Assembly: GCF_900217235.1 (NCBI RefSeq)
Contig: NZ_LT907975.1
Coordinates: forward strand, 3,137,001-3,201,000
Source of the DNA: Pseudodesulfovibrio profundus
GTDB lineage: Bacteria; Desulfobacterota; Desulfovibrionia; Desulfovibrionales; Desulfovibrionaceae
DNA: 64,000 bases
Reading direction: 5' to 3'
A program made the translations under genes and the position numbers. Every line of letters starts with the position of its first letter. Position 1 is the stretch's first letter. A model generated the notes under the pieces. The model searched no databases. It worked only from the letters and a program-made list of their open reading frames with translations, and was not told where the DNA came from. This document shows, piece by piece, positions 1 through 64,000 of the stretch.

Positions 1-2
1 CC

Positions 3-200
3 ATCTTGATGCCCACACGGGGGCGTCCTCCTCAAAAGGGAAAAAAACACTCCGGCAAACCAGCGCGTTCATCCAAACCGGCGCGTTCCGGCAAGCCCGC
101 CCGATCTTCCAAGCCAGCTCGGTCAGGTAAACCGTCGCGACCGGGCAAGCCGTCCCGTCATGATGCCCCTGGTAAAGGGCGCAAAAAGCAGAAACGTTAA
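3..200 (+). CDS. C-terminal end of a protein with a basic repeat tail (partial)
   Basis: The reading frame is open to the left edge, so only the last ~65 codons are present. The visible part is low-complexity and very basic: tandem units of the type SSKPARSGKPAR followed by GKPSRPGKPSR and a KGRKKQKR end. Such tails occur at the C terminus of DEAD-box RNA helicases and other RNA-binding proteins in these bacteria, but no catalytic domain lies inside the window, so the identity is not established. A TTG-ATG at 6-11 could be read as a start, but the open frame and composition favour a truncated longer gene. Confidence 0.5.
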   Translation: MLMPTRGRPPQKGKKHSGKPARSSKPARSGKPARSSKPARSGKPSRPGKPSRHDAPGKGRKKQKR

Positions 201-316
201 GGCGTTGATTCCTTTTGCTGCTCACTAACCGCTTCAGCGTGTATTTCACTGTCATAACAGTTTGATACCGCAGCGCATTTGTTTGCGGTTGACCGGGGAT
301 TGTTGCCTGATCGTAA

Positions 317-338
317 CGCCGATTTAACATGATCGGCG
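317..338 (+). other. Hairpin in the 201-396 intergenic gap
   Basis: CGCCGAT and ATCGGCG form a 7-bp stem around an 8-nt loop between the basic-tail gene and the chemotaxis gene. No T-run follows, so it is not a classical terminator. Nothing else is recognised in this gap. Confidence 0.3.
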
Positions 339-396
339 CATTCCGGGGGTATGGTCCGTCCTGAAATCTGAATAATCTATATCAGGCGGTTACCAC

Positions 397-2808
397 ATGT
401 CTCTAGGGTTTCAGAGCAAGCTGACCCTTGCCACGCTGTTCATTGTCGTCTTGACCATTGCCTGCATGGCAGGTGTTAATTTTGTCAATTCAAGAAGCGA
501 GTATCTCGAAAGTGGGATCGCTGCACTCGAAGATGTGTCTGCTACGCTGGCGGAAACCGTTGCCATGCAGGATCACCTCGCCCGCAAGAAAATCATTTCT
601 GATCTGAATATATTCAAATCGACCATGGGGGTAAGCGGTCTCCCCATGTTCGAGATGCTCTATGATGTTGATATGACCATAACCGATCAGGTGACAGGGA
701 CAACTCGTGACGTCACCATTCCTGCCTTCAAACTCGGATCAAAATATCTTCACGAGTCCTCAACACTGGTCGATACAATGGCCGAAACATCGGGCGTATT
801 GTCTTCGGTGCTTCAGTTGAGTGACGAAAAGCTCATTCGAGTGAGCACCACTATACCTGTTGCTGGCGGAAGTTCGGCCAAAGGGGTGTACATACCGTCT
901 GGCAACAAAGCGTATCGCGCGATTCTCGCAGGGGACCGATATGAAGGCATCATGCGGATGGGCGGGGGATGGTATGTGGTCGCCTATGAGGCCATCCGCG
1001 ACTTTGATGAAAACGTCATGGGGGCCTTGGAGGTGGCGCGACCCGTCATATCCGATGAGTTCAGCCGCTTCATTCGGAATGTCAACGTGGGAGGAAAGGG
1101 TCATTCGTATGTTTTCCTCGCTGATGGGTGGCAACCTGTTGAGGGCGCGAATGAGCAGACCGATGCTGCTCTCATCACAAAGGTTCTCGCAGATAGGGAA
1201 ATAGCCGCTCAAGGTGGTGTTGTGTCGGTGGATATTGATGGCGAGACCATCCATTCAAGGGTGGTGCCATTTGAGCCGTGGGGAGCGTTTATCGTTACCT
1301 CCATCACCCAGTCGGACATACTCCAGGGAGTTGATAAGCGGATTTTGATCAGTGCGGCAGAGTCGGCGGTGCTTCCGCTGGTTATCGCGCTGGTAATCAT
1401 TGGTGTGGTCAGCAGGCAACTGGTGGCCCCCATGAATACACTCGCAGCCGCGGCTGATGACGTCAGCAAGGGCAATTTCCAGTGTGATTTTGACTACAAA
1501 GCCAAGGATGCTATTGGCCGGACCATGGACGCCGTGGTGCATATGGTTGGAGAAATGAAGAACCAGCTTGGTTTTAGCCAGGGCGTGCTCAAGGGGGTTA
1601 CCATCCCGTGCGCGGTGGTGGACTTGGACAACAAGGTCACCCATCTCAATCAGGCGGCGGCCGATGTGCTCGGCAAGCGGAAAGAGCCAGAGAAGTACTA
1701 TGGCACAACGTTGAATGAAGTCGTCTATCATAATAGCAAGCGCAAGACGTTGACGCAAGTCGCCATGAAGAAGTGCGAGCAGGTGGAGTGGGAGATCGAG
1801 CTTGTTCGTGATGTCGACAACTCCAAGGCAATACTACAGGCCGTTGCCACGCCCATTTATGATCTTGATGGTGTTTTGATCGGAGCCATTACCATCTGGG
1901 TTGACCTGACTGAAGAGCGCAGGCAGCAGCAAACGGTCGAAGCCAAGAACCGGCTCATCGAGGAAGCGGCCCGTGAGGCCAATGGCATTGCACATTCTGT
2001 TTCTGATTCATCAAAGGATTTGTCTGAATCCATTAGAAAGGCTAATGAGGGGGCGTTACAGCAGCGCGACAGGGCTCAGGAAGCCTCCACTGCCATGGAG
2101 CAGATGAATGCATCAGTAGTGGAAGTGGCTAAAAATGCCAATGTGACGGCGGGCTTGTCCCAGGAAGCCAGTGGGTTCGCACGGGAAGGTGCCGCCATTG
2201 TCGGTAAGTCCGTTGAAATGATGCGTGAGGTTCACCAGCAGTCCGAAGGGTTGCGAGCGCAAATGGATGAGCTAGGTGAGCACGCCAATGGCATCGGCGC
2301 GATCATGGGCGTTATCACGGATATTGCCGACCAGACCAATCTTCTTGCGCTGAACGCCGCCATTGAAGCGGCCCGGGCTGGTGAAGCTGGGCGCGGTTTT
2401 GCCGTGGTCGCCGACGAAGTTCGCAAGCTGGCTGAGAAGACCATGGACGCCACCCAGGAAGTGGGGAGCTACATTCAATCTATTCAGCAGAGTGCAGCGA
2501 ATAACATCGATTCAAATGATCGCGCTCTGAAATCATTGGGAGAATGTCGAACCATGATCGAGCGATCCGGCGAATCGTTGCAGGCCATTGTCGCCAAAGC
2601 CGATGAAGCGGCCGAACAGGTTCAGTCCATTGCCGCGGCAGCCAAGGAGCAGTCCACCACCAGCGAGGAAATCAATGCGGCCACCGAGACTGTGAACCGG
2701 ATTGCCGAAGAGACCGCGCAATCCATGCAGGAATCGTCCATTGCCATTGAAGCGCTCAATACACTGGCAGGCAATCTTCGCAGTGCCATAGGCAAGATGC
2801 AGCGTTGA
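397..2808 (+). CDS. Methyl-accepting chemotaxis protein with Cache, HAMP and PAS domains
   Basis: An 803-aa transmembrane chemoreceptor that passes ligand or redox signals to CheA/CheW. TM1 is at about residues 8-28, followed by a ~280-residue periplasmic Cache-type domain and TM2 at about 318-340 ([12 protein letters not shown]). A HAMP-like linker follows, then a cytoplasmic PAS domain (~395-510, ending [10 protein letters not shown]), then the MCP signalling coiled coil. The highly conserved hairpin tip reads [20 protein letters not shown], followed by [18 protein letters not shown]. The extra PAS after HAMP suggests dual periplasmic and cytoplasmic sensing. The ligand cannot be told from sequence. 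A strong terminator follows. Confidence 0.93.
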
Positions 2809-2841
2809 TACAATATCTCATATCCCGGCTTGATCGGGACT

Positions 2842-2881
2842 GAATGCCCGGGCAGTGGGGATGCTCGGGCATTCCTTTTTC
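2842..2881 (+). terminator. Rho-independent terminator of the chemoreceptor gene
   Basis: GAATGCCCG and CGGGCATTC form a perfect 9-bp stem followed by TTCCTTTTTC-type T-rich sequence, 34 nt after the stop codon. Confidence 0.8.
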
Positions 2882-2970
2882 CCACCGCAGGACTCTGGTT
2901 GTGAAAAAAATGTGCATGGTGTAGTATCTTATGAAAATATATTCACATATGCATGGAGGCCCACGCCCCG

Positions 2971-4881
2971 ATGACTCAGCTCCCCATACTCCTCGTGGAC
3001 GATGAAACCGGCATTCGAACGGCTTTGAGTATCATGCTCATTGATTCCGGACATGCGGTAGATACTGCTCCGGATGTAGATTCCGCCCTGCGTATTTTTG
3101 AAGATAAACGTCATCCCATCGTCATTACCGACATCAAGATGCCGGGAAAAAACGGCATTGACCTGCTGCGCGAGGTCAAGGCGATGTCGCCGACAACCGA
3201 AGTCATCATGATTACCGGACACGGTGATGTCGATCTTGCCATCCAATCCCTGCAAAACAAGGCATTTGATTTCATCAGCAAACCCATCAACGAGGATGTG
3301 CTGTACTTTGCCCTGCAGCGAGCGCAGGAGCGGATCAACATGGCCCGCGAACTGGAAGCGCACACCCGGAACCTGGAAGAATTGGTAGAGATAAAATCGA
3401 CCCAATTGATCGAGGCGGAGCGGCGAATGGCTGCGTGTCAGTTGTTTGAAGGACTGACATCCAGCTTGAGCGATTTCACGGATAATATGGATACACTCAA
3501 TGTATTCAATCAGATGCCCATGTTTGTTTCCATCCATAATACGGATATGGACGTGGTTTCGGTCAACGAGCATTATCGAAAACGATTGGGCGATTTACGG
3601 GGTAAGGACAGTTGGTCCATGTACGAAGAATTGGAGCACGGCCCGCGTGACTGTCCTGTGGCCCAGACCCTGAAGTCGGGCGAGCCGGGCCGGGGAAATT
3701 ACAGAGTTCGTTGCGTTAATGACAATATTCACTCTGTCATCGTCAATACCATCCCGATCATGTCCACCGAGGACGGTGTCGAGATGGTGCTGGAATTCAT
3801 GGTCGACCTTAACGAAGCTGAACAGTTGCGCGAAGAGTTGCGCTCCACTCAGCACAAATACGAACAGTTGTTCGACGAATCTCCCTGTTTCATTTCCGTG
3901 CAGGATACGGATTTCTGCATTACGTCGACCAATGCCCGCTATAAGGAGCAGTTTGGCGATTTTGGCGGATGTCACTGCTATGAACTGCTCATGCACCGGC
4001 GCAATATCTGCCGCGATTGTCCTCTGGAGAAGACATTCAAGGATGGGCTGGCCCATCAGATGGAGACCGTTGTCACCAATCAGAAGGGGGAAAAGGTCAA
4101 TGTGTTGATCTGGAGCGCCCCGATTCGTGATGAGCATGGCAATATCACACAGGCCATCGAAATGATCACGGATATCACCCAGATCAGGAAGTTGCAGGAC
4201 CGCCTGACTTCACTGGGATTGCTGCTGGGAACCACGGCCCACGGTATCAAGGGGCTGCTGACCGGTATCGACGGGGCGGTCTATCGACTTGGGTCCGGTC
4301 TGGAGAAGCGCAATTTCGAGCGGATGGAAGACGGGTACAATGATCTCCAGTTCCTGACGGGACGGGTCAAGCAGACAGTGATGGATATCCTGTATTACGC
4401 CAAGAATCGGGAGCTGAACTGGGCATCGGTGGATGCAGGGCAGTTCTCCCTCGATCTGTATGCCTCGTTTGCAGCCAAGGCAAAGAGTAAGGATATTACC
4501 TTTGATCTGGACATGGGAGCAGTGCTCGGCCGCTTTGATGTGGATAAGGGAATACTGGCCTCGGCTCTGGGCAACATCATAGAGAACGCTATCGATGCCT
4601 GTACGCCCGGTAAAGGCCGCGTGACTTTCAAGGTATTTGGGGACGCCAAACAGGTGGCCTTTCGGATTGCCGACAACGGGGTGGGCATGGACCCGGAGAC
4701 CAAGGAAAAGTTGTTTACGCTCTTCTTCTCGTCAAAGGGAAGTACCGGAACCGGGATTGGTCTGTTCGTGGCGAACGAGATCGTCGATCAGCATGGAGGT
4801 ACCATCGTGGTCGAATCCGAACAGGGCAAGGGCTCGGTCTTTACCATCTGCATTCCACGGGAAATCAGCGATCGTCTGTAG
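2971..4881 (+). CDS. Receiver - PAS - PAS - histidine kinase
   Basis: A 636-aa cytoplasmic signalling protein. I chose ATG 2971 because GGAGG lies 11 nt upstream, and the alternative ATG at 2953 overlaps that site. The receiver domain (1-120) has acidic DD at 10-11, phosphoacceptor D54 (VITDIKMPG) and a conserved lysine in SKPIN. A coiled linker and two PAS domains follow. The kinase core has its likely histidine in TTAHGIKGLL, an N box ENAIDAC, G1 DNGVGM and G2 STGTGIGL. Having the receiver at the N terminus is common in this group. The second PAS carries a C-Y-E...C-x2-C-P-L-E-K-T-F pattern shared with the kinase at 6116-8413. It reads away from the next two kinases. Confidence 0.9.
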   Translation: MTQLPILLVDDETGIRTALSIMLIDSGHAVDTAPDVDSALRIFEDKRHPIVITDIKMPGKNGIDLLREVKAMSPTTEVIMITGHGDVDLAIQSLQNKAFDFISKPINEDVLYFALQRAQERINMARELEAHTRNLEELVEIKSTQLIEAERRMAACQLFEGLTSSLSDFTDNMDTLNVFNQMPMFVSIHNTDMDVVSVNEHYRKRLGDLRGKDSWSMYEELEHGPRDCPVAQTLKSGEPGRGNYRVRCVNDNIHSVIVNTIPIMSTEDGVEMVLEFMVDLNEAEQLREELRSTQHKYEQLFDESPCFISVQDTDFCITSTNARYKEQFGDFGGCHCYELLMHRRNICRDCPLEKTFKDGLAHQMETVVTNQKGEKVNVLIWSAPIRDEHGNITQAIEMITDITQIRKLQDRLTSLGLLLGTTAHGIKGLLTGIDGAVYRLGSGLEKRNFERMEDGYNDLQFLTGRVKQTVMDILYYAKNRELNWASVDAGQFSLDLYASFAAKAKSKDITFDLDMGAVLGRFDVDKGILASALGNIIENAIDACTPGKGRVTFKVFGDAKQVAFRIADNGVGMDPETKEKLFTLFFSSKGSTGTGIGLFVANEIVDQHGGTIVVESEQGKGSVFTICIPREISDRL

Positions 4882-5004
4882 GCGGTCGGCGCCGGTTAGG
4901 GGAGTGTCTCCTGATCGAGAAGGGGGCAGCACTCAGGTGATTGGAGAAGGGGCTGGTTGCTTGAACAGCGCACTTCTCTCAAACAACGGCTGTGCTTCGA
5001 TCTG

Positions 5005-6141
5005 CTAGGTGACCACGTGGGCAGTGGGGATGGTTATGGTGAAAGTCGCTCCTTCTCCCACGCCGGAATTGGCCATGATTGATCCACCCATCTCCTTGAC
5101 GAGCTTCTTGGTCGCCATCAGCCCTATGCCGGTGCCGCGGCTCCCCTTGGTGGTGAAGAACGAATTGAAGACTTTGGTCAGGATTTCCGGTGCGATGCCG
5201 TGACCAGTGTCCTTTACTTCATAACGAACAGACATTCCGCCGTTGTCGCTGGTCTTGATGACAACGCGCTTCTCACCTTCCAACAGATCCTGGCAGGCAT
5301 CAATGGCGTTGGAAACCAGATTGGTCAGACATTCGTGGATCGCCTTGGGGTCAATGCGCATGACCGGTATGGATTCATCCAGTTCCAGCTGTATTTTCAC
5401 TCCCTTGCGTTCCGCTTTGGATATCAGCAGATCGCGGACCTGCCTTGCAGGGGCATTGGGATCGCAGTCTTCCGGTGCTATGGATACCGGCTTGGCGTAG
5501 TCGAGGAGATCCATGGCAAGATTCTTGATGCGTTCCACATCGCGGCGAACCATTTCCCATCCCTGACGCAGATACTCCTGATTTTCCAGCTCCAATCCTT
5601 TTTCGAGGACGAACATGCCCCCCTCAAGACCACCTGCTACATTCTTGATGGCATGGGACATGGACGCAACCGTCTGGCCGACGGCAGCCATGCGTTCGGC
5701 TTCCACAAGCTCTTTGCTCTTTTCGAGGACGAGGTGCTCAAGGTTTTCGGTGTATTCCCGTAACTGGTCGCGAATCTGGATTTTCTGTTTGGCGCGATCA
5801 AGGGCGATTTCCAGGGCGTTTTCATGCAGCGGTTTGGTGATGAAATCCCCGGCCCCCATGCGCAGCGCTTCAATGGCGGACTGCATGTCGCCGTGACCCG
5901 TGATCATGATGACTTCACTGTCGGGCCAGTCGCGTTTGACCTGCTTGAGCAGTTCGAGCCCGTCCATGCCGGGCATCTTGATGTCGGAGACAATGAGCGG
6001 GACTTCCGTGGATTTGAGAATATCCAGGGCTTCCAGCCCGTTGCCAGCAGTCAATACCTCATAACCAGCATCGGCTATGGCAACAGACAGAACGGTGCGG
6101 ATGCCGTCCTCATCATCAACCAGTAGTACTTTTTCCAACAT
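5005..6141 (-). CDS. Receiver - histidine kinase
   Basis: A 378-aa response-regulator/histidine-kinase hybrid with no sensor domain. The receiver spans ~1-120 with D53 (SDIKMPGMDG). The kinase has its histidine in SMSHAIKNVAGG, an N box SNAIDAC, G1 DTGHGI and G2 SRGTGIGLMATKKL. It overlaps the upstream kinase gene by 26 nt (6116-6141), so the two are co-transcribed and probably translationally coupled. The pair probably forms a phosphorelay in which the haem-type membrane kinase phosphorylates this receiver; that link is inferred from overlap only. It is closely similar in layout to the product of 2971-4881, minus the PAS domains. Confidence 0.9.
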   Translation of the reverse strand: MLEKVLLVDDEDGIRTVLSVAIADAGYEVLTAGNGLEALDILKSTEVPLIVSDIKMPGMDGLELLKQVKRDWPDSEVIMITGHGDMQSAIEALRMGAGDFITKPLHENALEIALDRAKQKIQIRDQLREYTENLEHLVLEKSKELVEAERMAAVGQTVASMSHAIKNVAGGLEGGMFVLEKGLELENQEYLRQGWEMVRRDVERIKNLAMDLLDYAKPVSIAPEDCDPNAPARQVRDLLISKAERKGVKIQLELDESIPVMRIDPKAIHECLTNLVSNAIDACQDLLEGEKRVVIKTSDNGGMSVRYEVKDTGHGIAPEILTKVFNSFFTTKGSRGTGIGLMATKKLVKEMGGSIMANSGVGEGATFTITIPTAHVVT

Positions 6142-8413
6142 GCTCTGTTTCCGCCACCGGGAGTTTTATGGTGAACCGTGCGCCCTGTTCTCCGTTCTCG
6201 GCATGAATATCTCCGCCGAAATCCTTGATCAGGCCGTAACTGATGGAAAGCCCGAGACCGGTTCCCTTGCCGACTTTCTTTGTCGTGAAAAACGGCTCGA
6301 AAATCTTGTGGGTCAACTCTTCGGGAATGCCATCACCGTTGTCTTCAACCTCTATGAATACATCGTCATTCTTTTGGTATGTCCGTACAGTAATGACTGC
6401 TTTATCAGAAACGCCGGATTCTGTCTTCTCTTCCAGTTCATCTCGTGCGTTGACCAGCAGGTTGATGAAAACCTGCTCCAGTTGGTCGGTTGTGGCCAGT
6501 ACCGGGGGAAGTGAATCCGCTTTTTCCCACTGGACCTCGATACCGCGAGCAGCAAATTGTTTGCCCAGCAGGGTGAAGGAGCGGTCCAGACAATCATTGA
6601 TATCGACCAGTTCCGAGTCCTGATCGACCTGTCTGCCAAACTCCCGCATGTGGTTGATGATTTTGGTGGCCCTGTCCACATAGCTGTCCACTTCCTTGGA
6701 AAGGGTATACAACGTCTGCTCCGGGATCGGCTCGTTGGCGTTGACCTTGCGCATAAAATAGTTGCTGGCGGATTTGATGACTGTCAGGGGCTGGTTCAAC
6801 TCATGGGCCACGCCGGTTGCCATTTCTCCCAGGGTCGCCATTTTCCCGGCATGGAATAGCTGTTGCTCCGCTTCCAGTCGTTCTGTGACGTCGGTGGTCG
6901 ATACGAGCAGGTATTCCATATCCAGATGGCCGGACGCCGCAAGCATCATATCCACATAAAACGGGTCGCCGTTGCGCTTGACGGATTTGACCTGATTGAT
7001 GGCCGTGAAGGCACGCATCTGCGATGTGACCTGCTTGGTTTCATCAGGATGGATCACAGAGAGAAACGACTTGCCGATCAACTCTTCAGCGCTCCATCCA
7101 TAAACCGATGTGGCGGTGTTGTTGCAATCAAGGATGGTGAAGTCCGAGTTGGTCAGCACGAAAATAGAGTTGGGAGCGTTGTTGAAGATAGTGTGATACT
7201 TCTTCTCGGATTCCTTGAGCTTTTCTTCCAGCTTTTTTCGTTCGGTGATGTCGAGGCACATCTCCATGGCTTTGGTGACCTTGCCGTTCTTGTCCCGAAT
7301 GGGAGCGGTGTGAACAATCCAGTGTGAATACGTTCCATCCGGGTTTCGACGGCTTTCTTCGCTGCAATGGGCAAGGCCGGTAGCAAAGGTCTTCTCGACC
7401 GGACATTCCTCACATTTTTCATTTATGCCCTTATAGGCTTCATAGCAGTATGCATCAGGGAAGGGGTTGAACCGCTCTCTGCTTTCCTTGTTGTATTCCA
7501 GCAGTTTGTAGTCAACGTCCTGAACCGTGACCACACAAGGAACATTGTCGAAAAGCAGCTCGAATTCTTCCCGCTTCTCATTGATGATTTCCTGTTGTGT
7601 TTGCAGCGCATTGACCATGGCTTCGTGAGATCGAGCCAGCTTGCCGAGTTCGTCCGGTCGTTTGGCGATGGTGCTGGAGGCCGTGCTGGTTTCGCCGTGG
7701 GCGATTGCTTCTGAGCATTGGGTCAATAGAGAGAGAGGGCGGGTGATTATCTGGCGTAGTCCGAGAAAGATGCCGCCCGAAGTGATCAAAAAGAATATGG
7801 TGCCAAGGGTGATGAGCTGGATATTGTAATCCGCAATTGCGGCATTTGCCACGTCAAATGCGAACACCAGATCCATAGTTCCCAATACGGTTACATCTGA
7901 AGGATGATAGTGACAGGGACCGCCTGAGCATTCCTTGGAATTGCTGATGGGTACCTGAACGCTGAAAAAGTGATTTCCATCTTCGGTTTCATATTCCCAC
8001 GTGCGCTCTTCCAGCGTGAGTTGCTGCTTGGGTGGATCAACCTGATGGCAGACAATACACGTGTGGTGTTCCTCGCCTACAAGCGTTCCCACCTCTTCCA
8101 GGTTGTTGGAAAATTTGACTTCGCCTTCCTTGTTGTAAACACGGATGGTCTCGACCGGATGAAAATCGGCGACACGCTGGATAAGTGTCCCGATATCCGA
8201 GCGGTCATTGCGGAGCATGGCATCATGCAGTCCGATTCGTATGGTGTTTCCCATCATGTCCGCGGTTCGAACCCGCTCGGACATGGTGTGATTGTTGACG
8301 AAACCGATGCTCAGATAAATGAGCAGCAGTGTGCTGACGAGCATGATGGCGCCCGTGGCGATAATTATTTTCAGGATCAGACTTTGCCTGATCCTCATGA
8401 TGAAGCTGAACAT
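6116..8413 (-). CDS. Membrane sensor histidine kinase with periplasmic haem-binding motifs
   Basis: A 765-aa kinase: TM1 ~12-36, a periplasmic domain, TM2 ~198-218, HAMP, two PAS domains, then HisKA (H in [10 protein letters not shown]) and HATPase (G2 [14 protein letters not shown]). The periplasmic part carries CIVCH at 119-123, a classical c-type haem motif, and C-x4-CH at 162-168, a spacing known from Desulfovibrio cytochromes c3. This suggests covalent haem and redox or gas sensing; haem loading is inferred. The first PAS has the Cys pattern CYEAY...C-x2-C-PVEKTF. It is the first gene of a two-gene operon with the receiver-kinase at 5005-6141. Confidence 0.9.
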
Positions 8414-8660
8414 GCCTGACTTCCCTTCCCAAGTGTAATCGTCAGAAATTCATGCCAATTGTAAATGAAAGGTGACCCTACCGTCTCATTGGTGTCAAGA
8501 GAAAAGCCATATCTTGGCAAGCAAATCGTGACGAGCTATCATGGGATACCATGCTCGAGTGTCATTTATGGTTGATGGTATACAGGTCTAGTTATAGTTT
8601 GAAAATCATGCTATGCCACCGCTGTATTAAACTGAAAACATGGTATCAAGGGAGCGATGA

Positions 8661-9390
8661 ATGCGATTTTTTATCTATATATTAATGACTTGTCTTCTTC
8701 CTGTTCAGTGTTTTGCAGAAGAAATAAATATGCAGGTAATCATATACCCTCCGTTGGCGTATGAAGTTGATGGTGAACTGAGGGGGGTTGCCCCTGATGT
8801 GGTGCGGGCAATTCAGGCCGAGATCGGCGATACCAACAAAATATATGCTGCCCCGTGGCTCAGAGCATATGAGCAGACTCAAACCCACGAACGGCAAGCC
8901 TTGTTCGCCATCGTTCGTATCCCCAAACGGGAGAATCTCTTCAAATGGGTTGGGGCCGATTTTTGAAGAGGGCGATTACTTTTTCAAAAAGAAAGGGACG
9001 GAGTTGGACGTCCGATCCCTGCGTGATGCAAGAATAGTCAAGCGGATAGCTGTAAGAAAGGATGGATATACCCATCAGGCCTTGCAGGAAGCTGGATTCG
9101 ATAATCTGGATATCAGTCCTTCATATGATTCCAGCTACAAAAAACTGGCCGAAGGGCGAGTTGATCTGGTTTTGCTTGGAGAGCGCACCTATTATTACAT
9201 GGTCCGCAAGGCTGGGTTGGATCACACCCTTTTTGAAAAAACCGAGTGCAAGTTTGCCGAATCGGGCGCATGGCTGGCATTTTCTAAGGATATCCCGGAT
9301 GAAACCATCCTGAAGTGGCAGCAGGCCCTGGATACTCTCAAGGAAAATGGCGTTTTCGATCAGATCATGGAGCGAAATTTCAGTCACTAG
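8661..9390 (+). pseudogene. Periplasmic substrate-binding protein interrupted by a single-base frameshift
   Basis: ATG 8661 follows GGGAG. The protein starts with a signal peptide ending near CFAEE and reads as a bacterial periplasmic binding protein (amino-acid-type, SBP_bac_3 fold): YPPLAYEVDGELRGVAPDVV. The frame runs to TGA just after KWVGADF. Removing one G from the GGGG run at 8952-8955 restores KWVGPIFEEGDYFFKKK and an uninterrupted C-terminal half ending at 9390. The whole would be about 242 aa, near normal for the family. There is only one lesion and the two halves are otherwise intact, so this is either a very recent mutation, phase variation in a G run, or a sequencing error. No permease or ATPase genes adjoin it. 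Confidence 0.8.
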
Positions 9391-9709
9391 AAAACGACTG
9401 CACATTCGCAGTCAAAGAGCAACTGCGAAACGTGAGTATTAGCGCTATATTGGTGACAACAAGAGGTTGCCATCATATCTCAGGTGCTAATGATCCCAAC
9501 AATGGACGTACCCACGAATCATTCAGCCTTGTCTCTGGGGACGAGGTAGCTTGCAGGTGCATGTCACCCTGCTGCCTTCAGCTATGATGAAGATGTCTTC
9601 TCCGGGGGTATGTCTCTTTCATTTCTCAGAATATCATATCCCAATCAGTACTCATAATCCGGTGAAATGATCGAATACAGAGCGTAATAGGTTCCGTTCG
9701 GTTGATACG
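9391..9709. other. 319-bp gap with one small hairpin
   Basis: GACTGC and GCAGTC (9396-9413) form a 6-bp stem right after the binding-protein stop, without a T-run. No gene, RNA or repeat is recognised in the rest of this stretch. Confidence 0.4.
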
Positions 9710-10456
9710 TTAAGATGCTTGTGCACGTAGAGTGGTCAGACACAGGGTGTCCGATAGCAGAAGAGGTGCTTGATGCTTCCTGGAGCCAAGGAATAGCGCG
9801 AGTTCCTGTTCTTTTGATGTGTCTGGTGGGTGATTGTAGTAGGAAAAAGCATACCTTTTCACATCATCGAAATCGTCAAACTCCCAGTAGGTGTCGAACA
9901 GGCTTTCCGAGACAATTTCCAGTCCGCATTGCGGGAGAACGTCACGCACGCCGCAAAGCCGGCTATCTTCATCTTCAAAGACCTTGCACAGACGTTGAAT
10001 CTGGCTCTGGACAGTCGGTTCGAGGACCAGCACCAATCCGTCCTTCTGAACAACGCGCACAGCCTCATCCAAGGCTCGCTGATAGTCTGGGTGGTGATGC
10101 AGTGAGAGTGAAAAGAGTGCGATGTCGAATACGTTGTCGTTGAATGGCAACTCAAGACCGGTTCCGCAAAGGAACGAAACATTGGGAACATTGGTTGCTG
10201 CCTGTCTTATGGAACTGACCCCCGGCTCGATACCGATGACAGTAGCCGCGCTCGCAGCATACATGGCGGTCAGGCGTCCATTGCCACAACCGATTTCAAG
10301 GACGTTTTTGCCTGCGAGCCCCGCTTCCTTCTCCATTACTTGATACGTTTTTTGCTTTCTGTCTTGAATCATTAGAGTCGGGTACCGCACACAGGTTAAA
10401 TTTTCAATGATCACACATGCTCTGCACGCGAAAAGACCAATAATACAGAACCTCAC
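9710..10456 (-). CDS. Class I SAM-dependent methyltransferase
   Basis: Up to 248 aa. Motif I is VLEIGCGNGRL and motif II is VIGIEPG. LPFNDNVFDIALFSLSLHHH is the post-I region typical of Methyltransf_11 proteins (small-molecule methyltransferases such as the UbiE-like group). The 10456 start is GTG with no ribosome binding site. An in-frame ATG at 10372 (MIQDRKQKTY) would remove 28 poorly conserved, Cys-rich residues and is more likely. Substrate unknown. It lies just outside the island, downstream of the stranded selC 3' half and its terminator. Confidence 0.8.
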   Translation of the reverse strand: MRFCIIGLFACRACVIIENLTCVRYPTLMIQDRKQKTYQVMEKEAGLAGKNVLEIGCGNGRLTAMYAASAATVIGIEPGVSSIRQAATNVPNVSFLCGTGLELPFNDNVFDIALFSLSLHHHPDYQRALDEAVRVVQKDGLVLVLEPTVQSQIQRLCKVFEDEDSRLCGVRDVLPQCGLEIVSESLFDTYWEFDDFDDVKRYAFSYYNHPPDTSKEQELALFLGSRKHQAPLLLSDTLCLTTLRAQAS

Positions 10457-10482
10457 ACCAGTTGTAGCTCGATGTTCTACCC

Positions 10483-10513
10483 ATATAAAAAGGGGCCTGC
10501 ATGACAGGCCCCT
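10483..10513 (-). terminator. Original terminator of selC
   Basis: AGGGGCCTG and CAGGCCCCT form a 9-bp stem, followed on the minus strand by a T-run. It lies directly downstream of the displaced selC 3' half and so probably ended selC transcription before the island inserted. Confidence 0.75.
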
Positions 10514-10523
10514 AACGTGATCG

Positions 10524-10590
10524 TGGCGGAAGCGTACAGGAGTCGAACCTGCCTGCGAGGGTTAACCCGCACATTGGTTTTGAAGACCAA
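10524..10590 (-). pseudogene. Stranded 3' half of tRNA-Sec (island attachment remnant)
   Basis: On the minus strand this runs from the anticodon arm (TTGGTCTTCAAAACCAATGT, including the TCA anticodon) through a variable arm and T arm to the acceptor end and CCA. It matches the intact selC at 47718-47811 in the anticodon arm, T arm and acceptor strand, but the variable arm is quite different (built around GGGTTAACCC here) and there are single-base differences. There is no 5' half. In the usual tRNA-integration logic this is the chromosome's own original 3' half, displaced when the island supplied a replacement. Confidence 0.88.
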
Positions 10591-10600
10591 AACCAATTTT

Positions 10601-10730
10601 TTGCATCTTTTTGCATTTATTTGCATCAAGCTTAATTTTCTGAATAAAATGAAAAATCGACTTGCTTGACGTTGCTCCGTTTTGCACCTATTTTCATGCC
10701 GTCTGCTGGGGATAGTGCTGGGGAAATGCT
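10601..10730. repeat. Left-end integrase arm-type repeats
   Basis: TTGCAT occurs at 10601, 10611 and 10621, exactly 10 bp apart, i.e. one face of the helix. A degenerate pair at about 10682 and 10692 is followed by TCTGCTGGGGATAG and two more TGCTGGGG copies. The same block is repeated at the right island end (46204-46237 plus 47648-47668). Position beside the att core and helical phasing suggest binding sites for the integrase or an excisionase. Confidence 0.6.
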
Positions 10731-10750
10731 GGGGCAAAACGGAGACGGCA

Positions 10751-11932
10751 ATGCCAAGACAGAAACGATTTAAAACCGATTATCCGGGTGTTTACTATGT
10801 CGAAGGCCAGGATATGGTCAAAGGCAAGCCTGAGAAAATCTACTATATTTTCTACCGAAAAGACGGAAAACAGGTCGAAGAGAAGGCCGGAAAGCAGGTT
10901 CGTGACAACATGACCCCTGCCAAGGCGAACAACCTCCGCACCATGCGTCTGCAAGGAAAAGAGCTGTCCAACCAGGGGCGCAGGGACAAGGATGCCGCCG
11001 AAAAGAAAGAGCGTGAGGGGCGGTACACGATCTCCCGGCTTTGGGACGAGTACGAAAGCCAAAAAACGAATTTTAAAGGGCGGCTCCCCGACAAGTGCCG
11101 GTACGAGAAATACCTTAAACCGGAGTTCGGCGACAAAGCGCCGTCCGAGATCATAACCTTTGACGTGGACCGCCTGCGGATTCGCCTCCTCAAGCAGAAG
11201 TCGCCGCAAACCGTGAAGCTCGTCCTGTCGCTCCTGAAACGGCTCATCAACTTCGGAGTGAAGAAAGGGCTATGTCCCGTGCCCGACCCGGCCAAGCTGA
11301 ATATCGAGATTCCTCGCGTTGACAACGTCAAGACCGAAGATCTCACCAACGATCAGTTAAAGGCGCTCATCAAGGCCATTAATGAGGATTTGAACATTGA
11401 TGTGGGCCGGATGATGAAGCTTGCTTTGTTCACCGGTATGCGCAGGGGAGAACTCTTCCGCCTCAAGTGGGAGCATGTAGACTTTAAGCGCAAGTTCATC
11501 CTGCTCGACGATCCCAAGGGCGGCGTGTCCCAGCAAATCCCGATGAATGACACCGCCAAGGAGATTCTGCTGTCCCAGGAACGGACAGACAGCCCGTATG
11601 TGTTTCCCGGCAAGAACGGGAAACAACGGACCGACGTGCGCGGCCCGATCAACCGCATCAAGAAAAGAGCGGGCCTCCCTGAGAGCTTCCGCCCGCTTCA
11701 TGGCTTACGCCACGCCTATGCATCCATGCTCGCCAGTTCCGGCAAAGTGGACATGTATATGCTTCAGAAGCTCCTGACGCATAAGAGCCCCCAGATGACC
11801 CAGCGTTATGCCCACCTGCGGGACGATGCCCTGCGCAAGGCCTCCAATGTGATGGACGATCTCATTGCGGATGCGGTGAAGGAAGATGAGGCGAAAGGAA
11901 AAGTAGTCCATTTGCCGAAGAGGGAGAAGTGA
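10751..11932 (+). CDS. int: Tyrosine recombinase (site-specific integrase)
   Basis: 393 aa from ATG 10751, which follows GGAGA. The upstream ATG at 10682 would translate the repeat block and is unlikely. The N-terminal part is a basic arm-binding and SAM-like core-binding domain. The catalytic domain shows TGMRRGELFRLKW (first Arg), HGLRHAYASML (HxxR), LLTHKSPQMTQRYAHL (second His and nucleophilic Tyr). This is the phage/island-type integrase expected to recombine at the tRNA-Sec anticodon arm. The downstream gene overlaps its stop by 4 nt, suggesting a functional partner. Confidence 0.95.
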   Translation: MPRQKRFKTDYPGVYYVEGQDMVKGKPEKIYYIFYRKDGKQVEEKAGKQVRDNMTPAKANNLRTMRLQGKELSNQGRRDKDAAEKKEREGRYTISRLWDEYESQKTNFKGRLPDKCRYEKYLKPEFGDKAPSEIITFDVDRLRIRLLKQKSPQTVKLVLSLLKRLINFGVKKGLCPVPDPAKLNIEIPRVDNVKTEDLTNDQLKALIKAINEDLNIDVGRMMKLALFTGMRRGELFRLKWEHVDFKRKFILLDDPKGGVSQQIPMNDTAKEILLSQERTDSPYVFPGKNGKQRTDVRGPINRIKKRAGLPESFRPLHGLRHAYASMLASSGKVDMYMLQKLLTHKSPQMTQRYAHLRDDALRKASNVMDDLIADAVKEDEAKGKVVHLPKREK

Positions 11933-12972
11933 TTTTCAATATGCTGATTACGCCAGGGATATTGGTGAAAATGCTCGGTGAAAGGGAGTATGCGACGTTT
12001 GTGAACGGCATGTTCCCGTCCGTCCCCGAAAAGACTCTCCGGAACGTCCTCAAGGGGGAAAGCAATCCACAGAAAAAGACGATTGAAAAAATGATCCGCG
12101 ATATTTGCGCCCGAACGGGCTTGGAGGAAGGTGTTGCCCTAAAGGTTTTGTCCCCGGAGTCCCGGCAGCCGTGGAAAACCGCCTTTGCCGGAGCGGAGTT
12201 AAGTGCGGGCACTCCTCAAAGCATGCAGTATGCTTTTGAAGTGATAGTTCGGATTGAGAGCGCCATATATCAGGCTGAAAACGCTAAGCAAAAAGGTGAT
12301 TCCCGCTGGTTCAACCGGTTCAGGAGGGCGGGACTGCCTTCTGAAATCTTACCGAAACAGTTCTTTGATGCCTATCTGCACCATGGTGCCGGTTCGGTGA
12401 ACAAGCAGGGACAGCGGAGAGTCCCGGTGCTCTCTGGTAAGGTCTTTCTCAGGACGTCCCTATACTGTTTGGCTGCGCTCGAAGTTGCTTTCATGAAATC
12501 CGAAGAGGAATACGCCAAGGTAGGCCTATGGGTGGATAAGGCCATGCCGAGCTATGAGGATGAACGTTTGGTTGGCCCGATGCGGCACATGTTTCTCGGG
12601 ATGATGAAGTATCTGGGCAAGTCCAGCGCGGTGAAATTTGCGGAAGTATTGCCAAGCCTGAAGAACGATTTCCCGGACCCAGAGAATCAGCGCCGAAAGA
12701 TATTGAGATGGATGAGAGGAGAAGAGCCGCCCAGCTGGGAGACAATGTTTATGATTCGGGACGAGTTGTTCGATGGCAACTCTGATTTATTAGTGAATTA
12801 CGGTGTCGCCCGTTTTCTTCAGAATCTGTTCAATGATCTGCTGAAGCATGCCGTTCCGAAATTTTTCAAGGACGAGCAAGAACTCGTCGCCGTTTTTCAG
12901 GAATACCCCAAGTGGCAGGAGCATCATCAAAAGGGCTTCGCAGAATGGAGCGAAGCGAGGGACTGTGGATAG
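11929..12972 (+). CDS. Unknown protein translationally coupled to the integrase
   Basis: 347 aa from GTG 11929 (overlapping the integrase stop), or 343 aa from ATG 11941. I do not recognise the family. The N-terminal ~60 residues (FVNGMFPSVPEKTLRNVLKG...KKTIEKMIRDICARTG) look like a helix-turn-helix of the phage-regulator type. The remainder is mainly helical with a second similar stretch (ILRWMRGEEPPSWETMFMI) that may be a duplicated HTH. Overlap with the integrase suggests a regulator or accessory factor for integration or excision; that is inference. Confidence 0.6.
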   Translation: MIFNMLITPGILVKMLGEREYATFVNGMFPSVPEKTLRNVLKGESNPQKKTIEKMIRDICARTGLEEGVALKVLSPESRQPWKTAFAGAELSAGTPQSMQYAFEVIVRIESAIYQAENAKQKGDSRWFNRFRRAGLPSEILPKQFFDAYLHHGAGSVNKQGQRRVPVLSGKVFLRTSLYCLAALEVAFMKSEEEYAKVGLWVDKAMPSYEDERLVGPMRHMFLGMMKYLGKSSAVKFAEVLPSLKNDFPDPENQRRKILRWMRGEEPPSWETMFMIRDELFDGNSDLLVNYGVARFLQNLFNDLLKHAVPKFFKDEQELVAVFQEYPKWQEHHQKGFAEWSEARDCG

Positions 12973-12991
12973 CCCCTCGCTTCGTTAGCGA

Positions 12992-13126
12992 TTACGAGTC
13001 CATGTAATCATCGTTGTTCGGATTATGGGCGTCGGCCCAGTCGTTCATGTCGGCATCATTATTGGGGTTGTTGATGTCGGACCATAGGTCGAGTTCTTCC
13101 TGGCTCATGTCTGATGTATCGGGCAT
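12992..13126 (-). CDS. 44-aa acidic Asn-rich small protein
   Basis: Too short for most gene finders, but ATG 13126 follows AAGGAG at good spacing. The product begins MPDTSDMSQEELDLWSD and is strongly acidic, with two NPNN(D) motifs and DMNDW. It is followed on the same strand only by the integrase-side gap. The next gene upstream (13145-13297) is another tiny protein with NPN motifs, so the two probably form a co-transcribed pair. Function unknown. Confidence 0.55.
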   Translation of the reverse strand: MPDTSDMSQEELDLWSDINNPNNDADMNDWADAHNPNNDDYMDS

Positions 13127-13144
13127 TTTTTATCTCCTTTTTGA

Positions 13145-13297
13145 TTACTTGCCGTTCTGGTTGGGGTTCACCTGCTTGCCGCGATTCCCTTGATTCTGGT
13201 CGTATTGCCTATTCGTTCCCCTGGTGCCTTTGTTGGCGTTCTGGATGTTGGCAGCGTTGTCTGCGGGGTTGATTTTCTTTCCGGATTTCTTGGACAT
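13145..13297 (-). CDS. 50-aa basic Asn/Gln-rich small protein
   Basis: ATG 13297 has GGAG eight nt upstream. A longer frame upstream lacks a ribosome site. The product starts MSKKSGKKINPADNAANIQN, is basic and Asn/Gln/Gly-rich, and ends in NPNQNGK. It lies 18 nt upstream of the acidic 44-aa gene on the same strand. Opposite charges and shared NPN motifs suggest related or interacting products. Function unknown. Confidence 0.5.
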   Translation of the reverse strand: MSKKSGKKINPADNAANIQNANKGTRGTNRQYDQNQGNRGKQVNPNQNGK

Positions 13298-13681
13298 TGT
13301 GATGTCTCCATCATTGTGTTTGTGCCTGACACTCCATGTGCCGTGGCGTTGATGGGTGGACAATGCCAGAGCTTGATACTTGTGGGGAGTGACAGTGGAC
13401 GGCCATAATTGTTGCTGATAGCACATGCGACCCTGCTAAGGGCACAAGCTGGGACGAAAAAAACAAAAGCTAATCCCCTCGTAATCAGTCTACAAAACAC
13501 CAATTTTATATGGCTAAAAATGAGCTTTAATAATGTCATGCTTTTGGCAATGACACAGCTTTGATGTTTCCGTGCTTTTATAAGGATAACGCTTTGATAA
13601 TATTGTCAAAAAAATGATTGACTAGGCCTTTTTTCGTGCTATCGTGGTTTCAAAATCAACCCGAAATAGAAGGAGTAAACG
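13298..13681. other. 384-bp divergent intergenic region
   Basis: No gene seen. It separates the tiny minus-strand pair from the plus-strand gene at 13682. It holds an imperfect palindrome TGATAATATTGTCA (13595-13608) and a promoter-like sequence downstream of it. Confidence 0.4.
13618..13645 (+). promoter_or_regulatory. Possible sigma-70 promoter for 13682
   Basis: TTGACT (13618-13623), a 16-bp spacer and TATCGT (13640-13645) lie 37 nt before the ATG. The palindrome at 13595-13608 just upstream could be an operator. Confidence 0.35.
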
Positions 13682-14062
13682 ATGACGAATGAAGGCGTGC
13701 AACATGTGGAAATCCGAGGCCACAAGATCAACCTGTATCGGGATGAAGATGATACAAAAGGATACCTGTTTGACGTATTGCCGAAGGTATTGGCGGTGAT
13801 AGATGAAAAGGAAACCCAAAGGCTCCAAGACAAGAAATACTGCAAGGAAAAATTTGATCTCAATTTCCCAGCCATTACTATGAGCAGTAAGAATGGGCTC
13901 GACAAAAACGGTCATCGCCGTTTCTACCCTGAACTTCTTAAAGACAAATACTGGGTATGCAGTCAGTGGTACGACACTCCGGCTCAACCTAATTTTACGA
14001 TGTGGATTGACTACCTGTTTGAGTTGCGCGACAGGTTTGGTAATAATGGAATAGACAACTGA
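13682..14062 (+). CDS. Hypothetical protein, 126 aa
   Basis: Preceded by AGAAGGAG. A soluble acidic/basic mixed protein without signal peptide or membrane segment. It contains YLFDVLPKVLAVIDEKETQRLQD and a C-terminal aromatic-rich stretch (KYWVCSQWYDTP, FTMWIDYLFELRDRFG). I do not recognise the family. It forms an operon with the next gene (9-nt gap). Confidence 0.55.
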   Translation: MTNEGVQHVEIRGHKINLYRDEDDTKGYLFDVLPKVLAVIDEKETQRLQDKKYCKEKFDLNFPAITMSSKNGLDKNGHRRFYPELLKDKYWVCSQWYDTPAQPNFTMWIDYLFELRDRFGNNGIDN

Positions 14063-14071
14063 GGGGAGATC

Positions 14072-14353
14072 ATGTCGAACCGTTATGAATACACTGAAGA
14101 AGATGACGTCCTTGCTTGTTATGTAGCCAAGTATGGTGAAGAGATATTGATATCCCCAATCACAGCTTCCAAAACACGTGGCATGACAGAAGAGTCTTTT
14201 AAAGCGCGGGTGGAGAACTTCAAGGCGATTGAGGGCAAAAGCCGACTTACACATGTCGCTGAAATGAGTAGAGAAGTATACGAAACATATAAACCCGTAT
14301 CAAAAGGTCAACACCGCACATTTTGTCTCAGTATTCTTGGTATATCCAAATAG
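14072..14353 (+). CDS. Hypothetical protein, 93 aa
   Basis: ATG 14072 follows GAGGGGAG. Begins MSNRYEYTEEDDVLACYVAKYG and contains ASKTRGMTEESFKARVENFKAI, a pattern seen in small HTH-like proteins that recognise open reading patterns of mobile elements. The family is not identified. It is second in a two-gene operon closed by a terminator and interrupted downstream by an IS5-like element. Confidence 0.5.
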   Translation: MSNRYEYTEEDDVLACYVAKYGEEILISPITASKTRGMTEESFKARVENFKAIEGKSRLTHVAEMSREVYETYKPVSKGQHRTFCLSILGISK

Positions 14354-14361
14354 CTGAGCAA

Positions 14362-14400
14362 GAAGCCCCGCTCTAATTGATTTCGAGCGGGGCTTCTTTA
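14362..14400 (+). terminator. Rho-independent terminator after 14353
   Basis: GAAGCCCCGCTC and GAGCGGGGCTTC form a perfect 12-bp stem followed by TTTA. Confidence 0.85.
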
Positions 14401-14442
14401 CCTGCATGCTTCTATTTTCTAATTGCTAGGGTGTGTCGACAA

Positions 14443-14850
14443 TCACTTCAGCCACAGCCACATTGCTCCTACGTACACGAAAGCAAGATAGGACGTCGCC
14501 AGCTTGTCGTATCGTGTTGCAATCCTTCGAAACTGTTTTAAATTTCCAAACATACACTCTATAGCACTTCGCTCCTTATAGAGATGTTTGTCATATGTTC
14601 GCCTTGTCTTTCTGTGAGAGCGAGGAGGGACAACCGGATTGGCATTCATGGCTTCAATTGCCATTACAATTTCATCTGAATCATAGCCCTTATCAGCAAG
14701 GACATGCTCGGCAGCCTGTCCTTCAATAAGCGGAATCGCCATACTGCAATCCGCTGTATTTCCAGGTGTTAATATGAATTTAGTTGGACATCCGAGAGCA
14801 TCTGTGGCAGCATGGACTTTCGTTGAAAACCCTCCTCTAGATTTCCCCAC
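14443..14850 (-). CDS. IS5/IS427-like transposase, second frame (OrfB)
   Basis: 135 aa, the C-terminal catalytic part of the transposase: second Asp in DKGYDSDEI and Glu in KERSAIECMFGNLKQF, with the family R/K spacing. It overlaps OrfA by 14 nt. The GTGGGGAAA stretch in the overlap fits a programmed -1 shift that fuses PPAVG to KSRGGFSTKV. It has no own ribosome site and is probably made only as the OrfAB fusion. Confidence 0.85.
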   Translation of the reverse strand: MGKSRGGFSTKVHAATDALGCPTKFILTPGNTADCSMAIPLIEGQAAEHVLADKGYDSDEIVMAIEAMNANPVVPPRSHRKTRRTYDKHLYKERSAIECMFGNLKQFRRIATRYDKLATSYLAFVYVGAMWLWLK

Positions 14851-15196
14851 CGACTGCTGGAGGTGCCCCCTTTCCGCCAGCCGAATGCTGATGAGCTCGC
14901 ACTATTGTGCTGTCAATCATGAGCCATTCAGTATCAGCGTCTACCGCAAGCGTGTTGAAGATCATTTGCCATACACCTTTCTTGGCCCAGCGGATAAATC
15001 TCTTATGGACCGAAGACCACTTGCCATAGCTTTCTGGCAAATCTCGCCAAGGCGCCCCTGTCTTGCCAATCCACATGACTGCATCAATGAATAGCCTGTT
15101 ATCTTTTGCAGTTACACCGCAGTCACTTTGTTTTCCTGGAAGATATTCTTTGATTTTATCCCACTGATCGTCGCGTAGAGCGTGTCTTTTTTGCAC
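14837..15196 (-). CDS. IS5/IS427-like transposase, first frame (OrfA)
   Basis: About 119 aa from GTG 15196, which has AGGAGG 7 nt upstream. The longer frame to 15247 would start inside the inverted repeat. It contains the DUF4096-like N-terminal domain (LRDDQWDKIKEYLPGK, GAPWRDLPESYGKW) and the first catalytic Asp (MIDSTIVRAHQ). Confidence 0.85.
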   Translation of the reverse strand: MQKRHALRDDQWDKIKEYLPGKQSDCGVTAKDNRLFIDAVMWIGKTGAPWRDLPESYGKWSSVHKRFIRWAKKGVWQMIFNTLAVDADTEWLMIDSTIVRAHQHSAGGKGAPPAVGGEI

Positions 15197-15259
15197 TGCC
15201 AACCTCCTGCCAAGAAGTATAGCAAATCTCAGAATGATTGTCGACACGCCCTAATGGTC

Positions 15260-15293
15260 AAAAAAAGAACCGCTAACTTCCATCAGCGGTTCC
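15260..15293 (-). terminator. Terminator of the zinc-ribbon/VWA operon
   Basis: GAACCGCT and AGCGGTTC arms with a minus-strand run of seven T, just inside the IS5 junction. It ends the minus-strand transcript coming from the ATPase-DUF3150-VWA operon. Confidence 0.75.
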
Positions 15294-15298
15294 CTTCT

Positions 15299-15409
15299 TT
15301 AAGGCGAACGGGCGACCAGTTCTTCTTCGTCTTTGTCCATGGCGATGACGCCCGTCTCGGCCAGGATGCCGACAGCTACGCCGTTGATGAAAGTCTAGAA
15401 GGCTCTCAT
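15299..15409 (-). pseudogene. 36-codon small gene with an amber codon at position 5
   Basis: ATG 15409 is preceded by AAGGAGG at ideal spacing, but codon 5 (15395-15397) is TAG. The same frame then stays open for 31 more codons: a hydrophobic stretch TFINGVAVGILAETGVIAM followed by acidic DKDEEELVARSP, and a normal TAA. This looks like a small membrane-associated protein gene killed by one CAG-to-TAG change. Amber readthrough is possible in principle but has no support here. Confidence 0.5.
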
Positions 15410-15423
15410 GGTTCCTCCTTGTT

Positions 15424-15759
15424 TCATGCTTCGAACTCAGTGCCGCACTGGTTGCAACGCCATTCGCATATCACATGCCTGTCAATGTGTTCGCCGACCT
15501 GATTGCCCACAGCTGATCCTGCGAAGAAACCGGCAAGCGCCCCGGCCAAACCGCCTGCGAGAACACCGAGACCGGTGCCTACGACTGGGACTAATGAGCC
15601 GATGGCCGCCCCGGTAGCTGCGCCTGACGATGCGCCGTAGTATCCACAAGCTCCACCCGTTACGCCTCCGACAACCGTGCCGACTTTCTGGCTTGTGTTG
15701 ACCAGGACGACATGAGCCGAGCTCTCGCATTTGGGACATTTGGGAGTTTCATCACTCAT
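15424..15759 (-). CDS. Zinc-ribbon and glycine-zipper membrane protein
   Basis: 111 aa. CPKC near the N terminus and CNQCG near the C terminus could together form one zinc ribbon. Between them lies a long Gly/Ala-rich double membrane segment with glycine-zipper periodicity (GAATGAAIGSLVPVVGTGLG, GLAGALAGFFAGSAVGNQVG). It lies 14 nt downstream of the VWA gene on the same strand, so it is probably the last intact gene of that operon. It could anchor or insert in a membrane as an effector or pore; function is not known. Confidence 0.65.
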   Translation of the reverse strand: MSDETPKCPKCESSAHVVLVNTSQKVGTVVGGVTGGACGYYGASSGAATGAAIGSLVPVVGTGLGVLAGGLAGALAGFFAGSAVGNQVGEHIDRHVICEWRCNQCGTEFEA

Positions 15760-15773
15760 ATTTTACCTCGTGA

Positions 15774-17354
15774 TTATTTATGGTTAATAAGCGCACCACG
15801 CAGCATGGTGAACATAGCGGGAGCCAATTCGGACACCTCGTTGATGATGCAGCTATGGTTTGGAAGCAGTTTGGTGATGGCTTCGGACAGGATGCCCAGG
15901 CCGTAGACTTCGATGCCGAATCTCTTCCCCTCTTCAAGAGCATTAAGAGCCATAGTGAAAGAGTCGGGATCGCCGTCTGTCAGGATCAGAATGATCTTTC
16001 TGGATTCGGAAAGCGTATGCATCTGCTGCAGTACCCACCAAAAGGCTTCGCCGAGAGGTGTGCAGCCTGTTGCTCTTACGGCGAAGTTTTCATGCAGTCT
16101 TTCGCCATGCTTCAGGATCGGCCAGATCGTGGGACCACGATCATTCCCATTGCCGCCGTCAGTCGGTGTTCCTGCGGGAAACGCGGTCACTCCGACATTG
16201 ATCCCGTTGATGGTATCCAGGGCCGTAGCGACGGCATGGCAAACCTGAGTAGTCAGCTTGATACGTCGTCGCATGGAGCCTGAGCAATCAAGCAGAATGT
16301 GGACGGCTGTGTTGATTCCAACCTTGTGACCATCACTCCTGAATACGCGAGCGTCTGCCGCCGATAGGCGGTGCAGTTGTCGTGCATCCAATCGGCCATG
16401 CCGTCCGATCTTGCTTCGTGACAGCACCGATGATTGCAGTAATGCCTGAAGCTGTACCCGCAAAGCGTTCGAAGCTTTGCGGGTTATGGCAGCATCTTCT
16501 TGGCTTATCTGCTTTGTTGCCTTTTTGCCGAGTTGCGCAACACACAACGCTTCGTTCACATCTTTTGGCGTTTCCTTGCGCAGACTGGTTGCCAGCGCCT
16601 CACCCCAATCGTTGGGCAGGTTGGATTCGTCCGCAGTCAACAGCCGATTCAGGGCGTCCATGGGCAGTGTATCTGGACCACTCTTTTCAGCCGTTTCCTC
16701 GGATCTCAAGCCCCTATTTTGCGGGGGCTGAGAAGCCGATGTGTCCTTCAGCAGAGAAACGACCTCTCTTGCGTACAAGATGCAGTCCTGCGTAGAATCG
16801 CAGTAGGCATGCACCTTCTGCAAAACCAGATTTAACCGTTCGATCAGGCCGGGATAATGGATTTCAACAAATCTCCCGACTTCGTCACGCTGTTCAATCA
16901 GCGACTGCACGTCCCACGTCCGAACCGACAGCAACAGCCAATTCAGAATGGCCATGGCCGGATCGGCTGTCTGCTCATTGGCATTGCCGAACAGATGTTG
17001 GATTAACCAATTGAAATTGGAACGACATCCAGGGAACAGACGAGCCAACCGATGCTCTACACGCCAGTCCTCGAAACTATTCCAGATATGCATTTCAAGA
17101 GGCGTCAGGTTCGCCAGCCGTAACCAATCGAACCGGGTTTCTCGGATATGAGCAGCCTCATGGTCCACAAAACCTCTGGCCAGACCAATGAGCGTTTCGT
17201 TGCATTCCAGCGGCAGCGCAGGCAGATGGATAGTGTCGCCATCCGTGTACGCGCCCGTTCCTCCGATCACGACCTTTACGCCGTACTTCCGCCCGAGAAC
17301 TGAAGCCACCATAGGCAGGGATCGCATGATGAGTTGATTGTTCATGGCGATCAC
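15774..17354 (-). CDS. CobT-like VWA-domain protein
   Basis: 526 aa. The C-terminal von Willebrand A domain shows the MIDAS motif DCSGSMRRR, later Thr/Asp sites (ATGCTPLGEA) and LILTDGDPDS. The N-terminal ~300 residues resemble the CobT peptidase-like/metallochelatase-associated region (HEAAHIRETRFDWL, which also looks like a zincin HExxH-type motif: HEAAH). ATGA overlap with the upstream DUF3150 gene shows translational coupling. With the AAA ATPase it forms a MoxR/CobS-like ATPase plus VWA pair, a chaperone-type arrangement. This version sits on a mobile island and is not a cobalamin gene. Confidence 0.85.
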   Translation of the reverse strand: MIAMNNQLIMRSLPMVASVLGRKYGVKVVIGGTGAYTDGDTIHLPALPLECNETLIGLARGFVDHEAAHIRETRFDWLRLANLTPLEMHIWNSFEDWRVEHRLARLFPGCRSNFNWLIQHLFGNANEQTADPAMAILNWLLLSVRTWDVQSLIEQRDEVGRFVEIHYPGLIERLNLVLQKVHAYCDSTQDCILYAREVVSLLKDTSASQPPQNRGLRSEETAEKSGPDTLPMDALNRLLTADESNLPNDWGEALATSLRKETPKDVNEALCVAQLGKKATKQISQEDAAITRKASNALRVQLQALLQSSVLSRSKIGRHGRLDARQLHRLSAADARVFRSDGHKVGINTAVHILLDCSGSMRRRIKLTTQVCHAVATALDTINGINVGVTAFPAGTPTDGGNGNDRGPTIWPILKHGERLHENFAVRATGCTPLGEAFWWVLQQMHTLSESRKIILILTDGDPDSFTMALNALEEGKRFGIEVYGLGILSEAITKLLPNHSCIINEVSELAPAMFTMLRGALINHK

Positions 17355-18316
17355 CAGAGTCCGTGGCTGTCGATTGCGTGTTGCTGCACCGGTTCAGGAA
17401 CAAACGCCGCTTCGGTCGCAGGCATCTCCTCCCGTACAACCGGAATCGTATCAGCAACCAGCCCTGACAGAATGTCGGCTGCATCCTGCCCCTCCAGTAT
17501 CTTTTGGCCATGGGCAACGAGCGTTGCCGGATCACGAAGCAGCGAAACCACGCCCTGGAGCATGACCAACGCACTCCCCTGGATGTGACCCCGTTTCGGC
17601 ATGCGGTTGAAGGCGGTATCCAGCAGATCGACGACCGGCACTACTCTGGGCTCCACGAAGCTCAGGCCGGAGAGCTTGGCGTGGATGGAACGCAGGGGCG
17701 AAAGCGCCTTGTGCGTGACCTTGTCCTTGCCTTCGAAGCAGCGTTGCCAAGTGTCCGTGGCAGCCTTGGCGACTTCGCCGAACAGCTTGTCGCCGAGTTC
17801 ACTCACTTCGTGCTGCAAGCCATGGCCCACCGTATTGTCAGGTGGCGGCATGAGCTTGAAGAACTGCCAACGGAAATCCAGCCGACTGCGGACATAATCC
17901 GCACTGACCGGCGAGCTGCCGATCAAATTCTCCCATCCAGGGTGCTGAACGATCCAATCTCGGACAGCCTCATCATATCGGCTGAGAAACTGTGCTTTCG
18001 CATTCAGGAAATCGGCGCGAATGTCAGTCAATTCGGCCACGATGTCATCAGCCTTGTCTTCAGGGATGCCCCAGCCGCCGAGAAAGCGGACACCGGTCCT
18101 ATCCAGGAGGTTCACAGCTCGCGCCTTGAGGGTGCCGAATATGCGCAACTCCTTAGGGTCGCAAATCTTCTTGCTGCCGAGGGATGCGAGTTCCTCGGGC
18201 GGTAGTTCCGCGCCGCCGAAGTCGGCGGGTGTCAGTTTCTTGCGGGCAGTCCAGATGTTAACGTCCAGGTTCAGGGCCATTAAATTATCGAGTACGGTAA
18301 TATTCGTATGCATCAT
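17351..18316 (-). CDS. DUF3150-family protein
   Basis: 321 aa. I recognise the DUF3150 pattern (LNLDVNIWTARKKLTPADFG, RAVNLLDRTGVRFLGGWGIP, DEAVRDWIVQHPGWENLI). It is soluble and largely helical. Its start overlaps the ATPase stop, and its stop overlaps the VWA start (4 nt each), so all three are produced together. DUF3150 proteins are typically found between CobS-like ATPases and CobT-like VWA proteins on phages and integrative elements, where their role is unknown. Confidence 0.8.
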   Translation of the reverse strand: MMHTNITVLDNLMALNLDVNIWTARKKLTPADFGGAELPPEELASLGSKKICDPKELRIFGTLKARAVNLLDRTGVRFLGGWGIPEDKADDIVAELTDIRADFLNAKAQFLSRYDEAVRDWIVQHPGWENLIGSSPVSADYVRSRLDFRWQFFKLMPPPDNTVGHGLQHEVSELGDKLFGEVAKAATDTWQRCFEGKDKVTHKALSPLRSIHAKLSGLSFVEPRVVPVVDLLDTAFNRMPKRGHIQGSALVMLQGVVSLLRDPATLVAHGQKILEGQDAADILSGLVADTIPVVREEMPATEAAFVPEPVQQHAIDSHGLW

Positions 18317-19302
18317 GAGTGATTCTCCTTTTGTTGCGGGAAGATGCGTTGTGCCAGCTCATGCAGCACCGTCCGGGTCTCCGGTGTGGCGCGATAGCCA
18401 AGCGCTCGATCGAGCGCGTAGGTCACGGGTTGGATGCCCTGGCGGGCAAGCGGTTGGAATCGGACGGTCAGGTCCGCCCAGCGGATAAGGGTACGAGTCG
18501 AGAACGTCACCTCAATGGTGTCGCGGAAGTTGCCGTCGGCCTCGCCCATGAAAAGCTTCCGCACTTCGTTGGCAAATTCGACCATTTTCGTGCGCACTTC
18601 TTTGGGTAGGCCAGGGGCCTTGCGATGCAGCAATTCACGCTCGGCTTTAGGGCTGGGGTAGCCGATTTCGCAGAGCCAAAACCGGTCCATGAACGCCAAG
18701 TTTTGCCTGAGCGTGCCCTGGTACAGACCGGTTTCATCAGTCCCTCCATTGGTGTTTGCTGTGGCTGCAAATCGGAACAGAGGGTGAGGCTTGATTACTT
18801 CCCCACCGTTTTCGGGAATACACAACGGATCGCCATCGAGAATTCCATTGAGGCCAGCAGCAGTCGCCGGGTCGAGCAGGTCAATTTCGTTGAGCAGGAA
18901 GAGCCCTCCGAATTTCATAGCCATGGCCAATGGCCCGTACTGAAAGCTCATATTCGAGTCTTCCACGGTCAGATGACCGACCATATCCGGGAACTCCAGT
19001 CGCCCATGGCCGGTAATGTCGAACACGGGATAATTCAGCTTGGCAGCGAGTTGCTTGATGAGGCTGGTTTTTCCCGAGCCAGCAGGGCCAAACACGTACA
19101 GCGGGTCAGATGAATCCATGAACCACACTACGACATCGCGGCTGGAGTCATGGAACAGGTATTCTGGATTCAGGTCAGGGGTAAACGAGGACGAGGTTGC
19201 AAAGCCACGCACTGTTCGCTTGGACTTCTTACCGCTGAAAACTTTGCCTGCGTCGTGGTCTGCAGGTTGAAGGGTTTGTAATTCTTTCAGGGTTTTGTTC
19301 AT
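18313..19302 (-). CDS. CobS/MoxR-like AAA+ ATPase
   Basis: 329 aa from ATG 19302, which follows AAGGAGG; the longer frame upstream would translate the leader hairpin. Walker A is GPAGSGKTSL, Walker B LFLLNEIDLL, sensor 1 RFAATANTNGG, Arg finger region LAFMDRFWL. This is the CobS-like branch of MoxR AAA+ ATPases, which remodel or load VWA partners. It heads the operon ATPase - DUF3150 - VWA - zinc ribbon. Its 5' leader contains the same covarying hairpin as the ERF operon. Confidence 0.9.
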   Translation of the reverse strand: MNKTLKELQTLQPADHDAGKVFSGKKSKRTVRGFATSSSFTPDLNPEYLFHDSSRDVVVWFMDSSDPLYVFGPAGSGKTSLIKQLAAKLNYPVFDITGHGRLEFPDMVGHLTVEDSNMSFQYGPLAMAMKFGGLFLLNEIDLLDPATAAGLNGILDGDPLCIPENGGEVIKPHPLFRFAATANTNGGTDETGLYQGTLRQNLAFMDRFWLCEIGYPSPKAERELLHRKAPGLPKEVRTKMVEFANEVRKLFMGEADGNFRDTIEVTFSTRTLIRWADLTVRFQPLARQGIQPVTYALDRALGYRATPETRTVLHELAQRIFPQQKENHS

Positions 19303-19628
19303 GAATTCCTCCTTTGGAAATGAAAAGCCCCTGCTCCACATGATGTGGGACAGGGGCACAATTTGTTTGTGTTGGGAAGCTAAAAAGAACTCGTTCTTAT
19401 GTGGATAATATATGTCTGAAATTTCTTGAAAAGCAGAGTGCCAACGGCGGCGGCAGTGATGCGATCTTTTGGCTTTGATTCAAGATGCTGTGGGTGGTCA
19501 TGCACAAAAGATCGAAATATGGGGCAACAGAAGTGCTTGTCGCTGGCAGACTCTCTTTCCTTAGGCCTGGGAATAGAGTATGTGGTTGAGACGTTAGTAA
19601 ATTTTAACAGGCTATAGTTAATGTCGAT
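19303..19628. promoter_or_regulatory. Divergent control region of the ATPase operon and the triple-fusion helicase
   Basis: A 326-bp region between oppositely directed genes. It includes the 31-nt hairpin at 19327-19357 and a short palindrome AAGAAC-TC-GTTCTT (19384-19397) suited to a regulator or promoter. No ribosome site is clear before the helicase start. Confidence 0.45.
19327..19357 (-). promoter_or_regulatory. Leader hairpin, copy 1
   Basis: A 31-nt stem-loop: GCCCCTG/CAGGGGC outer stem, one A-C mismatch, a six-position inner stem and a 3-nt loop, followed on the minus strand by TTTTCATTTCC, AAGGAGG and the ATPase start. Copy 2 at 26766-26796 has identical length and position relative to its gene, with paired changes (12:20 A-T versus G-C; 9:23 T-G versus G-C). 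This is RNA-level conservation and suggests attenuation or protein binding. Confidence 0.75.
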
Positions 19629-22600
19629 ATGTTGTCTTTTGACGATATCCTGAATTCTTCGATTGCTGTCGATCTTGAAATACATCCTGAAGGCAACCAC
19701 CTTCTGGCTGTTGGTGCGTATGTAAAGCGATCAGAGCAACATGTTTCAAGAAATGGGGGGAAACTTTCTCCCTGTGAAGCTCTTGATGGCCTTGATCGTC
19801 TTGCACAAGAGGAAGAATTCATTGTCGGCCACAACATAATTCAACACGACTTACCCTATCTGAAAGGAATGGCGGATAACGCGCGGATTTTTACGTTGCC
19901 CGCAATTGATACGTTGATCCTTTCACCTCTCGCATTTCCACAAAATCCATATCATCGCCTGGTGAAGGGTTATAAGCTCGTAAAGGACACCATCAACAAT
20001 CCTGTGGCCGATTCAAAGTTGGCTCTTGGCTTACTTGAAATGGAAGCAGATGTTTTTGCGCAGCTTCCCGAAAGTACGCTTCAGTTTTATGGCTATTGTT
20101 TGAGGGCCACGCATCCAGAACATGGCTTTGGAGCTTTTTTTGAGGCCATTGCCCGAAAGCCCCTTCCAAGCCAGCGAGAAGCTGAAGCAATATGGATGGA
20201 TGAGTTGGGGACGAAAGCCTGTTCCAACCATGCAATTGAAATATTTCACGAGGCAACAGCCACTCAAGATCAAACGTGGAAGCTTGCTTATATTGCTGCC
20301 TGGATTCGTGCTGAGAACGGTACATCTGTTCTGCCTCCTTGGGTCAGGTACGCCATGCCGGGTATTACGTCGGATTTGAATCGACTTCGCTCGACATCCT
20401 GCAACAATAATAGTTGCGAGTATTGCACTTCCAATCACGATCCTCATACTGCGCTTAAGGCTTTTTTCGGCTTCGAAACATTCCTTCCTGTCAAAGATGA
20501 GAGCCCTCCGCTTCAGGAGTCCATTGTCAAAGTTATGCAGGCTGGCAAGCCACTGTTGGCCATTCTCCCTACAGGGGGAGGAAAATCCCTTTGCTATCAA
20601 CTCCCAGCCCTCATGCGTGCCCGACAGCGGAAAGTGATGACGCTTATCCTTTCACCTCTTCAGTCACTCATGAAGGATCAGGTGGATGGATTGGTCTCCA
20701 AAGGCATAGCCAATGCGGGGATGATCAATGGTCTGCTTACGCCGCTTGAAAGATCTGCCACCCTGGAATCAATAAGGTTGGGCGACATAGATATCCTTTT
20801 CATCGCGCCCGAGCAGCTGAGAAATACGGTAGTAAAACGCACGCTCGCACAGCGGGAGCTTGGTCTGGTTGTCGTGGATGAAGCGCATTGCCTTTCAAAG
20901 TGGGGGCATGATTTCAGGCCGGATTATCTCAATATTGGCCCCTATCTTAGGAATCGGTTCAAGGACTCAATCGACGACTTGCCGCAAGTGGCTTGTTTTA
21001 CAGCGACTGCAAAGCTGGATGTCATTACGGATATCGCTGATCACTTCCGGGAAGAACTGGGCTGTGAGCTTGAAATCGTCGAAGGGGGACATGAGCGGAC
21101 AAATTTGAGCTTTGAAGTGATAGCGGTTTCACCAGATCAGAAGCAGGCCACCATACATCAACTCCTTCTCGATTACTTCCCGTTGGATGAAAACGGCATG
21201 CCTCCGGCAGATTGCGGGAGTGCAATCGTATTCGCTGCCACACAAAACAGAACCAAAGCGCTCAGTGAATTTCTTTCCCGGGAAGGATGGCAGGCGGATT
21301 ACTTCCATGGCGGGCGGACTCCTGATGAAAAAAGGCAGGTGCAGGAACGATTTCTTGATGGTGAACTGACGGTCATTGCCGCAACAAATGCATTCGGCAT
21401 GGGGGTGGATAAACCTGATGTGCGGTTAGTCATTCATGTGGATACTCCCGGATCTCTTGAGAACTATCTTCAGGAGGCTGGACGAGCGGGACGGGATAGG
21501 GAACAAGCCCATTGTGTTCTGCTTTTCTCTCGTGATGATCTTGATGAGCAGTTTTCCATTGCCGCAGATGCCGAAATAACCCGAGATGAAATCAACGGTG
21601 TATATCAGGGACTCAAGCGGATGGCCCGTAATCATCCGGAAGAGACCATAGTCGTGACGTCTGGAGAGATACTCAAGTCAGATGATGTTGGTGCTGCCGG
21701 GGATCTTTCTGTTGAAAGCCGTGGGTATGACACGAAAGTGAAAATGATCATTTCCCGTTTGGAGCGAACTGGAAAACTTAAACGTGGAGATAACCAGGCA
21801 AACGTCATACAGGGGCAGGTTCTGGCTCCTGATTTGCAGGAAGCCAAGAAACGCATTGCTCAGCTTAACCTCCAAGGTAGAAAACGTGAAATTTGGGAGT
21901 CCCTGCTCGCGGAACTTTTGGCATCAGATGCGCGGGAATTGCTCAACACCGATCAACTGACTTCAGTTACAGGCCAAACTCCACAAGAGCTCTTGGCGAC
22001 GTTGCACGAAATGCGGGGCGCACGCCTTATCAACCACGACCTGAACATGACGGCGTTTGTTCGGCATGGTGTTCAGAAGAGTTCAAAAAAATGCTGGGAG
22101 CAAGAGCTACTTCTCGAAAAGGAACTGCTTGGCTTCATGGAAGAGCAGTTCCCTGATGCTGAAGTGGGCAGTCGAGCTGTCATGCATATGAGAAGCACCG
22201 CTCAGGAGCTGAAGGATAGAGGGTGTGACGGAGCGCAGCCGGATAGGATACGCAGACTGCTCTCTTTATGGAGACGTGAGCGGTTGATTGATTTTTCCCC
22301 CAGGGGAAGTGGGCATCTCGAAATACGATTCAGGGAGGAGTGGCAAACAGTTCGGGGAAAATCCGAAAATCGTCGGGCCGTTGGTGGTGTTATACTTGGT
22401 GCACTCTTAGGAAAAATCCCGTCAGGGCGTCGGGGGAAAAACATTTTGATATCGTTCAGGACAGAGGATTTGACGAAATCTCTGTCGCGTGATGCTCGTT
22501 TTACAGGGCTTACGAATTTGGAGCGTTTGGCGAATGACGCATTGTTGGCCCTGAACCATCTGGAGATCATAAACCTGCAAAGTGGCCTCTCTGTTTTCCG

Positions 22601-24746
22601 CCCTGCTATGACTTTGGAAATTAATGCGGACAGCCCGCAATTTACGTTGGCGGAGTTCTCGTTCCTGGCTCAATTTTTCGACCAGAAACGGCTGCAAGTC
22701 CACATCATGGGCCTATATGCCCAGTTTGCTTCTCAAGGGATAAAACGTGCAATGGCAATGGTCAGAGACTACTTTACGCTGACTATTAATCAGTTCCTGG
22801 CACGATACTTCAAAGGGCGGGAGAAGGAGATCAAACGCCCCCTGACGCAGGAAAGCTACGATGCAATCGTAACAGATTTGCGCAACAAGGATCAGGAGAA
22901 GATTGTCTCGGCCCCCAGCAAAGGGAATATGCTGGTCCTGGCTGGGCCAGGTTCTGGGAAAACTCGCTGTATTGTCCATCGGATTGCCTACCTGCTTCGT
23001 GTTGAACGTATACCGGGCAGGAAGATACTGGCACTGGCTTTCAACCGAAGTGCCGCTGCACAGATTCGAGCAAGATTGCGGGAGTTGGTCGGGCGGGACG
23101 CACGTTTTGTCCGAGTGTATACTTATCACGCTTTGGCAATGAACCTTACGGGTGGCTCCTTGGTGGGGAAAAAGCAGGTTGCGGCAACAGCCTTTGATGA
23201 TTTTATCGGCGATGCGGTGAATATGCTCCGGGAGGAGTCTGAAGAGGATTACGGCATCAAGACTATGCGAGACAGGTTGTTGTCAGGTTTGTCGCATATA
23301 CTTGTTGATGAGTACCAGGATATCAATTCCCTTCAATACGATTTTCTCTCGCTTCTCGCCGGTCGAATAGAGCAAGACTCGGACGAGAAGCCTTCCCTTA
23401 TGGCCGTTGGAGACGACGATCAGAATATCTATGCCTTTGATGGTTCAAATATCGAGTTCATCCGTAGGTTCAAAGAAGACTATAATGCCAAAGAGTATCA
23501 TCTCACTTTGAACTACCGCAGTCTGTCTCCCATTGTAGAGGTTGGCGAACAGCTCATTCAGAAAAATAGGGATAGAATGAAGGTCGATGTCCGTATGCGT
23601 GCTGCACGCCAGGGACTGTTGGGTAGCAGAGAGTCCGTTGTTAAAATTGTATACACTGAAGACAGGGCGGCTCGTCTCAAAGGCGCTTTGTCGCTTTGCG
23701 CTGAGGTGATGGAATCTGACAAGGGTTTGCCGCTTGAAGATATCTGTATCCTTTGCCGTTCAAACCGGGAACTCGACAGTTTGCTTCTTCTTTCTCAGTA
23801 CAGCAGCGTGAAGCTTCGCGCACTTCGACCGCGCCCCTGGGACTTGACGCGGACAAGAGAATTTCTCGTGATCAAATCTTGTCTGGAGTATTGTTCGGAA
23901 GAAATGGTGCGAGGGGAGAAGTTGCGAGAATTGGTCAACGATCTGCTGTTGGGAAGTGGATTCGCAGCAAACAATATCTGGCTGACTTCCATTCGGCTTT
24001 TGTTGGATCAGTACTTGGAAGAAAGTATGGCCCCACGGTCAATCGCTACTTTCATAATGCATCTGTACGAGTCTGCGCGGGAGCAAAAAAATAATTGTCG
24101 CCCGGAGCCGGGAGCGGTTGTCGCCTCGACTATTCACACAGTGAAAGGGTTGGAGTTTTCTTCGGTCATAATGCCTGCCCAGCCTGTCCGGGCCGCATTG
24201 GGAGAGGAGGAGCGGAGACTCTATTACGTGGGCATGACTCGGGCCAAAGACAAACTCTATTGCCTGTCGAGCCAGGATAATCCTAATCCGTTTTTGGCTG
24301 ATGTTGAGAGGCTTCATCCATCAACGAGGCGGCGTTTTGCTTTATCGCCAAAAGAACATGAGGCGTATCAGACACAGTATTGGGATATGAGTCTAGGCGA
24401 TGTAATAATTTCTTTTCCGGGCTATCTCTCCTCAGCGGATCGAATTCAAGCTGCCTTGGCTCAAATGGAGCCGGGATATAGCGAGGGCCTCTCCCTTGTC
24501 ATGCAAGGCGACAGACACGTCATTACATTTGCCGGGCCAACGCATTTCGGCCCCCTTGCACGGCTTTCATTGTCCGGAGAAAAGGTTTTGCAAGAATATC
24601 TCAGCAAAGGTCTTGAGGCCCAGAAAGTGACGTACATGGCGTCACAACACTGGAATCGGGATGAGAGTGACACTTCGACTTCGCTCGATTCTTGGTTTGT
24701 TGGTTTGTTTAGGGTTGAATTTGTTCCCAATCCTGAGCGGCAGTAG
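19629..24746 (+). CDS. Exonuclease - RecQ helicase - UvrD helicase triple fusion
   Basis: 1705 aa, far longer than RecQ (~600) or UvrD (~720). Residues 1-~240 look like a DEDD 3'-5' exonuclease: DLE at 15-17, [12 protein letters not shown] at ~67-78 and a later Asp in [11 protein letters not shown] Cys cluster (CNNNSCEYC, ~258-266) may bind metal. The RecQ part has Walker [13 protein letters not shown] (~312), [15 protein letters not shown] (~415) and [11 protein letters not shown] (~615-625). The UvrD/Rep part has [10 protein letters not shown] (~1103), [11 protein letters not shown] (~1226), [22 protein letters not shown] and [10 protein letters not shown] (~1532). Two opposing-family 3'-5' helicase engines and a nuclease on one chain suggest DNA-end or branch processing in island maintenance or defence. 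Confidence 0.88.
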
Positions 24747-24815
24747 TGGATTGTTTTTTGATACTGTGTAGATCTGACCAGCAAGGTCACAAGTGCCCAT
24801 GGACCACTTATGCCC

Positions 24816-24851
24816 AAAAAAACAAGGTGCACTCCTGAGGAGCACACCTTG
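24816..24851 (-). terminator. Terminator of the ERF/nuclease operon
   Basis: CAAGGTG...CTCCTGAGGAG...CACCTTG long stem followed on the minus strand by seven T, just after the nuclease stop. On the plus strand it also lies downstream of the helicase gene and may serve both. Confidence 0.8.
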
Positions 24852-24854
24852 TCT

Positions 24855-26072
24855 TCATGCCGCCGATTTCAACGGTTTGTTAATTTTGCTGATGTACAAC
24901 CGCTCATGCGGCTTTCCCTCCTTTTCGCATTGTTCCAAAGCCGACTGGGTCTTGAGTTCGTCGCCGATCAATGAAATCAGCTTGTCCGCTACCAGGGAGC
25001 GGTCAAGCGTTCTTCGACCAGCCACTGTTACAACACGGAAACGATGATCTCCTGTCGAGATCCAATCCTGCCCACCAACCAGATGATATGTCTGCCTGAT
25101 GCGTTTCTCTGACTCGGCGATGCGCTCCTCAAGGGCCGTCTTCTGTTTCTTGAGCATGGCGAGCTCTTCCAGTTCCAGTCCGCAAGCGGAATCCGTGGGA
25201 ATGTTCACGGCCTGAAACTTCGGGCAGTCCGCATTGACATCACACCAGTCGCACAGAGGATGAAAACCCTGGCAATAGTCGAGGGCGTTTAACTCCAGGT
25301 TGCCTGCTCGCATGTCTCCCGCCGTCCGCCAGATTGCCACAGCCGTTTGCAGACATGCTTCAAGCATGGCCTGATCCGGCAAGTATGGACCGAACGGCCT
25401 GACCTCGGACAGGGAGATGGAAAGCACCCAGGCTTCGATATCCACATTGTTAGAGGATTCGGGCAAAGCCACGTTGAAAACGGACTGTATTGCCTGAGGG
25501 AACGTGACGGATTTCAACTCCGTTTCAGGGACGGAAAAGCACGGCTCACTCCAGCAGGACTTGAGCAGTCCGACCTGGCCATAGAGCTGCGCTTCATACG
25601 ATGCGTACAGCGACTCCGGAATACGCGCATTGCTCTTGAGTTCAAGAATTCGCACGGCAGGCCGCAGGCCGCCCCAGACAAGGGTAAAATCCAGATGCGC
25701 CTTGATGGGCACGCCGCTGTGCACGATGCAGATCTCAAGCTGCGGCAACAGCTTTACGCCAGTGGCTAGAAGTGCCTTTTCAATTCCGTGTTCCTGCCAG
25801 TGCCCGCGCTGTAGGGTGATCTGTCGTTCGAGAGTACGGGCGACATCATCAGGTGCTAGCCCACCCACGGCGGTTGCGGCGGGAATGCCGGATAAACCAA
25901 GCTTGCTCGCCACGGCCGAACGCATGCACTCCATTCCTTTGCCGATGTCCGACATGCCAATGTACTTGCTACGGTCTCCAAGCTCGCTGGCAGTCTTCTT
26001 TTCAGCGTGAACCAGAAATCCTTGGGTAAGAAGTCGTAACAAGCCATGTGATTTTGTGTTATCATGCTGCAT
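24855..26072 (-). CDS. PD-(D/E)XK nuclease, RecB/Cas4-like, with Fe-S-type cysteines
   Basis: 405 aa from ATG 26072, which has GGAGG 8 nt upstream and overlaps the ERF stop; the longer frame to 26249 runs inside the ERF gene. The nuclease core shows HLDFTLVWGG then RILELKS (D ... E-x-K) and SYEAQLYGQVGLL. A C-terminal CDWCDVNADC cluster resembles the 4Fe-4S cysteines of Cas4/AddB nucleases. C-terminal residues form a coiled coil (LEELAMLKKQKTALEERI). Together with the ERF protein it makes a nuclease/annealase recombination pair, comparable in logic to phage exonuclease plus Beta/RecT; role inferred. Confidence 0.82.
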   Translation of the reverse strand: MQHDNTKSHGLLRLLTQGFLVHAEKKTASELGDRSKYIGMSDIGKGMECMRSAVASKLGLSGIPAATAVGGLAPDDVARTLERQITLQRGHWQEHGIEKALLATGVKLLPQLEICIVHSGVPIKAHLDFTLVWGGLRPAVRILELKSNARIPESLYASYEAQLYGQVGLLKSCWSEPCFSVPETELKSVTFPQAIQSVFNVALPESSNNVDIEAWVLSISLSEVRPFGPYLPDQAMLEACLQTAVAIWRTAGDMRAGNLELNALDYCQGFHPLCDWCDVNADCPKFQAVNIPTDSACGLELEELAMLKKQKTALEERIAESEKRIRQTYHLVGGQDWISTGDHRFRVVTVAGRRTLDRSLVADKLISLIGDELKTQSALEQCEKEGKPHERLYISKINKPLKSAA

Positions 26073-26742
26073 CGGCGTACCTCCACCACACCTTGCGGGC
26101 GCCGTCCCACCGGAATCCGGCCTTACGGAGGAACTCCTTCTTGGAATGGGTATCACCGGTTGCCAGCACGCATTGCTTGCCGTCGTTGGCTGTGCCTTGC
26201 CGGTACAGCACACCATCAAGACGGGGCAAATTAGCGGTCTCAAGGGCATTGCCCTGAGGTGTCGTTTGAGGCCTCGTGACGCCTGAGTTCATCCCGTGGT
26301 TACGGGAGTGAAAACCGGAGTTGTGCTGACTGTCCTGACGTGAAGCCATTTCGCCGTCATCGTCACTTTCGGTCACAATCCCGATCAGGGCAGACAATCC
26401 GTACCGACGAGCGTAGGTCATAGCCGATCCATATCCCTGAGGATCGTTCTTTGGCAGCGGCATGGTCAGCAAGGACGCCTGCCATTGACCTGTCTCGGCA
26501 TGGACGACCTTGGTGACAAGACCGAGTTGGTTTGCTTCGACCGATACCGGATACTGGGTGAGCCAAATACCGTGCGCAAGCAGAGCGTCTCTGCATGCGT
26601 TCATGATGGAATGAAGCGTGGCATAACGGCTGTTTGTAAACGTGTTCTCTGCGTCCTTGAGAGCAGGAGATAGTGTCTGCTGCACCTGGATCATCGCCTC
26701 AGCTAATTCAGTGATTTCCTGGGAACTCATCTGGGGTTCCAT
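26062..26742 (-). CDS. ERF-family single-strand annealing protein
   Basis: 226 aa from ATG 26742, preceded by AAGGAGG. ERF family features: TFTNSRYATLHSIMNACRDA, HGIWLTQYPV, GSAMTYARRYGLSALIGI and an acidic TESDDDGE end. ERF proteins anneal single-stranded DNA in phage and island recombination. The C-terminal ~50 residues form a small extra module (KEFLRKAGFRWDGARKVWWR), a pattern seen in small domains of mobile-element DNA enzymes. It is the first gene of the operon, with the nuclease gene overlapping its stop. It carries leader hairpin copy 2. Confidence 0.85.
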   Translation of the reverse strand: MEPQMSSQEITELAEAMIQVQQTLSPALKDAENTFTNSRYATLHSIMNACRDALLAHGIWLTQYPVSVEANQLGLVTKVVHAETGQWQASLLTMPLPKNDPQGYGSAMTYARRYGLSALIGIVTESDDDGEMASRQDSQHNSGFHSRNHGMNSGVTRPQTTPQGNALETANLPRLDGVLYRQGTANDGKQCVLATGDTHSKKEFLRKAGFRWDGARKVWWRYADAA

Positions 26743-26765
26743 ATTTCCCTCCTTGAAATGAGAAA

Positions 26766-26796
26766 GCCCCTGCGCCGCGATGTGCGGCACAGGGGC
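26766..26796 (-). promoter_or_regulatory. Leader hairpin, copy 2
   Basis: A 31-nt stem-loop with the same outer stem, mismatch, inner stem and loop size as copy 1 at 19327-19357. It is followed on the minus strand by a T-rich stretch, CATTTC and AAGGAGG, 23 nt before the ERF start. Compensating substitutions keep the inner stem paired. Confidence 0.75.
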
Positions 26797-27455
26797 AAAA
26801 TGTCAATTGGTTGATCGAAATGAAAAAACCTTATACTTCAATCAAGTAATATATATTTCACTCGATTTGAAATGCAAACTGTGGCGTTGATTATTGGATG
26901 CCGCCCTTCAGGAAGAAAGAATTGACGCAATAGTGACGGAGACATTACAAAGAACGAAAAATTTAAACAATCCAGCCGCTATAACCCTTTATTTGAGTAT
27001 ATAGCACATTGAATCATTAAACTTGGATTAGCCGAAAACTGCGAATATTAATCCAATGAGAAATCCCCCGGCTCTGCCGGGGGACCATAAGAGTTCGACT
27101 TATGCGGGAATCGTTTTGGGCGTAAGCCCCTCAGCACCTGTATTGCTGCTGCCTTCCCTTGGTTGTCGCATGTCGAAATGGTTGGTGGGGTAATTGTACA
27201 GGCATAGAGGTTGCTGTCTGAGAATAGGGTTTTCCGCCTTTAGGCGGTTCTTAAAGCCACTTTGATTGGCTCACAAATCAAGCCCCTGGCTTTGCCGGGG
27301 GTATCTGACTGCAACTCATTTCCGCTAAGCCAAATGGTGTTTTCCAATGCTCTCGGAAGCTGAAAAAATGTTGGGAATGATTGTGGCTTAATGCAAACAA
27401 AGAGAAATAGTCTGGTCGGTTGACAATGGCTGCGTCACGATAAGGAGAAATAAGC
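26797..27455. other. 659-bp gap with hairpins of a probable decayed small transposable element
   Basis: No protein gene is seen. Two similar palindromes, CCCCCGGCTCTGCCGGGGG (27066-27084) and CCCCTGGCTTTGCCGGGG (27281-27298), each follow AAATC and bound about 230 bp. A third, CCGCCTTTAGGCGG (27233-27246), lies between them. Hairpins of this type flank IS200/IS605-like elements and REP-type MITEs, and no transposase frame remains. On the minus strand a GGAAGGCAGCAGC stretch recalls SRP RNA but lacks its other conserved core. The defence operon promoter must lie in 27300-27440. Confidence 0.45.
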
Positions 27456-30146
27456 ATGCTCGACTTGAAGCTTCGCGAAGAATTCCGTGGGAAGAAACTG
27501 AAAGGTACGATGGTTGATTTTACCAACCGTCAAGGCACCGGTGCTTTGGACAAAAGTGCTGAAGAGTTTCTGAACATTACATATCCCTCTGTCGACTTGC
27601 TTAAACTGGTTGAGGCACTGCAGCCGAGGAAGGCTCGCCCTGTTGTTATCATTGGCTCCAGAGGACAGGGGAAATCGCATTTGATGGCGGCATTGGCGCA
27701 CATGTATAAGGACCCTTCCGCCACAGATAATTGGTTAAATTCATGGGCCGGGCAGCTTCACCGCGATGATCTCACTAATCTTGCTCTCAATCGTGATGTG
27801 GAGGTAATCACTGAAAGCCTGCACCAGCACAATTACACCTTCCTTTGGGATCTACTGTTCGATAAACACCCTGAAGGGAAATACATAAGAGGTAAATGGG
27901 AAGGTCAGGGGGAGAGCAAATCTGAAGTCCCGGGAACATCGTTGTTTCTGGAAATGTTTCAGAAAAAGCCAACGGTCCTGATTCTTGACGAGTTTCAAAC
28001 TTGGTATGAAGGATTAACAAATACAAAACAACACCCCCGCAGGAACTGGGCTTTCAACTTTATTCAGATCCTGTCCGAAATTGCGGAAGGGAATCCTGAG
28101 CTTTTAACACTAGTACTTTCCGTCCGTGAAGGCGATTCAGATGCCGCTCAACAGGTATATCGTATCAACCCAGTTCGCATTGATTTTAAAGGGCCAGAGG
28201 CAAAAAGAGACCGCCAGAAGCTTTTACTTTATCGCATTTTTGAGAATCGAATTCAGATTCCTGAGGTCGATATTGAAGACCTGATCACATCTCATATAGA
28301 CGAGTTTTACCGTCTATATCACATCCCCGGATCCGAGCAGGAACGGCACAAAGATGAATTTGTCCATAGCTGGCCTTTCTCGCCTCTGTTAATGCAGCTT
28401 CTTGACGATCAAGTACTCATTGCAACCCAGACCCAAGAAACACGGGACCTGCTGAGAATTCTTGTCGATGTTTTTAAGGATGCCGGTGAACGCAGCCCAA
28501 TCCTCACGGCTGCAGACTTTTCTATTATAGAAGAAAAGAGCGGCGTCGCCTCTCTTCTCGATTCCGTAGCCAACCAGATCCATCGTGACCTCCGCTCAAA
28601 AGCGCTGAGAAACTTCGAAGCGGTAAAAGAAGCTGTTGAGGGCACCACACAGAAGGTGCCGAATCTCGGAACAATACTCAGCTCATTGTGGATACGCTCT
28701 TTGTCATTGGAAAACATGGCCGGAGCTCGACCTGCTGAAATTCAGTTGGACATTACCAGAAGCGAGCCGATTGATGACAACCTGTTTTCTGTTGAGCTGG
28801 AAGCGATCAAAGAGAATAGTTTCAACATTCACCAAAAAGGCGATCGTTTGGTTTTCCTGAATGAAGAAAATCCTCAGGCGAAGCTGATGGCCCATGCTAA
28901 AAATGACAAGCTGTTTAATGAAGGGCAGGATGTTGAGCATTTAGCGCAGGAAATTCGATACGTTCTTGGCGGCAGCGAAGCTAACAGTTCGCTTGGCCGC
29001 GTGATTGTGCTGAAAAAAAACTGGCAGAGTAATCCGTGGTCCGATGTGGATGAAAAAGATCGTCCTGAAAGCTGGGACAATCGTATTCCCCACGTTGTTA
29101 TACCCAAAGGTACTGTGAAGGTTAAAGAGCTTGGGATCTGGCTTAAAGAGAAGATCTCCAAGCACCGGAACACCATCCGATTTATTCTTGCCAAAGAAAC
29201 GTTGGAACCTGTCTTCTACGATAAAGGACTTCTTGTGCTTGCCCGAGCAGTCTATCTGGCCAAGCAATGGAAAAACGCGGACGCCAACTATTCAGCGCTT
29301 CATGTGAAGTATCAGAAAGAGCTTCGTGACCAGTTAAAAGTGCGTTTTAATCGCTATGCGGTTCTTGACACATGGAATTTCGGCAATCCTGACCAATGCG
29401 AATTTGAGATCAACAGCCACAAGGCTGAAGGTGATCGCATTGTTCCCGCTATCCATGAAAAAATTAAGACTGACTTGTTTCTCGCGGAAGATTTTGAAGA
29501 CCTCGTGCTGGAGGCTGCAAAGCGCAATGATTCTTTTGCCACCGTATTGGATCAGTTGAAAGAGCCAATGGGAGGCGGAAACCCCTGTATCCCATGGCTG
29601 GGTGAAAACGAAGCCAAAGAGCACATCGTTCGGCTTTGTGCCCGTGGAAAAATCGAGATCAATATTGCTGGACGGGAGCTGCTGAGCAGTCGTCCCGGCG
29701 AATCTGAAGATGCCGCATGGAATCGCATGAAAGGCAAAATTGGAACTGGCCGAACCCTCGAAGAAACATTGATTCACGAGCCAGACAGCACGGTTAGCTC
29801 CGGAGGCGGTCAAACGGAAGATGATACCGCCCCAACAACCTCAGGTGATTACACCGGTTCGACAACAGGCGGCTCAGGAGTCAGTAAAGGAGAATCCGGC
29901 GGAATAACTCCGGGCGGCCTGTTTGGTGGAGGCACAGGCACAAAACCCAAAACACCGTTCAGCTCTGATACAACCTCATCCCTGTCGCTTCTTGGAAAGC
30001 TTGAGTCTTGGGGGATTACACCTGGTGCGAAGGTATCGAATGTAAAAATATCCATTGAGAATCTTACCGGCGCACAATTGCAGGAGCTAATTAAGAAATT
30101 GCCGGACGGAGTTTCCTACGGTCTTAACCTTGAGAAGGAGGGCTAA
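27456..30146 (+). CDS. DUF499-type P-loop ATPase, first gene of a defence-like operon
   Basis: 896 aa; ATG follows AAGGAG. Walker A is IGSRGQGKSHL (~67-77) and Walker B is VLILDEFQTWYEG (~175-187). The overall pattern matches DUF499 proteins, large ATPases recurrent in anti-phage loci and comparable to BREX BrxC/PglY. The C-terminal ~130 residues are a Gly/Ser/Thr-rich linker followed by a short compact domain (NLTGAQLQELIKKLPDGVSY). Its stop overlaps the start of the PglZ-like gene by one base. The expected role is a DNA- or complex-remodelling ATPase; function here is inferred. Confidence 0.82.
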   Translation: MLDLKLREEFRGKKLKGTMVDFTNRQGTGALDKSAEEFLNITYPSVDLLKLVEALQPRKARPVVIIGSRGQGKSHLMAALAHMYKDPSATDNWLNSWAGQLHRDDLTNLALNRDVEVITESLHQHNYTFLWDLLFDKHPEGKYIRGKWEGQGESKSEVPGTSLFLEMFQKKPTVLILDEFQTWYEGLTNTKQHPRRNWAFNFIQILSEIAEGNPELLTLVLSVREGDSDAAQQVYRINPVRIDFKGPEAKRDRQKLLLYRIFENRIQIPEVDIEDLITSHIDEFYRLYHIPGSEQERHKDEFVHSWPFSPLLMQLLDDQVLIATQTQETRDLLRILVDVFKDAGERSPILTAADFSIIEEKSGVASLLDSVANQIHRDLRSKALRNFEAVKEAVEGTTQKVPNLGTILSSLWIRSLSLENMAGARPAEIQLDITRSEPIDDNLFSVELEAIKENSFNIHQKGDRLVFLNEENPQAKLMAHAKNDKLFNEGQDVEHLAQEIRYVLGGSEANSSLGRVIVLKKNWQSNPWSDVDEKDRPESWDNRIPHVVIPKGTVKVKELGIWLKEKISKHRNTIRFILAKETLEPVFYDKGLLVLARAVYLAKQWKNADANYSALHVKYQKELRDQLKVRFNRYAVLDTWNFGNPDQCEFEINSHKAEGDRIVPAIHEKIKTDLFLAEDFEDLVLEAAKRNDSFATVLDQLKEPMGGGNPCIPWLGENEAKEHIVRLCARGKIEINIAGRELLSSRPGESEDAAWNRMKGKIGTGRTLEETLIHEPDSTVSSGGGQTEDDTAPTTSGDYTGSTTGGSGVSKGESGGITPGGLFGGGTGTKPKTPFSSDTTSSLSLLGKLESWGITPGAKVSNVKISIENLTGAQLQELIKKLPDGVSYGLNLEKEG

Positions 30147-31129
30147 TGGAAAAGTCATTTCTCAACACGGTTATGAATTCGAGCCCGCAGGCCGGATGGG
30201 AACAGATTCTTGCTGAGGTCTGGAAGATTTTTTCTGATCCTCTTAATCCCGCCAAGGCGGATGCCCTGACAACCGAAAGGGACAAAAAGGCAGGAGCATT
30301 GGACACTCTACTCAGCGGGGCTGCGTGGGATCTCTGGCACGAAGTGAATAGCTCTCCTTTGCGGACCTCACAGCATCTTCAGAGTTTCTGGGAACAGGAA
30401 TCCAAAGGCAAAGCCATACTCATATTGGATGCGCTTTCTCTTCGCGAAGCATGCTGGATTCTTGAGCAGGCCGATTTACGCAGCTACGCCGTTAATAAAA
30501 GCTATGCCACCCTTGCTGAGTTTCCGGGCGACACCACACCGTTTGCCAAGGCGCTTGGATTTGGACAACGCTCATCTTTGACAGATAACGGCGGTAAAAG
30601 TGAATCTTTCCCCGGCGCTTATACAGAGTCTGTTGATATGCCCTTTGCCGATTGCGGCAGTTTGGTAAAGCCGGAAACCGGTGTGATTTTTTGGCATCAC
30701 TGGCCGGACAGTAACATGCATGACCTTGCAGATAATGGCAGCGGCGCACAGAAATTGACCAAGGCGGCCGTCGAGGCCCTTACGGGAGATGACTTCTGGA
30801 GCTTTGTCGATCGCCTTGCCACCGGCCGCAAACTGGTGATTACCGGTGATCATGGATATGCGAATGCCGGGCTGTACAGAGATCTGGTGGACAAAGATCA
30901 GATCGGCTACATGAAAAAATTATTCAAGAGCAGCCGCTCGACAACGAACTCACCTGAAACCAATCACAACTGGGTGCCTCCCTTAACGATCGAACTGGAA
31001 GGCCACACACTCGCCCTTGGCCGTCGCAAATGGAGAAGTCAGGGCGGCTATCCCACGCTGACACATGGCGGACTCTCTTTATTGGAGATGGCAGTTCCGT
31101 TTATAGAAATTGAAAAAAGGCAAGGTTAA
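30146..31129 (+). CDS. Short PglZ-like alkaline-phosphatase-fold protein
   Basis: 327 aa, less than half of a usual BREX PglZ (~700-900 aa). Metal-site signatures of the alkaline phosphatase fold as used in PglZ are visible: ILILDALSLREACW (~92-105) and LVITGDHGYANAG (~230-242), with HHWPDSNMHDL between. The N-terminal extension of large PglZ proteins is missing, so this is a minimal core. TAATG coupling to the ATPase gene and 5 nt to the methyltransferase gene place it firmly in the operon. PglZ proteins are signature components of BREX and Pgl phage resistance. Confidence 0.78.
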   Translation: MEKSFLNTVMNSSPQAGWEQILAEVWKIFSDPLNPAKADALTTERDKKAGALDTLLSGAAWDLWHEVNSSPLRTSQHLQSFWEQESKGKAILILDALSLREACWILEQADLRSYAVNKSYATLAEFPGDTTPFAKALGFGQRSSLTDNGGKSESFPGAYTESVDMPFADCGSLVKPETGVIFWHHWPDSNMHDLADNGSGAQKLTKAAVEALTGDDFWSFVDRLATGRKLVITGDHGYANAGLYRDLVDKDQIGYMKKLFKSSRSTTNSPETNHNWVPPLTIELEGHTLALGRRKWRSQGGYPTLTHGGLSLLEMAVPFIEIEKRQG

Positions 31130-31134
31130 CAAAT

Positions 31135-34100
31135 ATGGCTGGTGCAAGACTTACAAAAGCAGAAGAAATAAAAAGAATGGTGGAGGCGGCAGTGGATGCC
31201 GGGGAAGAACGCCATCTTGAAACAGTAGACTTTAATGATCCCAACAGACCGAAGACTTGTCTGGAGGTCGATTTCCCGATTCTCCCCATAAATCAGATCG
31301 CACAAATCGAAGGTAACGCCGGAAAGCCTATCTATCAAATGTCAAAATGGTGGGCTCGTCGTCGTTCCTCTGTGTTTCGTTCAACATTGATTGCAGCCGC
31401 TACGAAAGCACCAGAAGATCAGGCCGAAGCGGCAAAGTTAGTTTGGGAAAACTACTACTGCAATCACCAGAAGAATGCTTCTTTTAAGAAACTGAAGGTT
31501 GCAGACATCTTCATGGGGGGCGGAACCACATTGGTTGAAGGTGCCCGCCTTGGCATGCAGATGTATGGTAATGACCTAAACCCGGTGGCATGGCTGGTGG
31601 TAAAGAATGAGCTGGCCGATGTGGATATTGAAGAGGTGAAACGCCTCTTTACCTATATCGAATCTGAAGTGAAGCCGCAGATCATGCCCTTTTATGCATG
31701 TGAAGGTCCCGGCGGTGAAAAAGGCATCTGGTACAGTGTGGAAACTGGAAAGCCCATGCCGGACGATTTTGATCCGCTGGCTGTGGCTCCTGAAGAGCGT
31801 AAGAAATACCGTTATGAAGGCCCGGAGATCATCTACACCTTTTGGGCTAAACATGGACCGTGCAGCGCTGCTGGCTGTAATCATCGCACACCGCTTTTCA
31901 GCTCCCCGGTAATTGCGGTTAAGGAGCTGTCTGTAAAGTCATGGCCTAAGCAGAAATGTGAAGTCTGCAATGAATTCTTTGATATTGAAGCGGGTGAGGT
32001 GCGCATGGCACCCGATGAACCTTTGATCATCGCAGAGGGTGAAAAACCTTTTACCACCCTCAAATTAAACGGTTCATTTGATTGCCCTCATTGCGGGAAA
32101 AACCAATACAGCGCCGCGATTAGTGGGAAGGGCAAAAACAAAAAAGTATCCCTCTCTCTGTTGATTCATCCAGACTGGATGGAGGGTGCTCTTGGTACTG
32201 ACGATCAAGGCAATCTGGGGGGGACCGTAACAAGTTCGGTTGAAGACACCAGGCGCTGGAATGAATTGCGCCAGAGCACCCTCAAGCTGATTGAGGTGCG
32301 TGGAAAACTACCGGACGAAATCTCCTTGCCAAGCACTGGCGAGGTGATGTCTACCCAAAATGGGACGATCCCTAAAAAATCCCATTTTGCGTGTCAGGGA
32401 AAGACCTGTGGTTTGCAGCAAAATGTACTTAGTTCCATAAAATCTTCCGGCAAATCCGGCCCAACCGCCGAATACAGTTTACAATGCTATTCTCCTAAGA
32501 GGTCAAAAGGTTCGGCAGCATACAACGGACGCTTCTTCAAAGCCCCAAACAAACTTGATACCAAAAGGCTTAATTCAGCTTTTTTTGAATGGGAGAAAAG
32601 AAAGGTAAATGACTTAAAAGGCTATTGGCCTGAATCTGAGTTGCCGTATGGTTTTATGACTCATCATCTGCAAGGCGGAGTACCCAATCATGGTTTTACA
32701 CATTGGCATACAATGTTTAATCCTCGTCAACTGCTGGTTCACGCTCTTCTGTTAAAAACAATTGATAGCGCCATAGGGTTCTCTGATGGGGCAAAGGAAT
32801 TTGCATTAGGTGCATTCCAGCAATATCTCAGATATCAAAACATGTTCGTTTTCTTTCAGGTGCATCGGGATTGCTTGGCTCCTCATTTTTCCAATAACAA
32901 TTATCACCCAAAGTCGAACATAGTAGAAAACTCGGTTTTTTGTAAGATTGGAAGTGGCAATTGGGAATCATGTTGCAAAAATGTGTTAAATGGGAACGAT
33001 TGGAAAGACCGCCCTTGGGAAGTTGTTCCGAAGGAATACCTGTCAGGAATAAATAACGACGTAGCTAGATTAATAACTGGGAAAGGGCATCGGATTTCCC
33101 TGGATGATAAGCTATTATTTAGTGGTCAAATTACCTGTGGCTCGTCAACAGAATTGTCCAGTCTCAAACCATGCTCCTATGACCTTGTCATAACCGACCC
33201 TCCATTTGGAGGACTTTTGCATTACTCTGAACTTGCCGACTTTTTTTATGTCTGGCTGCGATTGGTGTTAAAAGATAAATACCCGGAATATTTCACCGGA
33301 GAATACACTCCGAAAACCCTTGAGGCTGTTGCTAACAAAGCCCGCAATCCGGAAGATGCCGATGACTTTTACAAGCGTGTTCTGACGGATTGCTGGCGTG
33401 AAGCGCATCGTATCCTAAAACCGGGCGGTATTCTTTCCTTTACCTTCCACCACAGTGAGGATGAACCGTGGGTAGATGTTCTGGAAAGCCTTTTTAATTC
33501 TGGGTTCTTCCTCGAAGCAACCTATCCGATTCGCTCTGATGAGACCAAGGGTAAGGGTGAATTTGGGTCAAAGACTATTGAATACGACATCATTCACGTT
33601 TGCCGGAAGCGGACCGAAGAGCCCTCGAGAATTAGTTGGCCGAAATTGCGTCGCCTGATTTTGCGGGATGTTCGCCAACTGCAGGCCCTTCTGGAACATC
33701 ACCAACAGGCCGGTCTACCGGAGGCGGATATCGAGGTCATCAAACGCGGTAAGGCGCTGGAATACTTCTCCCGTCACTACGGCAAAGTCTACGTGGAAGA
33801 AGGTCGCGAGTTTACAGTTAAAGAAGCTTTGGCTGGTATCAACGAGATAATTCAGGACCAGTCCGGAAGTGATGCCGTGAAAGCTCCGGACAAAGCGGAA
33901 CCGCTGACCCGTCAGTTCCTGCGTATCTTTGCCGATAAGGAACGGATCGAACGGGACCAGATGCAGAAATTCCTGCGCGGTTCCGGTGTGGGGCCGAGTG
34001 ATTTTACCAATCGCGGCTGGTGTAAGGAGATCAACCGGCCGAAGGCTTTTGTTTGGGTCGATGCGCTCGAATTTGCAAAGGAGAAAAAGTCACTCAAAAA

Positions 34101-34371
34101 CCTACGTCGCGATTTTGATCAGGTTCTTTTCCTTGTAGGGGCGTCGTACTCCGGTAGTGGTATCAATGTAAAAAAGGAAATGAGCGACAACGGTTTTAAA
34201 CCTCATCCGGCGCTGGGCGAATTATTCAACTGGCTGGGAATGCACGGACCGACCAGTGAATTTAGAAGTGCAAGCTATACCGCTAACCAGCTCTTTAACA
34301 GTTGGTCTGCTGCGAACCAGTCAGTCATGCAAAAGCAGCTTTCATTGTTCGATCTTGCGGAGGAGGTATAA
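31135..34371 (+). CDS. DUF1156 DNA methyltransferase with zinc ribbons
   Basis: 1078 aa. N-terminal DUF1156 region (LEVDFPILPINQIAQIEGNA, QMSKWWARRRSSVFR). SAM motif I is VADIFMGGGTTL (~122). The catalytic motif ITDPPFGGLLHY (~687) fits N6-adenine or N4-cytosine modification. About 560 residues separate the two, including several CxxC-type zinc sites (CSAAGC, CEVC, CPHCG, CQGKTC) and probably the target recognition region. The gene text from about 32390 to 33170 is visibly richer in A+T than the ends, consistent with exchange of the specificity region. It likely marks self DNA for the neighbouring SNF2/PglZ/ATPase components, by analogy with BREX and DISARM. Confidence 0.88.
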   Translation: MAGARLTKAEEIKRMVEAAVDAGEERHLETVDFNDPNRPKTCLEVDFPILPINQIAQIEGNAGKPIYQMSKWWARRRSSVFRSTLIAAATKAPEDQAEAAKLVWENYYCNHQKNASFKKLKVADIFMGGGTTLVEGARLGMQMYGNDLNPVAWLVVKNELADVDIEEVKRLFTYIESEVKPQIMPFYACEGPGGEKGIWYSVETGKPMPDDFDPLAVAPEERKKYRYEGPEIIYTFWAKHGPCSAAGCNHRTPLFSSPVIAVKELSVKSWPKQKCEVCNEFFDIEAGEVRMAPDEPLIIAEGEKPFTTLKLNGSFDCPHCGKNQYSAAISGKGKNKKVSLSLLIHPDWMEGALGTDDQGNLGGTVTSSVEDTRRWNELRQSTLKLIEVRGKLPDEISLPSTGEVMSTQNGTIPKKSHFACQGKTCGLQQNVLSSIKSSGKSGPTAEYSLQCYSPKRSKGSAAYNGRFFKAPNKLDTKRLNSAFFEWEKRKVNDLKGYWPESELPYGFMTHHLQGGVPNHGFTHWHTMFNPRQLLVHALLLKTIDSAIGFSDGAKEFALGAFQQYLRYQNMFVFFQVHRDCLAPHFSNNNYHPKSNIVENSVFCKIGSGNWESCCKNVLNGNDWKDRPWEVVPKEYLSGINNDVARLITGKGHRISLDDKLLFSGQITCGSSTELSSLKPCSYDLVITDPPFGGLLHYSELADFFYVWLRLVLKDKYPEYFTGEYTPKTLEAVANKARNPEDADDFYKRVLTDCWREAHRILKPGGILSFTFHHSEDEPWVDVLESLFNSGFFLEATYPIRSDETKGKGEFGSKTIEYDIIHVCRKRTEEPSRISWPKLRRLILRDVRQLQALLEHHQQAGLPEADIEVIKRGKALEYFSRHYGKVYVEEGREFTVKEALAGINEIIQDQSGSDAVKAPDKAEPLTRQFLRIFADKERIERDQMQKFLRGSGVGPSDFTNRGWCKEINRPKAFVWVDALEFAKEKKSLKNLRRDFDQVLFLVGASYSGSGINVKKEMSDNGFKPHPALGELFNWLGMHGPTSEFRSASYTANQLFNSWSAANQSVMQKQLSLFDLAEEV

Positions 34372-34374
34372 GCG

Positions 34375-34875
34375 GTGAATCCAATTTTGCTTGATGATGT
34401 CTGGCAGCGCAAAGGGATCTCGGTCATTTGGGATAACCACGTGCTGGCAAAACTGGTGAAAGATAGCCGGGCTATATCGCTCCGCGAGTTTTTTTCATAT
34501 TACGAGAAAAGCTGGCCGGATGATGACATGCCCTTCATTAACAACGACCTACTTTTGGTCGCTGGTTTGGATGCCGCATTGGATACTCTTGAGGCCCAGA
34601 ATGCAGAAGAATGGGTTACTCAAGAGGTGTACAAACGGATCTACGATTTCCAGAACTGGGCGGAAGGTCAGTACGCTCTTGTCTTCTGGATGAGCAAACA
34701 GGACCGTTGGAGGGAACATCTGGAAAATAACCGCTACACCTGGCTCTGCGACGGCAAAGACCGTGGCAAAGAGATTGAGCTGGGGAGCGGTATATGGAAC
34801 GGGGCTCAGCTCAGTGTTCGCAGGATTGAATCTGACGGACGATGGATAGGATTGTTTTTGGACAGGATAAGTTGA
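34375..34875 (+). CDS. Unknown small component of the defence-like operon
   Basis: 166 aa from GTG 34375, preceded by GGAGG. Soluble, acidic and Trp-rich (DVWQRKGISVIWDNHVLAKL, IYDFQNWAEGQYALVFWMSK, YTWLCDGKDRGKEIELG). No P-loop, so it is not a BrxF-like ATPase, and no resemblance to BrxA or BrxB that I can see. Tight packing between the methyltransferase (3-nt gap) and the helicase (overlap or 2-nt gap) argues it is a core subunit. Family not recognised. Confidence 0.65.
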   Translation: MNPILLDDVWQRKGISVIWDNHVLAKLVKDSRAISLREFFSYYEKSWPDDDMPFINNDLLLVAGLDAALDTLEAQNAEEWVTQEVYKRIYDFQNWAEGQYALVFWMSKQDRWREHLENNRYTWLCDGKDRGKEIELGSGIWNGAQLSVRRIESDGRWIGLFLDRIS

Positions 34876-37616
34876 TCGTGAGTTACAAGATTCTTCCTGG
34901 TACACGGATACAGCACCGTGAGTTTGGTCAGGGAGCCGTTCTTTCGGTCTCGGAAGGGTTTGCTACGGTCTTCTTTTCCATCGGTGAAAAGCGGATTCCG
35001 TTAGCGGAGCTGTTACCGGCATTGAGCCGGAACGAGACTGTGGTTCTAAACCTCGGGGCTGGCGATGAACGTCTGAAAAAGGCATGGCTCTGCTATAAAG
35101 CACATGAGCTTCCGCTTTTGGATCACGCGACATCGATGACGGCAGCCCGGATAGATCTGCTGCCGCATCAGGTCGTCCTGACACATAAAATTGCAATTGC
35201 TGGTCCTAGACGATTCCTGATTGCCGATGAAGTTGGACTGGGCAAGACCATCGAAACAGCGTTGGTTCTAAGGGAACTGGCCAGTCGCGGTGAACTGAAT
35301 CGAGCCTTGATGGTTGTGCCTGCCGGGCTGGTGAATAACTGGCATCGGGAACTGAATGAGGTGTTTAACCTAAATTTTGAAGTCTTCGGAAGCGAAGGTG
35401 ATGTCAGCGACCGTAAAACGAACGCCTTTAAAAAGCATAATCTGCTTATTGCCAGTATCGATACACTCAAACGCCCAGCGCGTGTGAAAAAATTACTAGA
35501 AGCCCCGAAATGGGATCTGGTGGTCTTTGATGAAGCTCATCACTGCACGGCTTACAAGCAGGGCGGCAAAGCTAAGAAAACGCAGAATTATAAGCTGGCG
35601 GAGTCTCTCAGAGACCATGCCCGCGATTTGATGCTTCTTTCAGCAACTCCGCATCAGGGTGACCATTATCGATTCTGGAAATTGATTCAGCTTCTTGATC
35701 CTTCGCTGTTTAGAAACGAAAAGGAGATGGTTGAGGAGCGGCACCGGCTCAATCCCTATATTTTTCGACGAACGAAAGCAGACGCATGCCGTTCGGATGG
35801 TTCCACGCTCTTTGCCCGGCGCTGGGTGCATACCGAAGCGTTCTCGATGTCAGATGTTGAAAGGCAATTCTATCAACAGCTGAATGAATATCTTCGTGAT
35901 GGATTCGCGCTGGCCAAAAAACAAGGAAGCAAAGGCCGGGCGCTGGGCTTTGTGATGACTATCTTCCAAAAGATTGCTGCATCAAGTTTTGCCGCTGTTC
36001 ACCGAACTCTTCGCCGTCGTTTGATTGCGCTCACCGTTCATGAAGGTTTGATCCATGATGAAAATCTGGATATCGATCTGCGTGATGAAGCATTTAATGC
36101 GGCCAAAAACTACATCTGCCGGGAATTCCAGCTGGGGAATGATCAGATGAGCATGCTGGAAGCAGAGCGTATTCTTAACGAGCTAAAACGAAAACAGCTG
36201 AAAAAAATCAATGAGGAAGAGCTCGCGTTTGCCTCTGATACTTTTTCCGATGAACTGACCACACAGGCCGCTGAAGATGCCACTATGAATGCGGTTGCAT
36301 ATGCTCTTCCAGAGGAACGGCAGCGCATCGTGCAGTTATTGGAACAATTTCCAGATGTTCAGGAAACCAAAGTCGAAAAACTAATTTCTGCGCTCGGCAT
36401 TTTGTGGAATCAGAATCCCAAGGAACGGGTCGTTATCTTTGCTACCTATCTGGGCACCGTAGAAATGCTGGGGAAGGAAATTGACCAAGCCTACCCCGGT
36501 CAGGGAGTCGTGGTGCTCAAAGGTGGTGATCATGGCAGTAAGACAGCCGCTGAAAAGCGATTCAAGCAGCCGGAAGGGCCAAGGGTCATGATTTGTACGG
36601 CGGCTGGTCGTGAAGGTATCAACCTCCAACATGCCAGAATTCTTTTTAATTTCGATTTGCCCTGGAACCCGATGGACATGGAGCAGCGCATCGGTCGAAT
36701 TCATCGCTACGGCCAGAAAGATACAGCACAGGTCTACAACCTTGTTCTTGGCGATACAATCGAGGGGAAAATTTTCTTACTTCTCGATGATAAGCTGAAA
36801 GACATTGCACTTGCGCTGGGTAAGGTTGATGAAAAAGGAAATGTTGCTGAAGACCTGCGTTCACAGATTTTAGGGCAGCTGCAGGAGACCATCAATTACC
36901 AGAAACTCTACGCGGAAGCCTTAAGCGATCCCTCCTTAAAACGGACCCAGCTTGAGCTTAATGCAGCCATGACCAATGCCTCCGATGCTCGTGACGCGGT
37001 GTCGGAATTGTTTCAGGAGCTGGATCAGTTCAGTCTCGATGAATATCAGCCGTTATCCGATGTTGATAAGAGCATGCAGCAGTTGATCCTTTTTACATCA
37101 GCCTGTGCCGAACTCGATAAGGGTAGCTTTGAAAAAGATACGGCAACATACGTTTTTACTGACACCTCGGCCAATAAGATTGTGTTCACCACTGACCGGG
37201 AACAGGCATTGGAACATGACAATGTTGAGATCCTCGGTCTGGATCATCCTCGTATAGAGAAATGGCTTCGAGAATACAGAACGCTACCGGCAGAGCAGAT
37301 CGCATGTACGATTACCGGAAACGATTTACCCCAAGGAATTCTTACCATTTGGGAAATTGAGACGCACAACGAAAAAGGTCATGCCATTCGTTCAGTCATA
37401 AAAATCGGAATGACTGATGCCGGGGAACGTCTTGTTTCGCTTGAACGCCTTGTCGATGATCTTTTCCAGAAACAAAGCAAGAAGGCCAAGGGCAATATTG
37501 ACCTGTTGCCATTAGCAGAGACTCTTCTCGAACGGGAAATTAATCATCGCGGCAAAGCCAAGGATGACCAAGCATATAGCTCAAAACTTATTGGCTGGGT
37601 TGAGGTGGTGCACTAA
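34842..37616 (+). CDS. SNF2-family helicase of the defence-like operon
   Basis: 924 aa from ATG 34842, or 912 aa from GTG 34878, which lies right after the previous stop; both are plausible. The N-terminal ~60 residues (GTRIQHREFGQGAVLSVSEG) look like a small beta-barrel found on HepA/SNF2 proteins. Motif I is DEVGLGKTIETAL (~130), motif II FDEAHHC (~229), motif III LLSATPHQGD, motif VI RIGRIHRYGQ (~616). This resembles the SNF2 helicases of DISARM (DrmD) and BREX type 3 (BrxHII-like). It is the last intact gene of the operon. Confidence 0.88.
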   Translation: MDRIVFGQDKLIVSYKILPGTRIQHREFGQGAVLSVSEGFATVFFSIGEKRIPLAELLPALSRNETVVLNLGAGDERLKKAWLCYKAHELPLLDHATSMTAARIDLLPHQVVLTHKIAIAGPRRFLIADEVGLGKTIETALVLRELASRGELNRALMVVPAGLVNNWHRELNEVFNLNFEVFGSEGDVSDRKTNAFKKHNLLIASIDTLKRPARVKKLLEAPKWDLVVFDEAHHCTAYKQGGKAKKTQNYKLAESLRDHARDLMLLSATPHQGDHYRFWKLIQLLDPSLFRNEKEMVEERHRLNPYIFRRTKADACRSDGSTLFARRWVHTEAFSMSDVERQFYQQLNEYLRDGFALAKKQGSKGRALGFVMTIFQKIAASSFAAVHRTLRRRLIALTVHEGLIHDENLDIDLRDEAFNAAKNYICREFQLGNDQMSMLEAERILNELKRKQLKKINEEELAFASDTFSDELTTQAAEDATMNAVAYALPEERQRIVQLLEQFPDVQETKVEKLISALGILWNQNPKERVVIFATYLGTVEMLGKEIDQAYPGQGVVVLKGGDHGSKTAAEKRFKQPEGPRVMICTAAGREGINLQHARILFNFDLPWNPMDMEQRIGRIHRYGQKDTAQVYNLVLGDTIEGKIFLLLDDKLKDIALALGKVDEKGNVAEDLRSQILGQLQETINYQKLYAEALSDPSLKRTQLELNAAMTNASDARDAVSELFQELDQFSLDEYQPLSDVDKSMQQLILFTSACAELDKGSFEKDTATYVFTDTSANKIVFTTDREQALEHDNVEILGLDHPRIEKWLREYRTLPAEQIACTITGNDLPQGILTIWEIETHNEKGHAIRSVIKIGMTDAGERLVSLERLVDDLFQKQSKKAKGNIDLLPLAETLLEREINHRGKAKDDQAYSSKLIGWVEVVH

Positions 37617-37714
37617 TCTTCCAGGCCAAGCTGTTGCTTGGTGAATTTTCCTATTACAAGACCTACAGTCGGAGTGTGCTCGGGACGCTGGGCAATATGA
37701 AGTATGCACTCTAA
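37617..37714 (+). pseudogene. Orphan coding remnant after the helicase
   Basis: In the frame starting at 37616 this short stretch reads as a convincing protein C terminus (contains QAKLLLGEFSYYKTYSRSVL and LGTLGNMKYAL) and ends at TAA 37712-37714. It has no start codon; an in-frame TGA lies just upstream within the helicase gene. It may be the tail of a further gene that was deleted. The IS5-like element inserted at this stop codon. Family not recognised. Confidence 0.4.
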
Positions 37715-37718
37715 TTTA

Positions 37719-39180
37719 GTCGCCCCTGAGAAACTCACACTTCATTGATTTTACTTAACAATACTTTGCTCACAATGTAGTATTTTCGACTAGGAAATGC
37801 AGTAATTCCGCGGAAACCCGGTCGAAACGACGCAGTATTTGGTGGGAGAATTATGAAGGCAAAACTCAAAAAACAGCCGCAAGGAACCTTCCTTTATCCA
37901 GACCTTTTGGACCAGCTCGATCCAAAGCACTCACTTCTTCAATTGGCGAGAAGAATTCCCTGGGAGCGTTTCGAGGCAGAGTTCTCCGCGCTTTACAGCG
38001 AACAGGGTCGCCCGGCCAAGCCGACCCGTTTGATGGTCGGTCTGATGCTCCTCAAGCAGTTGGAGAATCTGAGCGACGAGAGGGTCGTGGAGGTGTGGAC
38101 GCAAAATCCGTATTATCAGGCGTTCTGCGGGATGACGGAGTTTCAATGGAGTTTGCCTTGCGACCCGACGGACCTGGTGTACTTCCGCAAGCGCATCGGC
38201 GAGGACGGAGCGAGGTTGATCTTCGAGACCTCCGTGGAATTGCATGGCGACGACGCCATGGAGCGGGAGATTACGGTGGACACTACGGTCCAAGAGAAGA
38301 ACATCACATTTCCCACCGATCTGAAGTTGATGGAGAAAATCATCAAGGACTGCTGGAAAATAGCAGGCCGGGAGGGAGTCAAGTTTCGTCGCAGTTTCAG
38401 GCGTACGCTTCCCAAGCTGCGGATGAAACGGATGAAGATGGCGAAAAAGGCAAAGAAGCTGCGCACCATGGCCGGAGCACTGATTCGGGAGCTTCGTCGC
38501 AAGCTGCCGAGAGAAGCCCTGACCTGCCATGGAGAACGGCTCGATCTGTTCGAACGGGTCAGGAGCCAGAAACGGAGCGACAAAAACAAGGTCTACAGCT
38601 TGCACGAGCCAGACATCCTCTGCATATCCAAAGGCAAGGCGCACAAGCAATACGAGTTTGGTCGCAAGGCGTCTGTGGCCGTCACCAAGACCACGGGCAT
38701 CATCGTCGGCGCGATGAGGCTTCGATGAAAACGTTTACGACGGCCACACCTTGCCGGATGTCCTCGAACAATGTTGGATGATCACAAAATCTTGCCCGGA
38801 GGTGGCGATCTGCGACCGGGGCTACAGGGGACTGAAGCAAGTCGGCGACACGCAAATACTGATTCCAGGCCGTCCCAAGAAGAAGGACACCCGCTATCAG
38901 CGTTTCAAGGCCCGACAGCGCTTCCGTCGCCGAGCGGCCACTGAGCCCCTCATCGGCCACCTCAAGCACGATCACCGCATGGCTCGGAGTTATCTCAAAG
39001 GTGCGGTTGGCGACGCCATCAATCTGTTCATGGCTGCTGCGGCCTTCAATTTCAGGAAATGGATGCGGAAGTTGGGAGGACTTTTTGCGCTCCTGGCACT
39101 CCTGCTCTTCGCCGGACACTCAAGACAAAGACTGCTGACCAGCGCTGGGTAAGGGCGGAAACGGGTTTTTCAGGGGCGAC
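37719..39180 (+). mobile_element. IS5-like insertion sequence (DUF772/DDE type)
   Basis: 1462 bp with inverted ends GTCGCCCCTGAGAAA and GTCGCCCCTGAAAAA (right end as reverse complement), flanked by TAATTTA on both sides (37712-37718 and 39181-39187), a 7-bp apparent target duplication. It carries one transposase gene split by a frameshift. Confidence 0.85.
37853..39152 (+). pseudogene. IS5-like transposase broken by one extra G
   Basis: The N-terminal part (37853-38728) has the DUF772 domain (PTRLMVGLMLLKQLENLSDE, NPYYQAFCGMTEFQW) and first catalytic Asp region (TVDTTVQEKN). The frame stops at TGA after VGAMRLR. Deleting one G of the pair at 38718-38719 restores VGAMSFDENVYDGHTLP and the second half (to 39152) with ICDRGYRG (Asp) and the C-terminal Glu region (RRAATEPLIGHLKHDHRM). 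The restored protein is about 432 aa. There is no A-rich slippery site at the break, so mutation or sequencing error is more likely than programmed shifting. Confidence 0.8.
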
Positions 39181-39464
39181 TAATTTATGCTGACGACACA
39201 GCCTGTGATTTGTCAGAAATAACTTTCGATGAAATCAGATTTGGCGGAATGCGTACTTTCCGGGGAGCGGTCTTGCGCAGTTTAAGCCTGCTGTGCGATT
39301 TGGGATTCTGCTATTGGTAGTATCCTATATTATTGTATTTATGGATGAAATGAAAAGAGAGATAAAGAGGAAGGGTTGTTCATTAGAAGGTTAATTCTTG
39401 AGTAAAGAATAATTCACAGAGGGCTATTATATAGTGAAAAAATAAATACTTAAGGAGTAATTTA

Positions 39465-40109
39465 ATGAACTACCAATCAACGACCAATGCCCCTCAGTTT
39501 CAAGACCTGGCGATCAACAACGGAAGACAAGAGCAATTTTTTTGTTTCGATATCATTCTTCAGAAGATTCATGAAAGAATCAAATTAATGACGGAGCGTT
39601 ACAGCCGGGTCATGTTTGTCCGTTTCGATATTCGGTTTCCCCGTGGATACCAGGCCCAAGGCGGTAACGACGAGGTGTCCCATCTGTTCAAGATGATGAA
39701 GGAGAATGCCAGGACGAGAAAGACAGCCTTCCATTTCGTCTGGGTCAGGGAGAAGGCTGGCAGTGATAATCCTCACTACCATGCTATAGCGCTTCTCGAT
39801 GCCAGCAGGTCCAGCAACTATATCGAGTTTATCGCTGAGGTCACAAGGGTTTGGGGCCATGTGCTGAACTGTCATGCGGCAGGGCTTATTGATCGATGTG
39901 ATTTTGATTCGTTTGGTAATTACACCGGAAATGGCATCATCCTGCAACGGCCTATTCGTAGAGCGATTGGGGAAGATCGTTCAGCTCTGGAACAGGATTT
40001 CTGGGCCAAACTGAATTGGTGTAATGAGTGGGCAAGTTATCTCGCAAAAGTGAATCAGAAGGAGGATACGCCATATCGGGTTCGGAGATTCGGCGCGTCA
40101 AAGATCTGA
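39465..40109 (+). CDS. YagK/YfjJ-domain protein (inovirus Gp2-like)
   Basis: 214 aa; ATG follows AAGGAG. It matches the YfjJ/inovirus Gp2 pattern: YSRVMFVRFDIRFPRGY, KTAFHFVWVREK, NPHYHAIALLDA, NYTGNGIILQRP, EWASYLAKVNQK. PHYH recalls a HUH-type replication endonuclease motif, but a catalytic Tyr is not assigned. Such proteins are common in P4-like satellites, cryptic prophages and islands, where they are linked to replication. The upstream 277 bp (39188-39464) are A+T-rich with no gene seen. Confidence 0.8.
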   Translation: MNYQSTTNAPQFQDLAINNGRQEQFFCFDIILQKIHERIKLMTERYSRVMFVRFDIRFPRGYQAQGGNDEVSHLFKMMKENARTRKTAFHFVWVREKAGSDNPHYHAIALLDASRSSNYIEFIAEVTRVWGHVLNCHAAGLIDRCDFDSFGNYTGNGIILQRPIRRAIGEDRSALEQDFWAKLNWCNEWASYLAKVNQKEDTPYRVRRFGASKI

Positions 40110-40250
40110 TAGCAAACACCCGCCTGGCATGGCGGTGGCATTGTCTTTAGGAGGAGCACCCATTGTTGCCGCCATGCCAATTTGTGTGTGATGAGAAAAC
40201 CTACCATATTCTCATCAAATTTTGATTTGAATAGGAAGAGAAAGCACATC

Positions 40251-41382
40251 ATGACTCAAGTAATATGGCAAAGCCAAGTGTGGCCTACATTCCGGTATGA
40301 CGCGGAAGTTCTCCTCACTCAACTCGGGAGATGCCGGAGGTTGCTGGGAGAACTGCTCGCCCAAATGGCTACCTTGGACGGCAAGATCGCTCTTGAGGCT
40401 GAGGCTGTTTTTCTGGAGGTGGAAGTGCTGGGGACTTCGGAAATTGAAGGCGTGAAATTGCAGCCGCAGTCCGTGCGGTCTTCTGTGGTCCGGAAACTCG
40501 GGCTGGAGTAAGCAGACTATCATCCCCGTAATCAATATGAGGACGGGATGGTTGAGGTGCTTGTTGATGCCACAACGAACCATAGCTCGCCTCTTACCGC
40601 AGAGCGACTCTTTGGATGGCATGCGGCGCTTTTCCCGACAGGGTATACCGGTATTCAGCGTATTACTCTGTTGGCAATTGGCGGACATACGCAGACGGAA
40701 CCATGCAAGTCATTTCCGGCAGGCCAAGGAAGGTGAAGTTACACTATGAAGCCCCGCCTGCGGATTCGCTTCCCAAGGAGATGAAAGCCTTCCGAATTGG
40801 TTCAACTCGCCGGTGGATGGAGACGGTATTATTCGGGCTGGGGTTGCGCACTTCTGGTTTGTGACGCTTCATCCTTTTGATGATGGCAACGGGAGGCTCG
40901 CGCGGGCTATTACCGATATGGCCATGACGCAAGACGAGCAAACGTCTCGGAGAGCCTATAGTTTGTCTTCTCAGATTTTGGCTTCCAGGAAGGCCTATTA
41001 TGGGGTCCTTGAGGAGGCGCAGAAGGGCAAAAATGACATCACTGGGTGGTTGGCCTGGTTCCTCGAAACAGTGGAACAAGGCATGCGAAATTCCCGTGAG
41101 TTGGCCCGGTTGACGATCATGAAGGCGGAGTTCTGGAAACAGCACGCCAAAGCCAACATCAATGACCAGCAGCGTAAGGTGCTCAACAAATTACTCGATG
41201 CTGGTCCTGACGGCTTCGAGGGCGGCCTTTCAAACAAAAAGTACATCTCCATGACCAAGACCTCTTCCGCGACGGCTACGCGCCATTTGAAGGCGTTGGT
41301 TGATGCCGGATTGCTCATTCAGAGTGGCGGCGGGCGGAGTGTGCGGTACGAGATAGACTGGTCCTCATGCGAAGTGTATTAA
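40251..41382 (+). pseudogene. Fic-family adenylyltransferase-type gene with three lesions
   Basis: Reconstructed, this is a ~375-aa Fic protein: N-terminal DUF4172 part (QVWPTFRYDAEVL, SEIEGVKL), Fic core with the active motif HPFDDGNGR, and a C-terminal winged helix (SSATATRHLKALVDAGLLI). Lesions: TAA in place of a sense codon at 40509-40511 (frame continues ADYHPRNQYEDG), a 2-base CT duplication near 40665-40669 (between GIQRIT and VGNWRTYADG), and a 1-base loss near 40793 (between EMKAF and NWFNSPVDGDG). Three independent lesions make it a true pseudogene. Fic proteins modify target proteins with AMP and include toxins. Confidence 0.88.
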
Positions 41383-41439
41383 GTATAGGCAGCCGGTAGC
41401 CGATTGTTTTCGTTTTTTGTGATCATTGGATTTGTTGGG

Positions 41440-41484
41440 AAAAATGAAAATCCCCCCGATAAATGCGATTTGATCGGGGGGATT
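41440..41484 (-). terminator. Terminator of the RepA-like gene
   Basis: AATCCCCCCGAT and ATCGGGGGGATT form a perfect 12-bp stem, followed on the minus strand by a T-rich tract. Confidence 0.8.
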
Positions 41485-41503
41485 GGTCGGGCGTGTGAGG
41501 CGG

Positions 41504-43699
41504 CTATGAGGTGGCCTCTGGGAGTACATAATGCGTCCCCGGTCCTTTCCCCCTCTTTTCAAGTCTGTTAGCCTTCACCAAGGCGGCTAAGTGGTCCTTG
41601 ACTGTGCCTTCATTGAAGCCCTGATTGACCAGGTCAGACTTCGTAACCCGCCCGTGTTCGTAGGCGTGGAGGAGAGCGGCTTGCTCTATTTCATGTAGGC
41701 CTGCGACATCAGGCTTCGTCCTAGGTGCCGACTCTGCCTCGGACGAGTCTGCACCGACTTCGTCGAATACCCAAGGCGTTCCCTCTGCCTCTGTCGCATA
41801 CTCCAGATGAGCATGAAATTGCTTTCCCGTGTACGGCGGGCAGCCCTTGAATTCGCGGAATGTGACCAGCGCATTGACGCCGCCCTCGAACCCTTTACGC
41901 TGTTCGGACTCATGGATCAGGATGACGTTCTGTGCCAAGCTTTTGAATGCGTTTGACCCCATGGGGTCGCCTTTTTTCGTGGTGTGGTGGACAACGATAA
42001 GGGTGTTTTGCTTCGCCTGAAGGCGCTTCGCAAAATTCTTAAGTCCTCTTCCTACGGCCTCACTGGACAGTCCCTTTTGGGATGCCGCCAGCAGGTTATC
42101 GATGATGAGCACGCTGTTAGAATCCATCTTGTCGAGAATCAGATCCTGCCAACCTGTATCCAATACATCCAGAGGGCCGAAGCCTTCAGGGGCTGGCATG
42201 CTCAACTCAGGGAAGTCGAAGAAGCGGTCTGGGATTTCAGTGACCCCCAGAGCTGCCATGGCGCGTATCGTATAGGTGTTGGATTTTTGGTAATCCTGTT
42301 CCGCGTTGATTGAATAAACTTTTCTGGCCCTGGACGCTTCCATCCCGAAAGCACTTGTGCCGGTTGAAATGCTGATCGCGAGAGTCCTGGTGAACATGGA
42401 CTTACCTGCATTCGAGTCACCAACAACGACAGTGATATTGCTGGGAGCGAAGACGCTTTCAATAGAAAAAGCGACGTCAACTCCGCCATTCTTAGCAGCA
42501 TCGCTGATAGACGTTGCGGGAATAAAGAGAGTGGGCTTCGCCTCTTCTGTAGGCTGCATCTCCGCTTCGATGAACTTTTCGTCCTTGCAGTACTTCTTGT
42601 ACTGGGAGAAGGACCACGCGTTTTGGACGTCATCAAGCAGGCAAATTACGTTGCGACGAGAGAATGTCATGGCCTTTTCGCAAGCATAAGCCCCACATTC
42701 TGTTCTGGCAGCCTCAATGACATCGCCGCTGTTGGCAAATGGCTTAATGAGAACCCTGAAGTCTTCGATGCCGATTTCCTGCAGGCGTCCACGAAGCTCA
42801 ACGCCAACTGCAATCGTATCCCGTTGCAGCGTAGGAAGATACACGATTCGGCGGCCTCTCAGCGGCAAGAGCGCATAGTCTTTCATTCGACTAGCTCCCG
42901 CCCAAAAGGCTGTTGCAACGACACCGGCGTGGTTCGGCTCATTCAGTGACGCGAGGGTCTGGTTGATCCGGTGTGCGAGCCATGCGTCATCTGTAACGAT
43001 GACTATGGCCGACCGGTAGCGCTCCAACACATCCAACTCGGTGATAGGGATGTCGTTCGGGAAGAATCCCCATGAGTAAGCGTTGGGATCACATGGGTCC
43101 AGATCGTTGGCCTTAAAATAAGGCAAATGGTCTACATCGCCGGAGTCGGTTTGGAACACGGCTATAAGATACTGCTTATCTTGCCTGGGATAGGGGACAG
43201 GGATAGTCTCCATGTGTTTCGCCGTGGAGCCATTGATAGAAGAGCCTCCATTCGGTAACGCCCAGATGTCTCCAGTAATTGGGTACATAGACTGGCTAGT
43301 GTTTTGTTCAAGCGGCCTGTCGGGGTTGATCCCGTAGCGTACTGCGAGATCTCTGGCTGCCTCTCCTATGCAGAGGTTGTATCTCTCCGCGTACAGGTCT
43401 AACCAGCCCTTGCGGGGAGCTTCAGGCTTGGCTCCCCATTGATTCCGCTTCCAAGAGACTGCCCCATTATTATGGATCAGGAAGGCGAGGTCTGTGTCAG
43501 GGAGTGGGTGATATGGGCTGCCATATACGCCCTCTATTCCTTTATGAGTAGGAGCATGAAAGGGGGGCAGAACCCTTGCTCTGCTCTCTGCCATGAGTTC
43601 AAGGGCCGCGCTGTTTTCAGTCACGGTATATTTTAAGTCACGCGAGTGCGTTTGAATCCGGGAAACGTTCGGATTAACTTTGTTAGAGTTAGTAGTCAT
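41504..43699 (-). CDS. RepA-like AAA/RecA-fold ATPase of the island
   Basis: 731 aa; ATG 43699 follows AGGAGG. The middle region (IVIVTDDAWLAHRINQ, GRRIVYLPT) could be a degenerate TOPRIM-like fold. The ATPase has Walker A VVGDSNAGKSMF (~426) and Walker B SVLIIDNLLAA (~530), then VHHTTKKGDPMGSNAFK, as in RepA/RSF1010-type hexameric helicases. A C-terminal winged helix (HGRVTKSDLVNQGFNEGTV) follows. Likely drives autonomous replication of the excised element or primes it. It lies 15 nt downstream of the AlpA-like gene on the same strand, a common satellite arrangement. Confidence 0.8.
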   Translation of the reverse strand: MTTNSNKVNPNVSRIQTHSRDLKYTVTENSAALELMAESRARVLPPFHAPTHKGIEGVYGSPYHPLPDTDLAFLIHNNGAVSWKRNQWGAKPEAPRKGWLDLYAERYNLCIGEAARDLAVRYGINPDRPLEQNTSQSMYPITGDIWALPNGGSSINGSTAKHMETIPVPYPRQDKQYLIAVFQTDSGDVDHLPYFKANDLDPCDPNAYSWGFFPNDIPITELDVLERYRSAIVIVTDDAWLAHRINQTLASLNEPNHAGVVATAFWAGASRMKDYALLPLRGRRIVYLPTLQRDTIAVGVELRGRLQEIGIEDFRVLIKPFANSGDVIEAARTECGAYACEKAMTFSRRNVICLLDDVQNAWSFSQYKKYCKDEKFIEAEMQPTEEAKPTLFIPATSISDAAKNGGVDVAFSIESVFAPSNITVVVGDSNAGKSMFTRTLAISISTGTSAFGMEASRARKVYSINAEQDYQKSNTYTIRAMAALGVTEIPDRFFDFPELSMPAPEGFGPLDVLDTGWQDLILDKMDSNSVLIIDNLLAASQKGLSSEAVGRGLKNFAKRLQAKQNTLIVVHHTTKKGDPMGSNAFKSLAQNVILIHESEQRKGFEGGVNALVTFREFKGCPPYTGKQFHAHLEYATEAEGTPWVFDEVGADSSEAESAPRTKPDVAGLHEIEQAALLHAYEHGRVTKSDLVNQGFNEGTVKDHLAALVKANRLEKRGKGPGTHYVLPEATS

Positions 43700-43713
43700 A
43701 GTATCCTCCTGGT

Positions 43714-43899
43714 CTACCGGGTGACGATCCGGTGTTCTTCCATATACTTCAGTATTTCAACGAGGTCGTAGCGCACGGCAGATCCGATTTTGAAATAATT
43801 AAAGCCGGTATTGGCGTGCCTGTCGCTTTGCAGCTTACTGGTTGACAGCGAGGTGATCTTGGCGACTTCCTTTTCTGTTAGATATTGGGGCCTATTCAT
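43714..43899 (-). CDS. AlpA/excisionase-like HTH protein
   Basis: 61 aa with a MerR/AlpA-type winged helix: YLTEKEVAKITSLSTSKLQSD, then FKIGSAVRYDLVEILKYMEE. Proteins of this size regulate integrases and act as excisionases in P4-like satellites and islands. First gene of the alpA-repA pair. It may bind the TTGCAT arrays at the island ends, but nothing in the sequence proves it. Confidence 0.8.
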   Translation of the reverse strand: MNRPQYLTEKEVAKITSLSTSKLQSDRHANTGFNYFKIGSAVRYDLVEILKYMEEHRIVTR

Positions 43900-44028
43900 T
43901 TTGTTTTCCTAACGTTTACGCCCGTTGGCCATTAGGGCATTATGAACTGCATCTGTTGAACTCGAGTTGTGACGTCAGGAGTAGAAAATCACAGCTGGGG
44001 TGATAAATCGAAGATGTGATAGGCAATT

Positions 44029-45474
44029 ATGGGCGTTTCTTCCCAATTGCCTGTATTTGCATGGATTGTTTTTTGGAGGACTGATTTGACAATAGGAAGG
44101 ATCGAAGGTTTCCCTTCTCAAGCCGCTTCTAAGAATGACAAGGCAGCAGCCAAAAGCCTCTATAAATTGATCGAGAGGCTGTTTAGGGATTTTCCGAAGT
44201 TGAAAACGTTTGCTAGGGAGCTGACTGGAGAGGGCTTGACTGATGGCGTGTTGCTTTCGCCGTTTACTTTTCTGCTTCAGCCCGACTCCATCCTCACTGC
44301 AGATCCGGATTCATTGGATGAACGTGGTATTCCCCAACGCTATTTTTCCAATGAGTCCGCCGCTATCTATCATGAGCAAGCTGGATCGTATGAAAATGCC
44401 TTTTGCCATTTCCTCATTTTGTCTGAGCGCGACCGTTTTCTTGAGGAGGTAGCGGCGATAAAAGGAGTGAGGACGGCGGATAAAATTGATGAGAAGTGTA
44501 CGCAATTAGAGGTTGCCCTCATGCGTCTGGCCAAGCGGGCCAGAGCAGGACAAAACGCTTGGGACGGTCTGGTCAGCCTTGAATTTCTACAAGCTGAATA
44601 TTCAAAAAGACAATTTTTCCTGGATCAATTGGAGAACGAATGTCTTAGGGACATGGCGCGCGGCGTATTTATATTTTTGAATACGCATTTTGAAAAGCTT
44701 GTCGGTAAGAAGCCTGAGCACTGCGTTGATTGCGTGTGGGGGAAAGATGCTGCCCGACTGGGGGAGAGAGCTGTCTTCTCTTGGGGGGGGTGTGATGGTC
44801 GTGAGTGTGATTTTACAAGACACCTAATGAGGTTGGCTCAGTTGGATGTTAAAGGGGCAACTGTCACTGAAGGAAAGAAAGTTCTTCCTGCATGTAGTCA
44901 CAATGGTTGGCAAGATTGTCAGAGCCTTTATGAACATTATGGTATTCCACTTCACGAACTTTTTTCATTTACAGAGATTAAGGTCATATATGCATATCTG
45001 ATAGATAATGCACAACTTCCAAGACGGAAGATCGTGGCTCCCCCGTCTTCTGTTGCTTTCAAGGGGAATGCTCGCAATCGCTTTAAGCCTCTTGAAGATG
45101 TTTATGAAAGCCGCAAGAAAGCTCTCTGCGGATATAAATATCACGAAATGGACGATGACCGTCTAGTAGGACTGTGGTTATGGGATCAGGCATGGAAGAT
45201 AGGGAGCTTTGAGGGCCTTCCTTCAACATGGTTTGCAAGCATGCTCAGAGAACCTTGGTTTCGGTGTACTCCTTTGGGCAAGAGAGTTTACTTGAGCTGC
45301 GAACAGGCTAATAAGGACTATGATAAATTTGAGAAAGCTGAGCTCTATATGGATGCTTATGATAACGCTCTAGTTGCCCTTAAGGATTGCTTTGAGTCTA
45401 CGAAAGAGTGTGTAAGGCAAGGGAAGATACTCCCCAAATACGCTCCACAAAAAAAGTCAGAAGAGCCAATGTAG
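44029..45474 (+). CDS. Unknown 481-aa island protein
   Basis: ATG 44029 has no ribosome site. TTG 44086 has GGAGG with a 6-nt spacer and is a better start (462 aa). No signal peptide or clear domain. Features: HCVDCVWGKD...CDGRECDFTRH, a Cys/His cluster that may bind metal; a helical N-terminal half; a C-terminal stretch LGKRVYLSCEQANKDYDKFE. Codon use looks A+T-richer than the core genes. Divergent from the alpA-repA operon, with its 3' end cut off from the right boundary by IS1595 and IS256. Possible cargo; family unknown. Confidence 0.6.
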   Translation: MGVSSQLPVFAWIVFWRTDLTIGRIEGFPSQAASKNDKAAAKSLYKLIERLFRDFPKLKTFARELTGEGLTDGVLLSPFTFLLQPDSILTADPDSLDERGIPQRYFSNESAAIYHEQAGSYENAFCHFLILSERDRFLEEVAAIKGVRTADKIDEKCTQLEVALMRLAKRARAGQNAWDGLVSLEFLQAEYSKRQFFLDQLENECLRDMARGVFIFLNTHFEKLVGKKPEHCVDCVWGKDAARLGERAVFSWGGCDGRECDFTRHLMRLAQLDVKGATVTEGKKVLPACSHNGWQDCQSLYEHYGIPLHELFSFTEIKVIYAYLIDNAQLPRRKIVAPPSSVAFKGNARNRFKPLEDVYESRKKALCGYKYHEMDDDRLVGLWLWDQAWKIGSFEGLPSTWFASMLREPWFRCTPLGKRVYLSCEQANKDYDKFEKAELYMDAYDNALVALKDCFESTKECVRQGKILPKYAPQKKSEEPM

Positions 45475-45486
45475 GAAAGAATTCAT

Positions 45487-46195
45487 GGGGCTGTACCAGA
45501 TAACTAGCCCATATGTCTTCTAACCCACTGTTTCAGTTGTTTAAACTGGCTTCGCGGATTGCTGTTATTAAAACGCCACTCGCATTCCTTTAAAAACAGA
45601 GAAAAATGCTTGGTTGGAATGCCGTTGAATTTCCTCATATGGCGTTTGGCCTGGTTCCAAAAATTCTCGATTCCATTGATGTGGTTGTGGCTATCTGCAA
45701 ACAGCTTCGAGTGGTTGATTCGGAAGTGTTTGAACGCTGACACATCAAGGACATTGTAGCCATACCAGCAGTCCGAGTAAACCACACTGTCTGGCTGGAT
45801 TCTTTCCTGAATAATGGGAAGCAAGGTTTTACCTTTCGCATCAGGAATCACCTGTGTATAGACCTTCCCGCCCCTTTTAAGGATTCCAAAAACAGGAACC
45901 TTACCAGCCGCCCCACGTCCTCTTTTGCCCTTTCGCTTGCCACCGAAGTAGCTCTCATCGACCTCAAATTCGCCAAAATCCATCCCTTCACAGGACTCTT
46001 CTACCGCTATGATTTCCCGGAGCCGGTGAAAGTAATAGGCGGCTGTTTTGACGTTCACACCAACCAGATCGGCAGCGCAACGAGCTGTCGTGCCAGCCAC
46101 AAAATGTTCGATTAAACGAAGCTGCTTGTCCTTGCTCAAACGACTTTTTCGCATTGCCATACCGATAACCCAAAGGAGTTATCTGGTACAGCCCC
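45487..46195 (-). mobile_element. IS1595-family insertion sequence
   Basis: 709 bp with perfect 19-bp inverted ends (GGGGCTGTACCAGATAACT) and a perfect 8-bp target duplication GAATTCAT (45479-45486 and 46196-46203), as expected for IS1595. One intact transposase gene; likely recent. Confidence 0.95.
45504..46160 (-). CDS. IS1595 transposase
   Basis: 218 aa. N-terminal HTH (CAADLVGVNVKTAAYYFHRL), then the ISXO2-like DDE domain: FEVDESYFGGKRKG (first Asp), VVYSDCWYGYN (second Asp) and HINGIENFWNQAKRHMRK (HING and Glu). No disruption seen. It nearly fills the element. Confidence 0.95.
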   Translation of the reverse strand: MAMRKSRLSKDKQLRLIEHFVAGTTARCAADLVGVNVKTAAYYFHRLREIIAVEESCEGMDFGEFEVDESYFGGKRKGKRGRGAAGKVPVFGILKRGGKVYTQVIPDAKGKTLLPIIQERIQPDSVVYSDCWYGYNVLDVSAFKHFRINHSKLFADSHNHINGIENFWNQAKRHMRKFNGIPTKHFSLFLKECEWRFNNSNPRSQFKQLKQWVRRHMG

Positions 46196-46203
46196 GAATT
46201 CAT

Positions 46204-46237
46204 TTGCATCAATTTGCATCCCGCCTGCTGGGGATAG
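46204..46237. repeat. Right-end integrase arm-type repeats (split by IS256)
   Basis: TTGCATC at 46204 and 46214, again 10 bp apart, followed by CCTGCTGGGGATAG. The block continues after the IS256 element at 47648 with GGGGATAGTGCTGGGGAAA. Joined, it matches the left-end block at 10681-10727 over about 45 bp. Confidence 0.6.
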
Positions 46238-47647
46238 GGTAGTGTCCCACGACGTGGTGTAATTGGGGGTAAAGCCTCAAGGTCTTGAAAGAGGCCGCCG
46301 TTCGTTCCATAGGGTTTTGTAGCTAAAACAAGCCCGAAGGAGGAACGAACGGCATGCCTGAGAAGAGAATGACAGGTCGGGACGGGTTCGACAAGATTTT
46401 CGTCGAGTCCCACGGCGACTGGCTGCGTGAGATGGTCACGGCGATCGTGCACGAAGTGATGGAGGCTGAGGTGAGCGCAATAGCTGGAGCCGGCTACGGC
46501 GAACGAAAGGCGGAGCGGAACACGCACCGCAATGGCTACCGGGAGCGTCAGTGGACGACCCGAGTCGGCGACATTGATCTGCACATCCCGAAGCTCCGCG
46601 AGGGGTCGTATTTTCCGACGTTCCTGGAACCCCGCAGGCGCTCCGAGAAGGCCCTGATCGGCGTTATCAAGGAAGCCTACGTCCAAGGCGTGTCCACGCG
46701 CCGTGTGGAACGATTGTGCCAGCAGATGGGCATCGAGCGGATGGACAAGAATTTCGTTTCGCGCATGGTCCAGGACATCGAGGCTGAGGTTTTGGCGTTC
46801 AAGTCCCGCCCCCTGGAGGGCGAGTTCCCGTATGTGTTTGTGGATGCACGCTACGAGAAGGTCCGCCGGGAAGGCCGCGTGACAAGCATGGCGGTGCTGG
46901 TGGCCGTTGGCGTACGCATGGACGGCCACCGTGAGGTGCTTGGAGTGGAGCCCACGATGGGAGAACGCTATCTCCTGTGGCGGGATTTCCTGCAGGATCT
47001 GACCAGCCGTGGGTTGCAGGGCGTCCGACTGATAGTCAGTGATGCCCATGAAGGTTTGAAGCGGGCCATCACCGAAGTTTTTTCCGGAACAAGCTGGCAG
47101 CGTTGCCGCGTTCACTTCATGCGCTCCATGCTGGCTCATGTTTCCAAGCGCTATCAGCCAATGGTGTCCGCGTTGCTCAAGACCATTTTCGCCCAGCCCA
47201 CCCTGGAAGAGGCCCGTAGGGAACTGCGCAATGTGGTCGATGCGCTTGAGCCTAAATTTCCAGACGTGGCAAAGCTCGTGGAGGAGGCTGAGGACGAGGT
47301 GCTGACCTACATGGCGTTTCCACCAGAGCATTGGCGCAAACTGTACTCCACGAATATGCTGGAGCGCCTCATGCGGACAATCAAGGCCCGCACCCGAGTG
47401 GTCAGCATCTTCCCTGACGAGAGGTCGCTGGAGCGCCTGGTTGGCGCCGTACTGATCGAAGAGAACGAGGAGTGGATGGAGGCCCGGCGCTATATCAGCG
47501 AAGCCTCAATGGCCAAACTCAACGCCGCCCGGCCCCAGCTCCCCCCGCGGGGGGAGCTGGGCCTGGAAGAGGCCGCGTAGGGGATCGAAAGGAAGGTAGT
47601 AACCCTGGGAGCTAAGACGGAATTACACCACTTGACGGGACACAACT
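46238..47647 (+). mobile_element. IS256-family insertion sequence
   Basis: 1410 bp with imperfect ~27-bp inverted ends (GTGTCCC...GTGGTGTAATT) and an 8-bp target duplication GGGGATAG at 46230-46237 and 47648-47655. It inserted inside the right-end repeat of the island. Confidence 0.92.
46354..47580 (+). CDS. IS256 transposase (mutator type)
   Basis: 408 aa, typical length. Contains ERNTHRNGYRERQWTTRVGD, catalytic Asp in VFVDARYEKV, second Asp in LIVSDAHEGLK, and Glu near STNMLERLMRTIKARTRVV. Intact frame; ATG follows GAAGGAGGAAC. Confidence 0.95.
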   Translation: MPEKRMTGRDGFDKIFVESHGDWLREMVTAIVHEVMEAEVSAIAGAGYGERKAERNTHRNGYRERQWTTRVGDIDLHIPKLREGSYFPTFLEPRRRSEKALIGVIKEAYVQGVSTRRVERLCQQMGIERMDKNFVSRMVQDIEAEVLAFKSRPLEGEFPYVFVDARYEKVRREGRVTSMAVLVAVGVRMDGHREVLGVEPTMGERYLLWRDFLQDLTSRGLQGVRLIVSDAHEGLKRAITEVFSGTSWQRCRVHFMRSMLAHVSKRYQPMVSALLKTIFAQPTLEEARRELRNVVDALEPKFPDVAKLVEEAEDEVLTYMAFPPEHWRKLYSTNMLERLMRTIKARTRVVSIFPDERSLERLVGAVLIEENEEWMEARRYISEASMAKLNAARPQLPPRGELGLEEAA

Positions 47648-47677
47648 GGGGATAGTGCTGGGGAAACTCAGGAAACG

Positions 47678-47709
47678 AAAAATGCCGATCATTGCTGATC
47701 GGCATTTTT
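47678..47709 (-). terminator. Island-borne terminator of selC
   Basis: AAAAATGCCGATCA and TGATCGGCATTTTT arms, 9 nt downstream of the selC CCA end. Different from the original terminator stranded at 10483-10513. Confidence 0.85.
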
Positions 47710-47717
47710 GTTAACAA

Positions 47718-47811
47718 TGGCGGAAGCGTACAGGGGTCGAACCTGCCTACGACATCACTGCCGTACATTGGTTTTGAAGACCAAGCGCCACACCGGTGAC
47801 GAAACGCTTCC
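47718..47811 (-). tRNA. selC: tRNA-Sec (UCA), intact, hybrid with an island-supplied 3' half
   Basis: 94 nt including encoded CCA. 8-bp acceptor stem (GGAAGCGT with ACGCTTCC), anticodon TCA in GGTCTTCAAAACC, long variable arm (TACGGCAGTGATGTCGTA) and GGTTCGACCC T-loop, all as in selenocysteine tRNAs. The anticodon arm matches the stranded copy at 10571-10590. The 3' half from there to the CCA came with the island. Selenoprotein synthesis therefore depends on an island-encoded segment. Confidence 0.95.
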
Positions 47812-48051
47812 ATTGGTGATGTGTGTTGGCTGTGGTCAGCTTTCACACATGGCCTCGGGAGTTTTTTCCCGAGTTCGATTGGAGAAGTACCAGTTTTCAT
47901 AAGGGTAAACAAGCTCGATTCTATTCCTTTCGGTTTAACCCCAATAAAGTCTGCGTGAATATCCACATTTAATGGCACGTGCCATTTCTTTTTGTTATAC
48001 GGATTGGAAACTGTGGGTGCTCAATCACATATCTAACAATGAGGAATTATC

Positions 48052-48345
48052 ATGCGGAAAATGGCAGCACTTCGTTTCTCGGTTGTAATCGCGGGTCTGA
48101 TTGTAATGGGTACTGTGGTGGGTGGATTTGCTTCTGATATCGGGCCCACCATTCAGCAGACGTGCACTAAATGTCATTCCCCAAAGCGGATTTGCCTGAA
48201 TCTTGGAGTGAAGTCTGAATCGGCATGGAACTCAACCATCAACAAAATGGTGGGCAAGGGGGCCAAGTTGCCCAAAGACAGAATTAATGAAGCGGCGTCC
48301 TTTTTATCGACACTTGAGCCTGGAGCGCCGTTACTTTGCAACTGA
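48052..48345 (+). CDS. Small periplasmic monohaem c-type cytochrome
   Basis: 97 aa. ATG follows GAGG. N-terminal signal peptide (VVIAGLIVMGTVVGGFAS), then CTKCH haem motif, an additional CLN and a helical C-terminal half (AWNSTINKMVGKGAKL, RINEAASFLSTL) that may supply the axial Met. A single-haem electron carrier or sensor; partner unknown. First gene beyond selC on the chromosome side. Confidence 0.82.
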   Translation: MRKMAALRFSVVIAGLIVMGTVVGGFASDIGPTIQQTCTKCHSPKRICLNLGVKSESAWNSTINKMVGKGAKLPKDRINEAASFLSTLEPGAPLLCN

Positions 48346-48433
48346 TCCGGATCATAGTGGCTTTGGCGTGATCTCTTGTGTCACTTCCGATTAGTTATTA
48401 TGGTGTGTGCACACTATAATCAAAGGAATGACC

Positions 48434-48736
48434 ATGGGAAAAACATATGTGACAGCGACAGTTATCGCCAAGGATGGTGCCGAGCAGGAGTTGGAAGCCA
48501 TACTGGTGAAGTTGGTGGAAGAGGTTCGGAAGGAAGAGGGATGTATCAGGTATGATCTGCACCGATCAGACTATGGCAATGTCTTCCTCTTTTATGAAAT
48601 ATGGCAGAGCCCGGCTCATCTGGCAGCCCATGGCAAGACGCCGCATATGGCGGCCATGGCCGAGGCGACCAAAGATCTGGTTGCCGGACCAGCCGAGGTG
48701 AATACCTGGGAAGAGATCGATGTTTCGAGCTCATAA
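48434..48736 (+). CDS. ABM-domain (antibiotic biosynthesis monooxygenase fold) protein
   Basis: 100 aa from ATG 48434, which follows AAAGGA; a longer frame to 48407 lacks a site. ABM fold pattern: TYVTATVIAKDGAEQELEAI, EEGCIRYDLHRS, FLFYEIWQSPAHLAAHGKT. YgiN-like proteins of this size act on quinones or haem-like aromatics. Specific substrate unknown. Confidence 0.85.
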   Translation: MGKTYVTATVIAKDGAEQELEAILVKLVEEVRKEEGCIRYDLHRSDYGNVFLFYEIWQSPAHLAAHGKTPHMAAMAEATKDLVAGPAEVNTWEEIDVSSS

Positions 48737-48817
48737 AAGGTTGCATGGTGTCACACCCGAGGGCGATACCTAGTGAGCTTGAAGTTGTTTGCTCCACCTG
48801 CAAGGTAGGGTAAGTGC

Positions 48818-48857
48818 ATAAAAAAGGCCGGGTTTTCAGAAGGAAAACCCGGCCTTT
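48818..48857 (-). terminator. Terminator of the autotransporter gene
   Basis: AAAGGCCGGGTTTTC with GAAAACCCGGCCTTT, a 15-bp perfect stem followed by T on the minus strand; also usable on the plus strand. Confidence 0.85.
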
Positions 48858-48875
48858 GCATTGATATAGTGCTGA

Positions 48876-50945
48876 CTACCAGAGTTGGTAGCTGAGACCA
48901 GCGGAAAGGGTTGTATCAGAAACAGAATTATCATCACACCCGACCGCAAATCCCAGGCTGGTCGAGGCGGACAAACGGTCCGTGATGCTCCAGGCCGCAC
49001 CGACGCCGACATCAGCCCAGTCCTGATCGATGGGCGCGCCGGGGTAGGCAAAGGCGCCGATTCCCGTGGCGCTGCCGCTCATGCCGGTGGAGGAGTCTTC
49101 AAGGCGATGGTTCCAGGCACCCCATACCCATGTGTCGAGCTTGTCGATCAAGGCGACATCCGCACGCAGACCCGTGCGAATCAGGTTGGAGTATTCCTCA
49201 CGGCTATCAAATTTGGCTGGGAACGGGCCACCGGACTCAGTGTAAGCGTCGACACGCGTGGTTTGCCAGGTGTACTCGATAAAGGGGGTAAGGGAGAGAG
49301 TCTCGGATATATTGCCGGTCCACTGCACTTGCCCGGAAAGACTGAATACTTCGGCCTCGGTGGACCCCGAGGAGGTGGCGTAGCCTGCGCCATTCATGTA
49401 GCCGCGCGTAAGGTCCAAATCAACAGATTGCCAGAGTGAGGATACGCGAAATTCGAAACGGGTCCCTTCGGGGCTATAGGTCACGAAAGCGCCGGGACCG
49501 AGTGCGGAAATATCCTGACTTCCATTATAGCCAGTTTCAAGGTCGCGGGAATCGGCAAACAACCCACCGCCGAATCGCCAATTGTCGGTTTCCCAGCTTA
49601 GCCCAAGACCGCCATGCAGATTGATGTCGTCGCTATCCAGCTCGATGTTGGTCCCAAAAGAACCAACCATCCAGAGGTCGAGACGTCCGGGCATTGTGTC
49701 ACCACTGGACATGCCTCGGGAATTTTCTGCCAGAGGGTTGACCCGCGAGCGTGAAGCATGTCCACTGGCTGCATTGGCAAGCCGATTCATGGACAATTGC
49801 CCCATGTTGCTGACCATGGGGCTGACCTGCCCCATGACATCAAGCGACTGATACAAAGCCTCAGGGGTGATGATCCCCGCGTAAGGGATGTTGATTAGTA
49901 AACCATCGCCAGTGCCTTGGGAGCAATGAATGATTGAGCCATCTGCATTAGTACCCAATGCATATCTAATATTAATGCCCGTTAAATCAACACCTCCATC
50001 TTTTAACAATTGTTCAATGGAAACCATGCCCTGACTTTCTGTCCAACGGAATGCTTTGGAATTATGGTTGGAGTCACTACTATATCCAACGACTAAACCA
50101 CCATCATCAGAGACACCTTGTGCCGTCGATTTAATCCCGTCCTCAAGAAAACCGAGTGGAGACATGGTCCCGTTGACCCAACGAAAAGCTTCTGATTGGC
50201 CACGTTCATTTTTACTAAAGCCGATCACTACAGAACCATTTGCAGAAACGTCCTTGGCAAATGATTCCCCCTTACCTGTCAAGTCCTGGTGTAAAAAACC
50301 CAGCCCTATCATTGTATCATTTTTCCAGCGAAAAGCCTGTAAACCATTATTGGAATTGCCGCCACCAACGACAGTTGAACCATCTGCGGATACTGCTACG
50401 CCGCGAGAAAGCGGATAACTAGAATCCAAAGCTCCGAGCCCGACCATGCCTTGACTCTGTGTCCAACGAAATGCCTGAGTGAACCCTGCTTGGTTACGAT
50501 AGGTTCCAACGACCACGGATCCATTTGATGACACGGAATTGGCGCTAGACATAGTAAAGCCTTCCGGTCCTTCAAGATATGACATCTTGCCGTTGACCCA
50601 TCGTACTGCACGAGAGTAAGTCGTATTATAATCGATTACACCGATAGCCACAGCGCCATTGGCTGATACACCCGCGGCAACGCTGTTCGGTTCACTCGTG
50701 AGGATCGTTACTTTTCCGTTAGACCATTGTGCTGCTCTATATTTCCCGTCGATATTCTTAGATCCAACTACAATGTTTCCATTTTGAGAGATACCCGTGA
50801 TAGAAAAATCTCGTATTTCTTCTATGCTCAAGGAGGAGGCAAGGGCTTTCCCCGGTGTGACTATGAAGGCAAGCTGGAGAATGATCAGGAATGAAATTAA
50901 TGAGTACAGGGAGTTGGGTGCGGAAAGTTGTAAACCAGACGACAT
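48876..50945 (-). CDS. HAF-repeat autotransporter
   Basis: 689 aa. Signal peptide ~15-38 (LISFLIILQLAFIVTPGKALA). Residues ~40-370 consist of about seven ~40-residue HAF repeats of the form VSxNGSVVVG...AFRWTxxxGMxxLG. Residues ~430-689 are an autotransporter beta-barrel (alternating aromatics, ending SAGLSYQLW with a terminal aromatic for BamA recognition). Likely a surface-displayed protein; target unknown. The repeat region looks A+T-richer than the barrel. Confidence 0.88.
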   Translation of the reverse strand: MSSGLQLSAPNSLYSLISFLIILQLAFIVTPGKALASSLSIEEIRDFSITGISQNGNIVVGSKNIDGKYRAAQWSNGKVTILTSEPNSVAAGVSANGAVAIGVIDYNTTYSRAVRWVNGKMSYLEGPEGFTMSSANSVSSNGSVVVGTYRNQAGFTQAFRWTQSQGMVGLGALDSSYPLSRGVAVSADGSTVVGGGNSNNGLQAFRWKNDTMIGLGFLHQDLTGKGESFAKDVSANGSVVIGFSKNERGQSEAFRWVNGTMSPLGFLEDGIKSTAQGVSDDGGLVVGYSSDSNHNSKAFRWTESQGMVSIEQLLKDGGVDLTGINIRYALGTNADGSIIHCSQGTGDGLLINIPYAGIITPEALYQSLDVMGQVSPMVSNMGQLSMNRLANAASGHASRSRVNPLAENSRGMSSGDTMPGRLDLWMVGSFGTNIELDSDDINLHGGLGLSWETDNWRFGGGLFADSRDLETGYNGSQDISALGPGAFVTYSPEGTRFEFRVSSLWQSVDLDLTRGYMNGAGYATSSGSTEAEVFSLSGQVQWTGNISETLSLTPFIEYTWQTTRVDAYTESGGPFPAKFDSREEYSNLIRTGLRADVALIDKLDTWVWGAWNHRLEDSSTGMSGSATGIGAFAYPGAPIDQDWADVGVGAAWSITDRLSASTSLGFAVGCDDNSVSDTTLSAGLSYQLW

Positions 50946-51176
50946 GGGTATGATAAACCTCTCGTTGAAGGGGATCGTGTTTGGCGAGGAAACTCTCTCA
51001 ATGCAGGCATTATGAAAGTCTATACCTCTGACTATTAGCTAAACGAGTGGTCTATATTCCATTGAGAAAATCGTGACAAGCATTATTGGTAAAAAGTAGT
51101 CTAACTTGTCGGTTTTTCGATAGTTTTCAAGAAAAGTATAGCTTTATGAGGAGCTGGAGGGCGAAAAGAGAAGTGC

Positions 51177-51998
51177 TTAGAAGGTCGAGGTGGCTGCTTT
51201 TAATAGAGTGGGCCATGCCGCAACCCACCCCTTTCCACTGTGAGTCAATTCCGGGAGTGTGCGCACCTGTACTATTGTCTTTGGGGAAAGGCGTTCCACA
51301 TACGAGTCGACTACCTGTTGAGGGATGATTGTGTCATTTCCACCCAGAAAATGGACCTGAGGTATCGAGGATAGCTTTTGGGTGTAATCTGCCGGGTTGA
51401 GCGAATCATGCAGTGGGGTCAGATTATGCATTCTTGTCCACTTTTCATGATCGAGGTTGCCGCACACCGTGATCAGACCGACGACATCCGTTCGCTGTGA
51501 TGCCAGTAGTGCTGCTACAGCACCACCTCCCGAAAATCCGATGAGCACAACGTTGCGTGCATTCGCTGCTTTCTTGGCCGCATCGGTCAAAGAATTCATC
51601 GTGTTGAGCACCGGCAGGGAGAAGCGTCCTGTGGTCCAGTATTCATTTGTGCAGGCTGAACCTTCAACATACTGGCATGGGCGGCCCAGATAGGCCACAG
51701 CGGGAGTCGTATCCTGTTGTGCTAAAAGCAGCGCAGTGGGTGTTATGGGAGTCGGATCAGGTGAAGGGGAGGTTGGAGTTGAGTAAGCTACTCCATCTCC
51801 TTCAATGTAAATGTGAATGATATCGGACTGACCTCGCGCCCATCCAACCGCAGGAAGCGGGGCAGATGCGTTCAGCCGGGTCCACTTGGCATGTGCATCC
51901 ATGGCAGTGATGGCATTGTAGCCGCGGCAACCAGAGAGTGCTGTCACGGCAAACAGGAGTATCCCCCATATAATCAATGCAACCAAGTTGTTCTTCAT
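51177..51998 (-). CDS. Lipoprotein alpha/beta-hydrolase
   Basis: 273 aa from ATG 51998 (MKNNLVALII). Lipobox LSGC places it as a lipoprotein. GFSGGGAVAALLAS is the nucleophile elbow, GGNDTIIP the acid, and ELTHSGKGW the His region. A Pro/Thr/Ser-rich insert (TPTSPSPDPTPITPTA) follows strand 1. Substrate unknown. The upstream frame extension to 52079 has no signal sequence and is not expected to be used. Confidence 0.8.
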   Translation of the reverse strand: MKNNLVALIIWGILLFAVTALSGCRGYNAITAMDAHAKWTRLNASAPLPAVGWARGQSDIIHIYIEGDGVAYSTPTSPSPDPTPITPTALLLAQQDTTPAVAYLGRPCQYVEGSACTNEYWTTGRFSLPVLNTMNSLTDAAKKAANARNVVLIGFSGGGAVAALLASQRTDVVGLITVCGNLDHEKWTRMHNLTPLHDSLNPADYTQKLSSIPQVHFLGGNDTIIPQQVVDSYVERLSPKTIVQVRTLPELTHSGKGWVAAWPTLLKAATSTF

Positions 51999-52223
51999 GG
52001 TGTGATATTCAACACTCCCGGTCAGTTCCGTCAAGCTGCTATGAGGAGAATGGCTGGGGCGATTCCTGTTTGGATGCAATGGCGTTGCAGTGATGTGGCG
52101 TGGAAGTCCTGCTGGTACAAGCTCTCGCTGCTTGTTGAGTGGGGATTGTATAGGAGAGTGGAGATACGTCGGTAAAACGAAAAAAGGCTTACGTTTATGA
52201 AAACGTAAGCCTTTGATTTCTCA

Positions 52224-52301
52224 TGGCGTCCCCAAGGGGATTTGAACCCCTGTTACCGGCGTGAAAGGCCGACGTCCTGGACCAGGCTAGACGATGGGGA
52301 C
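52224..52301 (-). tRNA. tRNA-Glu (UUC), copy 1
   Basis: 78 nt including CCA. GTCCCCA/TGGGGAC acceptor stem, anticodon loop CTTTCAC (TTC), GGTTCAAATCC T arm. Identical to the copy at 52433-52510. Confidence 0.95.
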
Positions 52302-52432
52302 GCATGGATGACTCTTCGAGATTTTGATGGAGGGGTGGTCGTTCCTCCTCTCAAGTGCGTCGTATGTAAAAGAGCTAGTCTTTCGACTAATCTGCAACTG
52401 TTAGCCTTGCAGTTGCTTTCTGGCATTTTAAG

Positions 52433-52510
52433 TGGCGTCCCCAAGGGGATTTGAACCCCTGTTACCGGCGTGAAAGGCCGACGTCCTGGACCAGGCTAGA
52501 CGATGGGGAC
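52433..52510 (-). tRNA. tRNA-Glu (UUC), copy 2
   Basis: Base-for-base the same as copy 1, 131 bp away, same strand. A tandem duplication with unrelated spacer. Confidence 0.95.
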
Positions 52511-52522
52511 GCAATATTTATT

Positions 52523-52597
52523 TGGCTGGGCTGCAAGGACTCGAACCTTGATTAACGGAGCCAGAACCCGTCGTCCTGCCAATTGAACGACAGCCCA
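52523..52597 (-). tRNA. tRNA-Gln (CUG)
   Basis: 75 nt including CCA. TGGGCTG/CAGCCCA acceptor stem, anticodon CTG in GGTTCTGGCTCC, T arm GGTTCGAGTCC. Twelve nt upstream (in transcription) of tRNA-Glu copy 2, so the three form one transcription unit. Confidence 0.95.
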
Positions 52598-52657
52598 GCA
52601 GCGAGAAGATGATTTAAGAGAGCTTGGCCCTAATGTCAACTTCTTTTTGCTATTTTT

Positions 52658-53005
52658 TTAGACAGCTTTGGCGAGCTGACGTGTACGCTTCTTCAGTTTG
52701 TTGATTTTGCGGCGGATGCGGCAACGCTCAACACGGCTTTCGATGGATTTCTTCTCAACACGCAGAGCCTTGATCTGTCTTTTGATCTCGAAGATCTGCT
52801 GCTTGTAGGGAGAAACCTGCTCTTCATCTTCAATGCCGAAGACTTCCTTGATTGCGGAAACGAGCTCGTTCTTGTCTTTACCGGAAGCACCGGTAATCAT
52901 GGGGAGCTTGTCCACGCACAGGGCGCGCAGTTCTTTAGCTGTCATTTTTTCCAGCGGCTTGGTCAGTCCAAGCTCGTCAAAGGAAATTTCTTTTACTTCA
53001 CTCAT
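52658..53005 (-). CDS. Rho-N/SAP-like small coiled-coil protein
   Basis: 115 aa; ATG preceded by AAGGAG. N-terminal ~45 residues (LEKMTAKELRALCVDKLPMI, GKDKNELVSAIKEVFG) resemble SAP/Rho N-terminal nucleic-acid-binding modules. The C-terminal half is a basic coiled coil (QQIFEIKRQIKALRVEKKSI). Likely nucleic-acid-associated; conserved role in this group unknown. It follows the DUF721 gene on the same strand. Confidence 0.7.
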   Translation of the reverse strand: MSEVKEISFDELGLTKPLEKMTAKELRALCVDKLPMITGASGKDKNELVSAIKEVFGIEDEEQVSPYKQQIFEIKRQIKALRVEKKSIESRVERCRIRRKINKLKKRTRQLAKAV

Positions 53006-53037
53006 GGTGTACTCCTTAAAATTCAGCTTTGAGGAAA

Positions 53038-53523
53038 TTACTCCTCAAACATCCGCTGGTAGGCCCTGTAGCACTTCCCTAGTGGGGAGTTCGGGTCCAG
53101 CTTCTCATTTAACGCGCCTAATTCGTTAGGCTTTTTAAGTTTCCTCGGAGGCTTTTCAGCTTCCGGCCGGGTATACCCGTCCAAAGGAGATCTGCCGTTT
53201 AGCAGTTCGAATACTACTTTGTCAAAGAAATCTTGCTCCAAATAGCCATTTATTTTTTCGAGTATCATCGGAGCCAAAAACTGCGCCTCCTGCATGACCA
53301 TCGGGTCTTCCGCGGCGAGAATGAGTTTGCGCCCCCTGTGTCCCAGCGGACGGGCAACATGGGCCATCTCTCCCATCAGGTCATCCCAGGCATTCCACAA
53401 CTGGACAAGCAGCATCCCCCCGCTCGTATCCTTTTTATCAAAATATGAGGGCAGGGCATCTGTCAGGCTTATGGTACGGCCTTTTCGTCCCTTGCGGCTG
53501 TAGTGTCGATAATATCTTGCCAC
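53038..53523 (-). CDS. DUF721 (DciA-like) protein
   Basis: 161 aa. The central segment LWNAWDDLMGEMAHVARPLG...LILAAEDPMVMQEAQFLAP is the DUF721 pattern, shared with DciA, the helicase loader/operator of bacteria lacking DnaC. A basic N terminus (YYRHYSRKGRKGRT) and a charged C-terminal extension flank it. Role in DnaB loading is inferred from family. Confidence 0.75.
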   Translation of the reverse strand: MARYYRHYSRKGRKGRTISLTDALPSYFDKKDTSGGMLLVQLWNAWDDLMGEMAHVARPLGHRGRKLILAAEDPMVMQEAQFLAPMILEKINGYLEQDFFDKVVFELLNGRSPLDGYTRPEAEKPPRKLKKPNELGALNEKLDPNSPLGKCYRAYQRMFEE

Positions 53524-53531
53524 CTTGGCTC

Positions 53532-53948
53532 CTATTGGGATTCCGGTTTCAGCGTGATTCGAACGATGGATGGTGTCAGTTCGTATGCTTCGCCGGAGCG
53601 CTCCTGTTCGTCAACTTCCCGTGCCACTTCGGACCCGACGGCTTCCGGGTCACTCCCCTTGAGGATGCCGGAAATTATCCCGTCGCGAATGGCTTCATCC
53701 GGCTTGAATCGCCGACTTATGATCATGTCCACCTGTTCAAATCCTTCTTTGTGGATGGTCAACAGGTGGTCAGTGTCTCTTGTAAATGAAACACTGCACG
53801 GGGTGGTGCACATCTGTTTGCCATCCCCATAAACCGTCGCCCCCATGGGGTTGGTCGATATCGGTATCGTTTGTTTGGGCGGACCGCAAGCCGTCAGTAT
53901 GGTCAGGGTCGAAATCAGGAGTAAAACAAGAAACGCTCGATGTGACAT
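53532..53948 (-). CDS. PEGA-like lipoprotein
   Basis: 138 aa. Signal with lipobox LTAC at ~18-21. The mature part has PISTNPMGATVYGDGKQMCT, a PEGA-type surface domain pattern, and a C-terminal segment with charged residues. Membrane-anchored, periplasmic or surface; function unknown. Its start is 65 nt downstream of the universal stress gene, same strand. Confidence 0.75.
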   Translation of the reverse strand: MSHRAFLVLLLISTLTILTACGPPKQTIPISTNPMGATVYGDGKQMCTTPCSVSFTRDTDHLLTIHKEGFEQVDMIISRRFKPDEAIRDGIISGILKGSDPEAVGSEVAREVDEQERSGEAYELTPSIVRITLKPESQ

Positions 53949-53970
53949 GGTGGTTCCATCGGTTAAAGGT

Positions 53971-53994
53971 CAGCCCCTGTTTTTGCAGGGGCTG
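53971..53994 (-). terminator. Hairpin after the universal stress gene
   Basis: CAGCCCCTG/CAGGGGCTG 9-bp stem with a 6-nt loop, 19 nt after the stop; the following T-tract is weak, so termination may be partial. Confidence 0.5.
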
Positions 53995-54012
53995 AAAGTA
54001 AGTTACGTGTTC

Positions 54013-54903
54013 CTACATGCAGTTTCGCGCCCGGTAGTTGACGATAAGCGCGGGACAGCCTGGTGAGAGGGCAACCTGGATGGATGTGGAGCCGATCATG
54101 GGTTTGGCTACTTCTTCGCTGGAAGAATACTGGGCCATGATGATCAGGTCTGCGTCGCTCCAACGGGCTTTTTTGAGAATTTCAGTGTAGGGAATGCCTT
54201 CCCAGCAACTGTAGCTGTGGCTTATGTCGCTGAGTGCTTTCTTGTATCGCGTGTCCATCTTGTCGATGGCCTTTGTCACGAAGTTCTCCATGTCCTGCAT
54301 GTAATATTTGGGATCAGGGTGGGTTTGCCCCACATCCAGTACATGAAAAACCTCCAGATGCGCGCCGAACGTTCTGGCGACCTGCGCGGCGTAGCACATG
54401 GCTGAATCCGATGGGGTGGAGAAGTCGGTTGCAAGGACGATTTTCTTTAAATTGGCGCCATTGGGCATTTCATTGGTGACGACAAGTACGGGGCAGAACA
54501 CGTTGGCACAAACCCGCCTGATGGTTGTGTCCACCGAACCCCACATGCGATCGGGCCGGACCATTGCGGAAGTGTGGTGGCCCATTATGATGAGATCAAC
54601 CCCCTCACTGTGGATGATTCGGAGCATCTGTTCATGGGCGAGGCCGGTGGTCACATGGATGGAATACTTGGGGATCGTTGCCAATTCATCCGCGTAGTAG
54701 GCCTGAATTTTTTTGGCGGTGTTTTCCCTGAGTTGATCTTCGGAAATGATGTCCCCGAAATCACACCAGGCATCCTTGCCGACGGGAAGCGAGTGGAAAA
54801 GAATCAGTTCAGCATTGTTTTTGCGTGCAAAATCAAAAGCCGCTTTGGGGGCGGTCTGCATCTTCACCAGAGGGGTAACTGCCAGTAGAATTTTCTTGAA
54901 CAT
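54013..54903 (-). CDS. Tandem universal stress protein (UspA x2)
   Basis: 296 aa from ATG 54903 (MFKKILLAVTPL), preceded by AAGGAG. Two Usp domains: first ~1-145 with LIIMGHHTSAMVRPDRMWGSVD (G-2x-G-9x-G-like nucleotide loop), second ~150-296 starting KKIVLATDFSTPSD with a weaker loop. Tandem Usp proteins act in stress and energy depletion. Starts upstream in the same frame have no ribosome site. Confidence 0.9.
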   Translation of the reverse strand: MFKKILLAVTPLVKMQTAPKAAFDFARKNNAELILFHSLPVGKDAWCDFGDIISEDQLRENTAKKIQAYYADELATIPKYSIHVTTGLAHEQMLRIIHSEGVDLIIMGHHTSAMVRPDRMWGSVDTTIRRVCANVFCPVLVVTNEMPNGANLKKIVLATDFSTPSDSAMCYAAQVARTFGAHLEVFHVLDVGQTHPDPKYYMQDMENFVTKAIDKMDTRYKKALSDISHSYSCWEGIPYTEILKKARWSDADLIIMAQYSSSEEVAKPMIGSTSIQVALSPGCPALIVNYRARNCM

Positions 54904-55313
54904 ATACTCTCCTTGTCGACGATCCGATTCGTCTTGATGCCGCCATTCAGTATGGTGATTTTTCACTTGCACTATCGCAATAATCAGTGCTTCGGGCAAG
55001 TATTATTGGATAATTTGTCGGAACAATCTTTCAGAGGCGAGCGACTGTTGCTGGTAAAAGCGGCTCGAACCGTTTTTCAGGCTGGCTCGTTTGGGGCGCG
55101 GAGGTGGACAGGTGACGGGCGTCTTTCTGGTTGTGATCGATCTGCTCTTCACTCCGTGGCTTGAGAATATCTTCGATATCAAGGGCATATACAGTATGCA
55201 AGCCAGATGGTTGTCATCTCATTATAGGTTCTGATTAGCATAATGGCGCGCTCTCCTGTCAATGCGCGAATGGCGGCAGGAGGTTATAAATTGAATGAAT
55301 CGCATGCCACGGG

Positions 55314-55342
55314 TTGACGTAGAGCCCATCTTTCGGATATCA
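55314..55342 (+). promoter_or_regulatory. Possible sahR promoter
   Basis: TTGACG (55314-55319) is a good -35. GATATC/TATCAC near 55336-55343 lies at 16-18 bp and could serve as -10. The start point would fall just before the operator palindrome. Confidence 0.4.
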
Positions 55343-55356
55343 CTCGAATGTTCCTT

Positions 55357-55376
55357 ATATCAAGATATCCTGATAT
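55357..55376 (+). promoter_or_regulatory. 20-bp palindrome, probable SahR operator
   Basis: ATATCAAGATATCCTGATAT is symmetric in 9 of 10 base pairs and lies 12 bp before the sahR ATG. ArsR-family repressors bind such sites. SahR of Desulfovibrionales controls SAM-cycle genes in response to S-adenosylhomocysteine. Autoregulation of sahR-ahcY is inferred. Confidence 0.75.
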
Positions 55377-55388
55377 AGGTTAAAAACA

Positions 55389-56300
55389 ATGGAAATAATT
55401 AAATATTGTAAGGCACTTGCCGACGAGACCCGAGCGCGATTGGTCAACGTTCTGCTGGAATATGAGCTGAATGTTGGTGAGATCGTGCAGGTTATGGAAA
55501 TGGGGCAGTCGCGCATCTCCCGGCACCTGAAAATTCTGGCCGATTCCGGTCTGGTGAATTTTCGGAGGGAAGGCTTGTGGGCCTTCTACCGTGTCAGTGA
55601 CGACGGTCCCGGTCGGGATTTTCTTGATGGCATCACCAAGCTTCTTGAAGATGAAGAAGAGTTGAAGCGGGACCGCAACCGGGCCGACAAGGTTATTCGG
55701 GAGCGGACAGCAGCCACTCGTCAGTTCTTTGATGATATAGCGCCTGAATGGGATCGCATGACCGCAGAGGTTCTGGGTGATCTGGACCTTGGCGAAGAGA
55801 TTCGCAAGCGGTTGCCGCAGTGCGAGTGCGCTGCCGACATCGGTTGCGGACCGGGGGATATGCTGGAGATTCTCGCTCGTTCATCCAATATGGTCATCGG
55901 TGTGGATAATTCGCCCAAGATGCTTGAACTTGCCGAGGAACGGTTCTCCGAAGATGCGAACATGTCGTTGCGCATCGGTGAGACAACCCACCTGCCGCTG
56001 CGTGATCTGGAGGCAGATTGTACGGTGATGTCGCTGGTATTGCACCACCTGGCTCGCCCTATCGATGCCATTCGCGAGGCGGGCCGTGTGCTGCGGACCG
56101 GCGGACGATTGCTCGTCGCGGAATTTGACCAGCACGACAATGAAATCATGCGAAGTGAGTATGGTGATCGTCGTCTTGGTATCCCGCAGGAAAAAATGCA
56201 CAACTGGTTGGGCCAGACCGGATTTGCGGTATTGGCGACCAAGGAATTCAAAGTCAACAAGGGTCTCGTCGTTGTTATGTACGAGGCCGAAAAGTTATAG
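55389..56300 (+). CDS. sahR: ArsR-family regulator fused to a SAM-methyltransferase domain (SahR-like)
   Basis: 303 aa. N-terminal winged helix (residues 1-~75: KALADETRARLVNVLLEYEL, MGQSRISRHLKILADSGLV) without ArsR metal cysteines. C-terminal class I methyltransferase fold: ADIGCGPGDMLEIL, VIGVDNSPKML, VMSLVLHHLARP. Located immediately before ahcY with the same direction (30 nt), it fits SahR, the S-adenosylhomocysteine-responsive repressor of methionine-cycle genes. The fold likely binds SAH as ligand. Confidence 0.82.
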   Translation: MEIIKYCKALADETRARLVNVLLEYELNVGEIVQVMEMGQSRISRHLKILADSGLVNFRREGLWAFYRVSDDGPGRDFLDGITKLLEDEEELKRDRNRADKVIRERTAATRQFFDDIAPEWDRMTAEVLGDLDLGEEIRKRLPQCECAADIGCGPGDMLEILARSSNMVIGVDNSPKMLELAEERFSEDANMSLRIGETTHLPLRDLEADCTVMSLVLHHLARPIDAIREAGRVLRTGGRLLVAEFDQHDNEIMRSEYGDRRLGIPQEKMHNWLGQTGFAVLATKEFKVNKGLVVVMYEAEKL

Positions 56301-56330
56301 ATATTAACCCTGTAATATCGGAGGAATACA

Positions 56331-57761
<1,431 letters not shown>

Positions 57762-57800
57762 GCTCTGCCGGACGCATGCCGTCCCGACAGTATCTACAAT

Positions 57801-57832
57801 AAAAAGGGGAGCCGTTTGGCTCCCCTTTTTTT
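57801..57832 (+). terminator. Terminator of the sahR-ahcY operon
   Basis: AAAAAGGGGAGCC/GGCTCCCCTTTTTTT hairpin with T-run; the IS3 element begins 7 bp after it. Confidence 0.9.
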
Positions 57833-57879
57833 GTGTTCTGTCCCGTCCTGAAATAGGTTGACACCCAGAGGACCTATTT

Positions 57880-58278
57880 ATGGAAGACAAATCCAAACAG
57901 CGAGTTAGACGCACCCAACGCGATTACACGATGGCCTTTAAATTGTCGGTTGTGGCACAGGTGGAAAAGGGCGAGATGACGTACAAGCAGGCTCAGGCTC
58001 TTTATGGTATTCAAGGGCGAAGCACTGTGCTGAAGTGGCTCAGGAAGCACGGCACCCTTGATTGGAGCAAGTCCATGGTACATTCCCGAAAAGACCCAAA
58101 AGCCAGAGAAACACCGGTCCAGAAGATCAAACGGCTGGAGAAAGAGCTTGAGGAAGAAAAGATCAAGACCGCGCTTCTCAATAAAATGATTGAGATTTCC
58201 GACCGCGAGTTTGGGACTTCTATAAGAAAAAAGCTTACCCCCGAGCTGCACGAAGTCTTCAGAGAGAAAGACAAATAA
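57880..58278 (+). CDS. IS3 OrfA
   Basis: 132 aa with HTH (MTYKQAQALYGIQGRSTVLK) and a leucine-zipper coiled coil (IKRLEKELEEEKIKTALLNK). A_AAA_AAG at 58227-58233 is a -1 slippery site, and the OrfB frame is open from there, so the OrfAB transposase arises by programmed frameshifting. Confidence 0.92.
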   Translation: MEDKSKQRVRRTQRDYTMAFKLSVVAQVEKGEMTYKQAQALYGIQGRSTVLKWLRKHGTLDWSKSMVHSRKDPKARETPVQKIKRLEKELEEEKIKTALLNKMIEISDREFGTSIRKKLTPELHEVFREKDK

Positions 58279-58280
58279 GC

Positions 58281-59111
58281 TTGTCTGCTTGTTGCAGGCA
58301 GCTCGGGGTCAGTCGGCAGTCCGTGTATCAGGCTGAAAAGCGCCATGATGCACGGGAAGCCATGTATCAGGAGGCAAAGGCCATGGTCCTGAACGTGCGG
58401 ACCAGGATGCCCCGCCTTGGGACTCGAAAGCTGTACCACCTGTTGAAGGACGCATTTTCCGCAAAGGGAATCAGGCTCGGACGTGATGGGTTGTTTTCCC
58501 TGCTGCGGCGAGAGCATATGCTCATCAAGCGACGGAAAAACTATACAAAGACAACCAACTCGAAGCATTGGCTAAAAAAGCATCCCAACTTGTTGAAAGA
58601 TGTTCAACCGAGATGTCCTGAGCAGGTGTTCGTAAGCGACATTACCTACGTGAATACACGTGAGCAAACATGCTATCTGTCGCTGGTGACAGATGCATTC
58701 AGCCGGAAGATAATGGGATACAACGTGAGCCGGGATCTCAGTGCGGAAAGCACAACCAAAGCGCTGGACGCGGCAGTTGAAAACAAGCGAAGGAGGGTGA
58801 ATACAATTCACCATTCAGATCGAGGACTCCAATACGCTTCTTCGGTCTACCAGAGAAAACTCCAGGAATCCGGCATGGTTCCTTCCATGACAGATGGCTA
58901 TGACTGCTATCAAAATGCCTTGGCGGAACGGATGAATGGAATTCTGAAGCAAGAGTTCATGGTCACCAAATGCAACGACTTTGCAGAGCTCAATACCCTG
59001 GTGAGGGAATCCGTTGAGATATACAATTCACAACGGCCACATCTCAGCCTAGGAATGAGAACGCCAAACGATGTACACGAATCAGGCTGTGGGGCTAGCC
59101 CCACAGCCTGA
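58281..59111 (+). CDS. IS3 OrfB (DDE integrase)
   Basis: 276 aa in the -1 frame relative to OrfA. rve-type DDE motif: FVSDITYVNTREQTCYLSLV (Asp), HHSDRGLQYASSVY (Asp), NALAERMNGILKQEF (Glu). C terminus NSQRPHLSLGMRTPND is standard. A TTG at 58281 could initiate OrfB alone, but the fusion is the expected product. Confidence 0.93.
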   Translation: MSACCRQLGVSRQSVYQAEKRHDAREAMYQEAKAMVLNVRTRMPRLGTRKLYHLLKDAFSAKGIRLGRDGLFSLLRREHMLIKRRKNYTKTTNSKHWLKKHPNLLKDVQPRCPEQVFVSDITYVNTREQTCYLSLVTDAFSRKIMGYNVSRDLSAESTTKALDAAVENKRRRVNTIHHSDRGLQYASSVYQRKLQESGMVPSMTDGYDCYQNALAERMNGILKQEFMVTKCNDFAELNTLVRESVEIYNSQRPHLSLGMRTPNDVHESGCGASPTA

Positions 59112-59226
59112 TTGAAACCTTCAAAAACCGTCAACCTATTTCAGGACGGCTCATTCAGTAAATATTCATGTCGTCGGAATGAGACTGTTGAAGGCGCTTT
59201 CGGATGAAAGCAGAGCATCTCAGGGG

Positions 59227-59634
59227 TTAGAATACCCCTTTTGCATTGAGGTGAGTGCCCAGGGCTTTGTCGACTTCGAGGATGTGTCCGCTGAGCCAGT
59301 CGGCAAGGAAATTGACAAATTCAATCGGATTGGTGTCCTCACCTTTCTCCACAGCCTGCTCGGCTTCAAGTGCCTTGTTCAGGAACATTTTGTGATTCTT
59401 GATGTGGTTTTCCGAATGAGGAAAGTCGTGTTCTTTCATCAGTTCCTCTTCGGTGGCGAAGTGGACCATGGCGTACATGCGCATATCAGCAGCCAGACGC
59501 TCGAGGATGACGAGGTCGGTTTCCTTTTTGGAATCGTCGAATGCGCGGTTGATCATTGATATGAGTTGCTTATGCTCTGCATCAATACACGCCACACCTA
59601 CGGAATATGAATCTTGCCAACTCAGAATCGGCAT
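59227..59634 (-). CDS. Bacteriohemerythrin 1
   Basis: 135 aa; ATG preceded by AAGGGAG. Diiron O2-binding helical bundle: DAEHKQLISMINR, MVHFATEEELMKEHDFP, HIKNHKMFLNKAL, DWLSGHILEVDKAL supply the His/Glu/Asp ligands. Role in oxygen binding or protection of an anaerobe. A second paralogue is at 62099. Confidence 0.92.
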   Translation of the reverse strand: MPILSWQDSYSVGVACIDAEHKQLISMINRAFDDSKKETDLVILERLAADMRMYAMVHFATEEELMKEHDFPHSENHIKNHKMFLNKALEAEQAVEKGEDTNPIEFVNFLADWLSGHILEVDKALGTHLNAKGVF

Positions 59635-59776
59635 GTTGTGCTCCCTTGAGATTCGTTACGTATCGTATACAAAAATAATCTGCTGATCAGCAAGGATATC
59701 TTTTATCAGTTTTCCTGGGAGTTACAAGTCGTATTTTATAGAAGCGTCCCGTGAAATCTTGTGGTACCTCATTCCC

Positions 59777-60724
59777 ATGCGTTTGACTGTCCCTGCAATC
59801 GTCCTCCTGATCCTTCTTTCATCTATCCCCGCGTTGGCACTGGATGTGACTGTTAAGGTGTCCAGCATGAAAATGGATGTTTTCCTGCCATATGCACCGG
59901 AGCATCTTTTGGATGGTGACTTAAACACTGCATGGGCAGGTGGCGGACTGGGGGCAGGCGAAGGGCAGTGGATTGAATTGCAATTCGATTATCCCGTACG
60001 TCTGGACAAACTGGGTATCTTCAACGGACACCATGGGGAAGGAAAGTTCGAGGAGTTCCGGCGTATCCGTTCAGGGCGCCTGGTCTATCCTGATGGAACG
60101 TCCTCGCGGTTCTGGTTGCACGACGAGAAAGGGGAGCAGATAATTGAATGTGATGGTCGTCCCGCCAAATCAATCCGAATTGTTGTGGACGGGGTGTTTC
60201 CCGAGGGCGAGTGGGCGGCCAAGAAGAAGCTGGCCGTGGCCGAAATCAAACTCTATGTGGCGTTGATGGCAGATCCGGCTGAGATGAACCCCTCCGAGCA
60301 CCCGGCAACGGTCAATATACCCACGCCAGCCCCGCAATCTCCTTCCGCCAGGGTTCCTGATGAGATGATTGAGCTGCTGCGCTCCTTTTATGTGCGGCAG
60401 ACCACGATGGCTGACGACTTCGCAGAACTCTTTGCAGAGGATGTTCGTGACAAGAACGATTTCCGGCAGGAAGTCTTCAAGTCCGTTCAGATGCAGCGGG
60501 GGACATACAAAATCCTTCGCAGCGCCGAAGTCGAAACTGATGGTCTGGGGTTTGAACTGGTCGATCTACAGGGAATTTATGCCCGTGTCAGGGTGTTTGG
60601 CGCATACAAGGTGAATCTGCCAGGCAAACATGCCTATCTTGAAGAAGATTCGATTTTCGTCCTTTCCAAGGAGTCGGAAGGATGGCGCATCCTGGAACTG
60701 GAAGGGGAAGAGTCCTTTTATTAG
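59777..60724 (+). CDS. Secreted protein with a discoidin/NADase-type glycan-binding domain
   Basis: 315 aa from ATG 59777; the frame also allows TTG 59759. Signal peptide (LTVPAIVLLILLSSIPALA). Residues ~25-165 match the galactose-binding-like fold: APEHLLDGDLNTAWAGGG, GQWIELQFDYPVRLDKLGIF, KSIRIVVDGVFPEGEWAAKK. After a Pro-rich linker, the C-terminal ~110 residues form an alpha+beta domain (EMIELLRSFYVRQTTMADDF, WRILELEGEESFY) of the SnoaL/NTF2-like kind. Probably periplasmic or surface; ligand unknown. Confidence 0.75.
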   Translation: MRLTVPAIVLLILLSSIPALALDVTVKVSSMKMDVFLPYAPEHLLDGDLNTAWAGGGLGAGEGQWIELQFDYPVRLDKLGIFNGHHGEGKFEEFRRIRSGRLVYPDGTSSRFWLHDEKGEQIIECDGRPAKSIRIVVDGVFPEGEWAAKKKLAVAEIKLYVALMADPAEMNPSEHPATVNIPTPAPQSPSARVPDEMIELLRSFYVRQTTMADDFAELFAEDVRDKNDFRQEVFKSVQMQRGTYKILRSAEVETDGLGFELVDLQGIYARVRVFGAYKVNLPGKHAYLEEDSIFVLSKESEGWRILELEGEESFY

Positions 60725-60757
60725 GGCGATTGCAAACCCAACAGGTCGGAGGCCCTT

Positions 60758-62008
60758 TTACACCATCCACACGCCGATAGTCTGGCCTTCGTATAATCCC
60801 TCGGAATCCGCCGGAATCGGCGCAAGGCCGTTCGCCTGAATCATGGTTCGCAACAATCCTGACTTTCCCAGAACCGGATGAGCCAGGGGCAGGTCGTTGT
60901 CCCTTTCTTCCAAACGAATCCGAATGTAATCTTCACGGCCTGGCTTGGAGTGAATGTTGCGTGCAAGAACAGCCTGTCGCATGGGACGGCGCACCTCGTC
61001 GAAGGCTCCGGCATCTCCCTGAATGTGGCGAAGGAGCGGCAGAATGAGCACATGCATTACCACCAGTGCCGAGGTCACCTGACCCGGTAACCCCAGAACG
61101 GGCTTGGTCCCGACGCGACCGAGTATGGTCGGTTTTCCCGGACTCAATGCCACGCCATGGGCGAGCAGCTCGGCGTCATCCATGGATTCGATGGTTTGCA
61201 CCGTGAGGTCGCGCACGCCAATGGAACTGCCGCCGGAAAGAAGCACGACATCGTTTTCGGCCAGTGCTTTTGCCAGCGCAGCCTTCAGCGAATCAAGGTC
61301 GTCCTTGATGATCCCGTAGCGGGTGGGAACGGCTCCGGCCAACTCTGCAAGGGCTGAAATGGTCAGTGAGTTGACGTCACGAACCTGTCCGGGCCGGGGT
61401 GTTTCGGAAAGCTCAATCAGTTCATCGCCGGTGGAAAGAATACCTACGCGTGGCTGGTCGTAGATGGTTAGTTCCTCAAACCCGAGAGCGGCGGATAAGC
61501 CTACTTCCTGGGGCCTGATCACGGTCCCGGCTGCAAGGGCCGTCTTGTCAGTCTGGGCGTCTTCTCCCCGCATCATGACGTTCTCGCCCGGGGCAGCACT
61601 TTTGCGAAATTCAACCGTGCCCATCTCTTCATCATTCATCGACTGGGTGTGCTCGATCATGACCACGGCATCTGCGCCTTCCGGGAGAATCCCCCCGGTG
61701 GCTATACGGGCGCATTCACCGGGAAACAGTGAAATGTCTGGCGCCTTTTCAATGGAAAGGGAAGCCGTGCATTCGAGGTAACCGGGGTTGGTTTCCGTGG
61801 CTCCGAAGATGTCGCGGGCATTGATCGCGTAACCGTCCATACAGGAGCGGTTCATGAGCGGCCAGTCGTGGGCGGCGACGATATCTTCGGCAAGCACCCG
61901 ACCGGATGCCTGGGACAGAGGGATGCGCTTGGTATCCAGAGGCCCGAAGCCCTTGAGCAGCGCTTCGAATTCAGCCCGGCTGATGATGGTGAAAAATCCG
62001 TGGTTCAT
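60758..62008 (-). CDS. moeA: Molybdopterin molybdotransferase
   Basis: 416 aa; ATG preceded by AAGGAT. It inserts molybdate into adenylated molybdopterin. MoeA signatures: AAHDWPLMNRSCMDGYAIN, RIATGGILPEGADAVVMIEH, GILSTGDELIE, VVLLSGGSSIGVRDLTVQT, KPVLGLPGQVTSALV. Length typical. Fits the putative molybdate transporter beginning at 63658. Confidence 0.95.
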   Translation of the reverse strand: MNHGFFTIISRAEFEALLKGFGPLDTKRIPLSQASGRVLAEDIVAAHDWPLMNRSCMDGYAINARDIFGATETNPGYLECTASLSIEKAPDISLFPGECARIATGGILPEGADAVVMIEHTQSMNDEEMGTVEFRKSAAPGENVMMRGEDAQTDKTALAAGTVIRPQEVGLSAALGFEELTIYDQPRVGILSTGDELIELSETPRPGQVRDVNSLTISALAELAGAVPTRYGIIKDDLDSLKAALAKALAENDVVLLSGGSSIGVRDLTVQTIESMDDAELLAHGVALSPGKPTILGRVGTKPVLGLPGQVTSALVVMHVLILPLLRHIQGDAGAFDEVRRPMRQAVLARNIHSKPGREDYIRIRLEERDNDLPLAHPVLGKSGLLRTMIQANGLAPIPADSEGLYEGQTIGVWMV

Positions 62009-62098
62009 GGCGGTATCCTTTTGGTATGCGGAGTTACGCTACTTTAGGCGCTCAAACCGGGCAAGAGAGGGTGTATTGGGGCGGGTTTGACACCGAAA

Positions 62099-62500
62099 TC
62101 AGGCGTTCTGCTGCACGAACCGCCCGATTTTCGCATCGTCCTGCATGATGTGCGTCGATATCCACTCCTGGAGAAACGTGGAAGCTCCTTCCGGGGATAC
62201 TTTTTCGCCTTTGCGAAGCATTTGCCACAACATGTTGACGCGGACCAGCAGTACGGCATGTTGAGCTGCGTGTTCTTTGAGTTGAGGATAATTGACCTCA
62301 CTCATATACGCTTCTTCCTCTTTGAAGTGGTAATGCGTATACGCCTTGAGCCTGTCAAAGGTATGCTGCAATGCCTCTTCGCCCTTATCCTGCTCAATGG
62401 CTTCGACCAGTTCTGCGGCGATGGCGAAAAGGGTTTTGTGCTGCTCGTCTATTATTGTCAAACCGATACAAACGTCGTCGGTCCATTTCATTGGAGGCAT
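62099..62500 (-). CDS. Bacteriohemerythrin 2
   Basis: 133 aa from ATG 62500 (MPPMKWTDDV). Diiron ligands in IDEQHKTLFAIAAEL, YHFKEEEAYMSEVNYP, HAAQHAVLLVRVN, EWISTHIMQDDAKIG. The frame extension to TTG 62551 lacks support. It is 77 nt downstream of argB on the same strand. Confidence 0.9.
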   Translation of the reverse strand: MPPMKWTDDVCIGLTIIDEQHKTLFAIAAELVEAIEQDKGEEALQHTFDRLKAYTHYHFKEEEAYMSEVNYPQLKEHAAQHAVLLVRVNMLWQMLRKGEKVSPEGASTFLQEWISTHIMQDDAKIGRFVQQNA

Positions 62501-62576
62501 ATTTTTACACCAGCTTATGAGGTTTACTTCACTCGGGCTGTGGCCCGTCAATCGATATCACTCGTGGGAGTGAGAC

Positions 62577-63572
<996 letters not shown>

Positions 63573-63657
63573 TCAATATTGGGTGTTGTCTTACGTGTTC
63601 CGAATCGGTAACATTCCCCGCAGTTTGCCTTTTCAACCTCTTGTTCGGAGCCTGTCG

Positions 63658-64000
63658 ATGCAGATGCGATTCAACAGAATGGAATGGGCCGGATCAGTCG
63701 GCGATCTCGGTACGCTGCTGCCGCTGGCGTTCGCCCTGATCATGATCAATGGCCTGGCTCCGGGCGGATTGTTCCTGTCCATCGGGCTGCTCTACATCTT
63801 TGGCGGCCTGTATTATCGCGTCCCCATAGCGGTCCAGCCAATGAAAGTGGTGGCGGCTTATGCTGTCGCGCTGTCCCTTTCTGCTGAAGTCATTACTGCT
63901 TCCGGCATGCTTATGGCTGCGTTCCTGCTTTTGCTGGGCAGCACCGGACTGACGGATTTCGTGGCCCGAATCGTTCCGCGGGCTGTTGTCCGCGGTGTCC
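63658..64000 (+). CDS. Putative sulfate/molybdate transporter (partial, start only)
   Basis: ATG 63658 or 63664; open to the right edge. About 114 residues are visible, with several membrane segments (LLPLAFALIMINGLAPGGLF, GLLYIFGGLYYRVPIAVQPM, MLMAAFLLLLGSTGL). GSVGDLGTLLP near the start and PVAVQPMK-like PIAVQPMKVV are hallmarks of the MOT1-type molybdate branch of SulP transporters. The pairing with moeA favours molybdate. Confidence 0.8.
   Translation, partial: MQMRFNRMEWAGSVGDLGTLLPLAFALIMINGLAPGGLFLSIGLLYIFGGLYYRVPIAVQPMKVVAAYAVALSLSAEVITASGMLMAAFLLLLGSTGLTDFVARIVPRAVVRGV

Follow-up and report, generated by a model that had tools for sequence, protein, structure and literature searches.

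A five-gene operon of Pseudodesulfovibrio profundus with the parts of a Type-3 BREX-Related anti-phage system

The 64,000-nucleotide stretch of the Pseudodesulfovibrio profundus genome analysed here (the window) carries five collinear genes on the + strand, between positions 27456 and 37616, encoding a DUF499 AAA+ ATPase, a PglZ-fold protein, a DUF1156 methyltransferase, a 166-aa protein and an SNF2 helicase. From these parts we infer, with considerable confidence, that the operon is a complete and probably functional anti-phage system of the Type-3 BREX-Related (Type-3 BR) class. All five reading frames named in an earlier note on this DNA were recovered:

27456–30146, + strand: DUF499 (BrxC-like) AAA+ ATPase, 896 aa
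30146–31129, + strand: standalone PglZ (nucleotide-pyrophosphatase/alkaline-phosphatase fold), candidate nuclease, 327 aa
31135–34371, + strand: DUF1156 N6-type DNA methyltransferase, 1078 aa
34375–34875, + strand: 166-aa protein, GTG start, probable inactive STAND/AAA+ protein (iSTAND) with a BrxB/BrxF-like role
34878–37616, + strand: SNF2 helicase without nuclease fusion, 912 aa from the GTG at 34878
37625–37642, + strand: weak terminator-like hairpin (one found against 0.6 expected in shuffles, not significant)

The genes are as tightly packed as had been claimed, with a 1-nt overlap between ATPase and PglZ, a 5-nt gap between PglZ and the methyltransferase and a 3-nt gap before the 166-aa gene. 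The ORF caller placed the SNF2 start at ATG 34842 (34842–37616, 924 aa), which gives a 34-nt overlap with the preceding gene. Since the SNF2 proteins of relatives start about 12 codons later, GTG 34878 was favoured, and a 2-nt gap is the more likely junction.

Type-3 BR was published in January 2026 by Rakesh and Krishnan and covers 569 taxa (PMC12839542). In the accessible part of that paper, its components are given as a DUF499 ATPase, a methyltransferase, a nuclease-less helicase, a standalone PglZ and, usually, a separate iSTAND gene. The operon corresponds to this description with a DUF499 ATPase, a DUF1156 methyltransferase with an inserted target-recognition domain (TRD), a nuclease-less SNF2 protein, a standalone PglZ and a small probable iSTAND gene, and comparison with the parts list in the accessible text revealed no essential difference. 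It is thus neither a new nor a transitional defence type. The earlier note had suspected a separate or transitional type and had allowed that an already defined five-gene system would speak against this; since Type-3 BR, as far as the available text describes it, is such a system, that proposal falls. What had been a possible new defence type can now be placed clearly within a newly described one. The literature searched yielded no experimental paper on Type-3 BR, and the operon, being intact and compact, is suited to a first functional test.

Family profiles supported three of the five assignments outright. The ATPase scored 26.3 bits against Pfam DUF499 (cut-off 23), the methyltransferase 33.3 bits against N6_N4_Mtase (cut-off 26.7) and the helicase 83.6 bits against SNF2-rel (cut-off 24.9), whereas DUF1156 (20.8 bits, cut-off 24) and PglZ (11.6 bits, cut-off 25) stayed below threshold. 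The ATPase Walker A region (G67–S74, nt 27654–27677) and Walker B region (L175–W183, nt 27978–28004) contain G67, R69, G70, G72, K73, S74, D178 and E179, all invariant in the alignment (74/74). In the methyltransferase, motif I (nt 31501–31545) and TDPPFGG (nt 33193–33213) were located, and F126, G128, G130 and D688–F691 were identical in 72/72. The order FxGxG (126) followed by DPPF (688), about 550 residues apart, is that of a Type-3 BR enzyme with a TRD insert. The insert (nt 31861–32409) holds two zinc-finger-like sets of four cysteines, of which C243, C248, C275, C278, C317, C320 and C420 are invariant (72/72) and C425 occurs in 66/72; two such sets are described for a subset of Type-3 BR in the accessible portion of PMC12839542. 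Helicase residues G132, G134, K135, T136, D230, E231, S267, T269 and G618–Q625 were identical in 68/68, and its Pfam matches included no nuclease domain, as expected for Type-3 BR. An N-terminal Tudor match in the helicase was suggestive (E 0.12).

The earlier note had named BREX type 3 as the nearest relative of a defence operon that was nonetheless distinct from it, and this view was upheld. BREX type 3 (BrxF, BrxC, PglXI, BrxHII, PglZ, BrxA) shares with the operon the methyltransferase class, the SNF2 protein, PglZ, an AAA+ ATPase and, probably, a small STAND-like subunit, and one might read the five genes as a reduced form of it in which BrxA was lost and BrxF and full-length PglZ were replaced. 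The helicase, at 334.9 bits against the PADLOC BrxH model, and a weak BREX_PglZ_3 match at the PglZ C-terminus (18.9 bits) agree with such an origin. The ATPase, by contrast, is of the DUF499 type and not of the DUF6079/BrxC type found in BREX type 3 (13.9 bits against DUF6079, under the cut-off of 23, and 12.7 bits against BrxC), and BrxA is absent from the five genes. Furthermore, the host genome carries a separate BREX-3 locus with BrxF (200 bits), a methyltransferase and PglZ in a 714-aa open frame, compared with 327 aa in the operon; its BrxF contains GxxGxGKT, while the operon's small subunit lacks a P-loop, and the only BrxF match in the genome (C1:527582; NCBIfam cut-off 50 bits) lies outside the operon. 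In a methyltransferase tree, the five-gene side (22 rows: the window, 20 chosen loci and G166) was split from 10 other DUF1156/BREX-type methyltransferases with SH-aLRT 99 and 1 change, and the host BREX-3 enzyme fell outside the five-gene group; the tree omitted two short sequences (L014, L015), and long branches separated the other methyltransferases from one another. As the five-gene set also recurs in many phyla, it did not arise by recent decay. Shared gene order and the methyltransferase tree thus largely refute a reduced BREX type 3, which we consider extremely unlikely.

The ATPase, methyltransferase and helicase are also the three components common to Hma/Type-1 BR, to which PglZ and the small protein could have been added as accessory genes. 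Scores of 121.3 bits for HmaB and 318.5 bits for HmaA (helicase, model positions 74–693 of 1176) fit this reading. Hma/Type-1 BR, however, has only three genes where five are conserved here: the 166-aa gene was present in 72/84 related loci, the remaining 12 being cut or broken, and PglZ in all of them, the latter by design, as the loci were recruited with PglZ. The operon helicase, moreover, ends at 924 aa, before the C-terminal part of the HmaA model, whereas Type-1 BR is characterised, in the accessible text of PMC12839542, by a nuclease-fused helicase (79% of taxa) and by having neither PglZ nor iSTAND. This origin is accordingly very unlikely. Type-2 BR is marked by a DUF3780 gene and an HKD-nuclease helicase, and no DUF3780 match was among those listed for the five proteins. 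Against NF042963, the equivalog for anti-phage DUF1156 proteins that we take to mark Type-2 BR, the methyltransferase scored 105.6 bits, where the cut-off is 1000. DISARM consists of a DrmA and DrmB core with DrmC, DrmD and a methyltransferase of its own family, different from that of the operon. The DISARM likeness put forward earlier holds for the SNF2 helicase and goes no further: this protein matched DrmD at 317 bits (cut-off 610) and alone matched the DrmA model (among the best 25 of 56 SNF2 rows and best 25 of 27 methyltransferase rows), and neither DrmB nor DrmC was among the matches listed.

PglZ, at 327 aa and standing alone, is the minimal core of about 330 aa that had been described. 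Sequence evidence for the family is weak: the Pfam PglZ model was matched by 6 of 43 members even at E ≤ 1 (best E 0.031), and a family profile searched against the PDB found PglZ/PorX chains at E 0.04–0.17, with a designed helical protein ranking ahead of them at 0.034. The assignment is settled by the fold of the AlphaFold model (pLDDT 89.0), for which Foldseek returned PorX chains at PDB ranks 1–17 (best E 8.3e-10) and, at rank 18, 9zn5_B, an 879-residue chain of a BrxC–BrxB/PglZ complex that is presumably PglZ (E 1.2e-6). The predicted active-site residues D95, T130, D188, H192, D235, H236 and H307 were identical in all 84 aligned sequences (the window and 83 of the 84 loci; the too short L053 was dropped), and we take their role to be catalytic by likeness to NPP-type enzymes. 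Fold and invariant residues together indicate a standalone PglZ with a conserved metal site, predicted to be active, as in Type-3 BR. PorX, the best fold match, is described in the accessible part of PMC12839542 as a phosphodiesterase with oligonucleotide substrates, and the authors also put forward nucleotide depletion as a further mode; PglZ might hence act on nucleotides or cyclic oligonucleotides and not on phage DNA, with defence by nucleotide depletion or signal control. We regard this as possible but doubtful. Against it, the accessible portion of PMC12205998 describes the BREX type 1 PglZ, which forms a sub-complex with BrxB, as a metal-dependent nuclease active on both plasmid and phage DNA. 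In the account available from PMC12839542, PglZ takes the place of the nuclease-carrying helicases found in Type-1 and Type-2 BR. The same portion of PMC12205998 states that BrxB binding left the nuclease activity of BREX type 1 PglZ unchanged, which weakens the idea of a sensor that switches PglZ on.

The 166-aa protein, previously described as Trp-rich and of unknown family, is probably the iSTAND subunit of Type-3 BR, as judged from its predicted structure (pLDDT 93.9, pTM 0.89). Foldseek returned mostly P-loop NTPases, weakly (best E 0.1), and no PDB match at E ≤ 0.001. The Walker A pattern GxxxxGK[ST] occurred in 0 of 73 family members, and R37, R111 and R164 were invariant (73/73). The model shows strands 101–105, 112–115 and 120–124, then 149–153 and 156–162, and no terminal helix bundle. 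According to the accessible text of PMC12839542, the Type-3 BR iSTAND has eroded Walker motifs, a three-stranded beta insert after strand 4 and no C-terminal helical bundle, and the element order of the model agrees with this, with weak fold matches and negative sequence tests. A profile-level homology to BrxB or BrxF was rejected: hhalign comparison of the 47-row family with 18 BrxF and 15 BrxB sequences gave scores inside the range of 150 column-shuffled decoys each, with decoys as high in 17/150 (BrxF) and 73/150 (BrxB). A PDB sequence search with the family produced two unrelated matches only (E 0.14 and 1.1); the protein itself had no NCBIfam match, and 47 members matched five NCBIfam families with one member each (best E 0.06). 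The earlier statement that neither BrxB nor BrxF is visible thus stands as regards sequence, although the 166-aa protein probably occupies that slot. The gene gains a testable role, and its retention in 82% of Type-3 BR, the figure in the available part of PMC12839542, indicates that it is not obligatory.

By homology and by analogy to BREX type 1, a working scheme can be outlined. The methyltransferase would mark the host's DNA at a motif that its large zinc-finger insert recognises. The DUF499 ATPase may serve as an ATP-dependent scaffold on DNA that tethers PglZ via iSTAND, like BrxC–BrxB–PglZ in BREX type 1, where BrxC binds BrxB–PglZ (PMC13326643, accessible part). The SNF2 motor would remodel or move along invading DNA as the complex goes from marking to restriction, and PglZ, as a putative metal-dependent NPP-fold nuclease, would nick that DNA and halt its replication.

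Synteny of homologues, a check suggested earlier, argues against a chance assembly: of 84 related loci, 70 contain the complete set, and its gene order never varies; the scan took the best 80 of 228 relatives recruited by PglZ, so these counts describe close relatives. In 61 of the 70 complete loci every gene reached 80% or more of the length of its counterpart in the window; each of the other nine has one gene that either runs off the retrieved sequence or is broken into two ORFs. The 14 incomplete loci comprise 12 truncated because the contig stops about 3.2 kb or less from the operon, one with broken core genes (L030) and one with an exchanged methyltransferase (L065). The distribution is patchy: among 98 genomes of the host and near relatives, PglZ was found in the host alone, indicating horizontal spread, and within the class the 166-aa family turned up in 2 of 348 genomes. 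Of 44 plasmid records with PglZ relatives, 37 had them at 43–48% identity and 32 were classed as conjugative; none of 50,697 phage records contained one at E 0.01.

Expression of the window copy is uncertain, because the upstream gap holds no + strand ORF of at least 55 aa, lacks the small HTH gene seen upstream in 31/74 loci and contains a decayed IS200/IS605-like element. A promoter scan upstream was uninformative, with 2 sites against 1.4 expected, and Rfam at gathering thresholds reported tRNA and tRNA-Sec only across the whole window. Together with a transposase split over two frames downstream, these flanks could mark the copy as a silent relic. All five frames are nevertheless intact with their conserved motifs, and a close copy (L022, 78–91% protein identity) is equally intact; we therefore judge a relic unlikely. 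Intact versions of the operon also exist in Alcanivorax and Aminobacter.

The window operon contains no insertion, as opposed to 26 of the 70 complete loci, whereas auxiliary nucleases are described as absent or limited to some instances of Type-3 BR in the accessible part of PMC12839542. SIR2-HerA, IetAS, HEC-01 (AAA+DUF4276) and Schlafen-type modules recur at two junctions, PglZ|methyltransferase and iSTAND|SNF2, and such nested defence modules at these sites go beyond anything we found in print. Gaps above 300 bp contained 75 listed ORFs in 31 loci, including L065; 20 of the 75, one of them the L065 methylase, were scanned against Pfam and/or PADLOC. A protein of a named family, identified by our own scan, by BLAST clustering with a scanned protein or by the name in the record, was present in 18 of 30 loci (L065 excluded). 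Scanned proteins without a Pfam match came from L069 (none in PADLOC either), L027, L044 and L062 (the 266-aa one); some short ORFs may not be genes, and Haloplanus (L173) and L021 were left out of the counts. In L065, which was excluded from the complete loci and from the PglZ|methyltransferase and methyltransferase|iSTAND gap counts, an Eco57I-type methylase takes the methyltransferase place and a separate 102-aa protein matches methyltransferase residues 990–1071 only. Since only this C-terminal tail survives, it may be a plug through which any methylase can be coupled to the complex. Tentatively, the Type-3 BR operon could be a docking platform that takes up entire unrelated systems at these two junctions; the co-transcribed cargo would then fire as a second line when the PglZ complex is blocked, with the methyltransferase tail as plug and the window copy as the cargo-free ground state. 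If functional, the nested cargo would reveal the way in which BREX-like systems incorporate backup effectors, and it bears on Klebsiella plasmids with the SIR2-HerA-containing version.

ORF calling on the window bore out the five reading frames of the earlier note at 27456-37616, which were present, unbroken and collinear, and its observation was a good one, right in nearly all details:

27456-30146 (+), DUF499 ATPase
30146-31129 (+), PglZ
31135-34371 (+), DUF1156 methyltransferase (MTase)
34375-34875 (+), 166-aa protein
34878-37616 (+; alternative start 34842), SNF2 helicase

Start 34842 of the SNF2 gene probably lies 12 codons too far 5′, since the proteins of relatives begin at residues after GTG 34878; the preferred GTG leaves a 2-nt gap to the 166-aa gene, the earlier start a 34-nt overlap. 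The five proteins were scanned against Pfam, NCBIfam and PADLOC, which identified the fifth as a SNF2 helicase. The ATPase matched Pfam DUF499 at 26.3 bits (cut-off 23), and the methyltransferase was of the N6_N4 type with a sub-threshold DUF1156 match (20.8 bits, cut-off 24). The PglZ-like protein reached 11.6 bits with Pfam PglZ, well below the cut-off of 25, and 18.9 bits with BREX_PglZ_3.

The PglZ assignment is weak from sequence and strong from the predicted fold. Pfam PglZ was matched at E <= 1 by 6 of 43 family members and the related family Phosphodiest by 8 of them (best E 0.015), while a PDB search with the family profile returned PglZ and PorX chains only at E 0.04-0.17, alongside a designed helical protein at E 0.034. 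In a PDB search with the AlphaFold model (43 sequences; pLDDT 89.0, pTM 0.91), PorX took the first 17 ranks (best E 8.3e-10); the next match, rank 18 (E 1.2e-6), was a chain of 879 residues, presumably PglZ, from an Acinetobacter BrxC-BrxB/PglZ complex. Seven residues (D95, T130, D188, H192, D235, H236 and H307), which we take to be the set that binds metal and supplies the nucleophile in NPP-type enzymes, were identical in 84/84 aligned sequences (window plus 83 loci; locus L053, too short, was left out).

For the 166-aa protein, NCBIfam and PADLOC gave nothing, and all Pfam hits fell below threshold (best E 0.028). Its predicted structure (pLDDT 93.9, pTM 0.89) yielded 586 Foldseek matches at E <= 10 (best E 0.1), and 46 of the best 50 were P-loop NTPases by title (RadA/Rad51, p97/Cdc48, KaiC and others); the GxxxxGK[ST] motif was absent from all 73 family members. 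The model places strand 59-63 at the Walker B position, followed by strand 101-105 and short strands 112-115 and 120-124, with no C-terminal helix bundle, an order of elements that agrees with inactive STAND (iSTAND) subunits in the passages of PMC12839542 describing them. Sequence comparison with the small BREX subunits BrxB and BrxF was negative; such a lack of similarity may be expected if the family evolves fast, and counts as no evidence for an iSTAND identity. The protein is probably an iSTAND subunit. Invariant in 73/73 members were W10, G14, W19, R37, W47, G64, D70, L102, W105, R111, A144, G159 and R164.

The earlier note had suggested that this may be a separate or transitional defence type, but the operon's identity is already in print as a Type-3 BREX-Related (BR) system. 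The relevant parts of PMC12839542 define three DUF499-centred BR systems and describe Type 3 as retaining the ATPase, the MTase and a nuclease-free helicase; across its 569 taxa a standalone active PglZ is added almost universally, and 466 (82%) also have an iSTAND gene. The window operon fits that description in ATPase, MTase, helicase and PglZ, with the 166-aa protein as the putative iSTAND, and its MTase carries two conserved four-cysteine sets, which the same parts note for a Type-3 BR subset. Hma, as presented in part of PMC8565338, is a three-gene relative. The operon is ordinary as a type, and useful as an intact member. In an MTase tree with several long branches, the five-gene group (22 rows) was set apart from 10 other MTases (SH-aLRT 99), namely the host's BREX-3 MTase and those of nine other relatives. 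Three PglZ-bearing systems occur together in the host genome: on contig 1 (C1), a BREX-1-like locus (L153, C1:320000-338500) holds BrxB (C1:335418) and PglZ (C1:324290) ~11 kb apart, and a BREX-3 locus (L154, C1:526000-545500) holds BrxF (C1:527582), MTase (C1:533227) and PglZ (C1:541877).

In BREX type 1, BrxC, BrxB and PglZ form a core complex in which BrxB links BrxC to PglZ at the ATP pocket, contributing an arginine (PMC13326643, in part). PglZ there acts as a metal-dependent nuclease; it contributes to defence, has no obvious part in methylation, and keeps its nuclease activity unchanged by BrxB (PMC12205998, in part). By homology, DUF499 would be the scaffold, the 166-aa protein the bridge and PglZ the effector, with the MTase serving for self-marking and SNF2 as motor. 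That PglZ depletes nucleotides instead is a serious alternative.

Among 72,556 plasmid records, PglZ was found in 44, of which 37 showed 43-48% identity and 7 were distant and haloarchaeal (two at E 0.03 and 0.3); the 166-aa protein was found in 38. A distant archaeal version lies on a Haloplanus plasmid (L173, 8270-14767), where DUF499, an 'alkaline phosphatase' (a PglZ relative, 25% identity), a DNA methyltransferase and a 132-aa protein are annotated, and no SNF2 gene within that stretch. From a genome-contig scan, the best 80 of 228 relatives, from many phyla, were analysed with four plasmids (84 loci). All five genes were present in 70, in identical order each time; every gene had at least 80% of the window gene's length in 61, and in 9 one gene ended with the fetched stretch or was split into two ORFs. 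Twelve of the remaining 14 were interrupted by contig ends close to the operon, and in L030 core genes were broken. In L065, a Desulfobacteraceae MAG, the DUF1156 MTase is replaced by a 1049-aa Eco57I-type methylase and further small ORFs (11820-16148), and a separate 102-aa ORF is a remnant of the original (matching C-terminal MTase residues 990-1071, 34% identity, E 5e-12); because this is one case in a metagenome assembly, the apparent swap is a lead only. When the host and its near relatives (98 genomes) were searched, PglZ occurred in the host alone; across the class, the 166-aa protein occurred in 2 of 348 genomes. The second, G166, has ORFs matching the operon in size and order, and its MTase (45% identity) groups with the five-gene MTases. 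This patchy distribution points to spread by horizontal transfer.

The part deserving follow-up is nested cargo. Insertions were defined as gaps > 300 bp between core genes, L065 being excluded except at the 166-aa (putative iSTAND)-SNF2 junction, where its pair is intact. They occurred at PglZ-MTase in 23/78 loci, 166-aa-SNF2 in 9/72, MTase-166-aa in 5/71 and DUF499-PglZ in 1/83, a difference with chi-square p 5e-7, relatedness ignored. At least one was present in 26/70 complete loci (L065 dropped). On a quick PglZ tree (SH-aLRT only, 31/79 inner branches weak), 14 changes of state were needed at PglZ-MTase (79 rows), 9 at 166-aa-SNF2 (73 rows) and 2 at MTase-166-aa (72 rows), so that gain or loss of cargo recurs. 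Core-gene junctions of 30 loci hold insertions, with other defence modules nested at preferred junctions; the window operon is cargo-free.

Nested modules, with junction where assigned, and loci
SIR2+HerA, PglZ-MTase: L020, L066, L075
IetA+IetS, PglZ-MTase: L052, L073, L091
HEC-01 AAA+DUF4276, 166-aa-SNF2: L062, L074, L075, L087
Schlafen AlbA_2, one at PglZ-MTase and one at 166-aa-SNF2: L090 and L093
TIR, MTase-166-aa: L032
GmrSD_N, DUF499-PglZ: L059
DUF5131: L040
PDC-M48B (candidate family): L032, L070, L077
PDC-M24B (candidate family): L026, L031

According to part of PMC12839542, such nucleases are missing from Type-3 BR or kept in limited instances, and 'SIR2', 'subtil', 'DUF4276' and 'TIR domain' are absent from its main text. 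We recognised no published account of such nesting, judging on titles and abstract openings.

Immediately 5′ of DUF499, 31/74 loci (e.g. L020, L024, L025, L099) carry a small HTH gene, excisionase/MerR-like by eye, a candidate regulator of the operon; it is absent among the ORFs of the window's upstream gap. In that gap, at 27050-27345, lie both conserved ends of a dispersed element; in the same-genus genomes G010, G011, G021 and G030 these ends are ~530-560 bp apart. A related end on the host's contig 2 adjoins a 143-aa Y1/IS200-like transposase ORF (by eye), and the element is likely a decayed IS200/IS605-type one. Directly 3′ of the operon lies a transposase split between two frames (37853-39152; DUF772, DDE_Tnp_1_6), and further on a Fic-type protein likewise split, into two ORFs (40182-41382; DUF4172 part, Fic part). 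Upstream, a 1705-aa RecQ-type/UvrD-type helicase fusion with an exonuclease-like N-terminus (19629-24746; type and N-terminus by eye) neighbours an ERF recombinase (26062-26790). The operon may lie inside an integrated mobile element, because a tyrosine integrase-like ORF (10682-11932) and a triad of MoxR-type AAA, middle and vWA-like proteins (15774-19359) were read by eye.
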